From: Owenia fusiformis
Taxonomy: Eukaryota; Annelida; Polychaeta; Sabellida; Oweniidae
DNA length: 64,000 nucleotides
Assembly (NCBI GenBank): GCA_903813345.2
Contig: CAIIXF020000001.1
Location: forward strand, 31,536,556 to 31,600,555
Direction: 5' to 3'
Shown here piece by piece: positions 1 to 64,000 of the stretch. A program made the position numbers and the translations under genes. A model generated the notes under the pieces. The model saw only the letters and a list, made by a program, of their open reading frames with translations, was not told where the DNA came from and did no database searches. Numbering within the stretch: the stretch's first letter is position 1; each line of letters begins with the position of its first letter.

Positions 1-128
1 AACAGTTCTTGGTGGTGGCATATAAATTCCATAAACAGTTTTTGTCTTAGGCTATCAGAATGAGGACATGTACCGTAGGATTTATCATAAATTGCTGCAT
101 ACGATTCCGTATATTTTTACGCTAATCT

Positions 129-337
129 CACTGGCGGATCTGGGCCCAGAAAAAAGTGGGCCTTTTTGGTAATTACTGGGCCTTGTAAGGCCTTATTTTT
201 GAATTTCAGGCCAAATTTTGGAAAAATGGGCCTCAAAATTTCAAACTTTGGGCCCACTTTTCGGTTTTAAGGGCCCAACATTTTTTTTCTCTGAAATTTG
301 CCCCCCCCCCCCTTGTTGGTTCCCAGATCCGCCCCTG
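129..337 (+). mobile_element. MITE, CAGKGGCGGATC family, copy 1
   Basis: Ends C-A-C-TGGCGGATCTGGG and CCCAGATCCGCCCCTG are inverted repeats. The interior is full of GGGCCC/AAATTT blocks shared with 47574-47900 and 55448-55650. Flanks AATCT/AATTT fit a 5-bp target duplication with one change. Non-coding. Confidence 0.7.
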
Positions 338-550
338 AATTTTAAACTCCATATTACATGTATTATGCCCATTACGTTCTTCGATAATCTACGCTCAATG
401 GTTGTAGTTTTTTGTCAATATTGAATAGGCTACTACTACATTCTAGCATAATGTTGTACCCCCACCATCGACCTGACACAAAAACAAACTGCTGCGCTAA
501 AAAAGCCTTAGGCCTAGGTCTTATCATGAGAGGGCCTGCATCAATATTAT

Positions 551-618
551 CCACGGGTAGCCCACTCGGTAGAACATACAGGCTGACGGGTCGTGGGTTC
601 GAGTCCCACTTTGGGCGC
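551..618 (+). repeat. tRNA-Lys-derived SINE head
   Basis: Box A-like TAGCCCACTCGGTAGA and box B GGTTCGAGTCC, with GTCGTGGGTTCGAG and TTGGGCG as in tRNA-Lys. The anticodon arm has decayed, so this is not a working tRNA. SINE tail limits are unclear. Confidence 0.6.
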
Positions 619-720
619 AATATTTTGGAAAGTGAATGATGCAGATGCAAATAAGTAATCATTTTTCATGTTCATCTAGATTCATTTCAAGTGATATCAG
701 ACACTTATTTATATTTTCAG

Positions 721-774
721 AGGACCCAAGGATATGTCCGGAGATTCTGCCTGGGGAGAATGATATCCCGGGAG
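721..774 (+). CDS. collagen exon: NC4 start ([17 protein letters not shown])
   Basis: Acceptor ttttcag, donor GAG|gtaagt, entered and left in phase 1. ICP...GENDIPG aligns with the LCP...GQDDLPG opening of vertebrate NC4. The preceding exon is outside the window. Confidence 0.8.
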
Positions 775-3700
775 GTAAGTTAACGACCGTCTACATGTGG
801 AGTACGAAAGTTTATTGGATGATAGGAATTAGTTATTATTCATCATCATCTAAGTTTTTGATAAAATGGCGGGAAATTCAACTTTGAGTCTTTTTCGAAT
901 TATACGAGGGTTGTCCCAGAAGTAATACACTATATGTTCTAATTTAATTAATACTTGATATTTTTCCATGAAAGGAGCACGTAGGTAATCGCAAACAATT
1001 TCAAAAGATTCTAGCTTGAATTATGAATATTTTCTGATCATGAACATGGGTGTATCTTTGAGATCCATTCATTATCTTCAAGGAAAGTATATATAATGAT
1101 AAGTCATAATCAGACCTAAGTGATATTGAAGGGGCAATGGACCAATCAACATACTTTTTCAAAAATGTTGACCTAATTTTCACCAAAAATGCAACCTTTT
1201 ATTATATTGTTGAATGCATAATTAGAATGTGCTTTGAGACATGTTTGATTTCCTAAAAGGAAAAGTTGATTGCTCCAGGGACTTTAAAGATATTGAATTT
1301 GGATGACCAAAATGAACTGAAAGCAATGGATAGCATGAGATTTTTCAATGGAGATATAACATGGGGAACAAGTATCTTAAAGCAATTGAGTTTTTCTTTC
1401 AAAATAAAGAATAGTAATGCACTAAACATTGTAAAAAATGATTGCATTTTTGGTGAAAATGAGGTCAACATCTTTGAAAAAGTGTGTTGATGGGTTGATT
1501 GCTAGTTAAATATCTCCGAGTTTGTTTGACTTTATTATTACTGTATATATATAATTTTCTTTGAGATAATGGATTGATCTAAAAGATAAACCTGTCTTCA
1601 TTGTCAGAAAATAGTCATAATCCAAGATATAACTTTCTGAAATTATTTGCGATAACCTACGTGCTCCTTTCAGTGTATATTCCTTAGAGATATTTTGAGC
1701 ATTCTACAAAGTTTCATTTCAATTGATAATACTATGTTGAAACTATTATAATAAAATCAAGTTGGTGAGTTTGGGTAGGGTGGGACAGGTTCTAAGTCCA
1801 CACCAACGGCGCCTTTGATGGCGCTTTAAAGCACCGTTGGTGTGAATTTAGCTTAAGTTATACAGCAATGGGTTTCGGTACAACGCGCATCGGTAAGATG
1901 CAAACAACCCACCCACATGTTTTTTCTGAAATGTTGTCCTGATTTTCAACCCTTTTATTTTCATCTCTATGAATGATTTCCCAAGTAAATCCTAAGAAAA
2001 TAGCCCAAATCCAACATAATGACTGTCCGAAATCTGTTGCGATACTCTCCTCCTTTCAAGTTCAACCATCTGTGAGCAACAGCAACGACTTACTTGTCTA
2101 TATAATGTATTTATTTTATCACTTATTTATTTTATTTCACTTTTGAGAAACAGTAACAACACGCCTCTTATGATGTGATACCAGTCGTTAAGGTATTTTA
2201 ACATAATTTTTCAATTCTTTGATTTGTTTGTATATGTCAATCAGATCCAATTATGCTACATCTAAACAAGACACAAACCACATAATCTTGCAGCTAAAGT
2301 ACATACCATACGTACCTTCATGATCAATGGAACATATATTTCATCAATGTACTTTGCCATTTGTGAAATCATTACGTTTTTGGGGTAGGGGTAGAGGGAA
2401 AGATTTTGTTGTGTACATTGTACAGTATTGCACAAATTAAAAAAATGACTTAAAGTGTTTAAATTCATGTTTGATGGTTGGAGGGTGGGAGTGAATCTGC
2501 ATTAATGATTTCAATCAATTAATGTTTTTAGTCAACAACGATCGCTAGAGGTTAGGATGACAACATAATATGCACCATCGCACCTGTTAGGTCACAGGAT
2601 CAAATACTATAAATTGCTCAAAGTTCAAAAAGATACTTAGATCCTCTTAAAAAAGTTTTGTTTTCAAAACGCTTTTGTTGCATCCATCATGGCAATCTGC
2701 CCGAAACGTTGAATCCTTTAAAACAGTTTATCTTCAAAGTGTACAGGTAGTTTAAAGTATAATACAGTAAAACTTATCTAAGCTTATGTTGCTGTGACGA
2801 CCAACTAGCGGTTGACATATTGACAGATGATCATATGAAAAGGTTATGATAACATGGGAGTCAACGGGACGCTTGAAAACGGAATAAAAAGGTGTTCTAA
2901 TTTCCTGGTGTTTATTTTAATGAGGTGTTCTCTGTGACGTATACAGTTTTCCTGTAGTTCACGTGAATTTTGTACTCGACGTACCTGTAAATAATCTTCA
3001 TGTGTCAGAATGTTATTTTGAAGTGAATACTCAATTGACGCAATAACAAAACATGAAAAGAAGAAAAACAAAATGGAAAAATGTCAGTTTCATATCTATG
3101 TGATACTTTTCTTTAAAATAATATCATATAGTAGTGGATATTATGTTTGGTACGATTATTACGACTACTATGTACAACTACATCCCGAGGGGCCAAGTAA
3201 GTGGGAACAATCAATCTTACACATTTGTTTGAATTTCAAAAACAACTGAAATAATATGGATTTTCATGTTTTCTTATTACATATAATATAAGAAATTAAA
3301 GTGACGTATGCCTAAAGGGACCATATATACATTTGTATATTGGTATATATTTGTGTACTTCTTTACATTTGTAATTAATTATTATGTTTGGGGTAGATAT
3401 ATAGAATGAAGAATTATTCATCCTAGTCTTGGGGAGTGGGTAGACAGAATATACTATGAATTCTTAGCGCACACATATCTATAGTTTAAAAGAGACAACT
3501 TTTAATTTGGAGTGAAAAAGGTCAATCTGAAACTTAGCAATTAATTCCATTTTGAGACAACACAGAAATATTGACATGGTCCATTGGAAATAACATCAGA
3601 ATTTGGATTTCATCATACCAAACCAAAGAAAATGGCAAATAAGGTTATTATGTACAGTAATAGCCAACTTCTGAGATTTCTATTCAAAATTATACATGAA

Positions 3701-6700
3701 CATTGAACAAAATAAGGTACCATTTGGCTATAGTTGTTTGTACATACTTAACAAAAATAAAGGTGTTGCAAAATATAAAGAAGTACTTTTATCTTTTTTT
3801 CAGCTGTATTTGATTTCATTTCTACATTTGATATGGACAGTATATTAGGAGTACAGGGAGTAAAGAAGGTTAAAGGTTCTAGTGATATGCAGACAGCTTA
3901 CAGAATAGGTAGAAAAGCCGATCTTAGAATACCAACTAGGCAAGTATATCCTGTCTGATAACTGTATAGATTTCTTATAATGTCAAGTTAACACTATGCT
4001 TACACAGAAAATATTGTTAATATACAATATGAGATCAAAAAATGAGTGAATGAATGAATGAAGTGAAAGAGAGTGGAGTAACAGTCTAACTGACAGCCCA
4101 AATAATTGGTCTAAGATAGCGCTGATTTTAGCTCATATACAAAGTCCAATGAAGCAGGAATAGAAAGAGAAGAATGTAGAAATGTCACATTCCTTCTCTT
4201 ATATAAATGAACTTGTATCACCTCACTGTCATGTTTCTTTCATTTTTCAGGTAATCATGCATATATTAGAAATGTATGCTTTTATTACTGAATAGTCACA
4301 TGCTTGTTGAGCCTAATATCACCTTACCACTGATTACCATTGAGGCTAGAAATTCAGGAATGTGTAAAATAAAAGTTACGGGTTGTGTGAAAAGATTAAA
4401 AATTGATTGAAAAGCCTGGATTTCAAAACTGGTTGATGATCAGTGTTTGCATACATTGATGAGTAGAGAATGGCCTGAGGAGTCAGCCTGGGAAGTGCAG
4501 ATCAGACTTTCTGACATCTCATCTCTGGCCTTCCCCAAATACACAATGAAATTTATGAAATAAATACTATACTATAGAATAGTGTGTGGGAGGAGCAGGT
4601 TATATCCATAGTGATCTACTGTCAGTGTATGCAGAGACAAGACCAAGATATACCTAGGCTAGACACATGTGACTATTCCCTCTACCCTGACCTGATTGTG
4701 GCGCTCATCCCCTATTGTCTTACCTAAACATCATGAAAGACCCCCTTCTCTCTATACACCCTCTCTCTTTATACTTTGAATGTATAGACTAGTGGACTAG
4801 TATGTAACATATTCAATTCATTCTGTATTCTTAGTACCTATCTTATATCTGCTTATAGGTCAATTGAGAATATACAATATTTTCTCTTTACCTATGAAAT
4901 ATTTAGTCGGGACAATACAACTGCATATCTCTACTGTTGAATCATCTCAAAATCTTCCTGTTGACCTCCATCTGTGGTCTCAGTAAGCCTTGATATATTG
5001 GAGGTATACAATTAATCCAGTCCACTGCTCATGAGGTCAACAGTTATCAGTAAGAACTGAAACATTATGAGATGTGAATGAATTGTTACATGCTAAATGG
5101 TATATACATTCTAAAACCGTCTCTAAATCTCTCATACTAATAATTATGCTCAATTTTTAACTGCTTAATGGTTTGAAGCTAAATTTGAAATCTAGACTAA
5201 ATAAATATTCTGCACCTATTAGGATAACTCCCATGAAGTTAATGTGTTTAGTAGTATAACAAGATTAAACACAAAAAATGATAACACTTCATGAATTGTA
5301 AATGATGCTTACATAGCGCATAAATCAAATTTTGCTTCAATTTAAAAGCTTCGAGGTTTTTGATATAAAACAGATTTCACAAAACATTTTTAATTTTCTA
5401 ATATAATATATGTATTCACACATTTTATGATGCTAATTTGTGACAAACTTAATACTTTTACTACAATGTTAATGTTGTAGATGTATTCACGATAACATGT
5501 CACATACTTCATTGGTGAAAGATATACTTTACATTGTTAACTTTAAATAATACTTAAAACTTCCATTAATTCAGATAAATTGCAGAAACTGGTACAGGGA
5601 GACAAAACAAACTGCAACCCTTTATGTAAATAAGGTGTTAAACATGTTAAAAAAAGTGTGCTTATATAGCATCAACAACTTACTTACAAATCACTCAAAA
5701 TGCAAATATTCAGAAAAGAAATTTGATTCATCAGAATTTACAAAGTTATTTCATTGAACTGGGTAGATAGAATACACTATTACAAAATGTATGTGGAAAG
5801 CAAACCTGAAGCCTTGCCCAAATCAGTATTTTTTTACTAATCTGATTAAAAATCAAGATAAGTAAAAGAGACCGACTTGGGCAAGGCTAGCAAACCTGGA
5901 ATAATTCATATAATGGCAGACAAAAATCTCCAAATCAAAAAACAAATTTACAAGAGTACTTATATATCTACCAAAATCAAGAAGACATGATAAAGATAGT
6001 TAAGAAAGAAATACCAAAATAAAATTAGAGGGTTGCAATTTCGTAAACTAGTTCTAAGTAAAACACTGCCAAATGCACCAGTTTGTCTGAGAACTGAAAT
6101 GCATCTTTATTTCTTGTTCTATTTTTACAACGAGACGCAATTTTTCATAGATATCTTTCTTACAACTGAACAACAATACATGGGGGAGATTTATTATTTA
6201 CAATTACAAATACTACAACTGGACTAAACCACTATCTAGAACTGTAAATCTTTCTTCTGCACCCTAAGAATTCTGAAAATATCTTCCAAATCACAAACCA
6301 GAGATATTTTGAAAATTCTGTTTAGGCCATTTATTAAAGCATGTTTTGTTTATTTTTAGCTTAATTCTAGTTTCCAGTGACGGCAATGCACTTACCCACT
6401 CTTTGTAGCCTTTGTAGGATATAAATGACCCTCATAGAATACATAACTTACAATCTATTTTCAACATGTAAGAAGTAGTAGTGTGTAGTTAAATGTTATT
6501 GTACAAACTATGCATGCAAAACCAAGATGTCAACATTGATAGATTCTAACATGTTAATGTTGGATATTTTTTTGATTCATTTAAAATACTCAGGTTAGCC
6601 TGATTACTCACATATGCTGGTCATTCATGTACAATAAACAACATGTATAATAAATGACATGTACAATTCACTTAAGCTGAAACAGAAACTTGTATCAAGA

Positions 6701-9700
6701 TACAATAACCCTGAACACGTTTGACATGTTTGAAGATGCCCTTATCCATGTTGACAGCTTGATTATCACACTTGTACAAGTAACCAATACTTAACATCCT
6801 TTTACATTGACACAAGTGTACACATGATTGTTACATATTGTTGTTTACATGGCGTCACTGTCAGTGTAGAAGAAGTGTTATTAATGCTCTTTTTGTCATA
6901 AAACCATTAAATAAAATACAGTTAAAATACATGTTATTAAAATAATGTAACACAATATAATAGTGTATAATATACAGAAAATGTAATTCAACAATCAAAA
7001 ATGTTTCCAAGTCTCTTGAGACTGAAACTGTTGAATCACAATTTGAAAAATCCTAACATATATTATGATGTGACCCCTCATGTCAGTAAATACATTTACT
7101 TCCAAAGATAACATGCATCATTGAAAATGAATTCTCCTCAATGCTTTGAACTGGTGAATCAGTTCACTAAAATAGAGAGGAATGGTTCGTTGATGAAGGC
7201 ATTGTTGATGGAGAGTCACCTCATAATATCCTTATAATGTGCTAATATCCTAACCATTAAGACAGTTGCCATGACTTCAATCAACACAATCAAAATGGTT
7301 CTGAAGGCAACCAATGTGATGCTGCAGTAATTGTGTTATCAAATCCTATAGCAACACATTGATTGCTATGCCTAAAGGAGCTTGCGTCTCCAGGTAATAA
7401 CTTTTCGATAGAATATAAGTCAGGCACCAGTCAAGCCAACGCTATATAACAATGCTTTCGTTTTCTAGACAACTATTTCCATATGGTATGCCTACCCAGT
7501 TTTCCTTTGTCAGTACATTTCGGATGAGTAGTAAGACAAGGAGAGAAACCTGGAATTTAATAAGGGTAGAGGATTCTTTTGGAGAGCCTCAATTTGGTAT
7601 TCGCCTGAATGGTCAATCCAAACAAGTAGAATTTTACGTAAAAGACTATAATAACCAATTACAGACTCTCGTATTCAAAGGCAAAGAGCATAAAAAGGTA
7701 ACTTATCAATTATAACTTACATGGCCATATGCAATATCTCAAGTCATAACCATATGATCATGAGGAATATGATCATGAGTTGACAAAAGTGTACATGTAC
7801 ATAATTCTTCAAAATATGTACATATGTAGATAAAAATACTCAAAGGACATATCTAAAATATTGTTGCTATAGTTGTACTAACACTGTTTTCTCTGTTTAA
7901 CAAGTGGTATTTTCCAAAGGAGAGAACCACTGATCATTCTTTATTTTAGTTATTTGATAAAAACTGGCACAAGTTGTCGTTCCAAGTACTTCAAGACAAG
8001 GTCACTATATATATAGACTGTGACGTCATTCAGACTCTACCCTTAGAACCAGCATCATTCTCCCAGTTTGATGTCAATGGAAACATCATTCTTGGAAAAA
8101 AAGAAGGAAACGATGAAACAGTTACAGTAAGTTAGATTCCGGTATTTGATATATCAAAGAAAATGTCTTGATTTTGAACAAAATCTACTCAACCCTACAG
8201 AATTATTTACAATTTGTAAGTTACTGTATGTATTTATATTTAATATACCTTGCATATATACATATTTAAGGCAAGTAAATGGAGGTTCCTTTCAACATCA
8301 TAAATATATTTGGGGTATATGTAATGAGAAAGCACAGTAGATGCAAGTGTTCTTTATGTATTTTTCATTGGGCTTCAAAGTACACACATAGGCCAAAAAG
8401 ATCTATGTTCTCCTGTAACTGAGGCAGAATGCAGTAAAACATATGTATTAATTGGTCCATACTCAACTCAGACTCCATAAATTATCTCCTTCATGTTTGT
8501 CTAAGTATCTAGCAAATATGTGCAACATGTGGCATGAAAACATTTACACAAAAAAGTAAAAACATTGTTCAATAATTTAACAAAGCTACACAGTTTATCT
8601 GAAGTTTTCTAAATATTTCACTTTCATCTATGTTGTATACCTTGTTAAACAGCAAATACCAAGGTGTTGTGATAAAGAAACTCCCCAAAGAGCACACTAA
8701 TTGAAGCAACTGGGAAATTTCTTGTAGGTTGTTTCTTGACTTCTCTAGTGGTATATGCTAACATATATTGTCTTATCTCCACCTTTACACAAAATGTTTT
8801 CATCTCCTGAAAAAGAACACAAGAATACAATCTATAAGGCGTGTGCTTTAGAGATCTGAACACAAGTATATTGCACCAATTAAGGAAATGCTGGCAAAGA
8901 AATTAAACAGAAGTTTCTAAAATGGAGGCAATTAGTTACAATCTTGGGACATAACTCGTTACATTTGACATGCTTTCATTGCGTTCCCCATTAATGTTTG
9001 AAAAATGTCTACCTTAGAAGTTATATATAAGTGTCAGGCACCTTTGAGAAATAAAGTAGTTGGTATATGGCTCATGTTGGTAAACATACAAAGTTACACC
9101 ATTTATTTTAACAAGGAGTGATGAACACAGAGTGCAATGTTCTTTTGATAGTGTATCTGTCTAGGAATGGGATGATCATTCTGAAATTGGTTAGGAAAAA
9201 CTAGTAGCTGATAAATACAATATGTTCACATTAATTTTCATTCCATCTCTATTTTTAGTATGATCTCCAGTGGCTGATGATGCACTGTGATCCCTCTATG
9301 GTCGATAGAGAATCTTGTGCTGAGATACCTGTAAGTAGCAATAAAAGTACACACCTTTCATTTTCTTTCCTTTGCTATACATGCACTTCTAGGTCAATTG
9401 AAAATACATTAAACATCTTTTATGGAATCATTGTTTTTATATCCATATTATTAGCGATTGCATTTTATTTATTTCAACAAAAAAGTGTTATGTTACTTTT
9501 TGTGAATGTATTAATTATTTTGTTATGGTTTTGTAATAATGGTGCAACAGAATATAATTGTATGGTTTGTGTAATATTTGTTGGCATTTTGTATTTTTGG
9601 TCGAAGTGTATTACCTGAATGCAGGCATTAAGGGTTAATTTTCAGTTATATTTCCATTTTCAGTTTACTTAGGAGATAGTGAGGGACTCATTTTTGTGAT

Positions 9701-12700
9701 TTTGCATTTTTATTTTTAAACTTTTGCATACATTTTCAGGTGTTCCCTTCGTTTATATCTCCATTCCTCTGTCTTTATTTATATATGCATTAAAAGTATG
9801 ATTTAACTTTTTTCTATATATTTAAACTATTTTGCAAACATATAAGTTTTGCTTGTTAATCTCCTACCAATATGATGCTTAATAGCTAATGTGTGAGCAG
9901 TAGATCTAGTTTTAATTACCATAACTTTATATTTACACTTTCTATAACATGGTATTCTAAAAGTGAAAATTTAACATATACAGGGTGACACAAAAGAATG
10001 CCACCCATACTCGTATAATGTTGCCTTACTTTTTTGTCTGTGTGATATCTGTGAATATCTAACACTAATGCATACAAAAAAGGTATAAAACATTATGTGG
10101 GTGAGTGGCATTTTTGTGTCACAGGGTACAAGGTGTCCAAGAATTAAAGTGACGAGATCATCTAAGGGGCTCATTAATACTTAATGAAATTACAGGATAC
10201 ATTTGTTCCTTTTTCAAATAAATTTATTGTTTTTCAAAAATACAACTGAAATTACAAAATATTATATTTTCTCCACTTGTAACTCATTCATCATTGTACT
10301 TTGTCTAGTATATTATCCGTATATACCCAAACCTCTTTATTCTTACTTCCCACTCTGTTAAATACAGTATGCTTCATCCGTATTGTCCATCATTATATGA
10401 AGAACCCGTGTAGAAAAATTCAGAAGATGCGAAGAGGAGGATGCATCAATTCCTTATAGTGCCTCTACTGTTTATCTGAATAATTCAGCACAACAGTTAC
10501 TTTAATTCTTGGACTCTGTATCATCTAATTAATATTATATACTTATATAGAGTCAGTACAATCAAGGAAAGCATTGAATAATGTCTAAATAGAACTATTT
10601 TCCTTCATTAATCTTGTATGTTCGAGTAAAATGGTATAACTTTAATTGGTTGAGGATAATAAGGCTATTCTTTACCTTTGGGAAGGAATGCAATGGAAAT
10701 AGTATACATTTAAGGGTCAAAATTATTCTTGATCTTGAATTCTTTCCCACATGGTGCATCATTATGCTTGTACAACAATGCTTAATGAGTTGGTGTGTTT
10801 GACTTGCAAGTTTTTAATACAGGAACCACCTCCAAAAAAGAAGAGAACAAAGCGTCCGAAAACACCACGATTCCCACGGGTAAGGACAACGACACAATCC
10901 AATATAAAAAACTTTTCAAGTACTGTATACAAGTAAACATCTTAACAAAAATCTAACATTTTAAAAATCTTCAATAATAATAAAATAAGCTTAATCTTAA
11001 AATACTCATATTGGCTTTTAATATTGATTTGCTCAACACCATTGCATTTTGGGTGTGACGCTTGTGCTTTCTATTGACAGCAACATTCCAGGTCTTCCGA
11101 ATGACACCAGCTGGCCTATGGACTAAGAGGATTAAGCATATGCGGGAGCTATGATATTTTCAACTGGTGCATTGATATGTGTTTGTGAATGCATATAAAA
11201 GGCTTGGCTCGATAATGATAACCACACCCTCTTTCTCTTAAGTGATAAATAAGACTGGGTATGGTAAATCAGAATGGCAGAGTCTGAGAGTACCAATAAG
11301 GTATTCATGTATAAGAAACCTCAAATCAAAAGCATGCATTGGAAATCATCTACACTACCTGTGCATACTGCCAGACAATGTCAGATTTTGTTTCCAATTC
11401 CCTTATCATTCTGCCTGTGCTTATATGAAGGATTTCTTTTTTTATAGATGACCTGATATGATATTGGCAAAAATGGCTCCAGTGATACTAGACACAGGGT
11501 ATCTGAAAATGTCTGTTGTTCTACAATAACACTATAATATGATTAGTGCATAAATGTTGATCCATGACATTCTGCATACATGTACAGATACAAATAAGTG
11601 TATTAAACATATATTCATGAACACCTAATTCATATATGAAGGAAATGTTTTATTTTAGCCTTCTGGAGAAGAGGGTGATAAATGTCCAGTAGTGTGCCCT
11701 CGGGGGCCTCGGGGCTTTAATGGTACACAGGTAAGACTACAAATGCATTGGAGTCTCAAGTTGTTGTGTCTTAAGTTTATGGAAATTTGGCCTGAGCTAG
11801 TCCTATATGTTTGTCTGTATTTATTTGAAATAAGTAATCTTTATCTTAAGCATAAAAATGCAATATTACAGATATTATTTAATTTCAATCTTTTTTCCAT
11901 ACAAGTTGACAGTTTTCATACACATTTTTTTCATACACAGTTCAAGGTTACACTTTTTTATGATACACCCAGACTCAATTTGCTCAAATTACAGGGTATG
12001 AAGGGAGAACGAGGAGCTGCAGGCCCACCAGGATTACCAGGTCTCACTGGGGATGCTGGCATTCCAGGTGACATAGGACCAGAGGGTCCTCGTGGTAGAG
12101 AGGTGAGACTTTATATTAATATAAAAAGTTGAGTAAAGACACCTGCGAAATGTTAACTTAACATTTAAAATGTCTATAGGATAGGAGAATCTGGAATATT
12201 AGAAGTGGGCGTTTTAGGTTAATATATCAATATAAGCTATCAAACAACTACTTTTTATTAGTTATGTTTTGGGGAAGGAGTAACTTCAATTTCTGTTATC
12301 ATACATGTTAAAAAAAATTCAGAAAATGATTACTTTGTTCATCTATGCTGGATTCATATTTGAAAGCTACATGAAAATTGACCTGCCCCTAAGCAGTATG
12401 ATATATAAGTTTGTGTATTCTAAAATGTTACTTAATGGGCCCCTTAATATGGGATGTTATTGCAGGGTGAGTCAGGTGTACCAGGGGCAACAGGACCAGC
12501 AGGCCCAAGGGGGGCAGAGGTAAGACTTATTTTGTGTATATGTTTGCATTTAGATATCACCTTTCAAATCCTTTTGTATACATATCCGTTAATCAATATG
12601 CGTGTTAATGTTTCAGGGTAAATCTGGACCCCAGGGTGTAGCAGGACCTCCTGGTCTACCAGGGCCAAGGGTAAGAAACATTTAAAATGCATTGATATAA

Positions 12701-15700
12701 CATATACTTTGAAAATGAAATCATATGTTTATCACTTCATTGCAAATACATGTATATTTACTAGCATGTCAAATCTAATTACTTATGATGATCATAAAAA
12801 CTTGAACAAGAAAAGTTAGAATGATGGTAGTTAGTAGTATTAACAAAAAATGTTCAGCACATGTAATCGACTTACTTTGTTTTTATGCCACAGGGGGAAA
12901 CAGGAGATCCTGGGGCCCCAGGTCAGGATGGTGAGCCAGGCTTTGATGTAAGTATGAAGCATTGTGGATGACAATGGAACTAATTAAGACAAATAAAATA
13001 TTATTCTTTCATCATTTTACAACTGTGCTCCGCCATTTCTCAATGCCCAAATTGGCAGATTTATCATTCACAGAATTTTCACTAAAGTGGTTCTTTTACA
13101 AACCTTTACAATTTATGTATGTAATCCAGCCATCTTCACTTATATCACCAAAATGCACCAACTATTTGTTTCATACAGAGGTAATTAAAGAGTAAAAACC
13201 TCTTGATGTTGATAAAAACCTCAAACTATTTTAGGGTGAAAATGGAGCACCTGGAAGAGATGGAGTGCCAGGGTTAAAAGGCGAACGTGGAGACACAGTG
13301 AGTTAAACTTATTTAAAGTTTTATTTTCATCATTTTTTTTAATTATTAGCATTAACTTTATCACAATTGGTAATTGGAAAAAATGAATGGAAGGGGGAAG
13401 GAGTAGCCCATTTCTGCTAGAAAATTTACAAAAATATCACTAAATGAATAGGTGAACATTATGGCAAAATTAAAATCTGTAGTTTTCTATGATTTTTCTT
13501 AACTGATACGCTTCTTCAATATTCTTGTTATAAATCAAAGAATGGTAGTCTACACAACGTGTGATAAATGCATATAGATGAAGTAATCATCACAAAATGA
13601 CAGCGGAGTTGCAAATCCCACCGAACAAAACACATTTTGATAATGAGTCAGGCCATCTCAAAAATTTCTTCTTGAACAGAGCATATAAACATATAAAATT
13701 TGTACAAAATCCACCCACTGGTATATGAGTTATCAAAGATTATGTTTTATCCAAAAATGACGGCCATTTTGAAATTCAGCTGCAATCTTGAAAATTTCTT
13801 CTCCTTTGTCCCTAGCAGCATATAAAATTTACACCAAATCTGTCTTCCGGTATTTAAGATCCAAGATTACGTTTTTAAAGACAAATGGCAGCCATTTTGA
13901 AAATGCAGCCATCTTGAAAATATCTTCTTGAGCAGACCTCCTTGATCTCTAAGCATCAGCATATAATATTTGAACCAATATTTGATTTTTTACAAGAATG
14001 GTGGCCATTTTGAAATTCAGCTTTCATCTTGAAAATTTCCTCTCAACCAGATCGTCTTTGTCCTGAAACCATTTTAAAATTTAACCGTCATCTTGAAAAT
14101 TATTTATTGAGCTGACCTTTTTTGTCCCTAGGCATCGACATATAAATTTTGTACCATATCTGTTCACTGGTATTTGAGTTATCAAAGATTACATTCTTTT
14201 ATGAAAAATGGTGGCCGATGGTGGAATTCAATGGCCATCTTGAAAATGCCTTCTTTAGTTGAGTTCCTTTGTCCCTTGGCATCAATACATAAAATTTGAA
14301 CCAAATCTGTCAATTGGCATTTGAGCTTTCAAAGATTACATTCTTTTATGAAAAATGGCTGCCATTTTGAAATTCAGCTGCCATCTTGAAAATTCTGTCT
14401 TGAACAGAGCTACTGTTTCATTAGGCATCAGCATATAAAATTTGAACCCACCATTTGAACCAAATCTGTTCATTAGTATTTGAGTTATCAAAGATCACAT
14501 TTTTTCCAAAATATGGCAGCAATTTTGAAATACAGCCCCAATCTTGAAATTTTTCGGAAACAGAACTACTGTGTCCTCAGCATGTAAAATTTGATCCAAA
14601 TCCATTCACTGGTATGCGAGTTTACATTACAAAGATTACATTGTTTTATTTTATAAAATTGGCGGCCATTTTGACATTCAGCAGCCATCTTGAAAAGCTC
14701 TTCTTGAGCTAAGAGGAGGGAAAGCCCCAGAGTTTCAAGATGACAGACATAATTACCTCTCTTGCTTAGCACCTTCGTTCGTTCGAATTTTCATCGGCTA
14801 GTTATCAAATACTACACTTCGATGGGATGTTTTAATTGATATAGGCATATTCCGTACACCTCTCTTTATCTTGATGTGAAATGAGAAGCTATGATATTGG
14901 TTAACACGCCAGAAATGAACATAATATTATTCGAAGGGTATTTCGAAAATTTTGAAACCGCCATTGATGACGTCATTTGTTTGTCGACTTTTGACCAATC
15001 AGCGACGATGTCATCTCAATACAGATTTACATTATAAGCGTATGTCATCTTTGAACCCTGGTGTTTCTCCCCCTCTGTCTTGAGCTGTATAATTTTGATT
15101 ATTATTTATTTGTTGAATTTTCTTGCAGAAATCAGCTACTCTCACCTCCATTTATTTCCAATTTGAAATTATTTCTAGGCGTGTTCATAAGTATCCACAT
15201 TGGAAGATAATATTTAGTTGCAAACCTTATACTATGAACTGACATAAACATTTTTGTCTGTTTCAGACAACTGTAAGTACAACAACCAGGTAACATCTTT
15301 ATGTTTTTTGAATAAGTTTTTGACCTGTCATTTAAGATCAACATTCAACAATGGTAAAATACAAAACACTGTTTAAAATGTGAAAATCTTGCTCAGATCA
15401 TATTTATGATAATTAAGGGGTTGATTTTCTATTTTGACTTTATGAGCTCTAACATATCTGTTGTGAACAGGTTACAGGTCCTGCTGGTTTACCTGGTGAT
15501 CCAGGGCCAGTAGGGCCACCAGGCCTTCAGGGTCGGCCAGGAAAGACAGGACCTGTTGGACCACCAGGACCCATTGGAGATCGAGTAAGTAATGTCATCC
15601 TCTAATATCCAGTAGACAGAAGTAAGAACAATACAGAAGCTTGATGAGTGATATATAACTATATGCATATCATTTTATTGTCCCAACTCAATCTCTTGAG

Positions 15701-18700
15701 GCACTATTGATAAACACTCTTGTACAGGCTACTGCAAAAGTCCAATTTTTCAAGGTGCCCTAATTTCCACTATTTTTGCTGAAGAGGCTAGACCGTGAAA
15801 TTAAAGCCACAGTGAAAATTTGTTTTAACATTGAATTCAATTGGATATTTCTTCAAAGAGTGAAATTCAATGCCAATGAAACATCTCAGATTGACAAAAT
15901 AGTGAAATTTTTTGTCAGCGAAAATTTGGGCTTTTACAGTATATAATACTGAATTACGATATAGCTGTATTTCTCCAGGGTAAACCAGGTACACCAGGCG
16001 CTATTGGAAGAACAGGGCAAAGAGGTGCAAAGGGTGACCCTGGAATAACAGGGAGAACTGGGAACACCGGAGACCCTGGCCCACCAGGTCCTCCAGTAAG
16101 TATCACTCTTAAGCTAAACTTGTTCCTGTCTGGGATATTGTGAAGTATTGCTAAGGTTGTTGTATGCTGCATGCAAGATTCTTGGTTTTTACATATAATA
16201 GTATAATTCTAAAAACTGATATTACAATGGCTCATATACATGTATAATTGGTCATATACATGTGTAATGGTTACTATTTCACTTCATTCTCTGTTTAATA
16301 TGATGATAGTGACCATCTCAGTCCAAGATTTGATGTAAATAGATTCATTATATCCTCAATAAATATACTGGATTTAGATCTCACGGTGAACTGTTATACT
16401 CATTTATAAGTGTTGTTTCAGGGGCTCCCTGGGAAAATTGTGACTGAACCTGATGGACCTAATGAAGTTATTGTGGAGGTAAATACTATTTTACATGAAT
16501 TCATAATGGAAGCCAGATGGAAGTTCACTAACCTTCACTTGTGTGTTACCCATCCCATTGGTTTATGTGCAAATATTGCTTTGAGTTATCAAAGATTACC
16601 CTTTTTATGAAAAATGGCAGCCATTTTAAAATTTAGCTGACCCCTTTGAAATTTCTTCTGAAGCAGATCTCCTTTGTCCCTAGACAATGGTAGACATCAG
16701 CATATAAAATTGGAACCAAATCCATCCACTGATATTTCAGTTATCAATGATTACGGTTTTTTATAAAAAATGGCAGCCATTTTGAAATTCAGCTCACGCC
16801 TTTCAAATTTCTTCTGAAGCAGATCTCATTTTTCCCTAAACATCAGCATATAAAATTGGAATCGAATCCATCCACTGGTATTTGAGTTATCAATGATTAC
16901 GAAAAATGGCGGCCATTTTGAAATTTAGTGGCCATCTTGAAAATGTCTTCTTGAGCTGAACTTCTTTTCTTTGTCTCTAGGCATCAGCATATAAAATTTG
17001 AACCAAATCCATCAACTGGTATTCGAGTTATCAAAGTTTGCGTTCTTTTATGAAAAAAGCAGTCATTTTGAAATTAAGCTGCCATCTTGAAAATCCCTTC
17101 TCGAGCAGAGCTCCTATGTCCCTAGGCATCAGCATGTAAAATTTGAACCAAATCCATTCAATGGTATTTCAGTTATCATTTTTTTACGAAAAATGGCCAC
17201 CATTTTAACCATCTTGAAAATGTCTTCTTGACCAAGGCTCCTTTGTAACCAGGAAACAGCATATAAAATTTGAACCAAATCTATCTACTAATATTTGAGT
17301 TATCAAAGATTATATCTTTTCAGAAAAATAGCCGACATTTTAAATTAAGTGGCCATATTGAAAATTCTTCTCGAGCAAAGGACCTACACCCAAAATTTGA
17401 ATGAAATCAGTCAACCTGTATATGATTTGAGTTATCAATGATAAATTTTTTTACGAAAACTGGCCACCATTGTGAAATTTGGTGGCCATCTTGAAAATGT
17501 CTTCTTGAGCAAAGTTCTTTTGTACCCAGGCAACAGCATATAAAATTTGAACCAAATCCATCCACTAGTATTTGAGTTATCAAAGATTATATTTTTTCAG
17601 AAAAATGGCCACCATTTTGAATTTAACGGCCATATTAAAAATCCTTTCTCGAGCGGAGGTCCTACACCCATAAGGCATAAGCCAATAAAATTTGAATGAA
17701 ATCCGTCTACCGGTATTTGAGTTATTGCCCGGACACACGAACGGACGGACAGACAAACAGACTATATCCCCTCGAACTTCGTTCGGTGGGATAATTAGTT
17801 TAAAGCAACATACAATCGGTTTGTTGTTACAAGTATTTTAAAACGATTGAAAGTAATAAATATGACTAGGTGACAAACAGATAACTATCAAAAATGTGTT
17901 TTGGTTCAGAAATTAAGAAAACAAAAATAAAATAAAAAGGAAACTAATATCACCACCCGTAATTGAATTTTGTAAAAATGCCAACTACATTAGACTGTGA
18001 AATTTAAAATATTTTGTACACATATAAAGAATTTCAGTTGCGCTCCTATAAGACAGTGCCTCTTTAAGAAGATTTTTGAAGTAATTGATACATGTTCAAG
18101 TATTTTAAAATTTAAAAAAAACTGAATTTTTCTCCATCTATTGAGAGTCCTTAAGGCATATGTCAACTATACATCAAATCAAAAGGTTTTCAAGTTCTAG
18201 ACCATCAAATCAAATGAAATCAAATAAGAGATAATTATTTGCATTAATACCAATAACTTAGAAATGACCCCTTATCATGAGAAAGTTAAGATATTAGATG
18301 TATTCAACATGCATTATTAATCTACATGCATTTCTGTTTCAGGGACCACCAGGTCCACCTGGAGTGCCAGGAAAGAGGGGAGCCGAGGGTCCAATAGGAC
18401 CAACAGGAGAGCCAGGGCCTAGAGGTGACATAGGAGAACAAGGAATGAAAGGAGATTCTGGTGAACCTGGAGTCCCAGGCTTACCAGGGCCTCCAGGTGT
18501 AGATGTGAGTATACTTAATATTAGCCATGCTTTATTACATTTGAATTGTTATATGTGATTTTCTATTTAGTGATTTAGATTCATATAAAAATCATTGCTG
18601 ATGTATTTGATTCAAGGGCATACCAGGACCAGTTGGACCCCAGGGAGTGACTGGGGAAAGAGGAAAACCAGTAAGTTTAAGTCTTTCCAAAGCTGAAGAA

Positions 18701-21700
18701 TCAACAAACTGAATAAACTGGTAATAACAAGACAAGATGAAAAGAAATTGTAAGGGGTATAATTATTTATAATGATCCTTTTTATCAACATGAACAAAAA
18801 TGTGCCTTATAACATTTACATGATATGATTTCCCTATTAGGGCATCCAAGGCAGAAATGGCCAGCCTGGAAATGATGGAATACCAGGCCGACCAGGGGAA
18901 GATGGCAAACCAGGAATAGCTGGACAACCCGGGCAGAGAGGACCTAGGGGATACCAGGTAAGACATAAACTTGTTGGTCTTATATGCTAAAGAATACCTC
19001 TGTGCTATATATATTATACATACTCTTAAATATTTGATATTTCTTGTTTGTCCATTTTACTTTATTAATACATATGCATAAATCTAAATCTAATGGCCGC
19101 CATTTTTTCATGAAAAGTGGTGGCCATTTTGAAATGAGAAGTCATCTTGAAAGTTCCGATGTGCTTAAACAATCAGCTTATAAAATTTGAACCAAATATA
19201 TCAACTGGTATTTGAATTATCAAAGAATACATTTTCTATAAAAAAGGGCAGGCATTTTGAAATCAGTGGCCATATTGAAAATGCCTCCTTGAGCCATAGA
19301 CATAAGCCTATGAAATTTGGACTAAATTCCATTAATGGTATTTATAATGATTTATCTATATCTGTATATGATTTATCTATATCTGTATCTATATCACATC
19401 AGGGAAATTAGCACTGGGGCCAACCCCTCCTAAGCGTCTCTTTCAGGACTTTCATCACTATGAAGCCCATATGCTATTGAGTTTGAAGCTGCCAACTGGT
19501 ATTTGAGTTATCATAGATAGACAAAAAATGAAAATTCCTACTATTGTACATACTGTGATTAATCATGAAAAAAACTTTGTTCGGTGTGATAATAAAATCC
19601 AAAATCTTATTTAGTAATCAGCAATGTATGACTAATATCTTGCTGACTGAAGACAAATGGCTTAAACACTATAACTATGTATTGATGTATCATTTAAGGG
19701 AAACCCAGGAGTAATAAGTGACGATAGACTGGATGAGCGAATCAATGATGCTATAACAAAATTGGAGGTAACATTTGATTTTAAACTAAGAAAATGTAAG
19801 GATTTAAAATAAAAAGTCCTAGTTTCTTGTCTCTACCAAACTCAATGTCAGACTATACATAAGAAAGAAAATATCTACTATATATACAGTATATTGACCA
19901 TGCTCCTAACAGCAAACATAGCAGTGCATTTTATCCAAAACACTTTCTATATGCAAGTTTGTCCAGGCCACTTGAAAGATTTACACAATACTAGACAGCA
20001 TGAAATTCATTAGTTGATATATTCTTTAGAACATGAGGTATTTGGTAGACATGTGCAAGCAATTATATTTATGAATGCATCTTAGGTGTATAATCGAAAT
20101 AAAGAGCCTCATGATCATGTACCCCAGCAGTATATGGTGAGCCTGGTCGTTTCGTCTTAGAATATGGTTTCATGTCCAGCTGGCTATATATACCTCAAAA
20201 AGCATGATTTTGAGACCCAATGCATGGTTTAGGTATCAGCTACAATATTCATGAATGTAGTCAAAGTAAACTTTTTGGTATATTCTTAGTTGAATATGGA
20301 TGATAACTGTATTGTCACTCATTCAAATTCAAACTACAGAAATATCAGTATTCCAAGTAAAAGGAAATCATGCTCTTTTGTGAAACAAAGAATAAAAAAT
20401 ATGCATTTTGTAGATGTGATTACATTATGACTGCAATTTGAACTTGGTTGGCATGTCAAACCAGACCAAGTACCTGAATGTGAGAGATTATAAACCCAGT
20501 GTGAAATACCCAAGAATGATTTCCTCCATCTATTCTTTTGCATTACATTCTCTGAGACACGAGAGTTGAAAGAAGATGACATCAAAGGGCAAAGTTATCT
20601 CTTTGAGGGCTTTACAATAGTTTTTTTGACAATAGAGGAAGTGTGTGATTCCTTTATGAATGACAATAGTTTATTTATAGGCTGTTGCTTAGAGTTGTAG
20701 TTTATATTTTTCTGTAAACTGTATAGCATTGAATCTCAAATTTAAATTAAGAAATACAGTAAATATATTATACATACATGTCGATTATAATACATTTATT
20801 AATCTCACATTAAAATTTACTTAAACGCCTCTTAACTATTGAGCTTGTATTTCAGGCTAGAGAAGGAAAAGAGGGAAGGGAAGGGAAAGATGGTGAAAAG
20901 GTAAGAAAATCCAAATAACATATTTAGTTATTTGTGCACTGTATATTGTATATTATCTTGCCTGAAAAATTTGTGGTATTATAATATTGTAGACTGGACA
21001 TGATGCTGAATATAGATGTTAATCTACAGTATGTACATATGCATATGTATGTATATGCATATCAAATTACGTATGAATATGATGTCAAACATATGAATGA
21101 ATAAGACTATCATAATATTAATATAACTAAACATCCCCTGTTGCCTTTTGAAATTTGCTGTAGTCCTTTGTCAAGTCAATAATGAAGGGCATACTAGCCA
21201 ACAATAAGTACCCCAAACAATTCATTCACTGCAGAGAGTACTGACAGAGGTATTCACCCACTATCTAATTCCAGGGAGCTAGAGGAGATAGCGGAGATCC
21301 AGGGCCACCAGGAAAAAGGGGTCTTGATGGTCTTGCAGGCCCTCCTGGTAATGAAGGGATGAAAGGTGAAGGTGGTGAGCCAGGACCACCAGGAATGAAG
21401 GGATCTGAAGGTGCCAGAGGAACACAGGGTCTTCCAGTAAGATCAAATAATGCAACCAGAGGAACATAACAGAATAACAAAAGAATATTATTCATTAGTT
21501 AATGATATAACTAAATGCATAGATTATATCTTGCAAAGCTCAAGTTACAATTGCTTTTGTTAATGTGAACTGTTTCAGGGTGAGAAGGGTGGACAAGGTT
21601 CAAAGGGAGAACAAGGCAATGATGGAGAAAAGGTAGTTTTATAACTTTTACTATCATCTCATCATCTCATTCACTCCATTTATGTCGTATATTTTTTATT

Positions 21701-24700
21701 TTAGGGTGTTGAGGGTCCATCTGGGCCTGAAGGACCACCAGGTCGCAGAGGCAGAAAAGTGAGATTAATTGCCTGTGGCATATGAAATAATTCCAATAAT
21801 ACTACTCATTCTAATGTCTAATGTTTTCATTGGTTGAGGTGCATCCTAAATCTACAATATCTAATATTCATGAGCTTCTAATATATTGTCTTATGTCATA
21901 TTAATTCTAAGGAGTAAACATCATACAACAAGCATGTGAAGGTGGAATCATTAATTGGAATATATGCTAATATTAAGCTGAATACAAAATGGCTTCAGTG
22001 CTGCAAAGGTACAATAATGCTAACATGCAACTAATTTCAGTGATCTTTTGAGAATCCGGTATTATACTTAATTGCCATTGTAAGAGAATGCGAACATTGT
22101 GAGATGTGTTTGACATAAGTAATACTTAAGATATAAGAACAAAGATTCTATGATTATGGACCCGATGTATGTACCATTAGAGGCATTATACTTTTTTTAT
22201 ACCATATCAGCAAACAAAAAAAGTCATGTATGTTATAAATCAAAGAATCAAGGTCCTTGTTACAATTCTAATGCAGATGATTAATAGACAACAACAACAA
22301 TAAACATTCAAAATCTAAATCCATTGTTCATAATGTTCATGGTGCTGTGATGTTACATAGATATTGTAGTGTAATGTATAATATAAATAATACTTCACAC
22401 TTTGCATTACAGAGCCAATCCATTATTTTTTGTTGTAGCATTTTCCATGTATTAAGTGTAAACCAAGGAGGAAAGATCTTTTTAAATATTCCTTCTAGAA
22501 TCAAATATAGAAAGCACAATCAATTCAATTGAGCAAATAATATAATACTAGCATATAGTATAATACTATATATTATTCCATGATGGTGAAATTCCCTGCA
22601 ATCTGATTGGTCCATGCGACTTAAAATATATATATTGTATTTACACGCACTTTCCACTTAGCGTTGGATACAGAGTGAAAATGACTTCAGCATTTGGATA
22701 CGGTCCAGTATCCTAATGCCCCAGAAATCAATTTGAAGCATGCACATTGTTTTCATGAAGTAGTAAAAATCCAATATGGCAGACGAACGTCGAAAAAACG
22801 TTTCGCTACACTACACTTTGAGCTGATGAAATTGAAGAGAAAAGACAAAAAATTAAACGTACCTTATAATACAATAAAAGCAAACAACAATGAGTAGGTT
22901 CATCTGTTTTTCCAGTCAAGCCAAGGAAATGGACTTGATTTTTGGGGAGTTTTATCTGAGTAATCATGGAATAAAAAGGTTATTTAATAACTTCTCGTGA
23001 AATACAGAAAATATTCTCTGCTAGCTCATTGTGAAATACAGACCTTCTCAGGCAGAATGTTTTCTGAATTTCACTCAAATCATTGAATAACTTATAGTAC
23101 CACCCTCTTGTTGAACACTAGTTACATTTCTGTGTGATGAGGCCATATTTTTTTTAAGTGCAAATCAATATTGCCTACTGATATGGATAAATGTCATTGG
23201 CTCGGTAACCCAGGGTGGGTATAAACATGTAGTTATTACTAAATCACAGTAAAGCGAATGTTCAATAATTGAAATAAGCTAAAGCTTTATGTTACAGGGA
23301 ATTCATTAATGGTGTATTAACAATAGGCATGCCAATACATAAAATATCTGTTGAAGATTATGTCCAAATGGTGACAGTTGTGGAAAGACTTTATTAGCTC
23401 CCTTCCCCTTTTATTATTTATCAAAATTTTATTGTTCCACTGAATCCAATTGGAAATGTAATATATAGGCATTGATAAACTTTTCATACTTGATTGATGA
23501 ATACTGCATATGTACATTGTTTTTTAATCCTCATAACTGCAGAATCTACCAAAATTGTATTTACATGGAATGAGGAAATGGTTCACTGAAATATTCTGAA
23601 CGCATTTATATAAATATGACCAACCTCCAACAGCCATAATTAACTTTCTCCACAGCTGTCAATATATAGAAACCCCACTTAATATAAGGTTGGGGTTACC
23701 TGTATATACAAGTACCAATAGGACATGTAATCAAAAAAAGAAGAAAACATGAAACTAAGTTAAACACATTCTTGATTTACAATTTACAAGTCTAAATGTT
23801 AAATGTTCAACATACTCAGATTTTACTGTACAGTAAATATTAATCATTTCAATGTTCACAATACACTATATGCATTACAGGGAGACATTGGTTCCAATGG
23901 GAGACCAGGACGAGATGGAAAACCAGGACCAAGAGGGCAACAGGTGTGAATAACCTTACACTTAATCAATATATTCTTTCACTATCATCTACAGTGTGTC
24001 AAATAAATATGTTTTCCCCTTCTTAGCTTTAACATCCAGATAATGTTGCACAAATTTTTACATCAAAACTAGGCTTCACACAAGAAGTTTCAGATAACTA
24101 GCTCAACTATAGATGCGCTTTTATGCACAAAAGTGAATTCTTTTGAAATTAGTTATTTGACATCCTGTACATACAACTCCCCAATAAGAGGAAATGTATC
24201 ATGAACCAATAATATACAGGGTGGGTCAAGATAAACTTCAATGTCCTTCAATGAGAAATGCTTTTTGGTCAACTTATCCTTTTGTATTTCCATAGGTTTG
24301 TCACTGACATGATAAATATGATTGCAGGGTGCCCCTGGCTTGCAAGGACCACCAGGCTCAATGGGACCACCAGGACTACCAGGACCACCTGGAACTCCTG
24401 TATGTGAACAGGAAACCAAAAATTATAAACCAGCTTATTTACTGTCATAAAAAATGAGTCTAAAATATTTTCAGAACATGAAATTTGGTGAGGTCTAAAT
24501 GTACTTCATAAAAAAAATCAACCACTATGTTTTTAGAATAATTAATGAATACAAAAATAAATATGTAAAAGGATAATACGAAATGGGCTACTTGTAAATA
24601 TACATGCAGGTATTAAAAATTAATTTACTGCCTATGGTGTAAGATTAAATTTAAATTGTATACATCACATATGTATTGCATAGTTATTCTTTTTAGGGCC

Positions 24701-27700
24701 AATTTGGACAAAAAGGAGAACCTGGAGATGTAAGCATTCTTTAAAATAATTTTGGATGATGGAGTTAATGAAAATTTCAATCATTATTCAATTTTGACCA
24801 TATACTAATAACAATAATTTTTAACTTTGTAACAACAATTTAATTAATGTTTTGATTGCGATTTTCTTATTTAATTAAAATTATTATACAAAATTTCATC
24901 ATACACTATCATTTTTATAGGGATACGGCGAAGGTCCTGGAAGGGGTGGATTGGATGTCATTGTAGGCCCTGGTAATTATGGACCATCAGGACCACCGGT
25001 TAGTGTGATTGAGACTATGAAGGAACAAGACATTTTGCTGGGTTTCTACATTGTCCAGATCTGAATGGCTAATATAAATTGAAAAATTGAATAAACCATT
25101 TTTTCAATAATCGCAGTGAACATTAAGAATATATGATATGTTTTTTTATATATTTGCAGGGACCTCCAGGCCCACATGGTCCCCCAGGAATGGTCTGTAT
25201 AGGAATATTATGTATAAAATCATTTCTGATAGTGGAAATAAAGTTAAAAATCAGTAAATTTCAATAGTTTTACTATTCTAAATTACTTGATATTAAGTTA
25301 CATCTTGATTTTCTTCTTTATATATTAAAAATTGCTTTCTATGTTATGAGCATGATTTTGAATATGGAAAGTTTTTGACTGTATGGCATGATAGAGTTCA
25401 GAATTATTTTCAGGGTTACATTCTCTTTGGTCATAAATGTATTTGCCTAGTTATCTGTTGTCTTTTGCAATGTCCATGAAGAATCACAATTATTATTTTG
25501 TTTTGTTTTTATTTGTTATATTGTGTTCATGTTTTAAACTGTTGGCCTGAGTGTTTAGATAGATTGTAGGTTATTGTAATTATTTAGATAGATAATTAAG
25601 TGTGCAGTGTTCTGTGTTATGAAGGTTATGCTATTTTATATGTATTACAATGTTTGTGTGTGCTCAATATTGCAGCCTGGTGCTCGAGGACCACCGGGGG
25701 AGTTGGGACCGAGTGGAGCACCTGGCGCCTCAGGAATGCCCGGCTTGTCTGGTCCACCCGGCTCACCTGGACCCCGTGGCTTGAGAGGTCAGCCAGGAAT
25801 GCCGGGAATTCCAGGGTTGCCTGTAAGTTTATCTTGACTTAGTGTAAGACAGTTGGACACTCCCCTTTTGTCTTCCTAACTACATTCATAATGCTATCTG
25901 TTTAATTTCACACTTGTTTCTGATATATTTTCTCTGATCTATTTTAGTTGTTTAAGCATTCATAATCACTTCTTAAGCTTAACCTTCTTATGATTTTGTA
26001 CCGCATGCTTTCTAAATAATGGAACTCTATTCAATTAGTGATCTTTGAAAATTCGCACTTAGTAAAGTAAAAAATGAAATATACAAGTGAATTTTCAAAA
26101 TTCACATCTTAGGACTCATTATTGTGAATTTTCAAAGATGCCTTAAGTTATGGTTTTAACATTAGGGACAACCCATTTAGTACAAGAAGGTTGAAGTGTT
26201 TATCAATAATATCCTATAATTAGCAAAAATAAAACACTCATCAATCTTGTACAAAATGACTGCTTCCTTAGAGGTAGTTGCGGTAGCTAGTAAGACACAG
26301 GGTCGATCTCTAAATGCCTTACATTAAATTGGGATTTGCTCTTCTCAGATAACCTTGCATTTCTGCTTGAAATTGCAAATGTATATTGCGTTGAGCTTAT
26401 AGCTGGGCTTTTCATTTCCAGATTGAGACATTGCGCAGCAGCTTTCAACAAAGCTGTCAACCATAATGTGCTGTATGTACGCATATGCTTGTTAATACAA
26501 GTAGCCAAATATAGAATAACTACTCATCATTCCATTTTGATTATTTTAAAACTTCCATGATCCCTTAGAGAGAATAATCCTGACCAACGCATAATTAAGT
26601 TGACCCAAACTAACATGTTAAAGTAGCTTTGCATACTCCTTTACCATATTTGGCAATCAGCAGGTAACATAATTAACACTTTTAATAAAACAAATGAAAT
26701 GTGTTTTACAGTGACTTCTTAATAGATAAGTCTAAGGAATGATATGAATCTGCTTCCGTCATATTTATTTCAAAATATAAGCTTGTTTAGTGATAATGGA
26801 ACCCCTTTCTTCTTGGTTTTAACTTCAAATAAACATCTGTATTTAATATTAATTTATAGTTAAATTTAAGTAATGTGTGTTTCACCTTTTCAATAATCAG
26901 TATATTCCCCTTTTCTTTGATTTTAATTTATTTGCATTTTATTAATCCAAATATTGCTTTATTCCTTGTACTAAATAATTAGGGACGCAGTGTAACAGAG
27001 AACGAGGTGAAGGAGATTTGTTTCAAGGTGCTCAGAGGTAAGTAGATACTAAATATCACAATATGTTTTTGATCTGAAATTTCTCGGCAAGTAAAATATT
27101 CTACACATGTTGAATAAATACCCTGAACAAAGACGCTAAATATATCACCCATGATTTTCTCTTCTCTTAATATATATCATGTCCTAACATGTCAGGACAT
27201 AGAAAAAGCATTCAGTGGATATATGCAATTGCTTTGTTATACCACACAGAGAGACTGGAAGACTTAGTAGCAGGGCTACAGGGTCCAGCAGGCCCAGCAG
27301 GGATTGGTCGTCCGGGCCGAACTGGCCCACCAGGAAAACAGGGAATTCCAGGTAAATCTTGATAATATATGATTTCATTGATTTATATTTTCTCCCCTGC
27401 AGAAAAACTGGAAGAGATGGTAGCTACTAGAGTTGGTCCTCCGGGGCCCCCAGGACGTGGGGAGCCTGGGAGAGAGGGCCCTCAAGGAAAGAAGGGGAGT
27501 CCAGGTATATGTCTTAGTGCGGCGGCCATATGCTATTTGCTAGACTGACCATCATTATTTAATAGCAGAACAGAACCTAGGAAAGATGATAGATTTAACT
27601 CACTAATGGCTAGGAAAAATATGGATATTGAAATGCTTACACCAAAAAATCAATCAGCCTCAGTGTAAACCCATTGAATGTAACATCAACATTAGCTTTA

Positions 27701-30700
27701 TATATAATCCTCAGTAATAATATATGTGTCAGTAAGTGGGAGTAAATGGGAATAAAAATAAACAAATAGACACCCCAAAACTATAGAAATGAAACAGACT
27801 AATATGTTACCCCAAAACAAACAGACATTTTAAAACCGTGAAAATGAAACAAACTAATACATCACCTAAATGACCATTTTCAAAGAGAGGCATACCACTT
27901 CTAACAATACAGCTTTGAATGTACCTGTACAATTAAATGTTTCTATTTTCATGGGTATCCTCATAAGAATGCATATTGGCTGATAAAATTGTTGCTTTAA
28001 TATATATAGAAATGCTATATGATTATTTCCAGGAAACCCAGCTTACTATTACAGTGACAAAGATGCTTTAATCTAACAGAACCTTTCAAAATAGTTAAAA
28101 TTTAAATCAAACAAATAGCTATATAAATTAGATTTGAAGCATTATTTCTATTACAAAAATTGTTTATTTGTTTAAAGGTTATACAATAATTAGACTGTAT
28201 GTGCATATTGGGTTGAGTATGTTATTATTACAGGTGACAGAGGGCCCCCTGGTGACTTGGGAGAGAGAGGTTTGATAGGATTCCCAGGGGCACCAGGCCA
28301 AACTGGTCCAGCAGGAGCCCCAGGTAACATGCAGATATGAACCACCCAGGGTAGTGTCACCAATTTAACTAATTAAGAAGCACCAACAAGCTGAAATGGG
28401 GATAGGTATGGCAAATATCACTAGAGAGGAAGCACAATTAAATGGGATTCTTATACTCCAGGGGTGATTCGGCAACATCAGTATAAGATTTTTTAATGCT
28501 TTTGGGTGCTTCTTTAAATCCCATGCATATACCCCCTCCTCTGGTGACACTTTCCTTGTTTTATATTGTAAAACTAACCAGGCTTGACTAATATGTTCCA
28601 CAGGTGATCCAGGTCCACCAGGGATGCAGGGAGAAAGAGGTTTTACAGGGTTCCCTGGCGCCCCAGGCCCAGAGGGGCCAACAGGATACCAAGGTAGACA
28701 TGGATGGTGGCACATCTGGGGAATGGTCCCAACAAACCTTTCATCTTAATCTAACCAGATATATCCATAAACAATAATTAAATCACCACTAGTACCCGAC
28801 ATACATACCCCATTTGTTGTATGTTATGATACGTCCTTTCCAACATGACATACAACAATACCATAGATGTGTCATTCACAGTAGTTGCATGCTATGGTTA
28901 TCCTTCTTCACAGGATAATCATAATTTAGTTGCCATGGACTTGGACTTGTAGTTGTCTGGTTGTGTACAATCATAACCTGAGTTGCCATGGTCTTGTAGA
29001 TACCTGTTTGGTTGTGTACAATCATAGCCTAGTTGCCATGGAGTCTTAGTTGTCTGGTTGTGTATGATAACAACCTGGTTGCCATGAAGTTGTACTTGTT
29101 TGGTTGTGTATGATCATAACCAAGTTGCCATGGAATTGTAATAGTAATGTACATGTACCTGTGATGTCAGGATGACTGGGGAGAAACAAAACACACATGT
29201 AACAAGATGGCGGCACTGCAGCTTACAATGTGATATCCAAACACTAAAAGGGTTGTAGCATTTACATTACAGTACCATAATCAATGTGATATACATCCGG
29301 AAATACAATATTGCTCATATTTCTGGAATAATGAACACTTCACTAAAACGAATATACTCAACAATTACAAAGGTTGTAATAATTGTTCTTAAATGACCAG
29401 TTGAGAAAGTTATTCCATAAAAACGTAATTACATGTAATCTAGAGAACAGATGTTTTACCAGAAAATTTCCAAAAACTTCAATGGATTTTGTTAAATAAT
29501 TCCTGGGAAACGAAAATATTTTGTCAATTACAAAACCAATTGGTTCATTTTCCAAAACCAGACAAATGTGAAAAATGGAAAAATCCCCATTCACTTAAAA
29601 AGCACATTGAAATTGAGGAAATCAACGGTAAATTGGAAAATTTATACAATGAATATATGAACAATGGTATATTGTCTAGTATGAGTAACATCAAATGTTG
29701 CAATGCTTTTGAGTTGGATAATATCACTGGTGATTTCTGAATGATGAAATGAATTGGATGTACAATACTTGAATATGACTGATCTTCTCTTGTGCAGGGA
29801 CTGTGACGCTGTCTCTTTTATAACACAATTTGTATGTCAATTTTCCTAATCTGTATAATTAATTAATTGATTGTCCCTTTGATAACAAACTAGCATGTCT
29901 ATACCTCACCCATACATTCTTATTGTTTCCTAGAAAATGCTGCATGTTATCTGAACATAATATTTTATGTATTGTTAGTTAAGCATTGCTTGTTTGAAAA
30001 CATTGATCTTGCATGTATACAGTTGTCTTCTTTGTGCACTTAGGGTCACTTGCCCCATGTTGCGCATTGCCTGCATGCCTTTTCCATAGCATATTACATC
30101 TTGTGGAATGTATGCATGTTGCATAGGTCAACAGGAATTACCTTACCTGTAGTTGCAGTGATCTCCTCAACATTAAGCCAAGTGGGTGCTGTTCTAACTT
30201 TTATTTTTTCAACTTGCACCCACTTGTACAAGAGAAAATTATGAAACACTGGTAGATTTTGAGAAAATTAGAATTTTTGGACTAAAAATCCTGGGGAGAA
30301 CACGGAGTTATTTATAGTACCTACTAGGATACAAGTAGCACATTATAACATGTTATAAACAGTATGGATAAAATATGCACATTTCTTCAAAAATTCATAT
30401 TATCAACCAGGCATTCTTGCTTTCCTCTAAGTTGTAGTAATATACACACCCAAATATATTTTAGCTTTTGTAGTTTAACACTTCAGTTAAAGCTTAAGTA
30501 CTTTTATGTAAGGAATACTAAAAATGAATGTGGTTTACTTTAATTGCATTCTCTTACTATTTAAGTTGATGTTCTGTGGTAGGTTGCATGTTTAAAACTC
30601 ACCATTATATTATTTTGATGTTTGCATTAGTAATTTACCAACAGATTTGATTCCCTAAAATTCTTTCCCTACTTCAAAAGTTTACAGACAAACTATGTAC

Positions 30701-31214
30701 AAATCCAAAGTGAGCCATACAAATTTGCATATAATTTGGCAAAATGTTAATGGTTGCAGGCCCACAAGGACCAAAGGGTGAGAGAGGTGAAGTTGGTTAT
30801 GGAAAAGCTGGTATGCGAGGACCAAGAGGCGTACCAGGTGAGCTATACAGCTAGAGAAAAAAATTGTACATGTACTTCATTCATATTAATGCCATAGTTG
30901 TATAACTTTTCAGAGAGGATAATAGCAAAATCATTATTCCAAACAAAGGAGTCTTGGATCTCTGTGTTTTGAGAATGAGTACTAGTGTGAGTTTGGAAAT
31001 ATATTCTAACTTCAATGAAACTGTTGTAGGACTTCCTGGACCTCCAGGTGCAGGGGTGCCTGGAAGAGAAGGAGAGAGAGGTCCCTCAGGAGAGAGAGGA
31101 TTGCCTGGAAGTCAGGGCCCACCTGGAGCTCAAGGTCCACCAGGATATTGTGAATACTGTAACTTTAATGTACCTCAGGGCTATCCTCCTAGGAATGATG
31201 TCAAGGGGCCTTGA
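721..31214 (+). CDS. COL9A1-like: FACIT collagen, alpha-1(IX)-like (36 candidate exons, 5' partial)
   Basis: Secreted matrix collagen of the FACIT class, whose members sit on fibril surfaces. Domain order: TSPN/NC4-type domain (exons 721-9330); basic linker (10823-10879); cysteine pair CPVVC (11659-11730) matching the vertebrate NC3 CPNAC; interrupted Gly-X-Y region (11995-25822); NC2-type segment with one Cys (26983-27037 plus the 27250 or 27403 exon); COL1 with G-Y-G and G-A-G imperfections; NC1 tail starting GYCEYC. N-terminal landmarks shared with collagen IX alpha-1 are CP...G-x-D/N-D-x-PG, RIPTR and HCDP...E-x-C-x-E-x-P. All junction phases fit: with one of the two 102-nt exons, the window encodes about 1053 residues, against 921 in human COL9A1. 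Vertebrate COL3 seems absent. The first exon here starts in phase 1, so the signal-peptide exon lies upstream. FACIT assignment is firm; type IX is likely but was not tested by a search. Confidence 0.88.
903..925 (+). repeat. mariner-like terminal repeat remnant
   Basis: TA followed by CGAGGGTTGTCCCAGAAGTA resembles a mariner terminal repeat. No partner end or transposase was found nearby. Confidence 0.35.
971..1670 (+). mobile_element. MITE, AAAGGAGCACGTAGG family, copy 1
   Basis: About 33-bp terminal inverted repeats (AAAGGAGCACGTAGGT... and the reverse complement at 1638-1670). Near-identical ends and much interior recur at 48216-48792. No coding capacity. Confidence 0.8.
1889..2056 (-). 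repeat. partial copy of fold-back MITE
   Basis: Shares the arm GTTGCGATACT...CTCCTTT and the AACCCACCCACATG block with the element at 41434-42091. Only one arm is present. Confidence 0.55.
2057..3803. other. collagen intron, no further feature seen
   Basis: AT-rich intron sequence. No exon-like triplet coding and no recognisable repeat. Confidence 0.5.
3804..3939 (+). CDS. collagen exon: TSPN domain, first part
   Basis: Encodes [13 protein letters not shown] through KADLRIPTR. Leaves with two bases (AG) of an Arg codon. The donor is AG|GCAAGT, a GC-AG intron: the phase of the next exon requires it and rejects the nearby GT. Confidence 0.88.
3940..7468. other. collagen intron starting with a GC donor
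   Basis: A 3.5-kb AT-rich intron. Apart from the short MITE at 5809-5890, nothing is recognised. Confidence 0.6.
5809..5890 (+). mobile_element. 82-bp hAT-like MITE with perfect 8-bp target duplication
   Basis: Inverted ends AAGCCTTGCCCAAATC and GACTTGGGCAAGGCTAG, flanked by the identical 8-mer CAAACCTG at 5801-5808 and 5891-5898. An 8-bp duplication is typical of hAT elements. Confidence 0.72.
7469..7697 (+). CDS. collagen exon: TSPN domain, middle
   Basis: Acceptor ttttctag. Completes Arg, then [18 protein letters not shown] and TWNLIRVED...FGIRLNGQ, the beta-sandwich core of TSPN. Ends in phase 0 at AAG|gtaact. Confidence 0.92.
7950..8126 (+). CDS. collagen exon: TSPN domain, WHK and DCD strands
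   Basis: 59 codons, phase 0 at both ends. Contains NWHKLSFQV and [15 protein letters not shown], the conserved WHK and first disulfide Cys region, then [11 protein letters not shown]. Confidence 0.92.
8127..9258. other. collagen intron, nothing recognised
   Basis: AT-rich intron between two TSPN exons; no repeat or exon seen. Confidence 0.5.
9259..9330 (+). CDS. collagen exon: end of TSPN domain
   Basis: 24 codons: [12 protein letters not shown]...ESCAEIP. The two Cys match HCDP and ETCHELP of collagen IX NC4. Donor CCT|gtaagt. Confidence 0.92.
9981..10126 (+). mobile_element. TA-flanked MITE, CAGGGTGACACAAAA family
   Basis: Long imperfect inverted ends (GGTGACACAAAAGAATGCCAC and GTGGCATTTTTGTGTCA), TA on both sides. 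Related copies lie at 46315-46886 and probably 24050-24235. A Tc1/mariner-type affinity is inferred from the TA. Confidence 0.62.
10129..10518 (+). mobile_element. TA-flanked MITE abutting the previous one
   Basis: Inverted ends CAAGGTGTCCAAGAATTAAA and TTTAATTCTTGGACTCTG, with TA at 10127-10128 and 10519-10520. The left TA is shared with the preceding MITE, so one inserted at the edge of the other. Confidence 0.66.
10823..10879 (+). CDS. collagen exon: basic linker
   Basis: 19 codons, EPPP then [15 protein letters not shown]. Phase 0 with good splice sites (taatacag, CGG|gtaagg). Strongly basic, so a heparin or proteoglycan contact is a reasonable inference. It occupies the place where vertebrate alpha-1(IX) begins its COL3 triple helix. 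Confidence 0.75.
11659..11730 (+). CDS. collagen exon: NC3-like cysteine pair
   Basis: [20 protein letters not shown]...: C-x3-C followed by Gly-X-Y, like DPLCPNACPPGRSGYPG of vertebrate NC3/COL2, where interchain disulfides form. Phase 0. Confidence 0.9.
11995..12102 (+). CDS. collagen exon: Gly-X-Y, 36 codons
   Basis: 108 nt (2 x 54), starts [13 protein letters not shown], uninterrupted triplets, donor GAG|gtgaga. Confidence 0.93.
12466..12519 (+). CDS. collagen exon: Gly-X-Y, 18 codons
   Basis: 54-nt exon, the unit length seen in fibrillar and FACIT collagen genes. [18 protein letters not shown]. Confidence 0.92.
12617..12670 (+). CDS. collagen exon: Gly-X-Y, 18 codons
   Basis: 54-nt exon, [18 protein letters not shown], consensus splice sites at both ends. 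Confidence 0.92.
12894..12947 (+). CDS. collagen exon: Gly-X-Y, 18 codons
   Basis: 54-nt exon, [18 protein letters not shown], donor GAT|gtaagt. Confidence 0.92.
13235..13297 (+). CDS. collagen exon: Gly-X-Y, 21 codons
   Basis: 63 nt, [21 protein letters not shown]. Joined to the next exon it gives G-D-T-V-T-G, a four-residue break in the triplet register. Confidence 0.9.
13616..14790 (+). repeat. array of ~145-bp ATGGCNGCCATTTTGAAA units, copy 1
   Basis: Degenerate tandem units: GCATATAAAATTTGAACCAAA, then ...TTTGAGTTATCAAAGATTAC, then AATGGCNGCCATTTTGAAATT, then a GCCATCTTGAAAAT block. Begins near CCCACCGAAC and ends near CTTCGTTCGTTCG. Lies in a collagen intron. Confidence 0.75.
15471..15584 (+). 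CDS. collagen exon: Gly-X-Y, 38 codons
   Basis: Starts [12 protein letters not shown]; acceptor gaacag. An alternative acceptor six bases further in (gttacag) would shift the frame, so the upstream one is chosen. Confidence 0.88.
15979..16095 (+). CDS. collagen exon: Gly-X-Y, 39 codons
   Basis: 117 nt, [13 protein letters not shown]... to GPPGPP, donor CCA|gtaagt. Confidence 0.93.
16422..16478 (+). CDS. collagen exon: non-collagenous interruption
   Basis: 19 codons, [19 protein letters not shown]. Triplets stop after GLPG and give an acidic 15-residue break before the next exon resumes with GPPGPPG. Probably a flexible hinge. Confidence 0.8.
16580..17796 (+). repeat. array of ~145-bp units, copy 2, with right cap
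   Basis: Eight or so degenerate units with TTTGAGTTATCAAAG every 130-155 bp. Ends in a cap of CGGACGGACAGAC repeats followed by CGAACTTCGTTCGGTGGGAT. Confidence 0.78.
17797..18342. other. collagen intron remainder, nothing recognised
   Basis: AT-rich, with a short CAAAT-rich patch near 18200-18225. Confidence 0.45.
18343..18504 (+). CDS. collagen exon: Gly-X-Y, 54 codons
   Basis: 162 nt (3 x 54) of perfect triplets, [13 protein letters not shown]... to GPPGVD. Confidence 0.94.
18617..18670 (+). CDS. collagen exon: Gly-X-Y, 18 codons
   Basis: 54-nt exon, [18 protein letters not shown]; acceptor tcaag is weak but phase and triplets fix it. Confidence 0.9.
18841..18957 (+). CDS. collagen exon: Gly-X-Y, 39 codons
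   Basis: 117 nt, [13 protein letters not shown]... to GPRGYQ, donor CAG|gtaaga. Confidence 0.92.
19091..19592 (+). repeat. array of ~145-bp units, copy 3, decayed
   Basis: Three or so units with GGCCGCCATTTT and TTTGAATTATCAAAGAATAC, ending in TTTGTTCGGTGTGATAAT, a changed form of the cap at copy 2. Confidence 0.65.
19699..19767 (+). CDS. collagen exon: non-collagenous helical interruption
   Basis: 23 codons: GNPG, then [19 protein letters not shown]. The second part looks like a short amphipathic helix with hydrophobic residues at heptad-like spacing, a possible trimer-registering coiled coil. Splice sites ttaag and GAG|gtaaca. Confidence 0.82.
19768..20855. other. collagen intron, nothing recognised
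   Basis: AT-rich intron without exon-like or repeat signal that I could support. Confidence 0.45.
20856..20900 (+). CDS. collagen exon: resumes Gly-X-Y, 15 codons
   Basis: 45 nt, [15 protein letters not shown]. Completes the helical break and restarts charged triplets. Confidence 0.87.
21275..21436 (+). CDS. collagen exon: Gly-X-Y, 54 codons
   Basis: 162 nt, [16 protein letters not shown]... to GTQGLP, donor CCA|gtaaga. Confidence 0.94.
21579..21632 (+). CDS. collagen exon: Gly-X-Y, 18 codons
   Basis: 54-nt exon, [18 protein letters not shown], donor AAG|gtagtt. Confidence 0.9.
21705..21758 (+). CDS. collagen exon: Gly-X-Y, 18 codons
   Basis: 54-nt exon, [18 protein letters not shown], donor AAA|gtgaga; only 72 nt after the preceding exon. 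Confidence 0.91.
21759..23880. other. collagen intron with a possible dispersed-repeat fragment
   Basis: 2.1 kb. The stretch near 22570-22625 (ATCTGATTGGTCCATGCG) resembles 36450-36500 (ATCTGATTGGCTCATATGG). The sequence from 22777 reads ATGGCAGACGAACGTCG, but only a 16-codon frame follows. No gene called. Confidence 0.4.
23881..23943 (+). CDS. collagen exon: Gly-X-Y, 21 codons
   Basis: 63 nt, [21 protein letters not shown], after a 2.1-kb intron. Confidence 0.91.
24050..24235 (+). repeat. possible single-ended fragment of CAGGGTG MITE
   Basis: CACAAGAAGTTTCAGATAAC resembles the interior of the element at 46315-46886, and ACAGGGTG occurs at about 24218. Ends do not pair well. Confidence 0.35.
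24328..24399 (+). CDS. collagen exon: Gly-X-Y, 24 codons
   Basis: 72 nt, [16 protein letters not shown]... to GPPGTP, donor CCT|gtatgt. Confidence 0.92.
24697..24729 (+). CDS. collagen exon: Gly-X-Y, 11 codons
   Basis: 33 nt, [11 protein letters not shown]. Ends mid-triplet, so the next exon creates an imperfection. Confidence 0.87.
24921..24998 (+). CDS. collagen exon: glycine-rich interruption
   Basis: 26 codons, [20 protein letters not shown] then GPSGPP. Glycine-rich but out of strict triplet register in its first two thirds. Confidence 0.86.
25160..25192 (+). CDS. collagen exon: Gly-X-Y, 11 codons
   Basis: 33 nt, [11 protein letters not shown]. The donor gtctgt is weak. The next exon starts with Pro and completes Gly-Met-Pro, which supports this boundary. 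Confidence 0.8.
25676..25822 (+). CDS. collagen exon: Gly-X-Y, 49 codons
   Basis: 147 nt, [11 protein letters not shown]... to GIPGLP, locally more GC-rich than its neighbours. Last exon of the central helical region. Confidence 0.93.
26041..26145 (+). repeat. small inverted repeat
   Basis: GATCTTTGAAAATTCGCA and TTGTGAATTTTCAAAGATG face each other about 70 bp apart, with a further AATTTTCAAAATT palindrome between them. A small MITE is possible; no target duplication is clear. Confidence 0.4.
26983..27037 (+). CDS. collagen exon: NC2-type segment with Cys
   Basis: 55 nt, [18 protein letters not shown] plus one base (phase 1). Aligns with GRAPTDQHIKQVCMRVIQ of vertebrate alpha-1(IX) NC2, including the interchain-disulfide Cys. 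Donor AGAG|gtaagt. Confidence 0.9.
27250..27351 (+). CDS. collagen exon A of a duplicated, probably mutually exclusive pair
   Basis: 102 nt, phase 1 in and out. G+AG gives [15 protein letters not shown]...GKQGIP. Continues the NC2 helix and enters COL1 with a G-I-G imperfection. Pairs with the exon at 27403: same length, phase and layout. Joins to 28234 in perfect Gly-X-Y register. Confidence 0.9.
27403..27504 (+). CDS. collagen exon B of a duplicated, probably mutually exclusive pair
   Basis: 102 nt, phase 1 in and out. G+AA gives [15 protein letters not shown]...GKKGSP, with a G-R-G imperfection. Lies 51 nt after exon A. Joining A to B would give G-I-P-E and a second helix-forming segment inside COL1; joining 27037 to B, or B to 28234, is seamless. 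Confidence 0.88.
28234..28323 (+). CDS. collagen COL1 exon C (duplicate of next exon)
   Basis: 90 nt, phase 1-1, [19 protein letters not shown]... to GPAGAP. Clear paralogue of the exon at 28604. Confidence 0.91.
28604..28693 (+). CDS. collagen COL1 exon D (duplicate of previous exon)
   Basis: 90 nt, phase 1-1, [19 protein letters not shown]... to GPTGYQ. Could be added to exon C or substituted for it without loss of frame or register. Confidence 0.91.
28928..29140 (+). repeat. minisatellite, ~56-60 bp unit
   Basis: About 4 units of TTGCCATGG...TTGT...TCTGGTTGTGTA...AATCATAACC in a collagen intron; units diverged. Confidence 0.7.
29141..30759. other. collagen intron with one unexplained ORF
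   Basis: Contains a plus-strand 83-codon frame at 29489-29740 (…[19 protein letters not shown]…), overlapped by opposite-strand frames. It has no flanking splice logic and no recognised family, so it is not called a gene. Confidence 0.35.
30760..30837 (+). CDS. collagen COL1 exon with G-Y-G imperfection
   Basis: 78 nt, [18 protein letters not shown]... to GVP. The G-Y-G break fits one of the two conserved COL1 imperfections of FACIT collagens. Confidence 0.9.
31030..31214 (+). CDS. collagen last coding exon: end of COL1 and NC1
   Basis: [18 protein letters not shown]... to [12 protein letters not shown], then a short tail and TGA at 31212. The second COL1 imperfection (G-A-G) lies about as far from the first terminal Cys as in vertebrate alpha-1(IX). 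The Cys pair is C-x2-C, whereas vertebrate FACITs have C-x4-C. An AATAAA at 31343-31348 is the nearest candidate poly(A) signal. Confidence 0.91.
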
Positions 31215-33613
31215 AAACGTATCAAACCACATACTTTAAGGCCAGCCACGTTTTGTTCCCTCGACAGCAGGTTTAGTGGTGTTGCTAACACACACAATAT
31301 AAAAAATACCACTTAACACATTTAGAATAATTTTAACTTCTAAATAAATCTTATCTTTGAATATTTCACTTGGAATGGTGACGGTCTTTTATCAACTTGA
31401 AGGTATCAAAAATGGTTTTGATCTTTTTAAGACTGCACTCTAACTGGGGTAAAAGGTTGGTTATGGCACTGACTGTTAAACACATGGTATATATTGAAAT
31501 GTTTTGATAACAGTATGCACTAATTCTGTATGGCTAACATAAGTCTTGGGGAAAAGTAACATAAACATCATGCAGCATTTCGGAATGGGCTAAATGTTTA
31601 ACTTACAAATAACTTCAAAAGATATACATGTATCTCATATTGGTAATGGAGAATTTCTTCTATGTCAAAGCTAACAACTTCAGTCGGGCCAAATCCTAAC
31701 GTGTTGCCGACTAGCCATACCTATTGACAATTGTAGATATTAAATGTGTCGTTTTCACAAAAGCTAGATTTGTATGAATATATTTAACATATACATATCA
31801 AAAGTAGTTGATACTAATTCAACAATTTAATTCATTGATCAACAGTTAACAGAATCATGCAAATCTAATTTTGTATAAAAAAATTAAAACTGCTGCACTT
31901 GATTATTAAAAAGTTGATAACAATAACTCACATAGAACATAGAATGGCACATAAATGAGCACATTACAAATCACAATGCGTTCCACAAGTTTGTGATTAA
32001 TATCAAATCACCTGTCCTTGTTGTTCGTGTATGTCCACTAAGCAACACTACACGGCCTCCTGAAGATGAAGACTTTAGTTCTATGCCTACTAATACCTTA
32101 AATAACCTTGCATGAAATCCCTTCTTCGCATGCCATATATTTATTGCCTATTTGTTTTTGTACTTACTTTGTAATTGTATGGGTGCTTCCAACGTATTCT
32201 TACTTTTAACAATCATTAAGTAAAAATTAGCTATTTATTTCAAATCTTAATTGCTTAAACCTGTGTCGTTTTTTAGGAAGTACATAATTATTATTTACAT
32301 TGTATATTCTGTTTATACAGTATAATGCCATCCATATAAATAATGTTTCTCAGAAAATTATTTAAGAAACTGAAATCTATCTACCATTAAATCCTTCTTG
32401 CTTCTAAAATTTCATTTGCCACCCTTTCTTTCGACCATTCTGTTGGACACCACCACCTGCCTGTAGAATATACAGGTTTCTTATAGCTTTTTGCATATTT
32501 CAGTAAAACTGAATTCAGTTATATCAAAACTATTTTGCAATAACAATCGCTTATATCTTTGCTTGTATAAGATCCAAACAATTTACTTTTATTTAGTGGC
32601 TGTAATATCTCAAAATTTCTGTTAATCCCTTACAGTACACCCCATACTCCCTTTATATGCACATTTGCACCAATATAATGAAACGTCTAAGTCCACCCTT
32701 GCTTAAAGCCAGGCACAAGAGCTAAAGTCAGAACAATGTATAAAGCTGTGATATCATGGTTGGTTTGATTCGTTATTAATGCCCTTCTGGATATTATTTC
32801 CGCTGTTGGTGGGGATGACCTCAACATCTGACCTCAAGGCTCAGCAAAATGAACCATCATAGCCTGGATCTAAGAAATATGTGGACTATCAATAGAATTT
32901 CCGATTCAGGATTATTCTTAAGTGATATATGTTAAATAAAATGCCACTCAGGGTAACTAATGTACCTATGCAATCAAGAGATTAAGTGTCAGCTTTCAAA
33001 TGACAATGAGAACCTGTTAATCTCATATCATACAGTATGTTAAATTATCAAAAGTCCTAAGTATTACTCTGTGGCAAAATGTTGTATTATATGAAGTATT
33101 TTAATTTGTACAAATGTATAACTCTATGAATAATGAATTTATGTATTTCAATGCATTTAAAAAGAGTATATTGCAACTGTGTACCAGTATATCATATTGC
33201 GATGCAGCTATTGCTGGTCCCTGATGTATTGCTGTTACATGGCTGCAATAGAGTGGTGCTACTGGTGAATCTAGTGTCAAATTAATCAGTTTCTTGCCAG
33301 AGCATAATTCGAAACTGAGAATTTGTGCCATATATGATATAAAATCGTAAAACATTATAGTAGGTAAGTATTTTAGTAGGTATATTATATATCGCTTTTA
33401 CTGTAACCAAAACTCACAATTAAAGCTAATGAACAACTCCTGACATCTGGAACAAGGTAGGTCAAAACACTATGAAAACTTTTCCCCTATCAACTCCAAT
33501 TTGAAAGATCAGTATTTCAATTTTCAATTGACCACATTTGAATTCTAAAAAGAGACAAATGAATCTTAATCTCCTACCTCCTGTTTTCTCATTATGCTAA
33601 AGCCATAATATAA
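31215..33613. other. collagen 3' UTR and intergenic DNA
   Basis: AT-rich. First AATAAA at 31343-31348. No further coding sequence recognised. Confidence 0.45.
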
Positions 33614-33617
33614 TTAA

Positions 33618-33980
33618 AGGTGCAACAATTAATGCAGGGGGCCATTCAACGATCATCGATCAGTGTCAAAATATATTTAAGTTTGGATATTTCATCAAGA
33701 CTAACATATATTTTTATTATCTACAAAGAAACTCCCTGGATGAACATTATTTCAGCTGATATTCCTCTTGAAACGTGGTGAATCTTAAAAATCTATAAGT
33801 GGGACTCCCTTTATAGAAGCTTTGAACTGAATTTACACTTCTTAATGCTAAAATTGAGAGTTTATCCATACATTTTAAGAAAATAGGTATATCAAAGAAG
33901 ATGCTGAGCCAAATATTGACCTGATAACTCAGAAAAAATAAAAAATTTCGAATTTTCTCTCTACAGTCCTTGTTGCCCCT
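33618..33980 (+). mobile_element. TTAA-flanked MITE, AGGKGCAACAA family, copy 1
   Basis: 363 bp between TTAA (33614-33617) and TTAA (33981-33984). Ends AGGTGCAACAATTAA and GTCCTTGTTGCCCCT are inverted. A reverse-orientation copy with two further insertions lies at 50717-51747. The TTAA target points to the piggyBac type. Confidence 0.75.
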
Positions 33981-33984
33981 TTAA

Positions 33985-36948
33985 TATAAGTTAAACATTA
34001 TTGGATGTTTTCTAATATGTCATTAGCCTATCTTATCATATTTTTTATTGACACATTCTTTTTCACCATTGAATAAAATGACCCATATAAGTCTTTGGAA
34101 AATTCTTTAAATACCTCAATGAAGGGTGCTATACTGCTGATAGTGTTTTATACAATATTTATTTGATACATCTACAATAGTGTTTATATATCTTGACATA
34201 CCGGACTGCCAGAAGATACTGTATAACTACTGACACACTCACCAAAAGCATCACCAATGTATATGTATTTCATCATTTTTTAGATTATTTACTTGTGTAA
34301 TGCATGCTATTTATATGTGAGATATGATCTCATATACATGTAGAAAGAATATTCATCATGTTAAAATTATTAGAACATTCAAAAGGACAAGCACGTTAAT
34401 CAAGAATTTTACATGAAGGACATCTTCTTATATTTCTAATCAAAAATATGCATTTCAAAATCAGCATTTATATGGTACAGGGATGCACAATTCTAAACAT
34501 TCTTCAGTCAAATTCTATTATCCATTTACAACACTGCGATGGTAAGTATATAGTTATGAACAGTGCTGATGTTGGTCTCAGAGTATTGAATATGAATACT
34601 GAATAAGCCAGGATTAGGTTAAATACAAGCAAGAACTGATAGAAAGACTTTGTACAGTTGCAGGGCTGTAGCCAGTAAAAAAAAGCCCTAAACAAAAAAT
34701 GGACAAAAAATGATTCCAAATTTTTCTAATTTTCATTGGGACATAAATCCTGGCTATTGTCATGTGACTAACATTAAAACACTACTGTACAGTAGACACA
34801 TGTTGCAGAAAACCTAGCATTATGTTCTTGTAATAAATAAACCATGTGCAGGTAAACCACCTCAACTATTGTACATAGCTATATTATCCGGGTATGTTAT
34901 GTACTACTCAGCCTGTGTAAACCATGCATTTATATTATACTCAGGGGTCTTCATATATGAATGGAACCCATTAATTGGTATAGTTATAGAAGAATCCATG
35001 GCATTTTGTAAACAAGACCATGACATTGGGAGGGACGGTGATAAGAATACCACTATATCCAGATTTCTTGGACTGACCCCTTACAGGTAGACTATTGGGA
35101 GTCTGGAAATGGACCAAAAGGGGAAAACCATGTACAATAATCCAGTTGAATTATTAATGTATGTGAAGGCCCCTACAATAGAATGAGTCCTATGAGAATT
35201 TAAGTATGTATGTTTATGTAGTAAAATGATTATAGAGAGCACTTAGCTTTGGATTAGGCTTTAAGAGGCACTATAGATGGCACTACTGTATAGCAAACAG
35301 AATTGAGGCAACAACATTTTAGAGTCAAGGGACAAATTATAAAAAATTATTAATGTTCTATTTTGTAATATCATAATCAGTGAATACACCAATAGGTCCC
35401 TACATGAGTTGATTTCTTCAGTTAAAATCATTAAAGAATGTTATCTCAGTATTTAAAATGAATTATGGATTTTTTATGGATTAAGAAGTCTCCAAATGTT
35501 TGCCTTTTTAGAACCAATTAATACAAATGGAAAAAATGGGATGGTCACATAATTATCTAAAAAAATCTCTTTTTGTAGTTCTTCATTTCATTAATATTAT
35601 AAAGAAAGTCAAACTAAGGATGGCGAATAATCGTGTTCTAGTAATGTTTTGAGAATCATTCCTAATACTGCAAGTCTTCCTTTTGCTATGCTTCAAATTT
35701 TTGATGTCACTGTTCAAGTAATACCTAACATGTATTGTATTTATGATATAAAGTCCAATAAAAGAGTATTATCTTACCTTAGGGAAAATGCTATTTACTA
35801 ATTGACTCTGCAATGTTGTTTTCTCTCTGACTGTTTGACAAATTAGTTTATAATTATAAACAGAGTGAATATATTATGTAACTATAATGTAAAATACTAA
35901 CACACTGTTCTGCTCAGAATGCATTTAAAATATTGTATAGTTATCATAATATCTGAGCAGACAGTTTCTGTATGTACGGAAATGTACGCTTTAAGTGTAT
36001 AAAATATACCATATATCATTTTGTATGTAAATGCAGTAATTATTTTACATGAATAAAAAAATCTGATTTTGATTTTGTGCTAGGGCTTAAGTTAAAAGGA
36101 AAATTACTTTGAGAAACATTAAAAATATCTTTGTACAATCCAAATTTTTTTGTATTTGATTATAGATACTTCAATATTATTGTAAATTCAATATAATAAA
36201 TAAATGAAATGAAAAATGAAGTCCAAATTGCAATGGTTTGAAGGGTAAACTGCTTTGTAATCTATTTTATATAAAAATAAATATTTAAGAGATATCTGAT
36301 GTCGCTGTTTTTGTTTTTTATTTCTATGAAAGATCACAATTGTTAAAATCTAGTAACACTATATACAAGTAAAATACTGGATGACATGTTCTCTGTTAAA
36401 ACATGGAATAAATATCCAGAAGGAATATAGGGATACATTGTTTTATTCATTGACTGAGATTTCCTGTGATCTGATTGGCTCATATGGCATAAATATACCG
36501 ATATTTCCATTTATGAAATAGAATCCATATTACACCATGATGTCACTTTATCACATGATTTGGTATGATGTTGGTTATATTTATCATTGCCATTCGGTTC
36601 AGTAGGGTTTTTCGGGCCTTATTATAGATTGCACTTCAGTCTTCATAACAGAAGTATGGCTATAATTTGTAGTGTTTCACTTTTACTTTGTATTCTTAGG
36701 GGATATTTTATCATTGCAATTGATGAACATGGAAATGTGATAAATGATAATTATTGAATATTTATAAAATATCACTAGAAATTGACCCACTTCTCAAAGT
36801 CGGTCTGGTATCTCTGGTTGGCACATGAACCATTTTGGACTCCATTCTTGGTTATCTTATGGCTCTATGACAAAAAATCATGGTTAACTAACAGGACTAA
36901 CTGAACCATGACTGACCCTACAAAATTCATTGAATAACTCATAATATT
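33985..36948. other. intergenic, nothing recognised
   Basis: AT-rich, several AATAAA motifs (for example near 35757 and 36185). No coding or repeat feature that I can support. Confidence 0.4.
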
Positions 36949-37160
36949 GTTATTGTTTATATTGGCAAGTTTCTATGTGGATTATTGTTTATATTGGCAA
37001 GTGTCTATGGATTATTGTTTGGTTTGGCAAGTGTCTGTGGATTATTGTTTGCTTTGGCAAGTGTCCGTGTCATTTATTATTTATACTGGCAAGTGTCTGT
37101 GTGGATTATTGTAAATACTGACATATGTCTTTGTGGATTATTGTTTAAATTGGCCTATTT
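36949..37160 (+). repeat. minisatellite, ~30-bp unit
   Basis: About 7 units of ATTATTGTTTATATTGGCAA-GTGTCTGTG, with changes between units. Confidence 0.75.
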
Positions 37161-39261
37161 ATTGTTGACTTGTTTGAAATAGTTAATGTTGTTTATGCTT
37201 CAGAATGCCCAAGAATGACTGATGATTGAGTAATCTAAAGTTCAGCATTTTTTATATATGTCTATTGTTTATTATGACTACATGTAAGTCTTCAGTTATG
37301 TATGGTTCTGAAGACTAAGGTCTGAGTTTTTTATGGTTCTTTATGATTTTAGTCTGAAATCAGTATTGGTTGGTCCATTTTTATTTTTTATTTATTTTTT
37401 TCATCATCATCAAAAGAGCAAATACAGTTGGTATGTCTTATATATCAATGGAACAATTTATATCTATACAACAGCAAACAGAAAACATGTTTCAACAGTC
37501 TATAAGAATCGGCAATTTGTAAATAGTAATTAGGCCTGTTGTAACCTTGTGTCTCCTCAAAGTTCATGTACATAAAGATTAGCTGCATTCCCTTTAACAA
37601 ATCTTTACAAATTGCCAAGTATATTCCAGTTGTTAAGACGCTATGAACTCCTTAGCTAACACTTGCCTTCATGGCCTTATTGTTTGTATCACCTAAATGT
37701 GTCTTTGGCTTTCATTGGTCGTCCTCTAAATGGATCGGTCCAACGTCTTTCCCTCTTCGGTCCTGGTCGATTTGTCTTTTTATCTGTTTGTACATATTCT
37801 TCTGGCCTGAAATGAAACATCATTATTTGGTATTTCTTATCAAAGTTGTGCTTTGGATTATTCAATACTGTATATTACTCAAGGGGCAAGGAGGAAAATT
37901 CTCAATAAATGGTGTATAGTTGGTTTGGCAGCATTTTCAGTTAGGGGAGAGTCTTGGATGAAACTTCCACCTAGGTGATAGCTTCACAGAGTGGTAGGAA
38001 GTTCTTTTTTTTGAGGAGTTAGCCCCCCACCCCCCAAAAACACCCCACCGGGGGAAAAAAATTGTTCACAGTAAATAACCTTAGATATTTTGATGTTTGT
38101 AAGTGACATACATAGATATTATATATATGAATCATTTGCAGTATAATTGATGCTGATTGCTCCTAAGGAAATTGAATATTAGTACAAAGTGTGTACCCCA
38201 GGGGCCAAATTCGTGACTCATTTTCTTACTATTTTGATCCTAACTTTTCAATTAGACACTGTAAGAGGTTGAAAAAATTCATGGGAAGTGCCCAATAGCA
38301 GGGTTAGTAAACCTGAAAGATGCAAAGCCATTGAAAAGGTAGGAGCTGAGAAAAAAATTGTTGATTTTTCGAAAAATTTGACATTTTTGACAGTTGGATT
38401 TTGTGTATGACTATAGCTGACCCCTATAGTTTCTAGATCCATCCCTCTATAATGATATTTATGGTTTTATAGTGTGGAACTAAGATGTAAAACATAATTA
38501 AGATTTGTTTTAAGGAAGTTGAAGGTTTTAAACAAGTCCAAAATTTGAAAAATTGTAATATAAGGTTTCAAATTTACATATTCCAGGTATAGCCATGGCT
38601 GACCCCTATAGTTTCTAGATCCATCCATCTATGATGATATTTATGGTTTTGCCATGTGGAACTAATATGTAAAACACAATTTAGATGGGTTTTGAGAAAG
38701 TTTAAGGTTTTAAACAAGTCCAAAATTTGAAAAATTGTGAATATAAGGTTTTAAATTTACGAATTTCAGGTATAGCCACGGCTGACCCTTATGGTTTTTA
38801 CATCCATACCTCTATGATTAAATATACAGTTTTAGAGTGTTGGACTAAGATTTAACATATCCAAAATGAATTTTAAGGAAGTTTAAGGTTTTAAACAAGT
38901 CCGAAATTTGAAGAATTTCAGGTATAGCCAAAGATGACCCTTATGGTTTTGACATCTATACCTCAGGGATGAAATATATAGTTTTAAGAGTATTTAACTA
39001 AAATGTAAAAGATACCTTAGATGAGTTTGAAGGAAGTTCAAGGTTTTAAACAAGTGCAAAATTTGAAAAACTGATCTTAAAATTGGTCTCGAAATTCACG
39101 TTATTCAGGTACAGCCTTGAATGAGCCCTGAATTGAAGAATTGAAGGTTATGAGCATAATAGTATCAACTATGATATCATAGCTTAGAGACCAGGTGTAG
39201 AATATATACCTGTTGCAGCAGTTAGTCTGCTGCATATAGATGGAGTGAAAAGTCGTGAACT

Positions 39262-39738
39262 ACAGTAAAATCTCTCTAATCTGAATGCTACTGGTATTTG
39301 GACCAGCTAAAAGCATTCTAATTACATGAATTAGGAGTGTTTGAATTTTGAGGTTTTTACATCTACAATACAAGTACGGATTTTGAAGAAATATGAATGC
39401 ATTCTCAATGAAAAATATTAATAATATTTATACTGACCACATAAAAAGCTTAATAGCATTCCAAAATCCAATTCAAAAGTTTTGATATCATAACAATTCA
39501 GTGTTAAACTGACAATATTTGAGCAATTTTGTAAGAAATATGTGATATTTGGTAAAATATGAGTGTTCACTGTTCGAAGTAAGAGGTATTCAGATTTCAA
39601 CTTTTTAAACATAGGAGTCAATGGGAGGAAAGATTGGACTGGGAAAAGTGTTCAGATTGGTTGGTGTTCAGATTAGGTGTTGGGATGATTGGTAGGTATT
39701 CACAATAGTCAGATGTTGGGATATACAGGTTTCACTGT
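39262..39738 (+). mobile_element. MITE with ACAGTRAAA ends inside the loop
   Basis: Ends ACAGTAAAATCTCTCTAAT and ATATACAGGTTTCACTGT form an imperfect inverted pair. The interior has TGTTCAGATTRG blocks like the MITE at 59831-60563. Confidence 0.5.
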
Positions 39739-41433
39739 TGATATATCATTTATACAAGATGATGAACTAGAACTACTGTACTAGGTGCATTTGATAATTT
39801 TTACCACAATGTTAATACTATGTCAGGAAAAGAAAGCACCCATGACACTTTGCTTGTACAACTTGAAAATCAACAACACTTTAAGATTTGGTAAAGGTGT
39901 CTACCAAATGAGTAATCCACATTAATTCAAATACAAGCACTTGGCATGCTATTCCCTATGATGCTATTTATAGATTTTTAGTCAATGTTATTGATCAGCT
40001 TATTGGTTTCATTACTTTCTCTAGAATCTAAAATTGACCTTGGGTTTATGAGAGTAGTAAATTGGAATGCAGTTATATGGAGTATTGAATTGGCTGGAAT
40101 TGGACACACGTTGCCTAGCTATGTGTGAGTAAACTATGATAAAACTTTCGTGATCGATGCAATGGCTATGACAAAAGGAAAATTAAGATTAACTTATATG
40201 TTGAAATTTGGAGAGTTTTGGAAAGCTATATTTGACTACTCCATCAAATCTAGTAAAGGAGCCCAAAGAATAGATTTCATATGAGACTCATAGTAGTCTC
40301 CATCAGTAAAGGATTCTGAAAGCTTCCCCTACTGAACTTTAATCCAAAGAAGAAATTACACAATTACCTAAAAACATGAATACCTTTTGGCCAAGTCATA
40401 TAATACAAATTTTCAAAGATTACAAAGAAATTTAATAAAGCAGCATTCTAAAACTGTGCCAAATGTCAAGATTGTTTTTAGTGGAACTATTGGAGAGAAC
40501 TCAAATATCTGTGAAAATGATAACTGAAATCCCCTGTTAAATTCCACTCTTGAAGAGGCTGATTTTAAACTTATTCACTCTGTTTAACATTCAGCAGGAG
40601 AACATGTGGGACTGCAGTAATTTGCATCAAATGACACTGATTTTCTAATTTTATGAATATCATTTCAAGAAATGTAAAAAATTCTTCAACTGCTAGAAAA
40701 TGTCATCTGCAAAGTCAGTATGTAAACATTTTCTACAATGTCTGTTTGTTTGAAACATATTGATCATATATATCACCATATATACTTTTTTGATCTACTT
40801 GAAGATTTTAGTGTGACGAGACCCTTTAATCCTTGAGTTCCTAATCTCATTGCACTAACAGGAGTTTCTAGGCCCAGCAGGGTATGATCCTTATAATCCT
40901 TATTTTCCCAAATAATTACTGTTGCCTGATGACAAGTTGTTTTATTGGGAGTGTAGTGATTATAATTTGATAATTTAGAATAATATTTTGTATTAGGAGA
41001 TTATCATTGCTTAATTACAGTATGGGCATAACAAAATATAGAGAAATCATGTTTCTTTTAATTAACCATGTCTTTATGTATTTTGACAATGTAGAACATT
41101 ACATCGAACATGTTGATGTGAAAAAGTAAAAATGCTATATCACATAATAAATATCATCAAATAATAATTAATTAGTTATAATCCATTTAATCAATCAATT
41201 ACTATACTGTATACGATCCCTAAGAGCAGTTACACTTTAGGGGGGGGGGGGGATTTATTAACCGCTCACCCCTTTAGGAACTCTAGGGTAAGGTCCTCAA
41301 CTCTAATGATTTTTCTTTTAACAATACTTGTATATTGGATCAAACCTGACCACAATATTTTCAACATCTAATTTCTAAGCTAAAAAGTCATAAATTCAAA
41401 AAGAGAGACATCCAAGGCAATACCTGAAATCAT
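39739..41433. other. loop of the inverted repeat, non-coding
   Basis: No long ORF and no transposase motif recognised; a G12-13 tract lies near 41240. Confidence 0.45.
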
Positions 41434-42091
41434 AAAGGAGGACTGAAAGTATCGCAACAGATTTAGGACAGTCACATGTTGGATTTTTGCTATTTTCTGA
41501 GGATTTGAGGAGGTGCACATGTTAGGCCAATGCATTTCCTCCAGGAAAAGCACTCATAGAGATGATAAAATAATTTCTATTTGAGACAGGGTGCAAACAA
41601 CCCACCCACATGCATCAATATGTTGTGTTTTGACACACAGTTAACCCCTTTAAAGAAATAATGCATTCCATCAGGGGTTTAAAAGATATCAAATATGGGT
41701 GACCAAAATTAATCTGAAAGTAATGGAGCACATGAGTTTTCCCTATGGGAAAATAACAGGAAAATATTGTTTTCTGCTTTATCTAAAAGAAATTTATTAT
41801 TCCTTTTTATGGGTTAACTATGTCTCAAAACGCAACATATTGATGCAACAAAAATTGAAAAAGCAGGGTTAAAGGGCTTGAAAATCAGGACAACATTTCC
41901 GAAAAAACATGTGGGTGGATTGTTTGCACCTTCGCTGTCTCAAAGTCCAAACTATTTTATCATCTCTAAGAGATCTTTTCCCGTGGGAAATGCAATGGCC
42001 TATCATATGCACCTGCTTAAATCCTCAGGAAACAGACAAAATCTAACATATGACTGTCTGAAATATGTTGCGATACTTTCCGTTCTCCTTT
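41434..42091 (+). mobile_element. fold-back MITE, long arms
   Basis: Inverted arms well over 100 bp (AAAGGAGGACTGAAAGTATC and GATACTTTCCGTTCTCCTTT at the tips). Almost the whole element could fold on itself. Half-copy at 1889-2056. Confidence 0.75.
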
Positions 42092-42469
42092 GAGACCTGA
42101 TATTTCTCAATTTTTCAAACATTGCACTTGTTAAAATTCTTAAACTTCCTTAAAATTCATCTTCGGTATGTTTTACCTCTTAGTTTCACAAATATATGTT
42201 TCATCATAGAGGTATGGATGATTTTGGACTTGTTTAAAATCTTTAATTTCCTTAAAACCCATCTAAATTATGTTCTACATCTTCAGTTCCATACTACAAA
42301 ACCATAAATATCACCAAAGAGTTTTACATCTTAGTTCCACACTATAAAGCCATAAATATCATCATAGAGGGATGGATCTAGAACCTATAGGGGTCAGCCA
42401 TGGTTATACCTGGAATTCGTAAATTTGAAACCTTATATTTACAATTTTTCAAATTTTGGACTTGTTTAA

Positions 42470-43030
42470 AGGGTGACGCATATCGTTTAGCAAATCGAAC
42501 GCTCGTTTCTGGTGTTGCTCACCGTTTAGTATAAAAGGCCCGATCCCGGAATAATACTCAAGGGTATACAGGTTCGAGGTCGTTGTGTCAACACCTCTAA
42601 CTGTTATTTAGCATAAGTATATTATAGATCGTCACACATTTATAAAAGGGTGATTTTTATTTTGACAAATCAATTCCACATTTATGGGTGAAGTTTCAGG
42701 ATCTTCTATTTGTGTATAATAAGGAAAAATTGGCATCTAAATTTCCCCATAACGTAATAGCACACAGCTTGGCATATGAAATATCCTACAAATGAAACAA
42801 AGCAGTTCTAATACAAGGATTTATATTGGCTGTTGTACATGTATTCTTTGAACGCAATCACTCTTTGGATAACGTTTTCAAAATCATTATAAACGGATTA
42901 CTTTATCTCAAAGACAATTTCAATAAACTGGATTTTACAGAACTCCCCTTATTTCTTAAAAATGGACTGATCCAGTTGATTCGCCTGGAGCCGCCATATT
43001 GTTTTTATACGGGATGCTAATCGGAACCCT
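42470..43030 (+). mobile_element. TTAA-flanked insertion (piggyBac-type MITE) in right arm
   Basis: 561 bp starting AGGGTGACGC and ending GGAACCCT, between TTAA at 42466-42469 and 43031-43034. The same repeat unit at about 43209 reads GTTTAAAACC uninterrupted, which gives the empty site. A 64-codon frame inside resembles nothing I know. Confidence 0.8.
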
Positions 43031-44158
43031 TTAAAACCTTTAACTTCCTTAAAACCCATCTAAATTATGTTTAACATCTTAGTTCCACACTATAAAACCA
43101 TAAATATCATCATAGAGGGATTGATCTAGAAACTATAGGGGTCAGCCATGGCTATACCTGTAATTCGTAAATTTGAAACCTTATATTTACAATTTTTCAA
43201 ATTTTGGACTTGTTTAAAACCTTTAACTTCCTTAAAACCATAAATATCATTATAGAGGGATGGATCTAGAAATTATAAGGACCAGCTATATTCATACACA
43301 AAATCCAGCTGTCAAAAATGTCAAATTTTTCGAAAAATCAACAATTTTTTTCTCAGCTCCTACCTCTTCCATGGCTTTGCATCTTTCAGGGTTACTAACC
43401 CTGCTATTGGGCACTTCACATGAATTTTTCCAACCTCTTACAGTGTCTAATTGAAAAGTTAGAATCAAAATATTAAGAAAATGAGTCACGAATTTGCCCC
43501 CTGGGGTACATACTTTGTACTAATTTTCAAATTCTTTAGGAGTTATCAGCATCAATTATACTGCAAGTGATTCATATATATAATATCTATGTATATTACT
43601 TACAAACATCAAAATATCTAAGGTTATTTAGTGTGAACAATTTTTCCCCAGGGTGGGGTGTTTTTTGGGGGTGGGGGGCTAACTCCTCAAAAAAAAAGAA
43701 CTTCCTACCACTCTGTGAAGCTATCACCTAGGTGGAAGTTTCATCCAAGACTCTCCCCTAACTGAAAATGCTGCCAAACCAACTATACACCATTTATTGA
43801 GAATTTTCCTCCCCGCCCCTAGAGTATATATAAAATTGGCAGAATGTGCAGAAATGGTGTTAATAAATGTGCAAGTAGAGACTGTGCCTAAATCTAGGAG
43901 CACATACTACATCATCAATAGTTTTTCCATTATAAATTGAAAATTCCTTCTGATTGCTCTATTATTTAGAACCCTTTGAAACATTTCAAGTTAATCTATT
44001 ATTTATATTAAAATCTCAAAAGGACTATAATGCGAAATCAATGGAGAAAATGAGAAAATATGTTTACTACTCTAAGGCTTAATATGAAAACCTAGAAAGG
44101 CAAGTACATGTGCAACATCATGTGGCATGTTTCTAAATCTGCACTATGAATATTAAGA

Positions 44159-44284
44159 TTACCATTCAATTAGCCTAGGGAAGTTTTCTCTTTCTTCCAT
44201 TGTATACTCCTCTAATGATTTAGGTATTGGGAACACTTGGGGGATCTGGCCGCTAACGTTCTTCAGAATCTCTTCAGGGACATC
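44159..44284 (-). CDS. MRPL13: MRPL13 exon 6 and stop
   Basis: 126 nt, DVPEEILKNVSGQIPQVF... ENFPRLIEW, stop TAA. Slightly shorter at the C-terminus than the human protein. Confidence 0.95.
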   Translation of the reverse strand, partial: DVPEEILKNVSGQIPQVFPIPKSLEEYTMEERENFPRLIEW

Positions 44285-47200
44285 CTGCACAAAAGAGTGG
44301 AAGATTAAAGTGACAGCAAAGAAGAGATAATAAAATGATGCAAACAATTCTTCCCTTACAAACCTAATATATTTCGTTGAATAAAATTGAGATATTTGGT
44401 CTAATTTGGGAATTGTTGAAAATTTGTTGCAGAAATGTCAATATTCACTAGAATTGATACGGGGATCAACTAAAATTACTACGAAAGTCTAGTCTAGTCT
44501 GCCTGTCATAGCATTTTATGTGGTTAATTTTACAATGACCAACTGAAAACTCAACTGATACTACAACTCATTGTGCTATTTTGGTCAGCTTGTCTCCAAT
44601 TTCTAGAATAAGAGCATTATAATAGAGGGAATACTATATCTGTATATAACTCTTTTTTTTAAAAAGCCCATACAAGAAAATTATTGTATTTTCAAAAAAT
44701 GAAAACATATTCATTAGAGATTCGCCAAGGATATGTTAACCAGGGGAAAAGGGTTAACTACCATGTAATACCATCATGAGTAAATTGTCCAAGGGATCCA
44801 CATAAATATCTAAAACGAATATAGGATTATATAACAGTACATCTACAAACCTCTTCTGGAAAACAATGGAGTCGCTCCATGACTTTTGGTCTGTCAAGAT
44901 TGCCTTTTAACCAACCTCTCACTGCCAGTCTCATGATCTAAGAATCAAAAGTAAAATTATTACAGATTTTCAATCACATACATGAACTCAGGTGTGTTTT
45001 TGTAAAAATGTAGGAGGTGGGTTATTCATCAATGTGTCATTTAAGCTAAAAAACATTGGAATTTACATGGGAATTTAAATCGGTTGTCATTTCAATATTC
45101 ACGATCAACAATAGGAGGCGGGAAGGAGGTTTTAAATCAATTGTAAGCAATTTGAAGTACTGAACAGAATGAAATGCTGTGAATTATGTCATTGATTGAG
45201 TGATAAAAATTATGTAAACAATATTGATGAATCATGTACTTTAATAAATGTTTTCATGATGGATATAAGATATCTAATGAAAAAAACATAAACGAGCAAA
45301 CAAAAAAATAAACAAACAAACCCGAGTAGGATCTGCTTCATGGACCTCCCAAGCTCTAGTTTTAGAAAACCCTTTAGGATATCTGCAATATAATGATATG
45401 CATTTTGCAATATTCATACCATATAATAGAATACATACAAAGCTAACTCTAATCTCTAGCAGGTAGGCTAGCAATAAATCCCTTACAAATTATTAAAATG
45501 TTATAACACTATGACCTTCTTACATACTACTTTGAAGGTCTCATTCTTTAATATTGTGAATCAAAAATATTTCAAAAATAAAACTTGAAATTTTAGCTAA
45601 CCTCAAAACATAAGGGTAGTATATGACTAATGGTACTTACCCTGTGTGGTGAAAATATGTGAATGTCCTCCAGTAGTCATTCTTCATTGCAATATGTTTG
45701 GTATTTATGACAACAATGTGGTCCCCAACATCACCTAGGAATTATTACAGTATAACAGAATATGGTAAAAAGGCTATCAAATTATAACTGTCTCATCATA
45801 ATTTTCAACTTAAATAGACTAAATGCGAGTAGAAATAATCTTGATTTACGTAATTTAATATTAAAAATTCAGTCAAAGTGATGTCATATTTGAAATCTAC
45901 ATGTAAAAGTACATTTAGAAATATAGTTTCGTAAATTGTTTATCAACTTTGAAAATATAATTTTTTTGAAAATGTGATATCTAGTTCGGGTTGATTCCCC
46001 ATAGACACCATGTTAAAAATCACAAAAAGTGAAATATCTTTTCTTGTATTGGACAGATAACATTTTCTTTTACTGGACATATTTTAATTTGCATAACTAT
46101 TAGATACATAAAGGTTATATGGAAACTGAACCACTAAAACAGATGTAATTTAAGTTAAAGCGAACTTTCTACTATACCCGCCATGCTATCTGACCCGAAC
46201 GAGCCACCTGGTGGTGAAACTGGTAACTACCTACTCGCATCTGCGTTATTGTAAAAATCATGCTAATGGCGTAATTGTTGGATCTTGGTTATGTGTGTGC
46301 TACTGAGGCATATACCACGTGACACAAAAAATGACACCCACCCACATAATGTTTCAGAACTTTTTTGTCTGAAGAAATTCTAATTTGTTTTTTTCGCACA
46401 TTTAAATTACACTCCATTTTGAAACTCCACAAGAAGTTTCAGATGACTTGCTCACCTAGATGCACATTTATGAGCGTTACAAAATGTGTCGTCTATTCCT
46501 TTGCTGGCACGACTGGATCTTACACAAAAAATGACACCCACATTTTGCAACATAATTTTGGAAATAAGTTATAATGATTTATCAATGACAACTAGATTAT
46601 TTTGTGTTTAATTGAATGGGCTTCATTTCCCTGAAAGTACAAACCAAAATCATTAGTATTTACAAAGTTATGTTACAAAAGCTGGGTGGCATTTTTTGTG
46701 TAGAATCCATGTGTGTCTGCAAAGAAATGGACGACATTTAGAGCAAATGTTGTAATGCTCATAAAAGACCCACTTGAGCTACACATCTGAAATTTCTTGA
46801 CTGCTTTCACATTATGTTTACTTCAAATGTGCCAAAGGACATCTATATGTTAATAGACAAACAAAGTTATTTTTTGTGTCACCCTGTACATGTACAGAAT
46901 ACACATACTTCTTTATTTTACAGAAAATGTACTATATGAGTAAACGCAATTTATATAACATCAAATCAAAAAATCAAGACACAGTGAGCTTCCCTCTCCA
47001 ATAAAATCTTTTAGTATTGATTTCATAGGGTCATTTGAAGTAAAAAATATTGACAACAACTAAACTAAGGATGTCTGATGTAACTTACTTGTTGGATAGT
47101 AGATAGGCTTGTGTTTTCCCAATAGATGGAAACATAGTCGTGGTGCTGACTTAAAGGGACTCTGGAACTTTGCATCATATATCCACCAGAAACGGGAGAA

Positions 47201-50200
47201 TGTGGCCCATTGCTATAACATGTGGTAAACATTTATTTAACGATTTTAGAAACATTGACACACTCTCTGCTGCTATCAAATCAAATCAAATCAAATCAAA
47301 TCCACTATCTACTTCTTTCTTGAAGGATGGACAAACAGACATATAGATAAAAGATAGGAGGATGGATGGACAGAAGAGTAAATGGTGATATATATTGGTT
47401 CACTACATGAACCCAAAAATGAACACAAAGATAGATTCATTACAGTCCAATACTACAAATTGTTCCCTGAAACATTCCCTGATAAATATAAACAATACTA
47501 AATAAACTACTGATGTGGGTGAATATGCATGTGGGTTTTGAAATTAGGTGACATGTCAATGTATAGGTGTATGCAGGGGCGGATCCAGGAACCAACAAGG
47601 GGGGGGGCCCAAATTCCAGGTCAGAGAAAAAACGTCCGCGCTTGCGCGTAAAAAAATTTTGGGCCCCTAAAATCCAAAAGTGGGCCCAAATTTTGAAATT
47701 TTGAGGCCCATTTTCTTCAAAATTTGGCCTGAAATTAACAAATAAGGCCTTAAAAGGCCCAGTAATGACCAAAAAGGCCCACTTTTTGGGGCCTGAAGGC
47801 CTTGTTTGGCCCAAAATTTTTTTTGGGCCCAATTTTTTTTTCTGGGCCCACCCAAGGGGGGGGGCCCGGGCCCCTGGGCCCCCCCCCTAATCCGCCAGTG
47901 GTATGTAATAATCTGCAAAAGGCTAACAACTAAGAATAAGAAGAACATTTAAAACATATATATGACTAGCTCAACCTTATTCGAGTCTGAGATGGCATGT
48001 GGACCACCGTGCAGTAGTTAAAATGTTTGTCCTGGAAAAAAATAAATTATAAACTTTTATTTTAAAAATCATAGTGAGAATACTTCATCGACTAGAATTG
48101 AAACGAACACTTAGCCTAACTGTCCTCTGTGAGATATTGCATACTTTCGACTAAAATTAAATCGAAGGTAAGCTCAACCAATTATGCTTAGTCAGCATAC
48201 ACATCTTTTGAACAGAAAGGAGCACGTAGGTTATCGCAAACAATTTCAAACGATTCTAACTTGAATTATGAATATTTTCTGATCATGAACATGGGTGTAT
48301 CTTTTAGATCCATTCATTATCTTCAAGAACAGTATACTGTATATCGATATAATGATAATTTAGTTAATCAGACCTAAGTGATATTGAAGGGGCAATGGCC
48401 CAATCAACATACTTTTTCAAAAATGTTGACCTAATTTTTACCAAAAATGCAACCTTTTATTAAATTGTTGAATGCACAATTAGAATGTGCTTCGAGACAT
48501 GTTCAATTTCCTAAAAGGAAAAAATTTGACCCATTTGAAATAAAGAATAGTAATGCATTAAACACTGTAAAAATGTTTGCATTTTTGGGTCGACATCTTT
48601 GAAAAAGTGTGTTGAGGGGTTGATTGCTAGTTAAATATCTCCGAGTTTGTTTGACTTTATTATTACTGTATATAATTTTCTTTGAGATAATGAATTGATA
48701 TAAAAAGATAAACCTGTCTTTATTGTCAAAAAATAGTCACAATCCAAGATATAACCTTCTGAAATTGTTTGCGATAACCTACGTGCTCCTTTATCACCTC
48801 TTACCCATATATGCTTGAAACTTAGAAAAATTTTCATTTAACTTCTGTGTGAAAAACATGGGCTTTCAAGTACAATAGATACACTTAAAGGCCCATTATG
48901 CATATTTTCAACATTCTCTGGCAAAATAAAGACCTACTTTTAAACTTCATAGTATTTCCAATGGATTAATGAGTATTTTATCTTTCATTGGACACAAAAA
49001 CAGTTAAAATGGCCCATATCAAAGTTTACAATAAATTATCAAAAAGTATTTTTTTATATATCAAAATTTTACCAATATAATTGAAAGATGGCAAGGTTGT
49101 TTGTATCACACAATCCTTTAATATTCATAGAAGTGTCGCCATCTTTTCAATCAAAAGTTATTTAAACATGAACTTTGTTAAAATGCACATGCACTACTAA
49201 AGATCTCTGAACTTCAAATGGTGTTTTCTCTGTAAATTATTTTTTCTTGATTTAATACTAATGCAAATCAAACTTTGTATCATATTTAATTGAGTGTGTG
49301 AGTAACATGTTTCAATGATTATTTTATACTTTTTCTTCTAAATTAAGCATAGTGTGGCTTGACGCTACTTAATTTTCGCAGATTTGCTCAACTTCAAATA
49401 TTGGCGGTTATCTAATTTGGCAGATTTAGGACTAATATTTAATTATTAGTGTCACTACAACATTGTATTTACCTAGATATTGTCTTGAGTTATCTTGAAA
49501 TAATGTAGAATTGACATTTTGACAAGTGCATGCATGGACTAAAATATCCACAGGGATTTTGCTAATTATATAATACTGTAGAGAAATATTTTTCAGACTC
49601 CAGTCTCTGAGTTAACAGCCATCAAAACTAATCTTGTGCCAATACCATCCCAAAGTCGATGCCGACATTTTGAAATACTGGCTGATTTAAAGATTGAAGT
49701 GAATACCTCTGCAATTGATTGAGGTAAGAAGTACCAATATTTTTCAACTTTTGAAATATAATGTGTTGTTCTATTGTGTGCACACCAGACCAAAACGTAG
49801 AGATGGTCTTGGGACTAGATAAATCGAAACAAGCTAAACAAGGCAAAAATCTGTGAATAAAAAAGCTGTCAGTATTTTCATTTCTTATCTAAAACATGGA
49901 TCAATTATGTTTCAAAGAAATTTTGACTGTCAAAAGGAAACTAGCCCCATGAATGTGAGGGTGGTTTGCCTTTTTCTTAATTTTGATATTTAGTGATAGC
50001 AAAACTCCCCCACAAATGTTAGCCATTCCAAATCTTGTAGTTGGACAAAATAGTGGACAATTTCAAGACCTAGATATCAATGCTGAATAATTGCCAATAT
50101 GAAGCATTGTTTCCAGTAATCAATCACTCTATTACATTGGGAAAAGTGTTTTATAAAAGAAAACAAGAGAATTGGTAAGGAAAATGCTGATAAGACCTGA

Positions 50201-52395
50201 TTTTCATCTTCAATTCGTCAAAGTATGAAAGTATCCAACTAAAATAAAATAAAATGGTGGACAATAGGAACAATTTCAAGACCTAGATATCAATGCTGAA
50301 TAATTGCCAATATGAAGCATTGTTTCCAGTAATCAATCACTCTATTACATTGGGAAAAGTGTTTTATAAAAGAAAACAAGAGAATTGGTAAGGAAAATGC
50401 TGATAAGACCTGATTTTCATCTTCAATTCGTCAAAGTATGAAAGTATCCAACTAAAATAAAATAAAATGGTGGACAATAGGAACAATTTCAAGACCTAGA
50501 TATAAATGCAGAAAAAAGGCAGATATGAAGCATTGTTTCCAGAAATCAATCTCTTATTTACATTGGTAAAATTGTTTTGTCAAAGAAAACAAGAGAATAG
50601 GTAAGGAAACTGCTGACATAATCCTGATTTTCATCTTCAATTCATCGAGGTATATCCTACTACACAATTTGGAATAGGTTTCAACTGTGGGTTACCTTAT
50701 CAAAGTCAATAATTAAAGGGGCAACAAGGACTGTAGAGAGAAATTTCGAAAATTTTTATTTTTTTCTGGGCTATCAGGTCAATATTTGGCTTAACATCTT
50801 CTTTGACATACTGTAGATTGGGTTAATTTGGCGCTACTTAATTTGGCGATTTTGCCATTTTTGGCATATTGGCGGCTATTTAATTTGGCAGATATGCATT
50901 TTTTCATATTTTTGGAAAAAAACTAAACCAGAAGTGACCTAAATACACTGGACGAAATACCCTAGATAATTCCCGGGGATTCATTCTAAATTTTGGGGAA
51001 GATTTATATTGGCGAATTTTTCAATTTAGCCAAATTAAAGCGGGCGCCAAATTAACCCAATCTACAGCTACCTATTTTCTTAAAATGTATGGACAAACTA
51101 TCAATTTCAGCACTAAGAAGTGTAAATTCAGTTCAAAGCTTCTATAAAGGGAGTCCCACTTTAAAATTTTTAAAATTCACCACGTTTCAAGAGGAATATC
51201 AGCTGAAATAATGTTCATCCAAGGGGTTTCTTTGTAGATAATAAAAATATATGTTATTCTTGATGAAATATCCAAACTTAAATATATTTTGACTGCACTA
51301 ATTACCCAAATGCGAGTAGGTAGTTACCAGGTTCACCACCAGGTGGCTGATTCGGGTCAATTAACATGGCAGGTATATAAGAAAGTTCCCTTAAACTTGA
51401 ATATTATCAATTTAAGTGGCTCAATTTTAATATAACCCTTATGTGTTTGATACTTATACTAATGAAAATATGTCCAGTAAAGCAAAATATTATCTGTCCA
51501 CTAAAAGAAAAGATATTTCATTTTTTGTGATTTTATAGCATGGGGTCTATGGGGAATCTCCCCGAGCTAGAAGTCACATTTTCAAAGAAAATTAATTTTT
51601 CAAAGTTGATAAACACTTTTTAAAACCACATTTCTAGAAGTAATTTTACATGTAGATTTCAAATATGATATTACTTTGACTGAATTTTGAATTTGTAATG
51701 ACGTAAATCAAGATTATTTCTACTCGCATCTGGGTTATTGTTGCACCTTAAACAAGAACATAAATGTTAAAGTTACCCGCAAATGATAAATCTCCCTCCT
51801 AAAATCTTGTCTGCGTTTTCAGGTTAACCGTTTTCAGGGTCAATTTTTAATTTTCAGGGATGATTCTTAGTATCAAAATCTTGGAAATGATAAACCCATA
51901 CAATTGGCGATCTAACAACATAAAAAGAATTCTTAAATACTCTGGAATGTATCGAGGTAGGTCATTTAATAGTGAAAGCGTAGTTCATTCTCCGACATTG
52001 TAGAAAGACAGGCTTACCAATGAATCGGGCGTACGACCACAATCTAAAGTGGTCGGTAGGATACGATAACGTCGGTACAATGAGGTGATCCCAAAAAATC
52101 GGCCATCACCAACCAGCCTAATAATTTGGGCACTGTAAATTTACTATATAACATATGTACATCATTCCCACATTCACAAACCATTGATAAAAAAAATCAA
52201 ACGAAATTTTGTAATAGCTCTAGTCTAAACATTGTGGGCGATAATTCTAGAGCTATTAATTAGCCTAGGTTTGGAAGTTACAATCTTTAGGCGCACTAAA
52301 TCTCTCCGTAAATTGTAAATGACGACGAGAATATACAATAAAACTGATCCATGCAATCTTAGCTATAATTCAAATGTTACCTGCACTCTCTTCAT
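44159..52395 (-). CDS. MRPL13: mitochondrial large ribosomal subunit protein uL13m
   Basis: Component of the mitochondrial 39S ribosomal subunit. Six coding exons on the minus strand (52381-52395, 47089-47212, 45641-45734, 45322-45382, 44851-44937, 44159-44284) give 168 residues, against 178 in human. It begins MKRVQQWATFSRFWWIYDAK, matching QQWATFARIWYLLDGK. Later landmarks are GKHKPIYY, GDHIVVINTKHIA (the uL13 core), HTGYPKGF, VMERLHCFPEE, DVPEEILKN and a C-terminal EEYT...ENFPRL matching DEYTQEEIDAFPRL. All phases join (507 nt including stop). No break seen. The first intron is 5.2 kb and carries nested MITEs. The gene is antisense to both neighbours. Confidence 0.95.
44851..44937 (-). CDS. 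MRPL13: MRPL13 exon 5
   Basis: 87 nt, IMRLAVRGWLKGNL... VMERLHCFPEE, donor GAG|gtttgt. Confidence 0.94.
45322..45382 (-). CDS. MRPL13: MRPL13 exon 4
   Basis: 61 nt, (G)YPKGFSKTRAWEVHEADPTR, donor CGG|gtttgt. Confidence 0.93.
45641..45734 (-). CDS. MRPL13: MRPL13 exon 3
   Basis: 94 nt, (S)DVGDHIVVINTKHIAMKN... to YFHHT, the most conserved uL13 stretch. Leaves with GG of the glycine completed in the next exon. Confidence 0.94.
45813..46251 (+). mobile_element. MITE with AAATGCGAGTAG ends, copy 1
   Basis: Ends AAATGCGAGTAG and CTACTCGCATCTG are inverted. An opposite-orientation copy lies at about 51299-51740. In MRPL13 intron 2. Confidence 0.68.
46315..46886 (+). mobile_element. TA-flanked MITE, CAGGGTGACACAAAA family, composite
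   Basis: Ends GTGACACAAAAAATGACACC and TTTTTTGTGTCACCCTG, with TA at 46313-46314 and 46887-46888. A second pair of similar ends (46519-46540 and 46681-46705) lies inside, so a related element seems nested. Confidence 0.65.
47089..47212 (-). CDS. MRPL13: MRPL13 exon 2
   Basis: 124 nt, QWATFSRFWWIYDAKFQSPF... to GKHKPIYYPT plus one base; donor A|gtaagt. Confidence 0.93.
47276..47302 (+). repeat. microsatellite (TCAAA)n
   Basis: Five TCAAA units in MRPL13 intron 1. Confidence 0.85.
47574..47900 (-). mobile_element. MITE, CAGKGGCGGATC family, copy 2
   Basis: Ends CAGGGGCGGATCCAGG and TAATCCGCCAGTG, flanked on both sides by GTATG. Longest of three copies, opposite orientation to the other two. 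Proline/glycine-rich frames inside are products of GGGCCC runs, not collagen. Confidence 0.75.
48216..48792 (+). mobile_element. MITE, AAAGGAGCACGTAGG family, copy 2
   Basis: Ends AAAGGAGCACGTAGGTTATC and GATAACCTACGTGCTCCTTT are perfect inverted repeats. Closely related to 971-1670, with an internal deletion relative to it. Confidence 0.82.
49330..49440 (+). repeat. fragment related to the 50811-51068 MITE
   Basis: GACGCTACTTAATTTTCG and ATTGGCGGTTATCTAATTTG match GGCGCTACTTAATTTGGCG and ATTGGCGGCTATTTAATTTG. Confidence 0.5.
50061..50645 (+). repeat. 213-bp tandem repeat, 2.7 copies
   Basis: TTTCAAGACCTAGATATCAA recurs at 50061 and 50274, and in changed form (TATAAATGC) at 50487: exactly 213 bp apart each time. 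The first two copies look identical; the third is diverged and shorter. In MRPL13 intron 1. Confidence 0.85.
50811..51068 (+). mobile_element. nested MITE with 23-bp perfect inverted ends, TA target
   Basis: CTGTAGATTGGGTTAATTTG at the left and its complement at the right, TA at 50809-50810 and 51069-51070. The uninterrupted sequence survives in the copy at 33618-33980. Confidence 0.8.
51299..51740 (-). mobile_element. nested MITE with AAATGCGAGTAG ends, copy 2
   Basis: Ends CCCAAATGCGAGTAGGTAG and CTACTCGCATCTGGGTTATT. Reverse-oriented relative of 45813-46251, inserted in the TTAA element. Confidence 0.7.
52381..52395 (-). CDS. MRPL13: MRPL13 exon 1 (MKRVQ)
   Basis: Fifteen coding bases, donor CAG|gtaaca. 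Chosen because it ends in phase 0 and joins to QWATFSR, matching the family N-terminus. No other ATG nearby fits. Confidence 0.82.
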
Positions 52396-52466
52396 AGACA
52401 TTATATCAGGGAATCATTAATTTTTATAACGAGCACACTTTTCAAGACTGCAACTCGCTCTAGCTA

Positions 52467-52475
52467 ACCGGAAGT
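52467..52475 (+). promoter_or_regulatory. ETS/GABP-type site upstream of MRPL13
   Basis: ACCGGAAGT, 72 bases upstream of the MRPL13 start codon. ETS sites of this form are common in promoters of nuclear genes for mitochondrial proteins. No TATA box was recognised, so a TATA-less promoter around 52400-52560 is inferred. Confidence 0.45.
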
Positions 52476-52890
52476 AAAATCTGTGCTTGCGTAGAAAATA
52501 ATTATTCTGAGAAGTCGAGAACATTTCGACATTTATTTGTATGTTACAACAATACTACACTATCCAGACGATTAACACGGTAACCGAACAAAGGGTAATA
52601 TATCTTTTATAAAACCAAAGAATTGTCATATTACTTTCTAACGTATTGTAGATCCAGTGGCAAAATCAAAGTGAAACTGAATCTGTTCTGTGATTTGGAA
52701 TCTGTCAGTGTCAGAGTGTCACTGTCATTCAACAACAGCAAGTCAAATGATCATGAATCATTATAAGACAGGCATGCATTTACCTTCTTCTGAGGCTTCC
52801 ACTTATTACGGCCTGATCATGAAACAATTGCTTCGTATGTGGTGTTAGTTCATATGTCCGCTCTCGCTAGGCTTTTACTAAACGGAGTGG

Positions 52891-53052
52891 CTCCAGGACC
52901 GACAATTGTCGGTACTGGAGACTGTCCAGGGGTATTTGCTGGGGTACCGACAATTGTCGGCACTCTATCGCACCTAGTAGTGTCAGATAGAGAACCGACA
53001 ATTGTCGGTACGCAAGTGGCTGCTGCGTGTTTTTGCTAGAGAGCCGACAATT
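52891..53052 (+). repeat. 48-bp-period array of ACCGACAATTGTCGGT palindromes
   Basis: CCGACAATTGTCGG at 52899, 52947 and 52995, and a half copy CCGACAATT at 53044. The palindrome is constant while the spacers are diverged and carry their own inverted arms (CTCCAG/CTGGAG, CTCTATC/GATAGAG). Confidence 0.85.
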
Positions 53053-53090
53053 TCATAAATAAATCCACTACTTAAATAACCCATATAACC

Positions 53091-53166
53091 TACCTCACTG
53101 GTAGTCTAGTGGTTAGCGAGCACGACTCAAACACGCTCGGTCCCAAGTTCGAATCCCGGCAGGGCC
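53091..53166 (+). repeat. tRNA-like sequence, probably SINE head or tRNA pseudogene
   Basis: Box A-like GGTAGTCTAGTGGTTAGCG and box B AGTTCGAATCCCGGC are good, but the T-stem pairs poorly and no 7-base anticodon loop closes. Not called as a functional tRNA. Confidence 0.55.
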
Positions 53167-54370
53167 TACTTTTTTCTTTTTTGGGGGGCGGGGCATAGTG
53201 CTTCTTTTGCAGTATGGAATCGTACAGGCATTAACTTGTAGTGAGCCATAACTTATTTCGACAAAAATTGATTCAACTTCCATCAAAATTGTCCTACAAG
53301 CTTCAATTAAAAAACATTTTAAAGCTCTTTTCTTGTTCTATCTAATGGGTCGATATATACAATTAGGGGAGGGGATGCTTTCGCCCCCGTCGACCTCTAC
53401 CCTTACTACGCCATGGCACAGGAGAAATATCTCATTTGGAATATATCACTGTTTACTTTGCGTTTGGTAGCTCTCTCATGCGAGATGGAATCGTGGCCAT
53501 TAACTAAGGGAGCCAAATGCAACTTCCATCAAAAATTGTGCTATAAGGTATGAGTACCGTAATCCAACACCAAATTCGAAAATTCATAACAATACTTTGC
53601 ACATATGGCGTTCGTGACCAACTATGAAACGCTTACCCCCCATAGTGTTATATATCAAAATGCACCTGTCCATATAGGGGTTCGATTGCATCAAATTATA
53701 GGGAGTCAAGTTACTTTTTGAGATATCAGCGTCCGTTTATTGTAACTCGCGTTTGCTACCACTTCCTCAATTCTGATATGACGGGCAAACGCGTAGTAAA
53801 CATGCTCACGTTCGGAACTATTATGACCTACATCGCTATTTTCGTAATTCAAATGAAAGTTGAACTCCTCTTTATTTTGATACCTCTTTATTTTGATACC
53901 AAATAGTGGCATACTAGGTACCCTAGAAGCCAACTATGGGATATTTAGAATGATACCACAGGTTTTTAGATGGACTATATAGGGGTCATATCTTTTGGCG
54001 GATGGATATGGAACCTCATACCATACGATAAGCTCTAAATAAAAAAACATTCTAGCTATTTTCTTCTATCTAATGGGTAGCAAACGCCCCTTTCTACGCC
54101 TGATCGGCTCAGGAGAAATATCCTGTCTGTTTAGAATATATATAGCCGTTTACTCTGCATAAATAACTCTCTAACGTCTTACTTGTTAATGTTTTTTTAT
54201 TGGGTTTTCAACGTTTACTACCATTCCCTGTTCCCGGGCTACCATTTTTTGACTGGGTTTGGTAATCCCCGGGGCTAATGCCCTCCCAGGGTTTTGCACT
54301 TGTTCCCAAAATATCCGTATGATATCTGAAATATCCCCCCGCGCATTGCGCATGCGCCAGAAAATTCGAA
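53167..54370. other. intergenic, nothing recognised
   Basis: Locally more mixed in composition. Short frames on both strands overlap with no known domain. Confidence 0.4.
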
Positions 54371-54377
54371 AATCAAT

Positions 54378-54496
54378 ATTTGTCGGTCCTCTAGCGTGTA
54401 AACACAGCATATCTCCCGTACCGACAATTTATTTGTCGGTCCTCTAGCGTGCCACCACATCAGAGTCTAGAGTACCGACAATTGTCGGTACTCTAG
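54378..54496 (+). repeat. second cluster of CCGACAAT palindromes
   Basis: TTTGTCGGTCCTCTAGCGTG occurs twice 53 bp apart, a CCGACAA-TTTA-TTGTCGG hairpin at 54421, and a perfect 30-bp palindrome at 54467-54496 centred on GACAATTGTC with CTAGAG/CTCTAG arms. Confidence 0.82.
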
Positions 54497-55447
54497 CCTT
54501 TACGTTTACTAAAAGTTTTAGACTGTGGCCCAGCACTCTATTTAGCTCCCACCACACCCTAATAATTCGCTATTGAGACATTTTGTTCTGCAATTTAGGT
54601 TACTCTCATAAAAATCAGTGAAGTGCCTTTGGTAGAACATGGGTCTCAAATGTGATGAAAATGACACTTTTTGCAAATTTCAGACTATTTTTAATATGGT
54701 AGTGAATTGGCGTCAGAAAATATTGTAGGGGGAGATCTAAACGTTAATGGATTTGGCTGAAATTTTTTTGTGCTTGTTTTCCTCTACCAGGAGGCCAAAT
54801 GGGCAAAACTTACCTTCTTCTAAGGCCACTGTATCGTGGCCTTCCAGTACAGATATATTCCTGCATGAACAACTGGTCATGTCGTAATCATAAAGTTTGA
54901 AATCATATGTCCCCCATTTTTCCACATCACAATTTGAATTGCGAGTTTTGGTCTTATTACCTCACCAAAATTTCCAAAACACACATAAAGTGATCAGTGT
55001 ATTAGTTCACATCTTCTGGATCGCTAACTTAGAATTTACAGCCAGTTACTAATGTCAGACGTTAACGACATTTCGTCCAGTTTTCGAACATCGCCATTTT
55101 TCTTGGAGCCATTTTGTTTTAATTTTAGACGAAATCTTGATGAAATCATGTCATATCTCATCAAGGAGCTGAGCTGGGTCCGGTTTGATTAATAATTTAT
55201 TTATCTGGCGATTTTTAAAATATTCAATAAATTTATGACACCACGGCCAGCTTTTTTCAAATAGAGTTCACAGTATTCCAGATGAAATCCCCTAGCCAAG
55301 TATTGGCTAGAGACTCGAGTAAGGCAAAACTCCATCTTGATCTGGAAAAAAGTCGAAAAGTGAATCCCCTATACACCTGCTTTGGTATTGTTCGCGAATA
55401 TACCCCGGGTGAAATGTAGACTTTGTTCATAGTTTATAGAAGGCATG

Positions 55448-55650
55448 CAGTGGCGGATCTAGGGGGGGGGGCATGGGGCCTTTTTGGTCATTACTTGGCC
55501 TTGTAAGGCCTTATCTTTTAATTCCAGGCCAAATTTTGAAGAAATTGAACCTCAAAATTTCAAAATTTGTTTCCACACATGCGCGGAAGTTTTTTTTCTC
55601 TGACCTGAGATTTAGCCCCCCCCCCTTGTTGGTTCCCAGATCTGCCCCTG
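55448..55650 (+). mobile_element. MITE, CAGKGGCGGATC family, copy 3
   Basis: Ends CAGTGGCGGATCTAGG and CCCAGATCTGCCCCTG, flanked on both sides by GCATG. Sits between two similar ~75-bp stretches (55005-55080 and 55712-55790). Confidence 0.75.
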
Positions 55651-56329
55651 GCATGAATACAGTCATGTTCAAATACCTAATACAAATTTTTTTTGCAGAC
55701 AGGTGACAATGTATGTAAATTAGTTCAAATCTTTTGAATTGCTTTTTGGAATTTACGACCAGTTATTAATGTCAGACATTAACAACATATTAAAATTGTT
55801 TTAAAAATGTTTTATCAAAATAAAAAGTAGGGACATTTGTTTGGCTCATCCTGTAGATGACAAAATACTTTCATAGTCAGGCAACATCAAAATTAATACA
55901 GTTTTCATTATGATTTGAAATAGCATATCGCACATTTAGCTTACTTAGTTAGTTGCTGGTACTGCTCCAAACTTACACATAGCTTCTTCTGTCCCATTTC
56001 AAGCAGATCAAATGCATCTTCAGGTCATTGTGAACTACTCATTGAACTGTCTATAGCCCATGTTGACTTTTCTGCTAATATCTGCAGTGGGAAAGTTCTC
56101 TCTTCATGAATTGCATCTCATATTATCTTAGTGTTCTTGTCTGTCTGTGAAGTCTTTTTGCGACCATATCGTGGATGATCTTCAACAGTGACCCTACCTT
56201 CCTCAAATTTACAATACCACCAGGTTTGTGTAAAAAACTGGTAACCAATAGCCAGCTGACTGGATACCTAACATTTCTAGCAGGGTTAAGAATTGATTTC
56301 TTTTATGCCCAAGATGCATCTACATTTTA

Positions 56330-56600
56330 TGTTAAACCACCCAGCCAACCAAGAATCCAAGCAACAAGCCACCCTTCTAGTTGACATCTAGCTACCTCAA
56401 CATACCAGCCATCCAACCAATCAAGCAAGCAACTAACCAACTAATCTGTCAAAAATCAATCAATGTATTGTTTGGTTGGCTGGTTAGAATTAGGCTCTTG
56501 GTTGCTTTGTTGTTTGGTTGGTTAGGCTCTTGGTTGTTTTGTTGTTTGGTCAGTCAGCTAATCTTGGCTTGTTGCTTGTTTTGATTTGGTTATTAATTTC
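56330..56600 (+). repeat. (CCAA)n / (TTGG)n low-complexity inverted patch
   Basis: ACCAACCAA/CAAGCAAGC-rich left half and TTGGTTGGTT-rich right half, so the patch can partly fold back. Confidence 0.55.
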
Positions 56601-56973
56601 ATGCTGGTTGATAAGGTGGTTGTTAGCTTCTTTCTAGTAGGCCATGAGAGAGTTTGACTTGATGTGGCCTCATACGTTTTCCTTGAAAATGTTGACGACC
56701 AATCAAAACAATTACAGAGATCAGCTGACCAATGAGATTGTTTTGAAGACTATGAAAATCTTGATGGACATCTTTATCTTAGCCTAATTGGGGTCATAAA
56801 ACTAAATAAGTTGATACTGTACCACTTGAGACAGAGTTTACAACTAATGACAGTGACAGTACAATATGTAACACATGTAATGTTTCAACATTAAGGGCAA
56901 TAAATCACACTTACACATGTTTTCCAGGAGGTGCATATTAAAGAAGCAGCACATTAAGGTTGCCGAATACAGC

Positions 56974-57061
56974 ATGTCACTAATTAGTGATGGAGAATAT
57001 GGACCTCTTGATGATGATGACTTCTCCATGAATGCATTCTCTGAAACAGCAGTCAGACATG
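56974..57061 (+). CDS. Lifeguard exon 1 (coding)
   Basis: ATG at 56974, acidic N-terminus, ends in phase 1. A possible acceptor (ttttccag, ending 56927) suggests a further non-coding 5' exon upstream; that exon was not found. Confidence 0.78.
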
Positions 57062-60000
57062 GTAAACAATCTGTTGAACATCAATAGCAACACTTTTGTA
57101 TTGATCTTATGTGTCATTGCATTCTCAATTTTGTATTGATCTTATGTGTCATTGCATTCTCAATTTTGTATTGATCTTATGTGTCATTGCATTCTCACTT
57201 TTGTATTGATCTTATGTGTCATTGCATTCTCAATTTTGTATTGATCTTATGTGTCATTGCATTCTCACTTTTGTATTGATCTTATGTGTCATTGCATTCT
57301 CACTTTTGTATTGATCTTATGTGTCATTGCATTCTCACCCTGAGACCCAATCTTGTAATTGTTACCCTCTGAATAGAACACATAAATACAGTTTTGATAC
57401 TAATCAGGTCTTATCCTACCCATCCATCCTAACAGTTTGAATATGAGAAATACTTAAATTTTGAAGACTGATGACAGCAAGTATTTATTTTTTCAAAACT
57501 TAATCTCAGCTGGTCTCTTTCCATTCTAGCCTCTTTTAGATATGCAGAATCCATTATATCAGGAATAATAGTATATGTTATCCATCCCCAGGGGGTTCAC
57601 TAAATAATTTGTGTAGGTACATGTATGTGCAGCAGGGGCAATTTTGGCTTAGGGCATAAACCATGGAACCTGGCCAATCTGAGAGGGAAAAACATGGAAA
57701 ATTTGTCGAAGAGAGAGCCTTTTAAAGTCAAAAATCAGTTTTTCTACAAAAAATGGAAACAAATCGGTAAAATCAGTTGGCGAGGTCTTGTGGATTTTGT
57801 AGTTAATTTACCAATATTTCAGGAAATTTACTCCCTCTTATAAGTCTGGGAGGAAGTAATTTTACATGGAAACTTTCAATCTTGAGAGGAAATTGACATG
57901 GAAAAAATGCTCAAAAGGGGATCTTTGGCGCGGCACATAGGTATTAAGAGGTATATTGGAGTGAAACCCCCGGGTATTACCTATACCCACGAGTACATGT
58001 ATCTGTATATTTCAGCATTCCTGAAGAAAGTTTATGGCATCCTTTGTGTACAGTTGTCTGTGACGATAGCATTCATCTGCTTCTTCTTATATGTGTAAGA
58101 TCATTTTTTAGTTTTCATTGTAAGATATCCATAACAATGAGTAATGTAATTTTATCCATAAATGGATCTTGATATCTGCAGTAGCAAGCGTAGTGAAAGA
58201 GTGAAAGAGAGTGAAATATCCATTCGTGGATAACAATCATATCATGAGTAAATCATAGGAGGTTCTTTTTATTCAATAGTTAAAAAAATCAAATCAAGAT
58301 TAACAAATCAATTATAGGAATATTGTCATAATTTTCTTAATCTTATAATACAGAATCAAGAAGTACATGTAGGTCATCTTCTGTGAGATCATAATGGAGT
58401 ACATAGTTAATATGTTCTGTATGACTAATATGTTACTGTACTTTCAGACCAGCAGTTCAACAGTTCTCAGCTGCCAATCCAGCATTGTGGTATGTTGCCA
58501 TGTAAGTATGTCTTCAATATAATATATTGTGTACTGCCTACAACATGCATATGCACTTATTGTTGCAGGTTTCACTCTTGGATAATACAATACATGTATG
58601 TTTATTATTTGGGGTCATTTTAAGTTGGATTATGATAACTGTAGTCATAGTCATATCATTGTCTATACTAAGTTATTAAACAACATACAACCAGATTTAT
58701 TAAAAATCATTGACCCAAATGTGCCTGTAATTGGTCCCATAGAATAGATAGAACAAGGAATAAAATAGCTTGTGTGAACTTAATTTTCAGAAATACATTT
58801 AGAAAATCTCAGTATCCGCATACATCTTGATATTAATTGATTTATTTGATTGTTGATTAAAAGTGTAGCAAGTGCTCAAATATTGTGTGAAAATTGAAAT
58901 ACCATATTCCAATGACCATTTTCATTAATCTGAGCTATTTTTCACCCAGTTTTGTCATGAAAACGTGAAAGTAAGGCATAATACAGAGTCATATGAGAAA
59001 AACTTGCTTGTACTCGTACCTGTGCAATATCGTCCATTCTTGACTCGATTTGATAATGTTTCTCTTCTGCGACTCGATAAAGAAGAATTATTAAAGCTCA
59101 TCATGAAGGGATGATCTTGCACGGGTACTCATATAAGAACCTTTATATCTTGCATGGGGTAAAGATGGCTGTATCTTGTTCGTCATATGAGAAAATAACA
59201 ATCTATTATAAAATCTATTTCAGTGCTGGGACGTTTGTGTGCATCATAGTTCTTGCATGCTGCAATGACTTCAGGAGGAAAACACCATGGAATTTAATCA
59301 TGCTCATGGTCTTTGTAAGTGACAGTCAAAAAATAATTTCATCTTTTTCATGTTTGATGTTAAACATTATAGAAGTTTTGTTACTTCATCATTACATATT
59401 TTGATACTTCCAAATTGTTGACATGTAACATTGATTCATTTGTCAGTTCAAATATTTGTATTTACATGAATTTAGACATCATACAAAAGTCATGTTTTTA
59501 TTGATTAATTATATACACTAAAACATAAATGTATACTTTATTAAGTTTTATCCATATATTACCATGACATCATTTACTATTGCTATTTCAGACACTATTT
59601 GAAAGCTGGCTACTGGGAGCTGTTGCAAGGTAATGTACTGAACCAGTTTTAATATCAGTTCCTATTAAAATTGGTGATTCTGCATTGTTGCCAGTGGATA
59701 TCTTGAATAAATTAATTTACATACATGTACATATAATAGTTTTCAAAAATTTGTAGAGGTATAAAATATTCTAGTAAATGCTTGTAACTACACTGGTTTT
59801 CATTCCTGGTTTACTCTTATGGTTATACATTGTAAAACCTGTGTATAGTGAACATTTTTTGCCGAGGTGTTTACTACGGCAAGGATTTGATTTCGCTACA
59901 TTTTGCCGTATTATATAAAGGTTATTATAGGCTAGGAAGGAATAATCAATTTAATTTGTATTTTCTACCCATGATAACCCATGACACTCTAGCGAAAAGT

Positions 60001-62282
60001 GTTTGTTGTGTTTATTATATAAACTGACTTATTTTGGACTGACTGTTTGAATGGTTAATCCTTTTATTGTCAAATTTTAATCTCTGTAATTCTTACAAAT
60101 TAGTGGAATCTCTGACACATTTGAGTCAGTTAAAGGACTTTATTGAATCAATTAAAGTACATGATAGAGTCAATTAGGGTAATCATTTTAATTTTAATCC
60201 AATCTTTTTTTTTAATTCATGGGGATGAGAAAAAGATTAAGTTGGGACTTAGCAGATCGAGATACTAATAGTTACCCAGATTATCTCCAAACAAAGCTTT
60301 TAATTATTTTTTGACAGGTAATATAAACATAAACTGATTAACTCTGATAAGGCAATCCCAGAAAATCCAAAACAAATCTTATATCTGATTCAATGTTCAC
60401 TAGAGACAGGATAATTCAATTGAGTTTGCTGTTCACAGTAGGTAGGTGTTCACTATAGGATTGTACTTTAACATGGGAGTCAATGGGACAAAAAGGTTTA
60501 AAAAAACATTCACTATTGATAGGTGTTCACAAGAGAGATGTGTTCACTAACTCAGGTTTTACATGTACATGTACTTCTTTTATGCCACATTGCATGTGTT
60601 GCCTTTAACAACCTCAATTCTACAGCAATTCTTTTATATTTTCAGTTGCTACAAAGCTGATGCTGTCATGTGGGCAGCTGTTATCACTGCCGTTATTGTG
60701 TTGGGATTGACAATCTTTGCCATGCAGACAAAGGTGAGTTCTCTAAATGGATGCTACAAACAGAGGTACTGTACATCTATATGTAGAGGACCAACAATGT
60801 TTGACACAATATCAAGCATAATTACTTGTGATTTTGTGATCTTCCTATGGTATACTCCAAATATAATAGTTTAAAAAGATCCATGATATTTTCTCAAATG
60901 GTGGTGAAGTTATTGAAAAATTCTTTTCCCAAAATGTAACCATAGTATTGACTCTCAGAAATAAAAAGCTTTTATTTCTTACCAGTAATTTACAGTACAA
61001 AGGGCTTAACTGGGTCAAAAGATAAGATTGATTGTAGTGTTGTCGCGATTAATCGATACATCGCGATATACATCGCCAAAGCTGATTCTGGCGATGCATC
61101 GATGTCTGAAACTAAACATCGATGTTTTTAAAAAAAATTAATTTGCTAAAAATCACCCTATCTTATCTTATTTTGACGCAAATCGCTTACCTTTCTCATG
61201 TCTTATTTCATTTTCCAATGTTTTCTGATATTCTTTCGCTTTAAAACTGTTTTAGCTAGTCGAAATGAACCATTAATCTAAAAAAAACTTTACTTTCATT
61301 TCACCCTTACTAGAAGTTTCCGGATGTACCGGATGTTCGGTATTTTAGTGCATTAGCGTTCGGTATTTCAGTGCACTTTTCTCGGACTTTTTCTCGATGT
61401 ACATCATGATGTGCATCGATGTTTACTACTGAAAATTGCCGATGCATCGATGTACGATTATGGCACATCGCGACAACACTAATTAATTGTACAACTGAAC
61501 TGATGTGAGGATTATGAAAATTCAGAAATTGAATGTAGTCCAAATCTGCCAAATAAATAGCTGCCAAAGTTTCAGAAATTAAAACAATGAAAAGTTACAA
61601 GAAACTTTCTTTTGAGGGAATGTTTACAAATCATGTGATCATCACATGTTGACTTAAGGGCATATTTTAAATACTTAAAACTTATATTCAAATTATTTCC
61701 TTTTTTAATTTGTAAATTCCAGTATGACTTTACAATGTGTGGAGGTGGTCTTCTGGTACTACTTCTAGTTCTGTTTTGCTTTGGCTTGCTCTGTGCCATC
61801 ATAAGGAGCCAGGTAATATTCCCTTAGATTAATACATATAATAGTTAGCCGATCTAATATTGTTGCACAAATTGATTTTTCGGGGAGACAAGTGTTAGTC
61901 ACTCTTGGACTCAAAATTATAAAAATATCTTTCAGCCATTACATATAAATACATTTTTAGTGATTTAATTTGTAATTGTAAAATAAAGAGCTCTTGATGG
62001 AAACATTGCAAAACTTTTGAAATGTCTGAAGTTCTGTTTAGAAAATATATAACACCAGGCTCTATAAAATTATTTCAGATTTGAGAAGTTATAGAATGAT
62101 ATCGGTTCAACAGTCTCACTTGCATCATTTAAAGTGTGACTTTGTAGCATTTATTGAAACAATATTCTTCATAAGAGGAATTCATGTTGCTTGAAAACAG
62201 ACAACTTGAACACTTTTTGGTTTGTTTGTTTCAGTGGGCCAACATTGCATATGCATGTTTAGGAGCTCTGGTCTTTGGAATG
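56974..62282 (+). CDS. Lifeguard/TMBIM family membrane protein (3' partial)
   Basis: Member of the BAX inhibitor-1/Lifeguard family: multi-pass ER/Golgi membrane proteins that affect calcium leak and apoptosis. Eight coding exons join in phase: 56974-57061, 58016-58094, 58448-58501, 59224-59314, 59592-59629, 60646-60733, 61723-61812, 62235-62282. The N-terminus is acidic and short (MSLISDGEYGPLDDDDF), then AFLKKVYGILCVQLSVT starts the first membrane segment. The family signature CCNDFRRKTPWNL and AMQTKYDFT match GRINA/LFG-type proteins (CCGDFRRKHPWNL, MQTRYDFT). About six hydrophobic segments are present. The last part, with the expected DTQL and SPEEY motifs, lies beyond the window. Which LFG paralogue it is cannot be decided. 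Confidence 0.93.
57094..57337 (+). repeat. minisatellite, 35-bp unit x 7
   Basis: Seven nearly identical units (TTTTGTATTGATCTTATGTG then TCATTGCATTCTCAM), varying at one A/C position. In Lifeguard intron 1, 32 bp past the donor. Confidence 0.92.
58016..58094 (+). CDS. Lifeguard exon 2, first membrane segment
   Basis: 79 nt, (A)FLKKVYGILCVQLSVTIAF... FFLY, matches the FxRKVYxIL start of BI-1-like domains. Confidence 0.92.
58448..58501 (+). CDS. Lifeguard exon 3
   Basis: 54 nt, (V)PAVQQFSAANPALWYVA, lumenal loop and start of the second membrane segment. Confidence 0.88.
59224..59314 (+). CDS. Lifeguard exon 4, FRRKxPWN signature
   Basis: 91 nt, (I)AGTFVCIIVLACCNDFRRK then TPWNLIMLMVF. The FRRK-P-N cytosolic turn is diagnostic of the family. 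Confidence 0.93.
59592..59629 (+). CDS. Lifeguard exon 5
   Basis: 38 nt, TLFESWLLGAVA plus AG of a Ser codon; donor AAG|gtaatg. Confidence 0.87.
59831..60563 (+). mobile_element. MITE with TGTAAAACCTG ends
   Basis: TGTAAAACCTGTGTATAGTG and CACTAACTCAGGTTTTACA form an inverted pair. Interior GGTGTTCACTATAGG blocks repeat in the right half. In Lifeguard intron 5. Confidence 0.6.
60646..60733 (+). CDS. Lifeguard exon 6
   Basis: 88 nt, (S)CYKADAVMWAAVITAVIV... FAMQTK, a membrane segment then the conserved MQTK. Confidence 0.92.
61035..61481 (+). mobile_element. hAT-like MITE with 8-bp target duplication
   Basis: Ends TAGTGTTGTCGCGAT and ATCGCGACAACACTA are perfect 15-bp inverted repeats, flanked by ATTGATTG and ATTAATTG (7 of 8). 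Subterminal ATCGATG palindromes occur at both ends. Confidence 0.82.
61723..61812 (+). CDS. Lifeguard exon 7
   Basis: 90 nt, YDFTMCGGGLLVLLLVLFCF... IIRSQ, membrane segment; phase 0. Confidence 0.93.
62235..62282 (+). CDS. Lifeguard exon 8
   Basis: 48 nt, WANIAYACLGALVFGM, donor ATG|gtgagt. No further coding exon was recognised before the window ends. Confidence 0.9.
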
Positions 62283-62397
62283 GTGAGTTTGTGTACATGA
62301 ATTTAGTATTGTAAATGTTTTTATTTTGTGAATTACAACTGAAGAATTCCTCACTAAAATCATACCAGATTATCCCTTATAATAAATTTCCATTATT

Positions 62398-63377
62398 ATC
62401 CCACCGAACGAGGTTCGAGGGGGATATAGGAAAGCCGTCCGTCCGTCCGTTTGTCTGTCTGTCCAGGCAATAACTCGAATACCGGTTGACGTATTTGATT
62501 CAAATTTTATGCCTTATGGGGGTAGGACCTCTGCTCAAGAAAGAATTTTCAATATGGCCGCTTAATTAAAAATGGCAGCCATTTTTCGGAATAGATATAA
62601 TCTTTGATAACTCAAATACTAGTGGATGGATTTGGTTCAAATTTTATATGCTATTGCCTGGGTTCAAAGGAGCCTTGCTCAAGAAGATATTTTCAAGATG
62701 GCTGCTATATTTCAAAATGGCCTCCATTTTTAATAAAAAAACATTATCTTTGATAACTCAAATACCATTGAATGGATTTGGTTCAAATTTTACATGCTGA
62801 TACCTAGGGACATAGGGGCTCTGCTTGAGAAGGGATTTTTAAGATGGCAGCTAAATTTCAAAATGGCCACCATTTTTCGTAAAAGAATGTAACCTTTGAT
62901 AACTCAAATACCAGTTGACAGATTGTCTCAAATTCTATATGCTGATGCCTAAAGACAAATGAGATCTGCTTCAGAAGAAATTTCAAAGGCATCAGCTGAA
63001 TTTCAAAATGGCAGCCATTTTCATAAAAAAGCTAATGTTTGATAACTCAAATACCAGTAGACGGAGCTAAAGCTAAAGGAGCTCTGCTTGAGAAGAAATT
63101 TTCAAGGTGGCTGCTATTTATCGAAATCACCATTTTTCATTAAACATGTAATCCTTGATTACTCAAGTACCAGTTGAGGGATTTGGATTAAATTTTATAT
63201 GCTGATGCCTAGGGACATAGGAGCTCTGCTTAAAAAGAAATTTAAAAGATGATAGCTGAATTTCAAAATGGTAACCATGTTTCATAAAAACATTATCTTT
63301 GACAACACAAATACCAGTGGATGGATTTGGCTAAAATTTATGGTCGCTATTTATCAAAACATGTTTTGTTCGGTAGA
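62398..63377 (-). repeat. array of ~145-bp units, copy 4, reverse orientation, both caps
   Basis: Starts ATCCCACCGAACGAGGTTCG with CCGTCCGTCCGTTTGTCTG, then about six units containing AAAATGGCNGCCATTTT and CTTTGATAACTCAAATACC, ending TTTTGTTCGGTAGAAT. Both tips carry CCGAAC in inverted orientation. In the Lifeguard intron after exon 8. Confidence 0.75.
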
Positions 63378-64000
63378 ATTTGCTACACTGTGGAGTTGCT
63401 GTTTTTCTGTCATTGCTGTTGAAAGTTATTTTGAAAGTGTTAGTATTACAAAAGAATGTTCATTGGGCAATCTTTGAAAAATGACATTAATCTTGATTAT
63501 TTAGTATGTCATCACATCACTCAAATGTTCCACAATACATGCAATATGTACATTGACAATGATTTTCAAATAAAATATGGTGATTTCAATCGTTATGTTT
63601 TATGCTATTGCCATAGTTACATCATGAAGAAGAAATAAGTTTGTAAATGTGTATTTTTATTTCTATGTAAGTTCATCTCTCTGGTTAATATATCAGAAAC
63701 AAGTCAAATTCTTTACTTCAGAGAATATTTTTAATTTATTGAGACTTTCGACTAATATCCCTTAGTCTTTTTCAAAATATAACAGCATGTATACATTTAT
63801 GTGACGTCATAAACAGACAATGGAAAATTTAATTATGTAACAAATGACCTAGTAACCTAAAAAATAACAACAACAAAAAACATAGATACGAAAAAACGAA
63901 TGACCTAATAATAACCTTAAGATAAATATATCATCGTTATGGTAACAATTAAACTCAAATATTACTATTGCATACTTTGCTATACCATTCTTAATTTACA
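63378..64000. other. Lifeguard intron to window end, nothing recognised
   Basis: AT-rich. The remaining Lifeguard exons are not here. Confidence 0.5.

Follow-up and report, generated by a model that had tools for sequence, protein, structure and literature searches.

Results

A collagen IX-like gene with two tandem exon pairs

The 64,000-nucleotide stretch of Owenia fusiformis DNA analysed here (the window) contains a gene (Table 1) that we class by similarity as collagen IX-like, as an earlier note on this DNA had done. At E up to 0.001 the sole PDB match of its NC4 pieces is 2uur, the collagen alpha-1(IX) chain (E 3.9e-38), while Pfam laminin G models fall just under their cut-offs on NC4 (22.5 against 22.9 bits, and 21.7 against 27.6). 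NC2, queried in the form that carries exon A, matches alpha-3(IX) (E 1.3e-7) and alpha-1(IX) (E 0.0029). The NC3-like exon contains CPVVCPRG, and paired cysteines are a feature of NC3 in vertebrate collagen IX. On the forward strand no run of at least three Gly-X-Y triplets occurs before position 11700, and the interval between 9300 and 11660 holds two doublets only; because no COL3 was found between NC4 and NC3, we do not call the gene a member of COL9A1. Hence, it resembles the collagen IX alpha chains (COL9A1/COL9A2/COL9A3) in NC4 and NC2 and differs from them in this missing COL3, in its two tandem exon pairs and in a COL2 of 555 residues. Since COL2 of vertebrate collagen IX has about 339 residues, domain length is not generally conserved. 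A search of the window against Rfam yielded nothing at gathering scores, and no relative was found in scans of bacterial and archaeal genomes.

Table 1. Exons and other parts of the collagen IX-like gene, in positions of the window
Feature	Position	Strand	Length and phase	Content
Three NC4-type exon pieces	7479-9330	+		Same gene, upstream; splice sites read by eye
NC3-like exon and 20 COL2 exons	11659-25822	+	Each divisible by 3 in length	Same gene, upstream; NC3-like exon at 11659
NC2 exon	26983-27037	+	55 nt, phase 0 to 1	First part of NC2 helix with Cys
Exon A	27250-27351	+	102 nt, phase 1-1	NC2 helix end and COL1 start
A-B intron	27352-27402	+	51 nt	
Exon B	27403-27504	+	102 nt, phase 1-1	Paralogue of A
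Exon C	28234-28323	+	90 nt, phase 1-1	COL1 part of ten Gly-X-Y triplets
Exon C'	28604-28693	+	90 nt, phase 1-1	Paralogue of C in tandem; candidate for a second switch
Exon D	30760-30837	+	78 nt	COL1; its imperfection GY aligns with GR in alpha-1/2(IX)
Last exon	31030-31214	+		COL1 end (imperfection GPPGA), NC1 containing CEYC, and stop codon

Exons A and B align without gaps, share 20 of 34 residues (10 of 20 when glycines are set aside) and 63 of 102 bases, and carry the same one-residue imperfection of the Gly-X-Y repeat. In a search of both strands of the whole window, self excluded, each is the closest ungapped match of the other, the runner-up reaching 51 bases in both cases. By base identity alone the pair (0.618) is only slightly ahead of unrelated short exons, whose best pair reaches 0.593 over 54 nt. 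The joins from NC2 to A or B, from either of these to C, and from A to B all keep the frame. The A-to-B join reads GIPEKLEE, where a glycine is lost at the junction and an 11-residue non-collagenous stretch is inserted within COL1; retention of the A-B intron brings in two in-frame stops. On the equal length and phase of the two exons, their paralogy, their imperfect entry into COL1, the frame of the joins, the G-I-P-E at the A-to-B junction and the 51 nt between them, the earlier note was borne out by alignment and translation, its coordinates and splice dinucleotides included.

In the numbering of the NC2 crystal chains, the NC2 exon aligns to residues 36-53 and the swap begins at residue 54, with the helix running to about residue 64. 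Cys48 and residues 44-53 are therefore constant in both forms, and the exchange affects only the end of the helix, with L63/Q64 in A and R63/V64 in B, and the beginning of COL1. The earlier note placed the exchanged residues within the part of NC2 that selects trimers; this holds only in part, as the last third of NC2 alone is changed.

Exons C and C', a tandem pair that the earlier note overlooked, are identical at 62 of 90 bases (next best match 53 for C and 50 for C') and at 12 of 26 non-glycine residues. The intron between them is 280 nt long, and the Gly-X-Y register is perfect across the C-to-C' join. The gene has 23 exon pairs of equal length; A/B and C/C' alone have many non-glycine residues in common, and the remaining 21 share at most three each (in one of these, 24921/30760, the second exon was compared in the wrong phase). 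No third copy of either pair was seen by base- or protein-level matching, and the protein-level runners-up after the partners are known collagen exons of this gene or frames overlapping its last exon.

From their substitutions both copies look constrained, with a dN/dS of about 0.28 in both pairs (about 0.38 when the shared glycine codons are left out) and a dS of about 1.3 for A/B. Frame, splice dinucleotides and all shared glycines are retained in both A and B; when 39 substitutions were placed at random, all eight shared glycines survived in 0.025% of 20,000 trials.

Donors, acceptors and a 51-nt intron

The duplicated exons have a donor feature in common: G at position +5 is found in none of the four and in 22 of the 23 other donors (Fisher p 2.8e-4), and among donors with G at -1 the counts are 0 of 4 against 11 of 12 (p 0.0027), although this pattern was spotted before being tested. 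The donors concerned (A, CAG/gtaaat; B, CAG/gtatat; C, CAG/gtaaca; C', AAG/gtagac) match CAG/gtaagt at 8, 7, 7 and 5 of nine positions, against 5-8 elsewhere, and are not weaker by this count; that of C' has the third lowest score of 27. The A acceptor scores lowest of the gene's 28. As a group the acceptors of the four duplicated exons are not significantly weaker (p 0.15), and acceptor strength was rejected as a mark of these exons.

At 51 nt the A-B intron is the shortest of 27, the next having 72 nt. Measured from the donor, its best branch-point-like sites are at 11 and 30 nt, and no site that keeps 10 nt or more to the acceptor can be farther away than 41 nt. Introns of about 50 nt are spliced in some invertebrates. 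For human splicing a minimum of about 50 nt from donor to branch point is given, and 35 nt is reported to abolish assembly on an E1A RNA (PMC6692369). In donor-to-branch spacing the A-B intron falls below that minimum, a human figure that may not apply to this animal. The RNA between 27300 and 27460 is not more stable than shuffled sequences (z 0.35; 126 of 200 fold at least as well) and therefore offers no sign, in this interval, of a mechanism based on structure.

Length and alignment of the NC2-COL1 segment

With one exon taken from each pair, the segment from NC2 to the end of COL1 has 148 residues, as compared with 147, 147 and 145 in the alpha-1, alpha-2 and alpha-3(IX) chains of PDB 9wxp, and it is in these forms that a COL1 of conserved length with two imperfections is found. 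The other combinations that include at least one exon of each pair give 178-212 residues. Against alpha-1 and alpha-2, A with C and A with C' align with a single one-residue gap and with both COL1 imperfections in register. Scores against alpha-1 are 373 for A with C, 351 for A with C and C', 346 for A and B with C, and 323 for all four; forms lacking both members of one pair, of 144 and 152 residues, score lower (340 and 328). Larger gaps are needed by the B forms against alpha-2 and by all four one-of-each forms against alpha-3, to which A and B without C or C' score 320, A and B with C 315, and B-only forms lower, at 297. Outside NC2, the form with B, C and C' is the best match to the 9wxp alpha chains. 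An assignment of A and B to particular vertebrate chains was considered and dropped, as the scores give no convincing separation. Provided that one exon per pair is used, the gene would thus be like alpha-1/2(IX) in segment length and COL1 imperfections.

Discussion

What the DNA itself shows is the anatomy and paralogy of the exons, the frame of their joins, the constraint on them, the composition of their donors and the length of the intron, and on this basis we propose that A and B are probably mutually exclusive. The earlier note had presented them as such; segment length, donors without +5G, the 51-nt intron and constraint lend this indirect support that falls short of proof, and we retain A/B as a candidate pair. 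A and B would be the products of an ancient tandem duplication, in which the exon ending the NC2 helix and starting COL1 was copied, and the spliceosome would normally pick one of them. We infer that within 51 nt the donor and branch-point factors lack the room to act simultaneously, so that NC2 would be joined to either A or B, and each of these in turn to downstream COL1. The choice would probably be made by competition between the poor acceptor of A and the better pyrimidine tract of B, perhaps tuned by trans factors. Either form would keep the cysteine and the first two thirds of NC2, whereas the last helical turns and the first COL1 triplets would be swapped, with effects expected on the stability or stagger of the trimer or on the partner of the chain.

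For C and C' the same reading is possible and somewhat short of an even chance; it is suggested by the segment length of collagen IX, which is best matched when one exon of each pair is used. The alternative that C and C' are both constitutive, with a COL1 30 residues longer in this animal, has marginally better than even prospects, given the unbroken register across the join, an intervening intron long enough to be sterically unproblematic, and a COL2 that likewise exceeds the vertebrate length. What speaks against it is a segment of 178 residues, the absence of +5G from both donors and the low-scoring C' donor. That two independent either/or choices would yield up to four NC2-COL1 chain types from one gene is unlikely.

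Constitutive use of both A and B, with the 51-nt intron spliced normally and a second short non-collagenous helix in COL1, is unlikely. Every join, including that of A to B, keeps the frame and nothing therefore forbids joint inclusion; B has, by eye, a good pyrimidine tract, with a branch-like site 21 nt from its acceptor, A and B with C outscore B with C against alpha-3(IX), and many similar adjacent human exons are not mutually exclusive (PMC5740500). However, with C and/or C' the segment would reach 182 or 212 residues, and both the glycine lost at the junction and the shortness of the intron argue against this arrangement. A looser scheme, in which A and B are cassette or leaky alternatives with either, both or neither included, is likewise improbable. 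Each such form keeps the frame, even that with neither exon, and a zebrafish col11a1a variant carries both of two exons thought exclusive elsewhere (PMC7558312); yet skipping both would remove the end of NC2 and leave 84, 114 or 144 residues, with alpha-1 scores below those of the one-of-each forms, and the short intron again stands against inclusion of both. Finally, that A or B is a relic, rarely or never used, is very improbable despite the low-scoring A acceptor, as both copies have kept frame, glycines and splice dinucleotides under constraint at a dS of about 1.3.

Exon choices in collagens are already known, from COL5A1, COL11A1 and the human COL9A3 cluster. An either/or choice is also made between exons 9 and 10 of C. 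elegans let-2, a type IV collagen gene unlike the collagen IX-like gene described here. In COL5A1, exons 64A and 64B are mutually exclusive and lie near the C-terminal trimerisation part of a fibrillar collagen, whereas the gene here has a FACIT NC2. These COL5A1 exons are described as alternative in PMC13077938. Exons 6a and 6b of COL11A1, formerly thought mutually exclusive but both included in the zebrafish variant (PMC7558312), belong to a variable region beside the amino propeptide, unlike the NC2-COL1 position of A and B. A survey of human mutually exclusive exons names a cluster in COL9A3, the gene of a collagen IX chain (PMC5740500). For alpha-tropomyosin, exclusivity has been attributed to the distance from donor to branch point (cited in PMC6692369); a steric mechanism is proposed in both cases, with an unusual branch-point location there and a 51-nt intron here. 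Among the matches listed from a search of titles and abstract openings in the open-licence literature, we found no report of a collagen IX gene with an exon switch in NC2.

Among known collagen trimerisation domains, that of collagen IX, NC2, has been described as the smallest, and it sets the stagger of the adjoining triple helix (PMC5126661). If A and B are indeed exchanged at the end of NC2, they would constitute a natural pair of variants for probing the residues that govern partner choice and stability, and an animal would be altering collagen assembly through splicing. Should both pairs prove to be switches, splicing could supply the chain diversity that vertebrates obtain from three genes, and cells could change trimer composition or stagger by exon switching. 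For C and C', the length match and the common donor feature provide testable predictions.

With respect to the origin of the pairs, the exon order A, B, C, C' does not favour a single duplication of one A-C unit, a possibility that we considered and set aside. A dS near 1 would predict that the pairs also occur in rather distant relatives. Between 25800 and 31300 the only tandem repeat has a 46-bp unit and lies at 28942-29140, within the intron that follows C'.

Two tandem exon pairs in a collagen IX-like gene

The two tandem 102-nt exons A and B, which cover the end of the NC2 helix and the start of COL1, are equal in length and phase and paralogous, as the earlier note had claimed (20/34 residues and 63/102 bases identical, ungapped), and they have in common the one-residue Gly-X-Y imperfection. 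They are reciprocal best ungapped DNA matches over both strands of the window, and when the 11 non-collagenous residues of B were shuffled, the observed score was reached in 46 of 100,000 trials. A second tandem pair in COL1, C and C' (90 nt each), had been overlooked by that first reading; its members are identical at 62/90 bases (69%) and 20/30 residues. The C/C' score was reached in 13 of 100,000 trials with shuffled C' triplets. When overlapping ten-triplet windows from 504 residues of COL2, their starts separated by ten triplets or more, were compared in 11,175 pairs, one pair reached the non-Gly score and none the identity count. Identical non-Gly residues number 12/26 in A/B and 10/20 in C/C', and at most three in every other of 23 equal-length exon pairs.

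A large part of the gene lies within the window, where GC content is 31-39% (4-kb windows); 28 exons were placed over 11659-31214 with GT/AG sites and an unbroken frame. For three NC4-type pieces upstream, 2uur (collagen alpha-1(IX) chain) was the sole PDB match at E <=0.001 (E 3.9e-38, from a query carrying one wrong letter at a joint), and Pfam laminin G models scored slightly below their cut-offs. NC2 with A matched alpha-3(IX) at E 1.3e-7 and alpha-1(IX) at E 0.0029. No COL3-like exons were found between NC4 and NC3 (9330-11659), where the short basic exon stands alone, and the gene order seems to be NC4, linker, NC3, COL2. A Gly-rich imperfect exon is present within COL2 at 24921-24998, with a further interruption at 20856.

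Exons and domains of the collagen IX-like gene
Feature	Position	Strand	Remarks
Short basic exon	10823-10879		between NC4 and NC3
NC3-like exon	from 11659	+	first of 28 exons
COL2		+	20 exons, phase 0
NC2 exon	26983-27037	+	shifts frame from phase 0 to phase 1
Exon A	27250-27351	+	
Exon B	27403-27504	+	
Exon C	28234-28323	+	phase 1-1
Exon C'	28604-28693	+	phase 1-1
Exon D (COL1, downstream)	30760-30837	+	
Last exon	31030-31214	+	

Inclusion forms compared with collagen IX chains

Each of the 16 inclusion forms translates with a single, terminal stop. When one member of each pair is included, the stretch from the NC2 start to the last residue ahead of CEYC has 148 residues, compared with 147, 147 and 145 in the alpha-1, alpha-2 and alpha-3(IX) chains of PDB entry 9wxp, which end at that point, before a Cys. 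With A and either C or C', one single-residue gap places both imperfections in register against alpha-1 and alpha-2; with B this holds against alpha-1, and larger gaps arise against alpha-2. Against alpha-3, none of the four forms aligns without gaps of six and three. When the form with A and C takes in the second member of either pair or of both, its length rises to 178, 182 or 212 residues and its score falls against all three chains. The others near this length, C+C' without A/B (144 residues) and A+B without C/C' (152), score 340 and 328 against alpha-1, where the one-each forms reach 349-373; against alpha-3, A+B without C/C' (320) and A+B with C (315) both exceed the forms with B only (297). 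PDB searches agree with this for the form with A and C, whose match to alpha-1(IX) spans the whole of NC2-COL1 (87 bits), with three longer collagen-like chains ahead of it by summed score; B+C+C' found its best match to the alpha chains outside NC2. Judged by translation, the one-each forms would fit the family length, an argument weakened by COL2, which has 555 residues here (11659-25822) and about 339 in vertebrates, so that domain length is not always kept.

Splice signals and exclusivity

A G at donor position +5 is absent from all four duplicated exons and present at 22 of 23 other donors (Fisher p 2.8e-4); because the -1 base is G in all four, and -1G can compensate for a missing +5G, the test was rerun among -1G donors (0/4 versus 11/12, p 0.0027), and both p-values flatter a pattern seen before testing. 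By a leave-one-out matrix the four donors rank low (p 0.005) and two non-duplicated donors rank lowest, and in matches to CAG/gtaagt (8, 7, 7 and 5 of 9, versus 5-8 elsewhere) they are not weaker. The four acceptors as a group did not differ significantly (p 0.15); that of A has the lowest score of 28.

The A-B intron, at 51 nt, is the shortest of 27 (the next has 72). Measured from the donor, the best branch-like sites in it fall at 11 and 30 nt, and any site that keeps 10 nt or more to the acceptor is at most 41 nt away. A minimum of about 50 nt is cited for human splicing, with 35 nt abolishing assembly on E1A RNA (PMC6692369), a limit that may not hold in this animal; a human survey applies a steric criterion of <50 bp, which 57 clusters (9%) satisfy (PMC5740500). 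We think it rather probable that NC2 joins either A or B, which the short intron would mainly enforce, with the choice set by acceptor competition and trans factors. An either/or choice between C and C', suggested by length and donor evidence, is possible but falls just short of probable; it would have no steric reason, since their intron measures 280 nt, and joining C to C' keeps the Gly-X-Y register. In humans, similar exons that lie next to each other are in many cases not mutually exclusive (PMC5740500), and zebrafish col11a1a has a variant described as containing both 6a and 6b, which had been believed exclusive elsewhere (PMC7558312).

Consequences of the A/B swap

In the crystal numbering, in which the first NC2 Gly is 36 and the hydrophobic core runs from 44 (PMC5126661), the switch starts at residue 54, which leaves Cys48 and residues 44-53 unchanged in both forms. 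Between 54 and 64 the two exons diverge at 55, 58, 59, 62, 63 and 64, the sharpest contrast being at 63/64 (LQ versus RV), and the first triplets of COL1 differ too. Of 21 positions, 19-20 in A and 17-18 in B share the hydrophobic pattern of the three collagen IX chains. The proposal that the swap falls in trimer-selecting NC2 is partly right: it holds for the last part of the helix (54-64) but not for Cys48 or residues 44-53. Judged from the alignment, the choice is more likely to adjust the trimer bundle at its end and at the COL1 junction than to replace the selecting core.

Exon choices in collagens are already known from COL5A1 (64A/64B; PMC13077938), COL11A1 (6a/6b; PMC7558312) and COL9A3, a cluster named in the human survey (PMC5740500). 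Searches of open-licence papers, judged by title and opening of the abstract, brought up no collagen IX-like gene with such a switch where NC2 meets COL1; the candidate A/B switch would be a further case of this known kind.

History of the duplicates

Nei-Gojobori estimates, rough for such short sequences, are dS 1.33 and dN 0.37 for A/B and dS 0.97 and dN 0.27 for C/C', with dN/dS about 0.28 for each pair and about 0.38 without codons that are Gly in both copies. After 39 random substitutions A stayed stop-free in 32% of 20,000 trials and retained all eight shared Gly in 0.025%. By these values both copies look constrained, which fits old duplicates kept by selection better than a copy in decay. 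The order A B C C' is most simply explained by two separate tandem duplications.

The intron 3' of C' carries a 46-bp tandem repeat (4.2 copies, 28942-29140). Elsewhere in the window, open frames at 91-335, 47440-47949 and 55440-55703 have the same repeated wording, e.g. GPFWSLLGLVRPYLLI, by eye a dispersed repeat.
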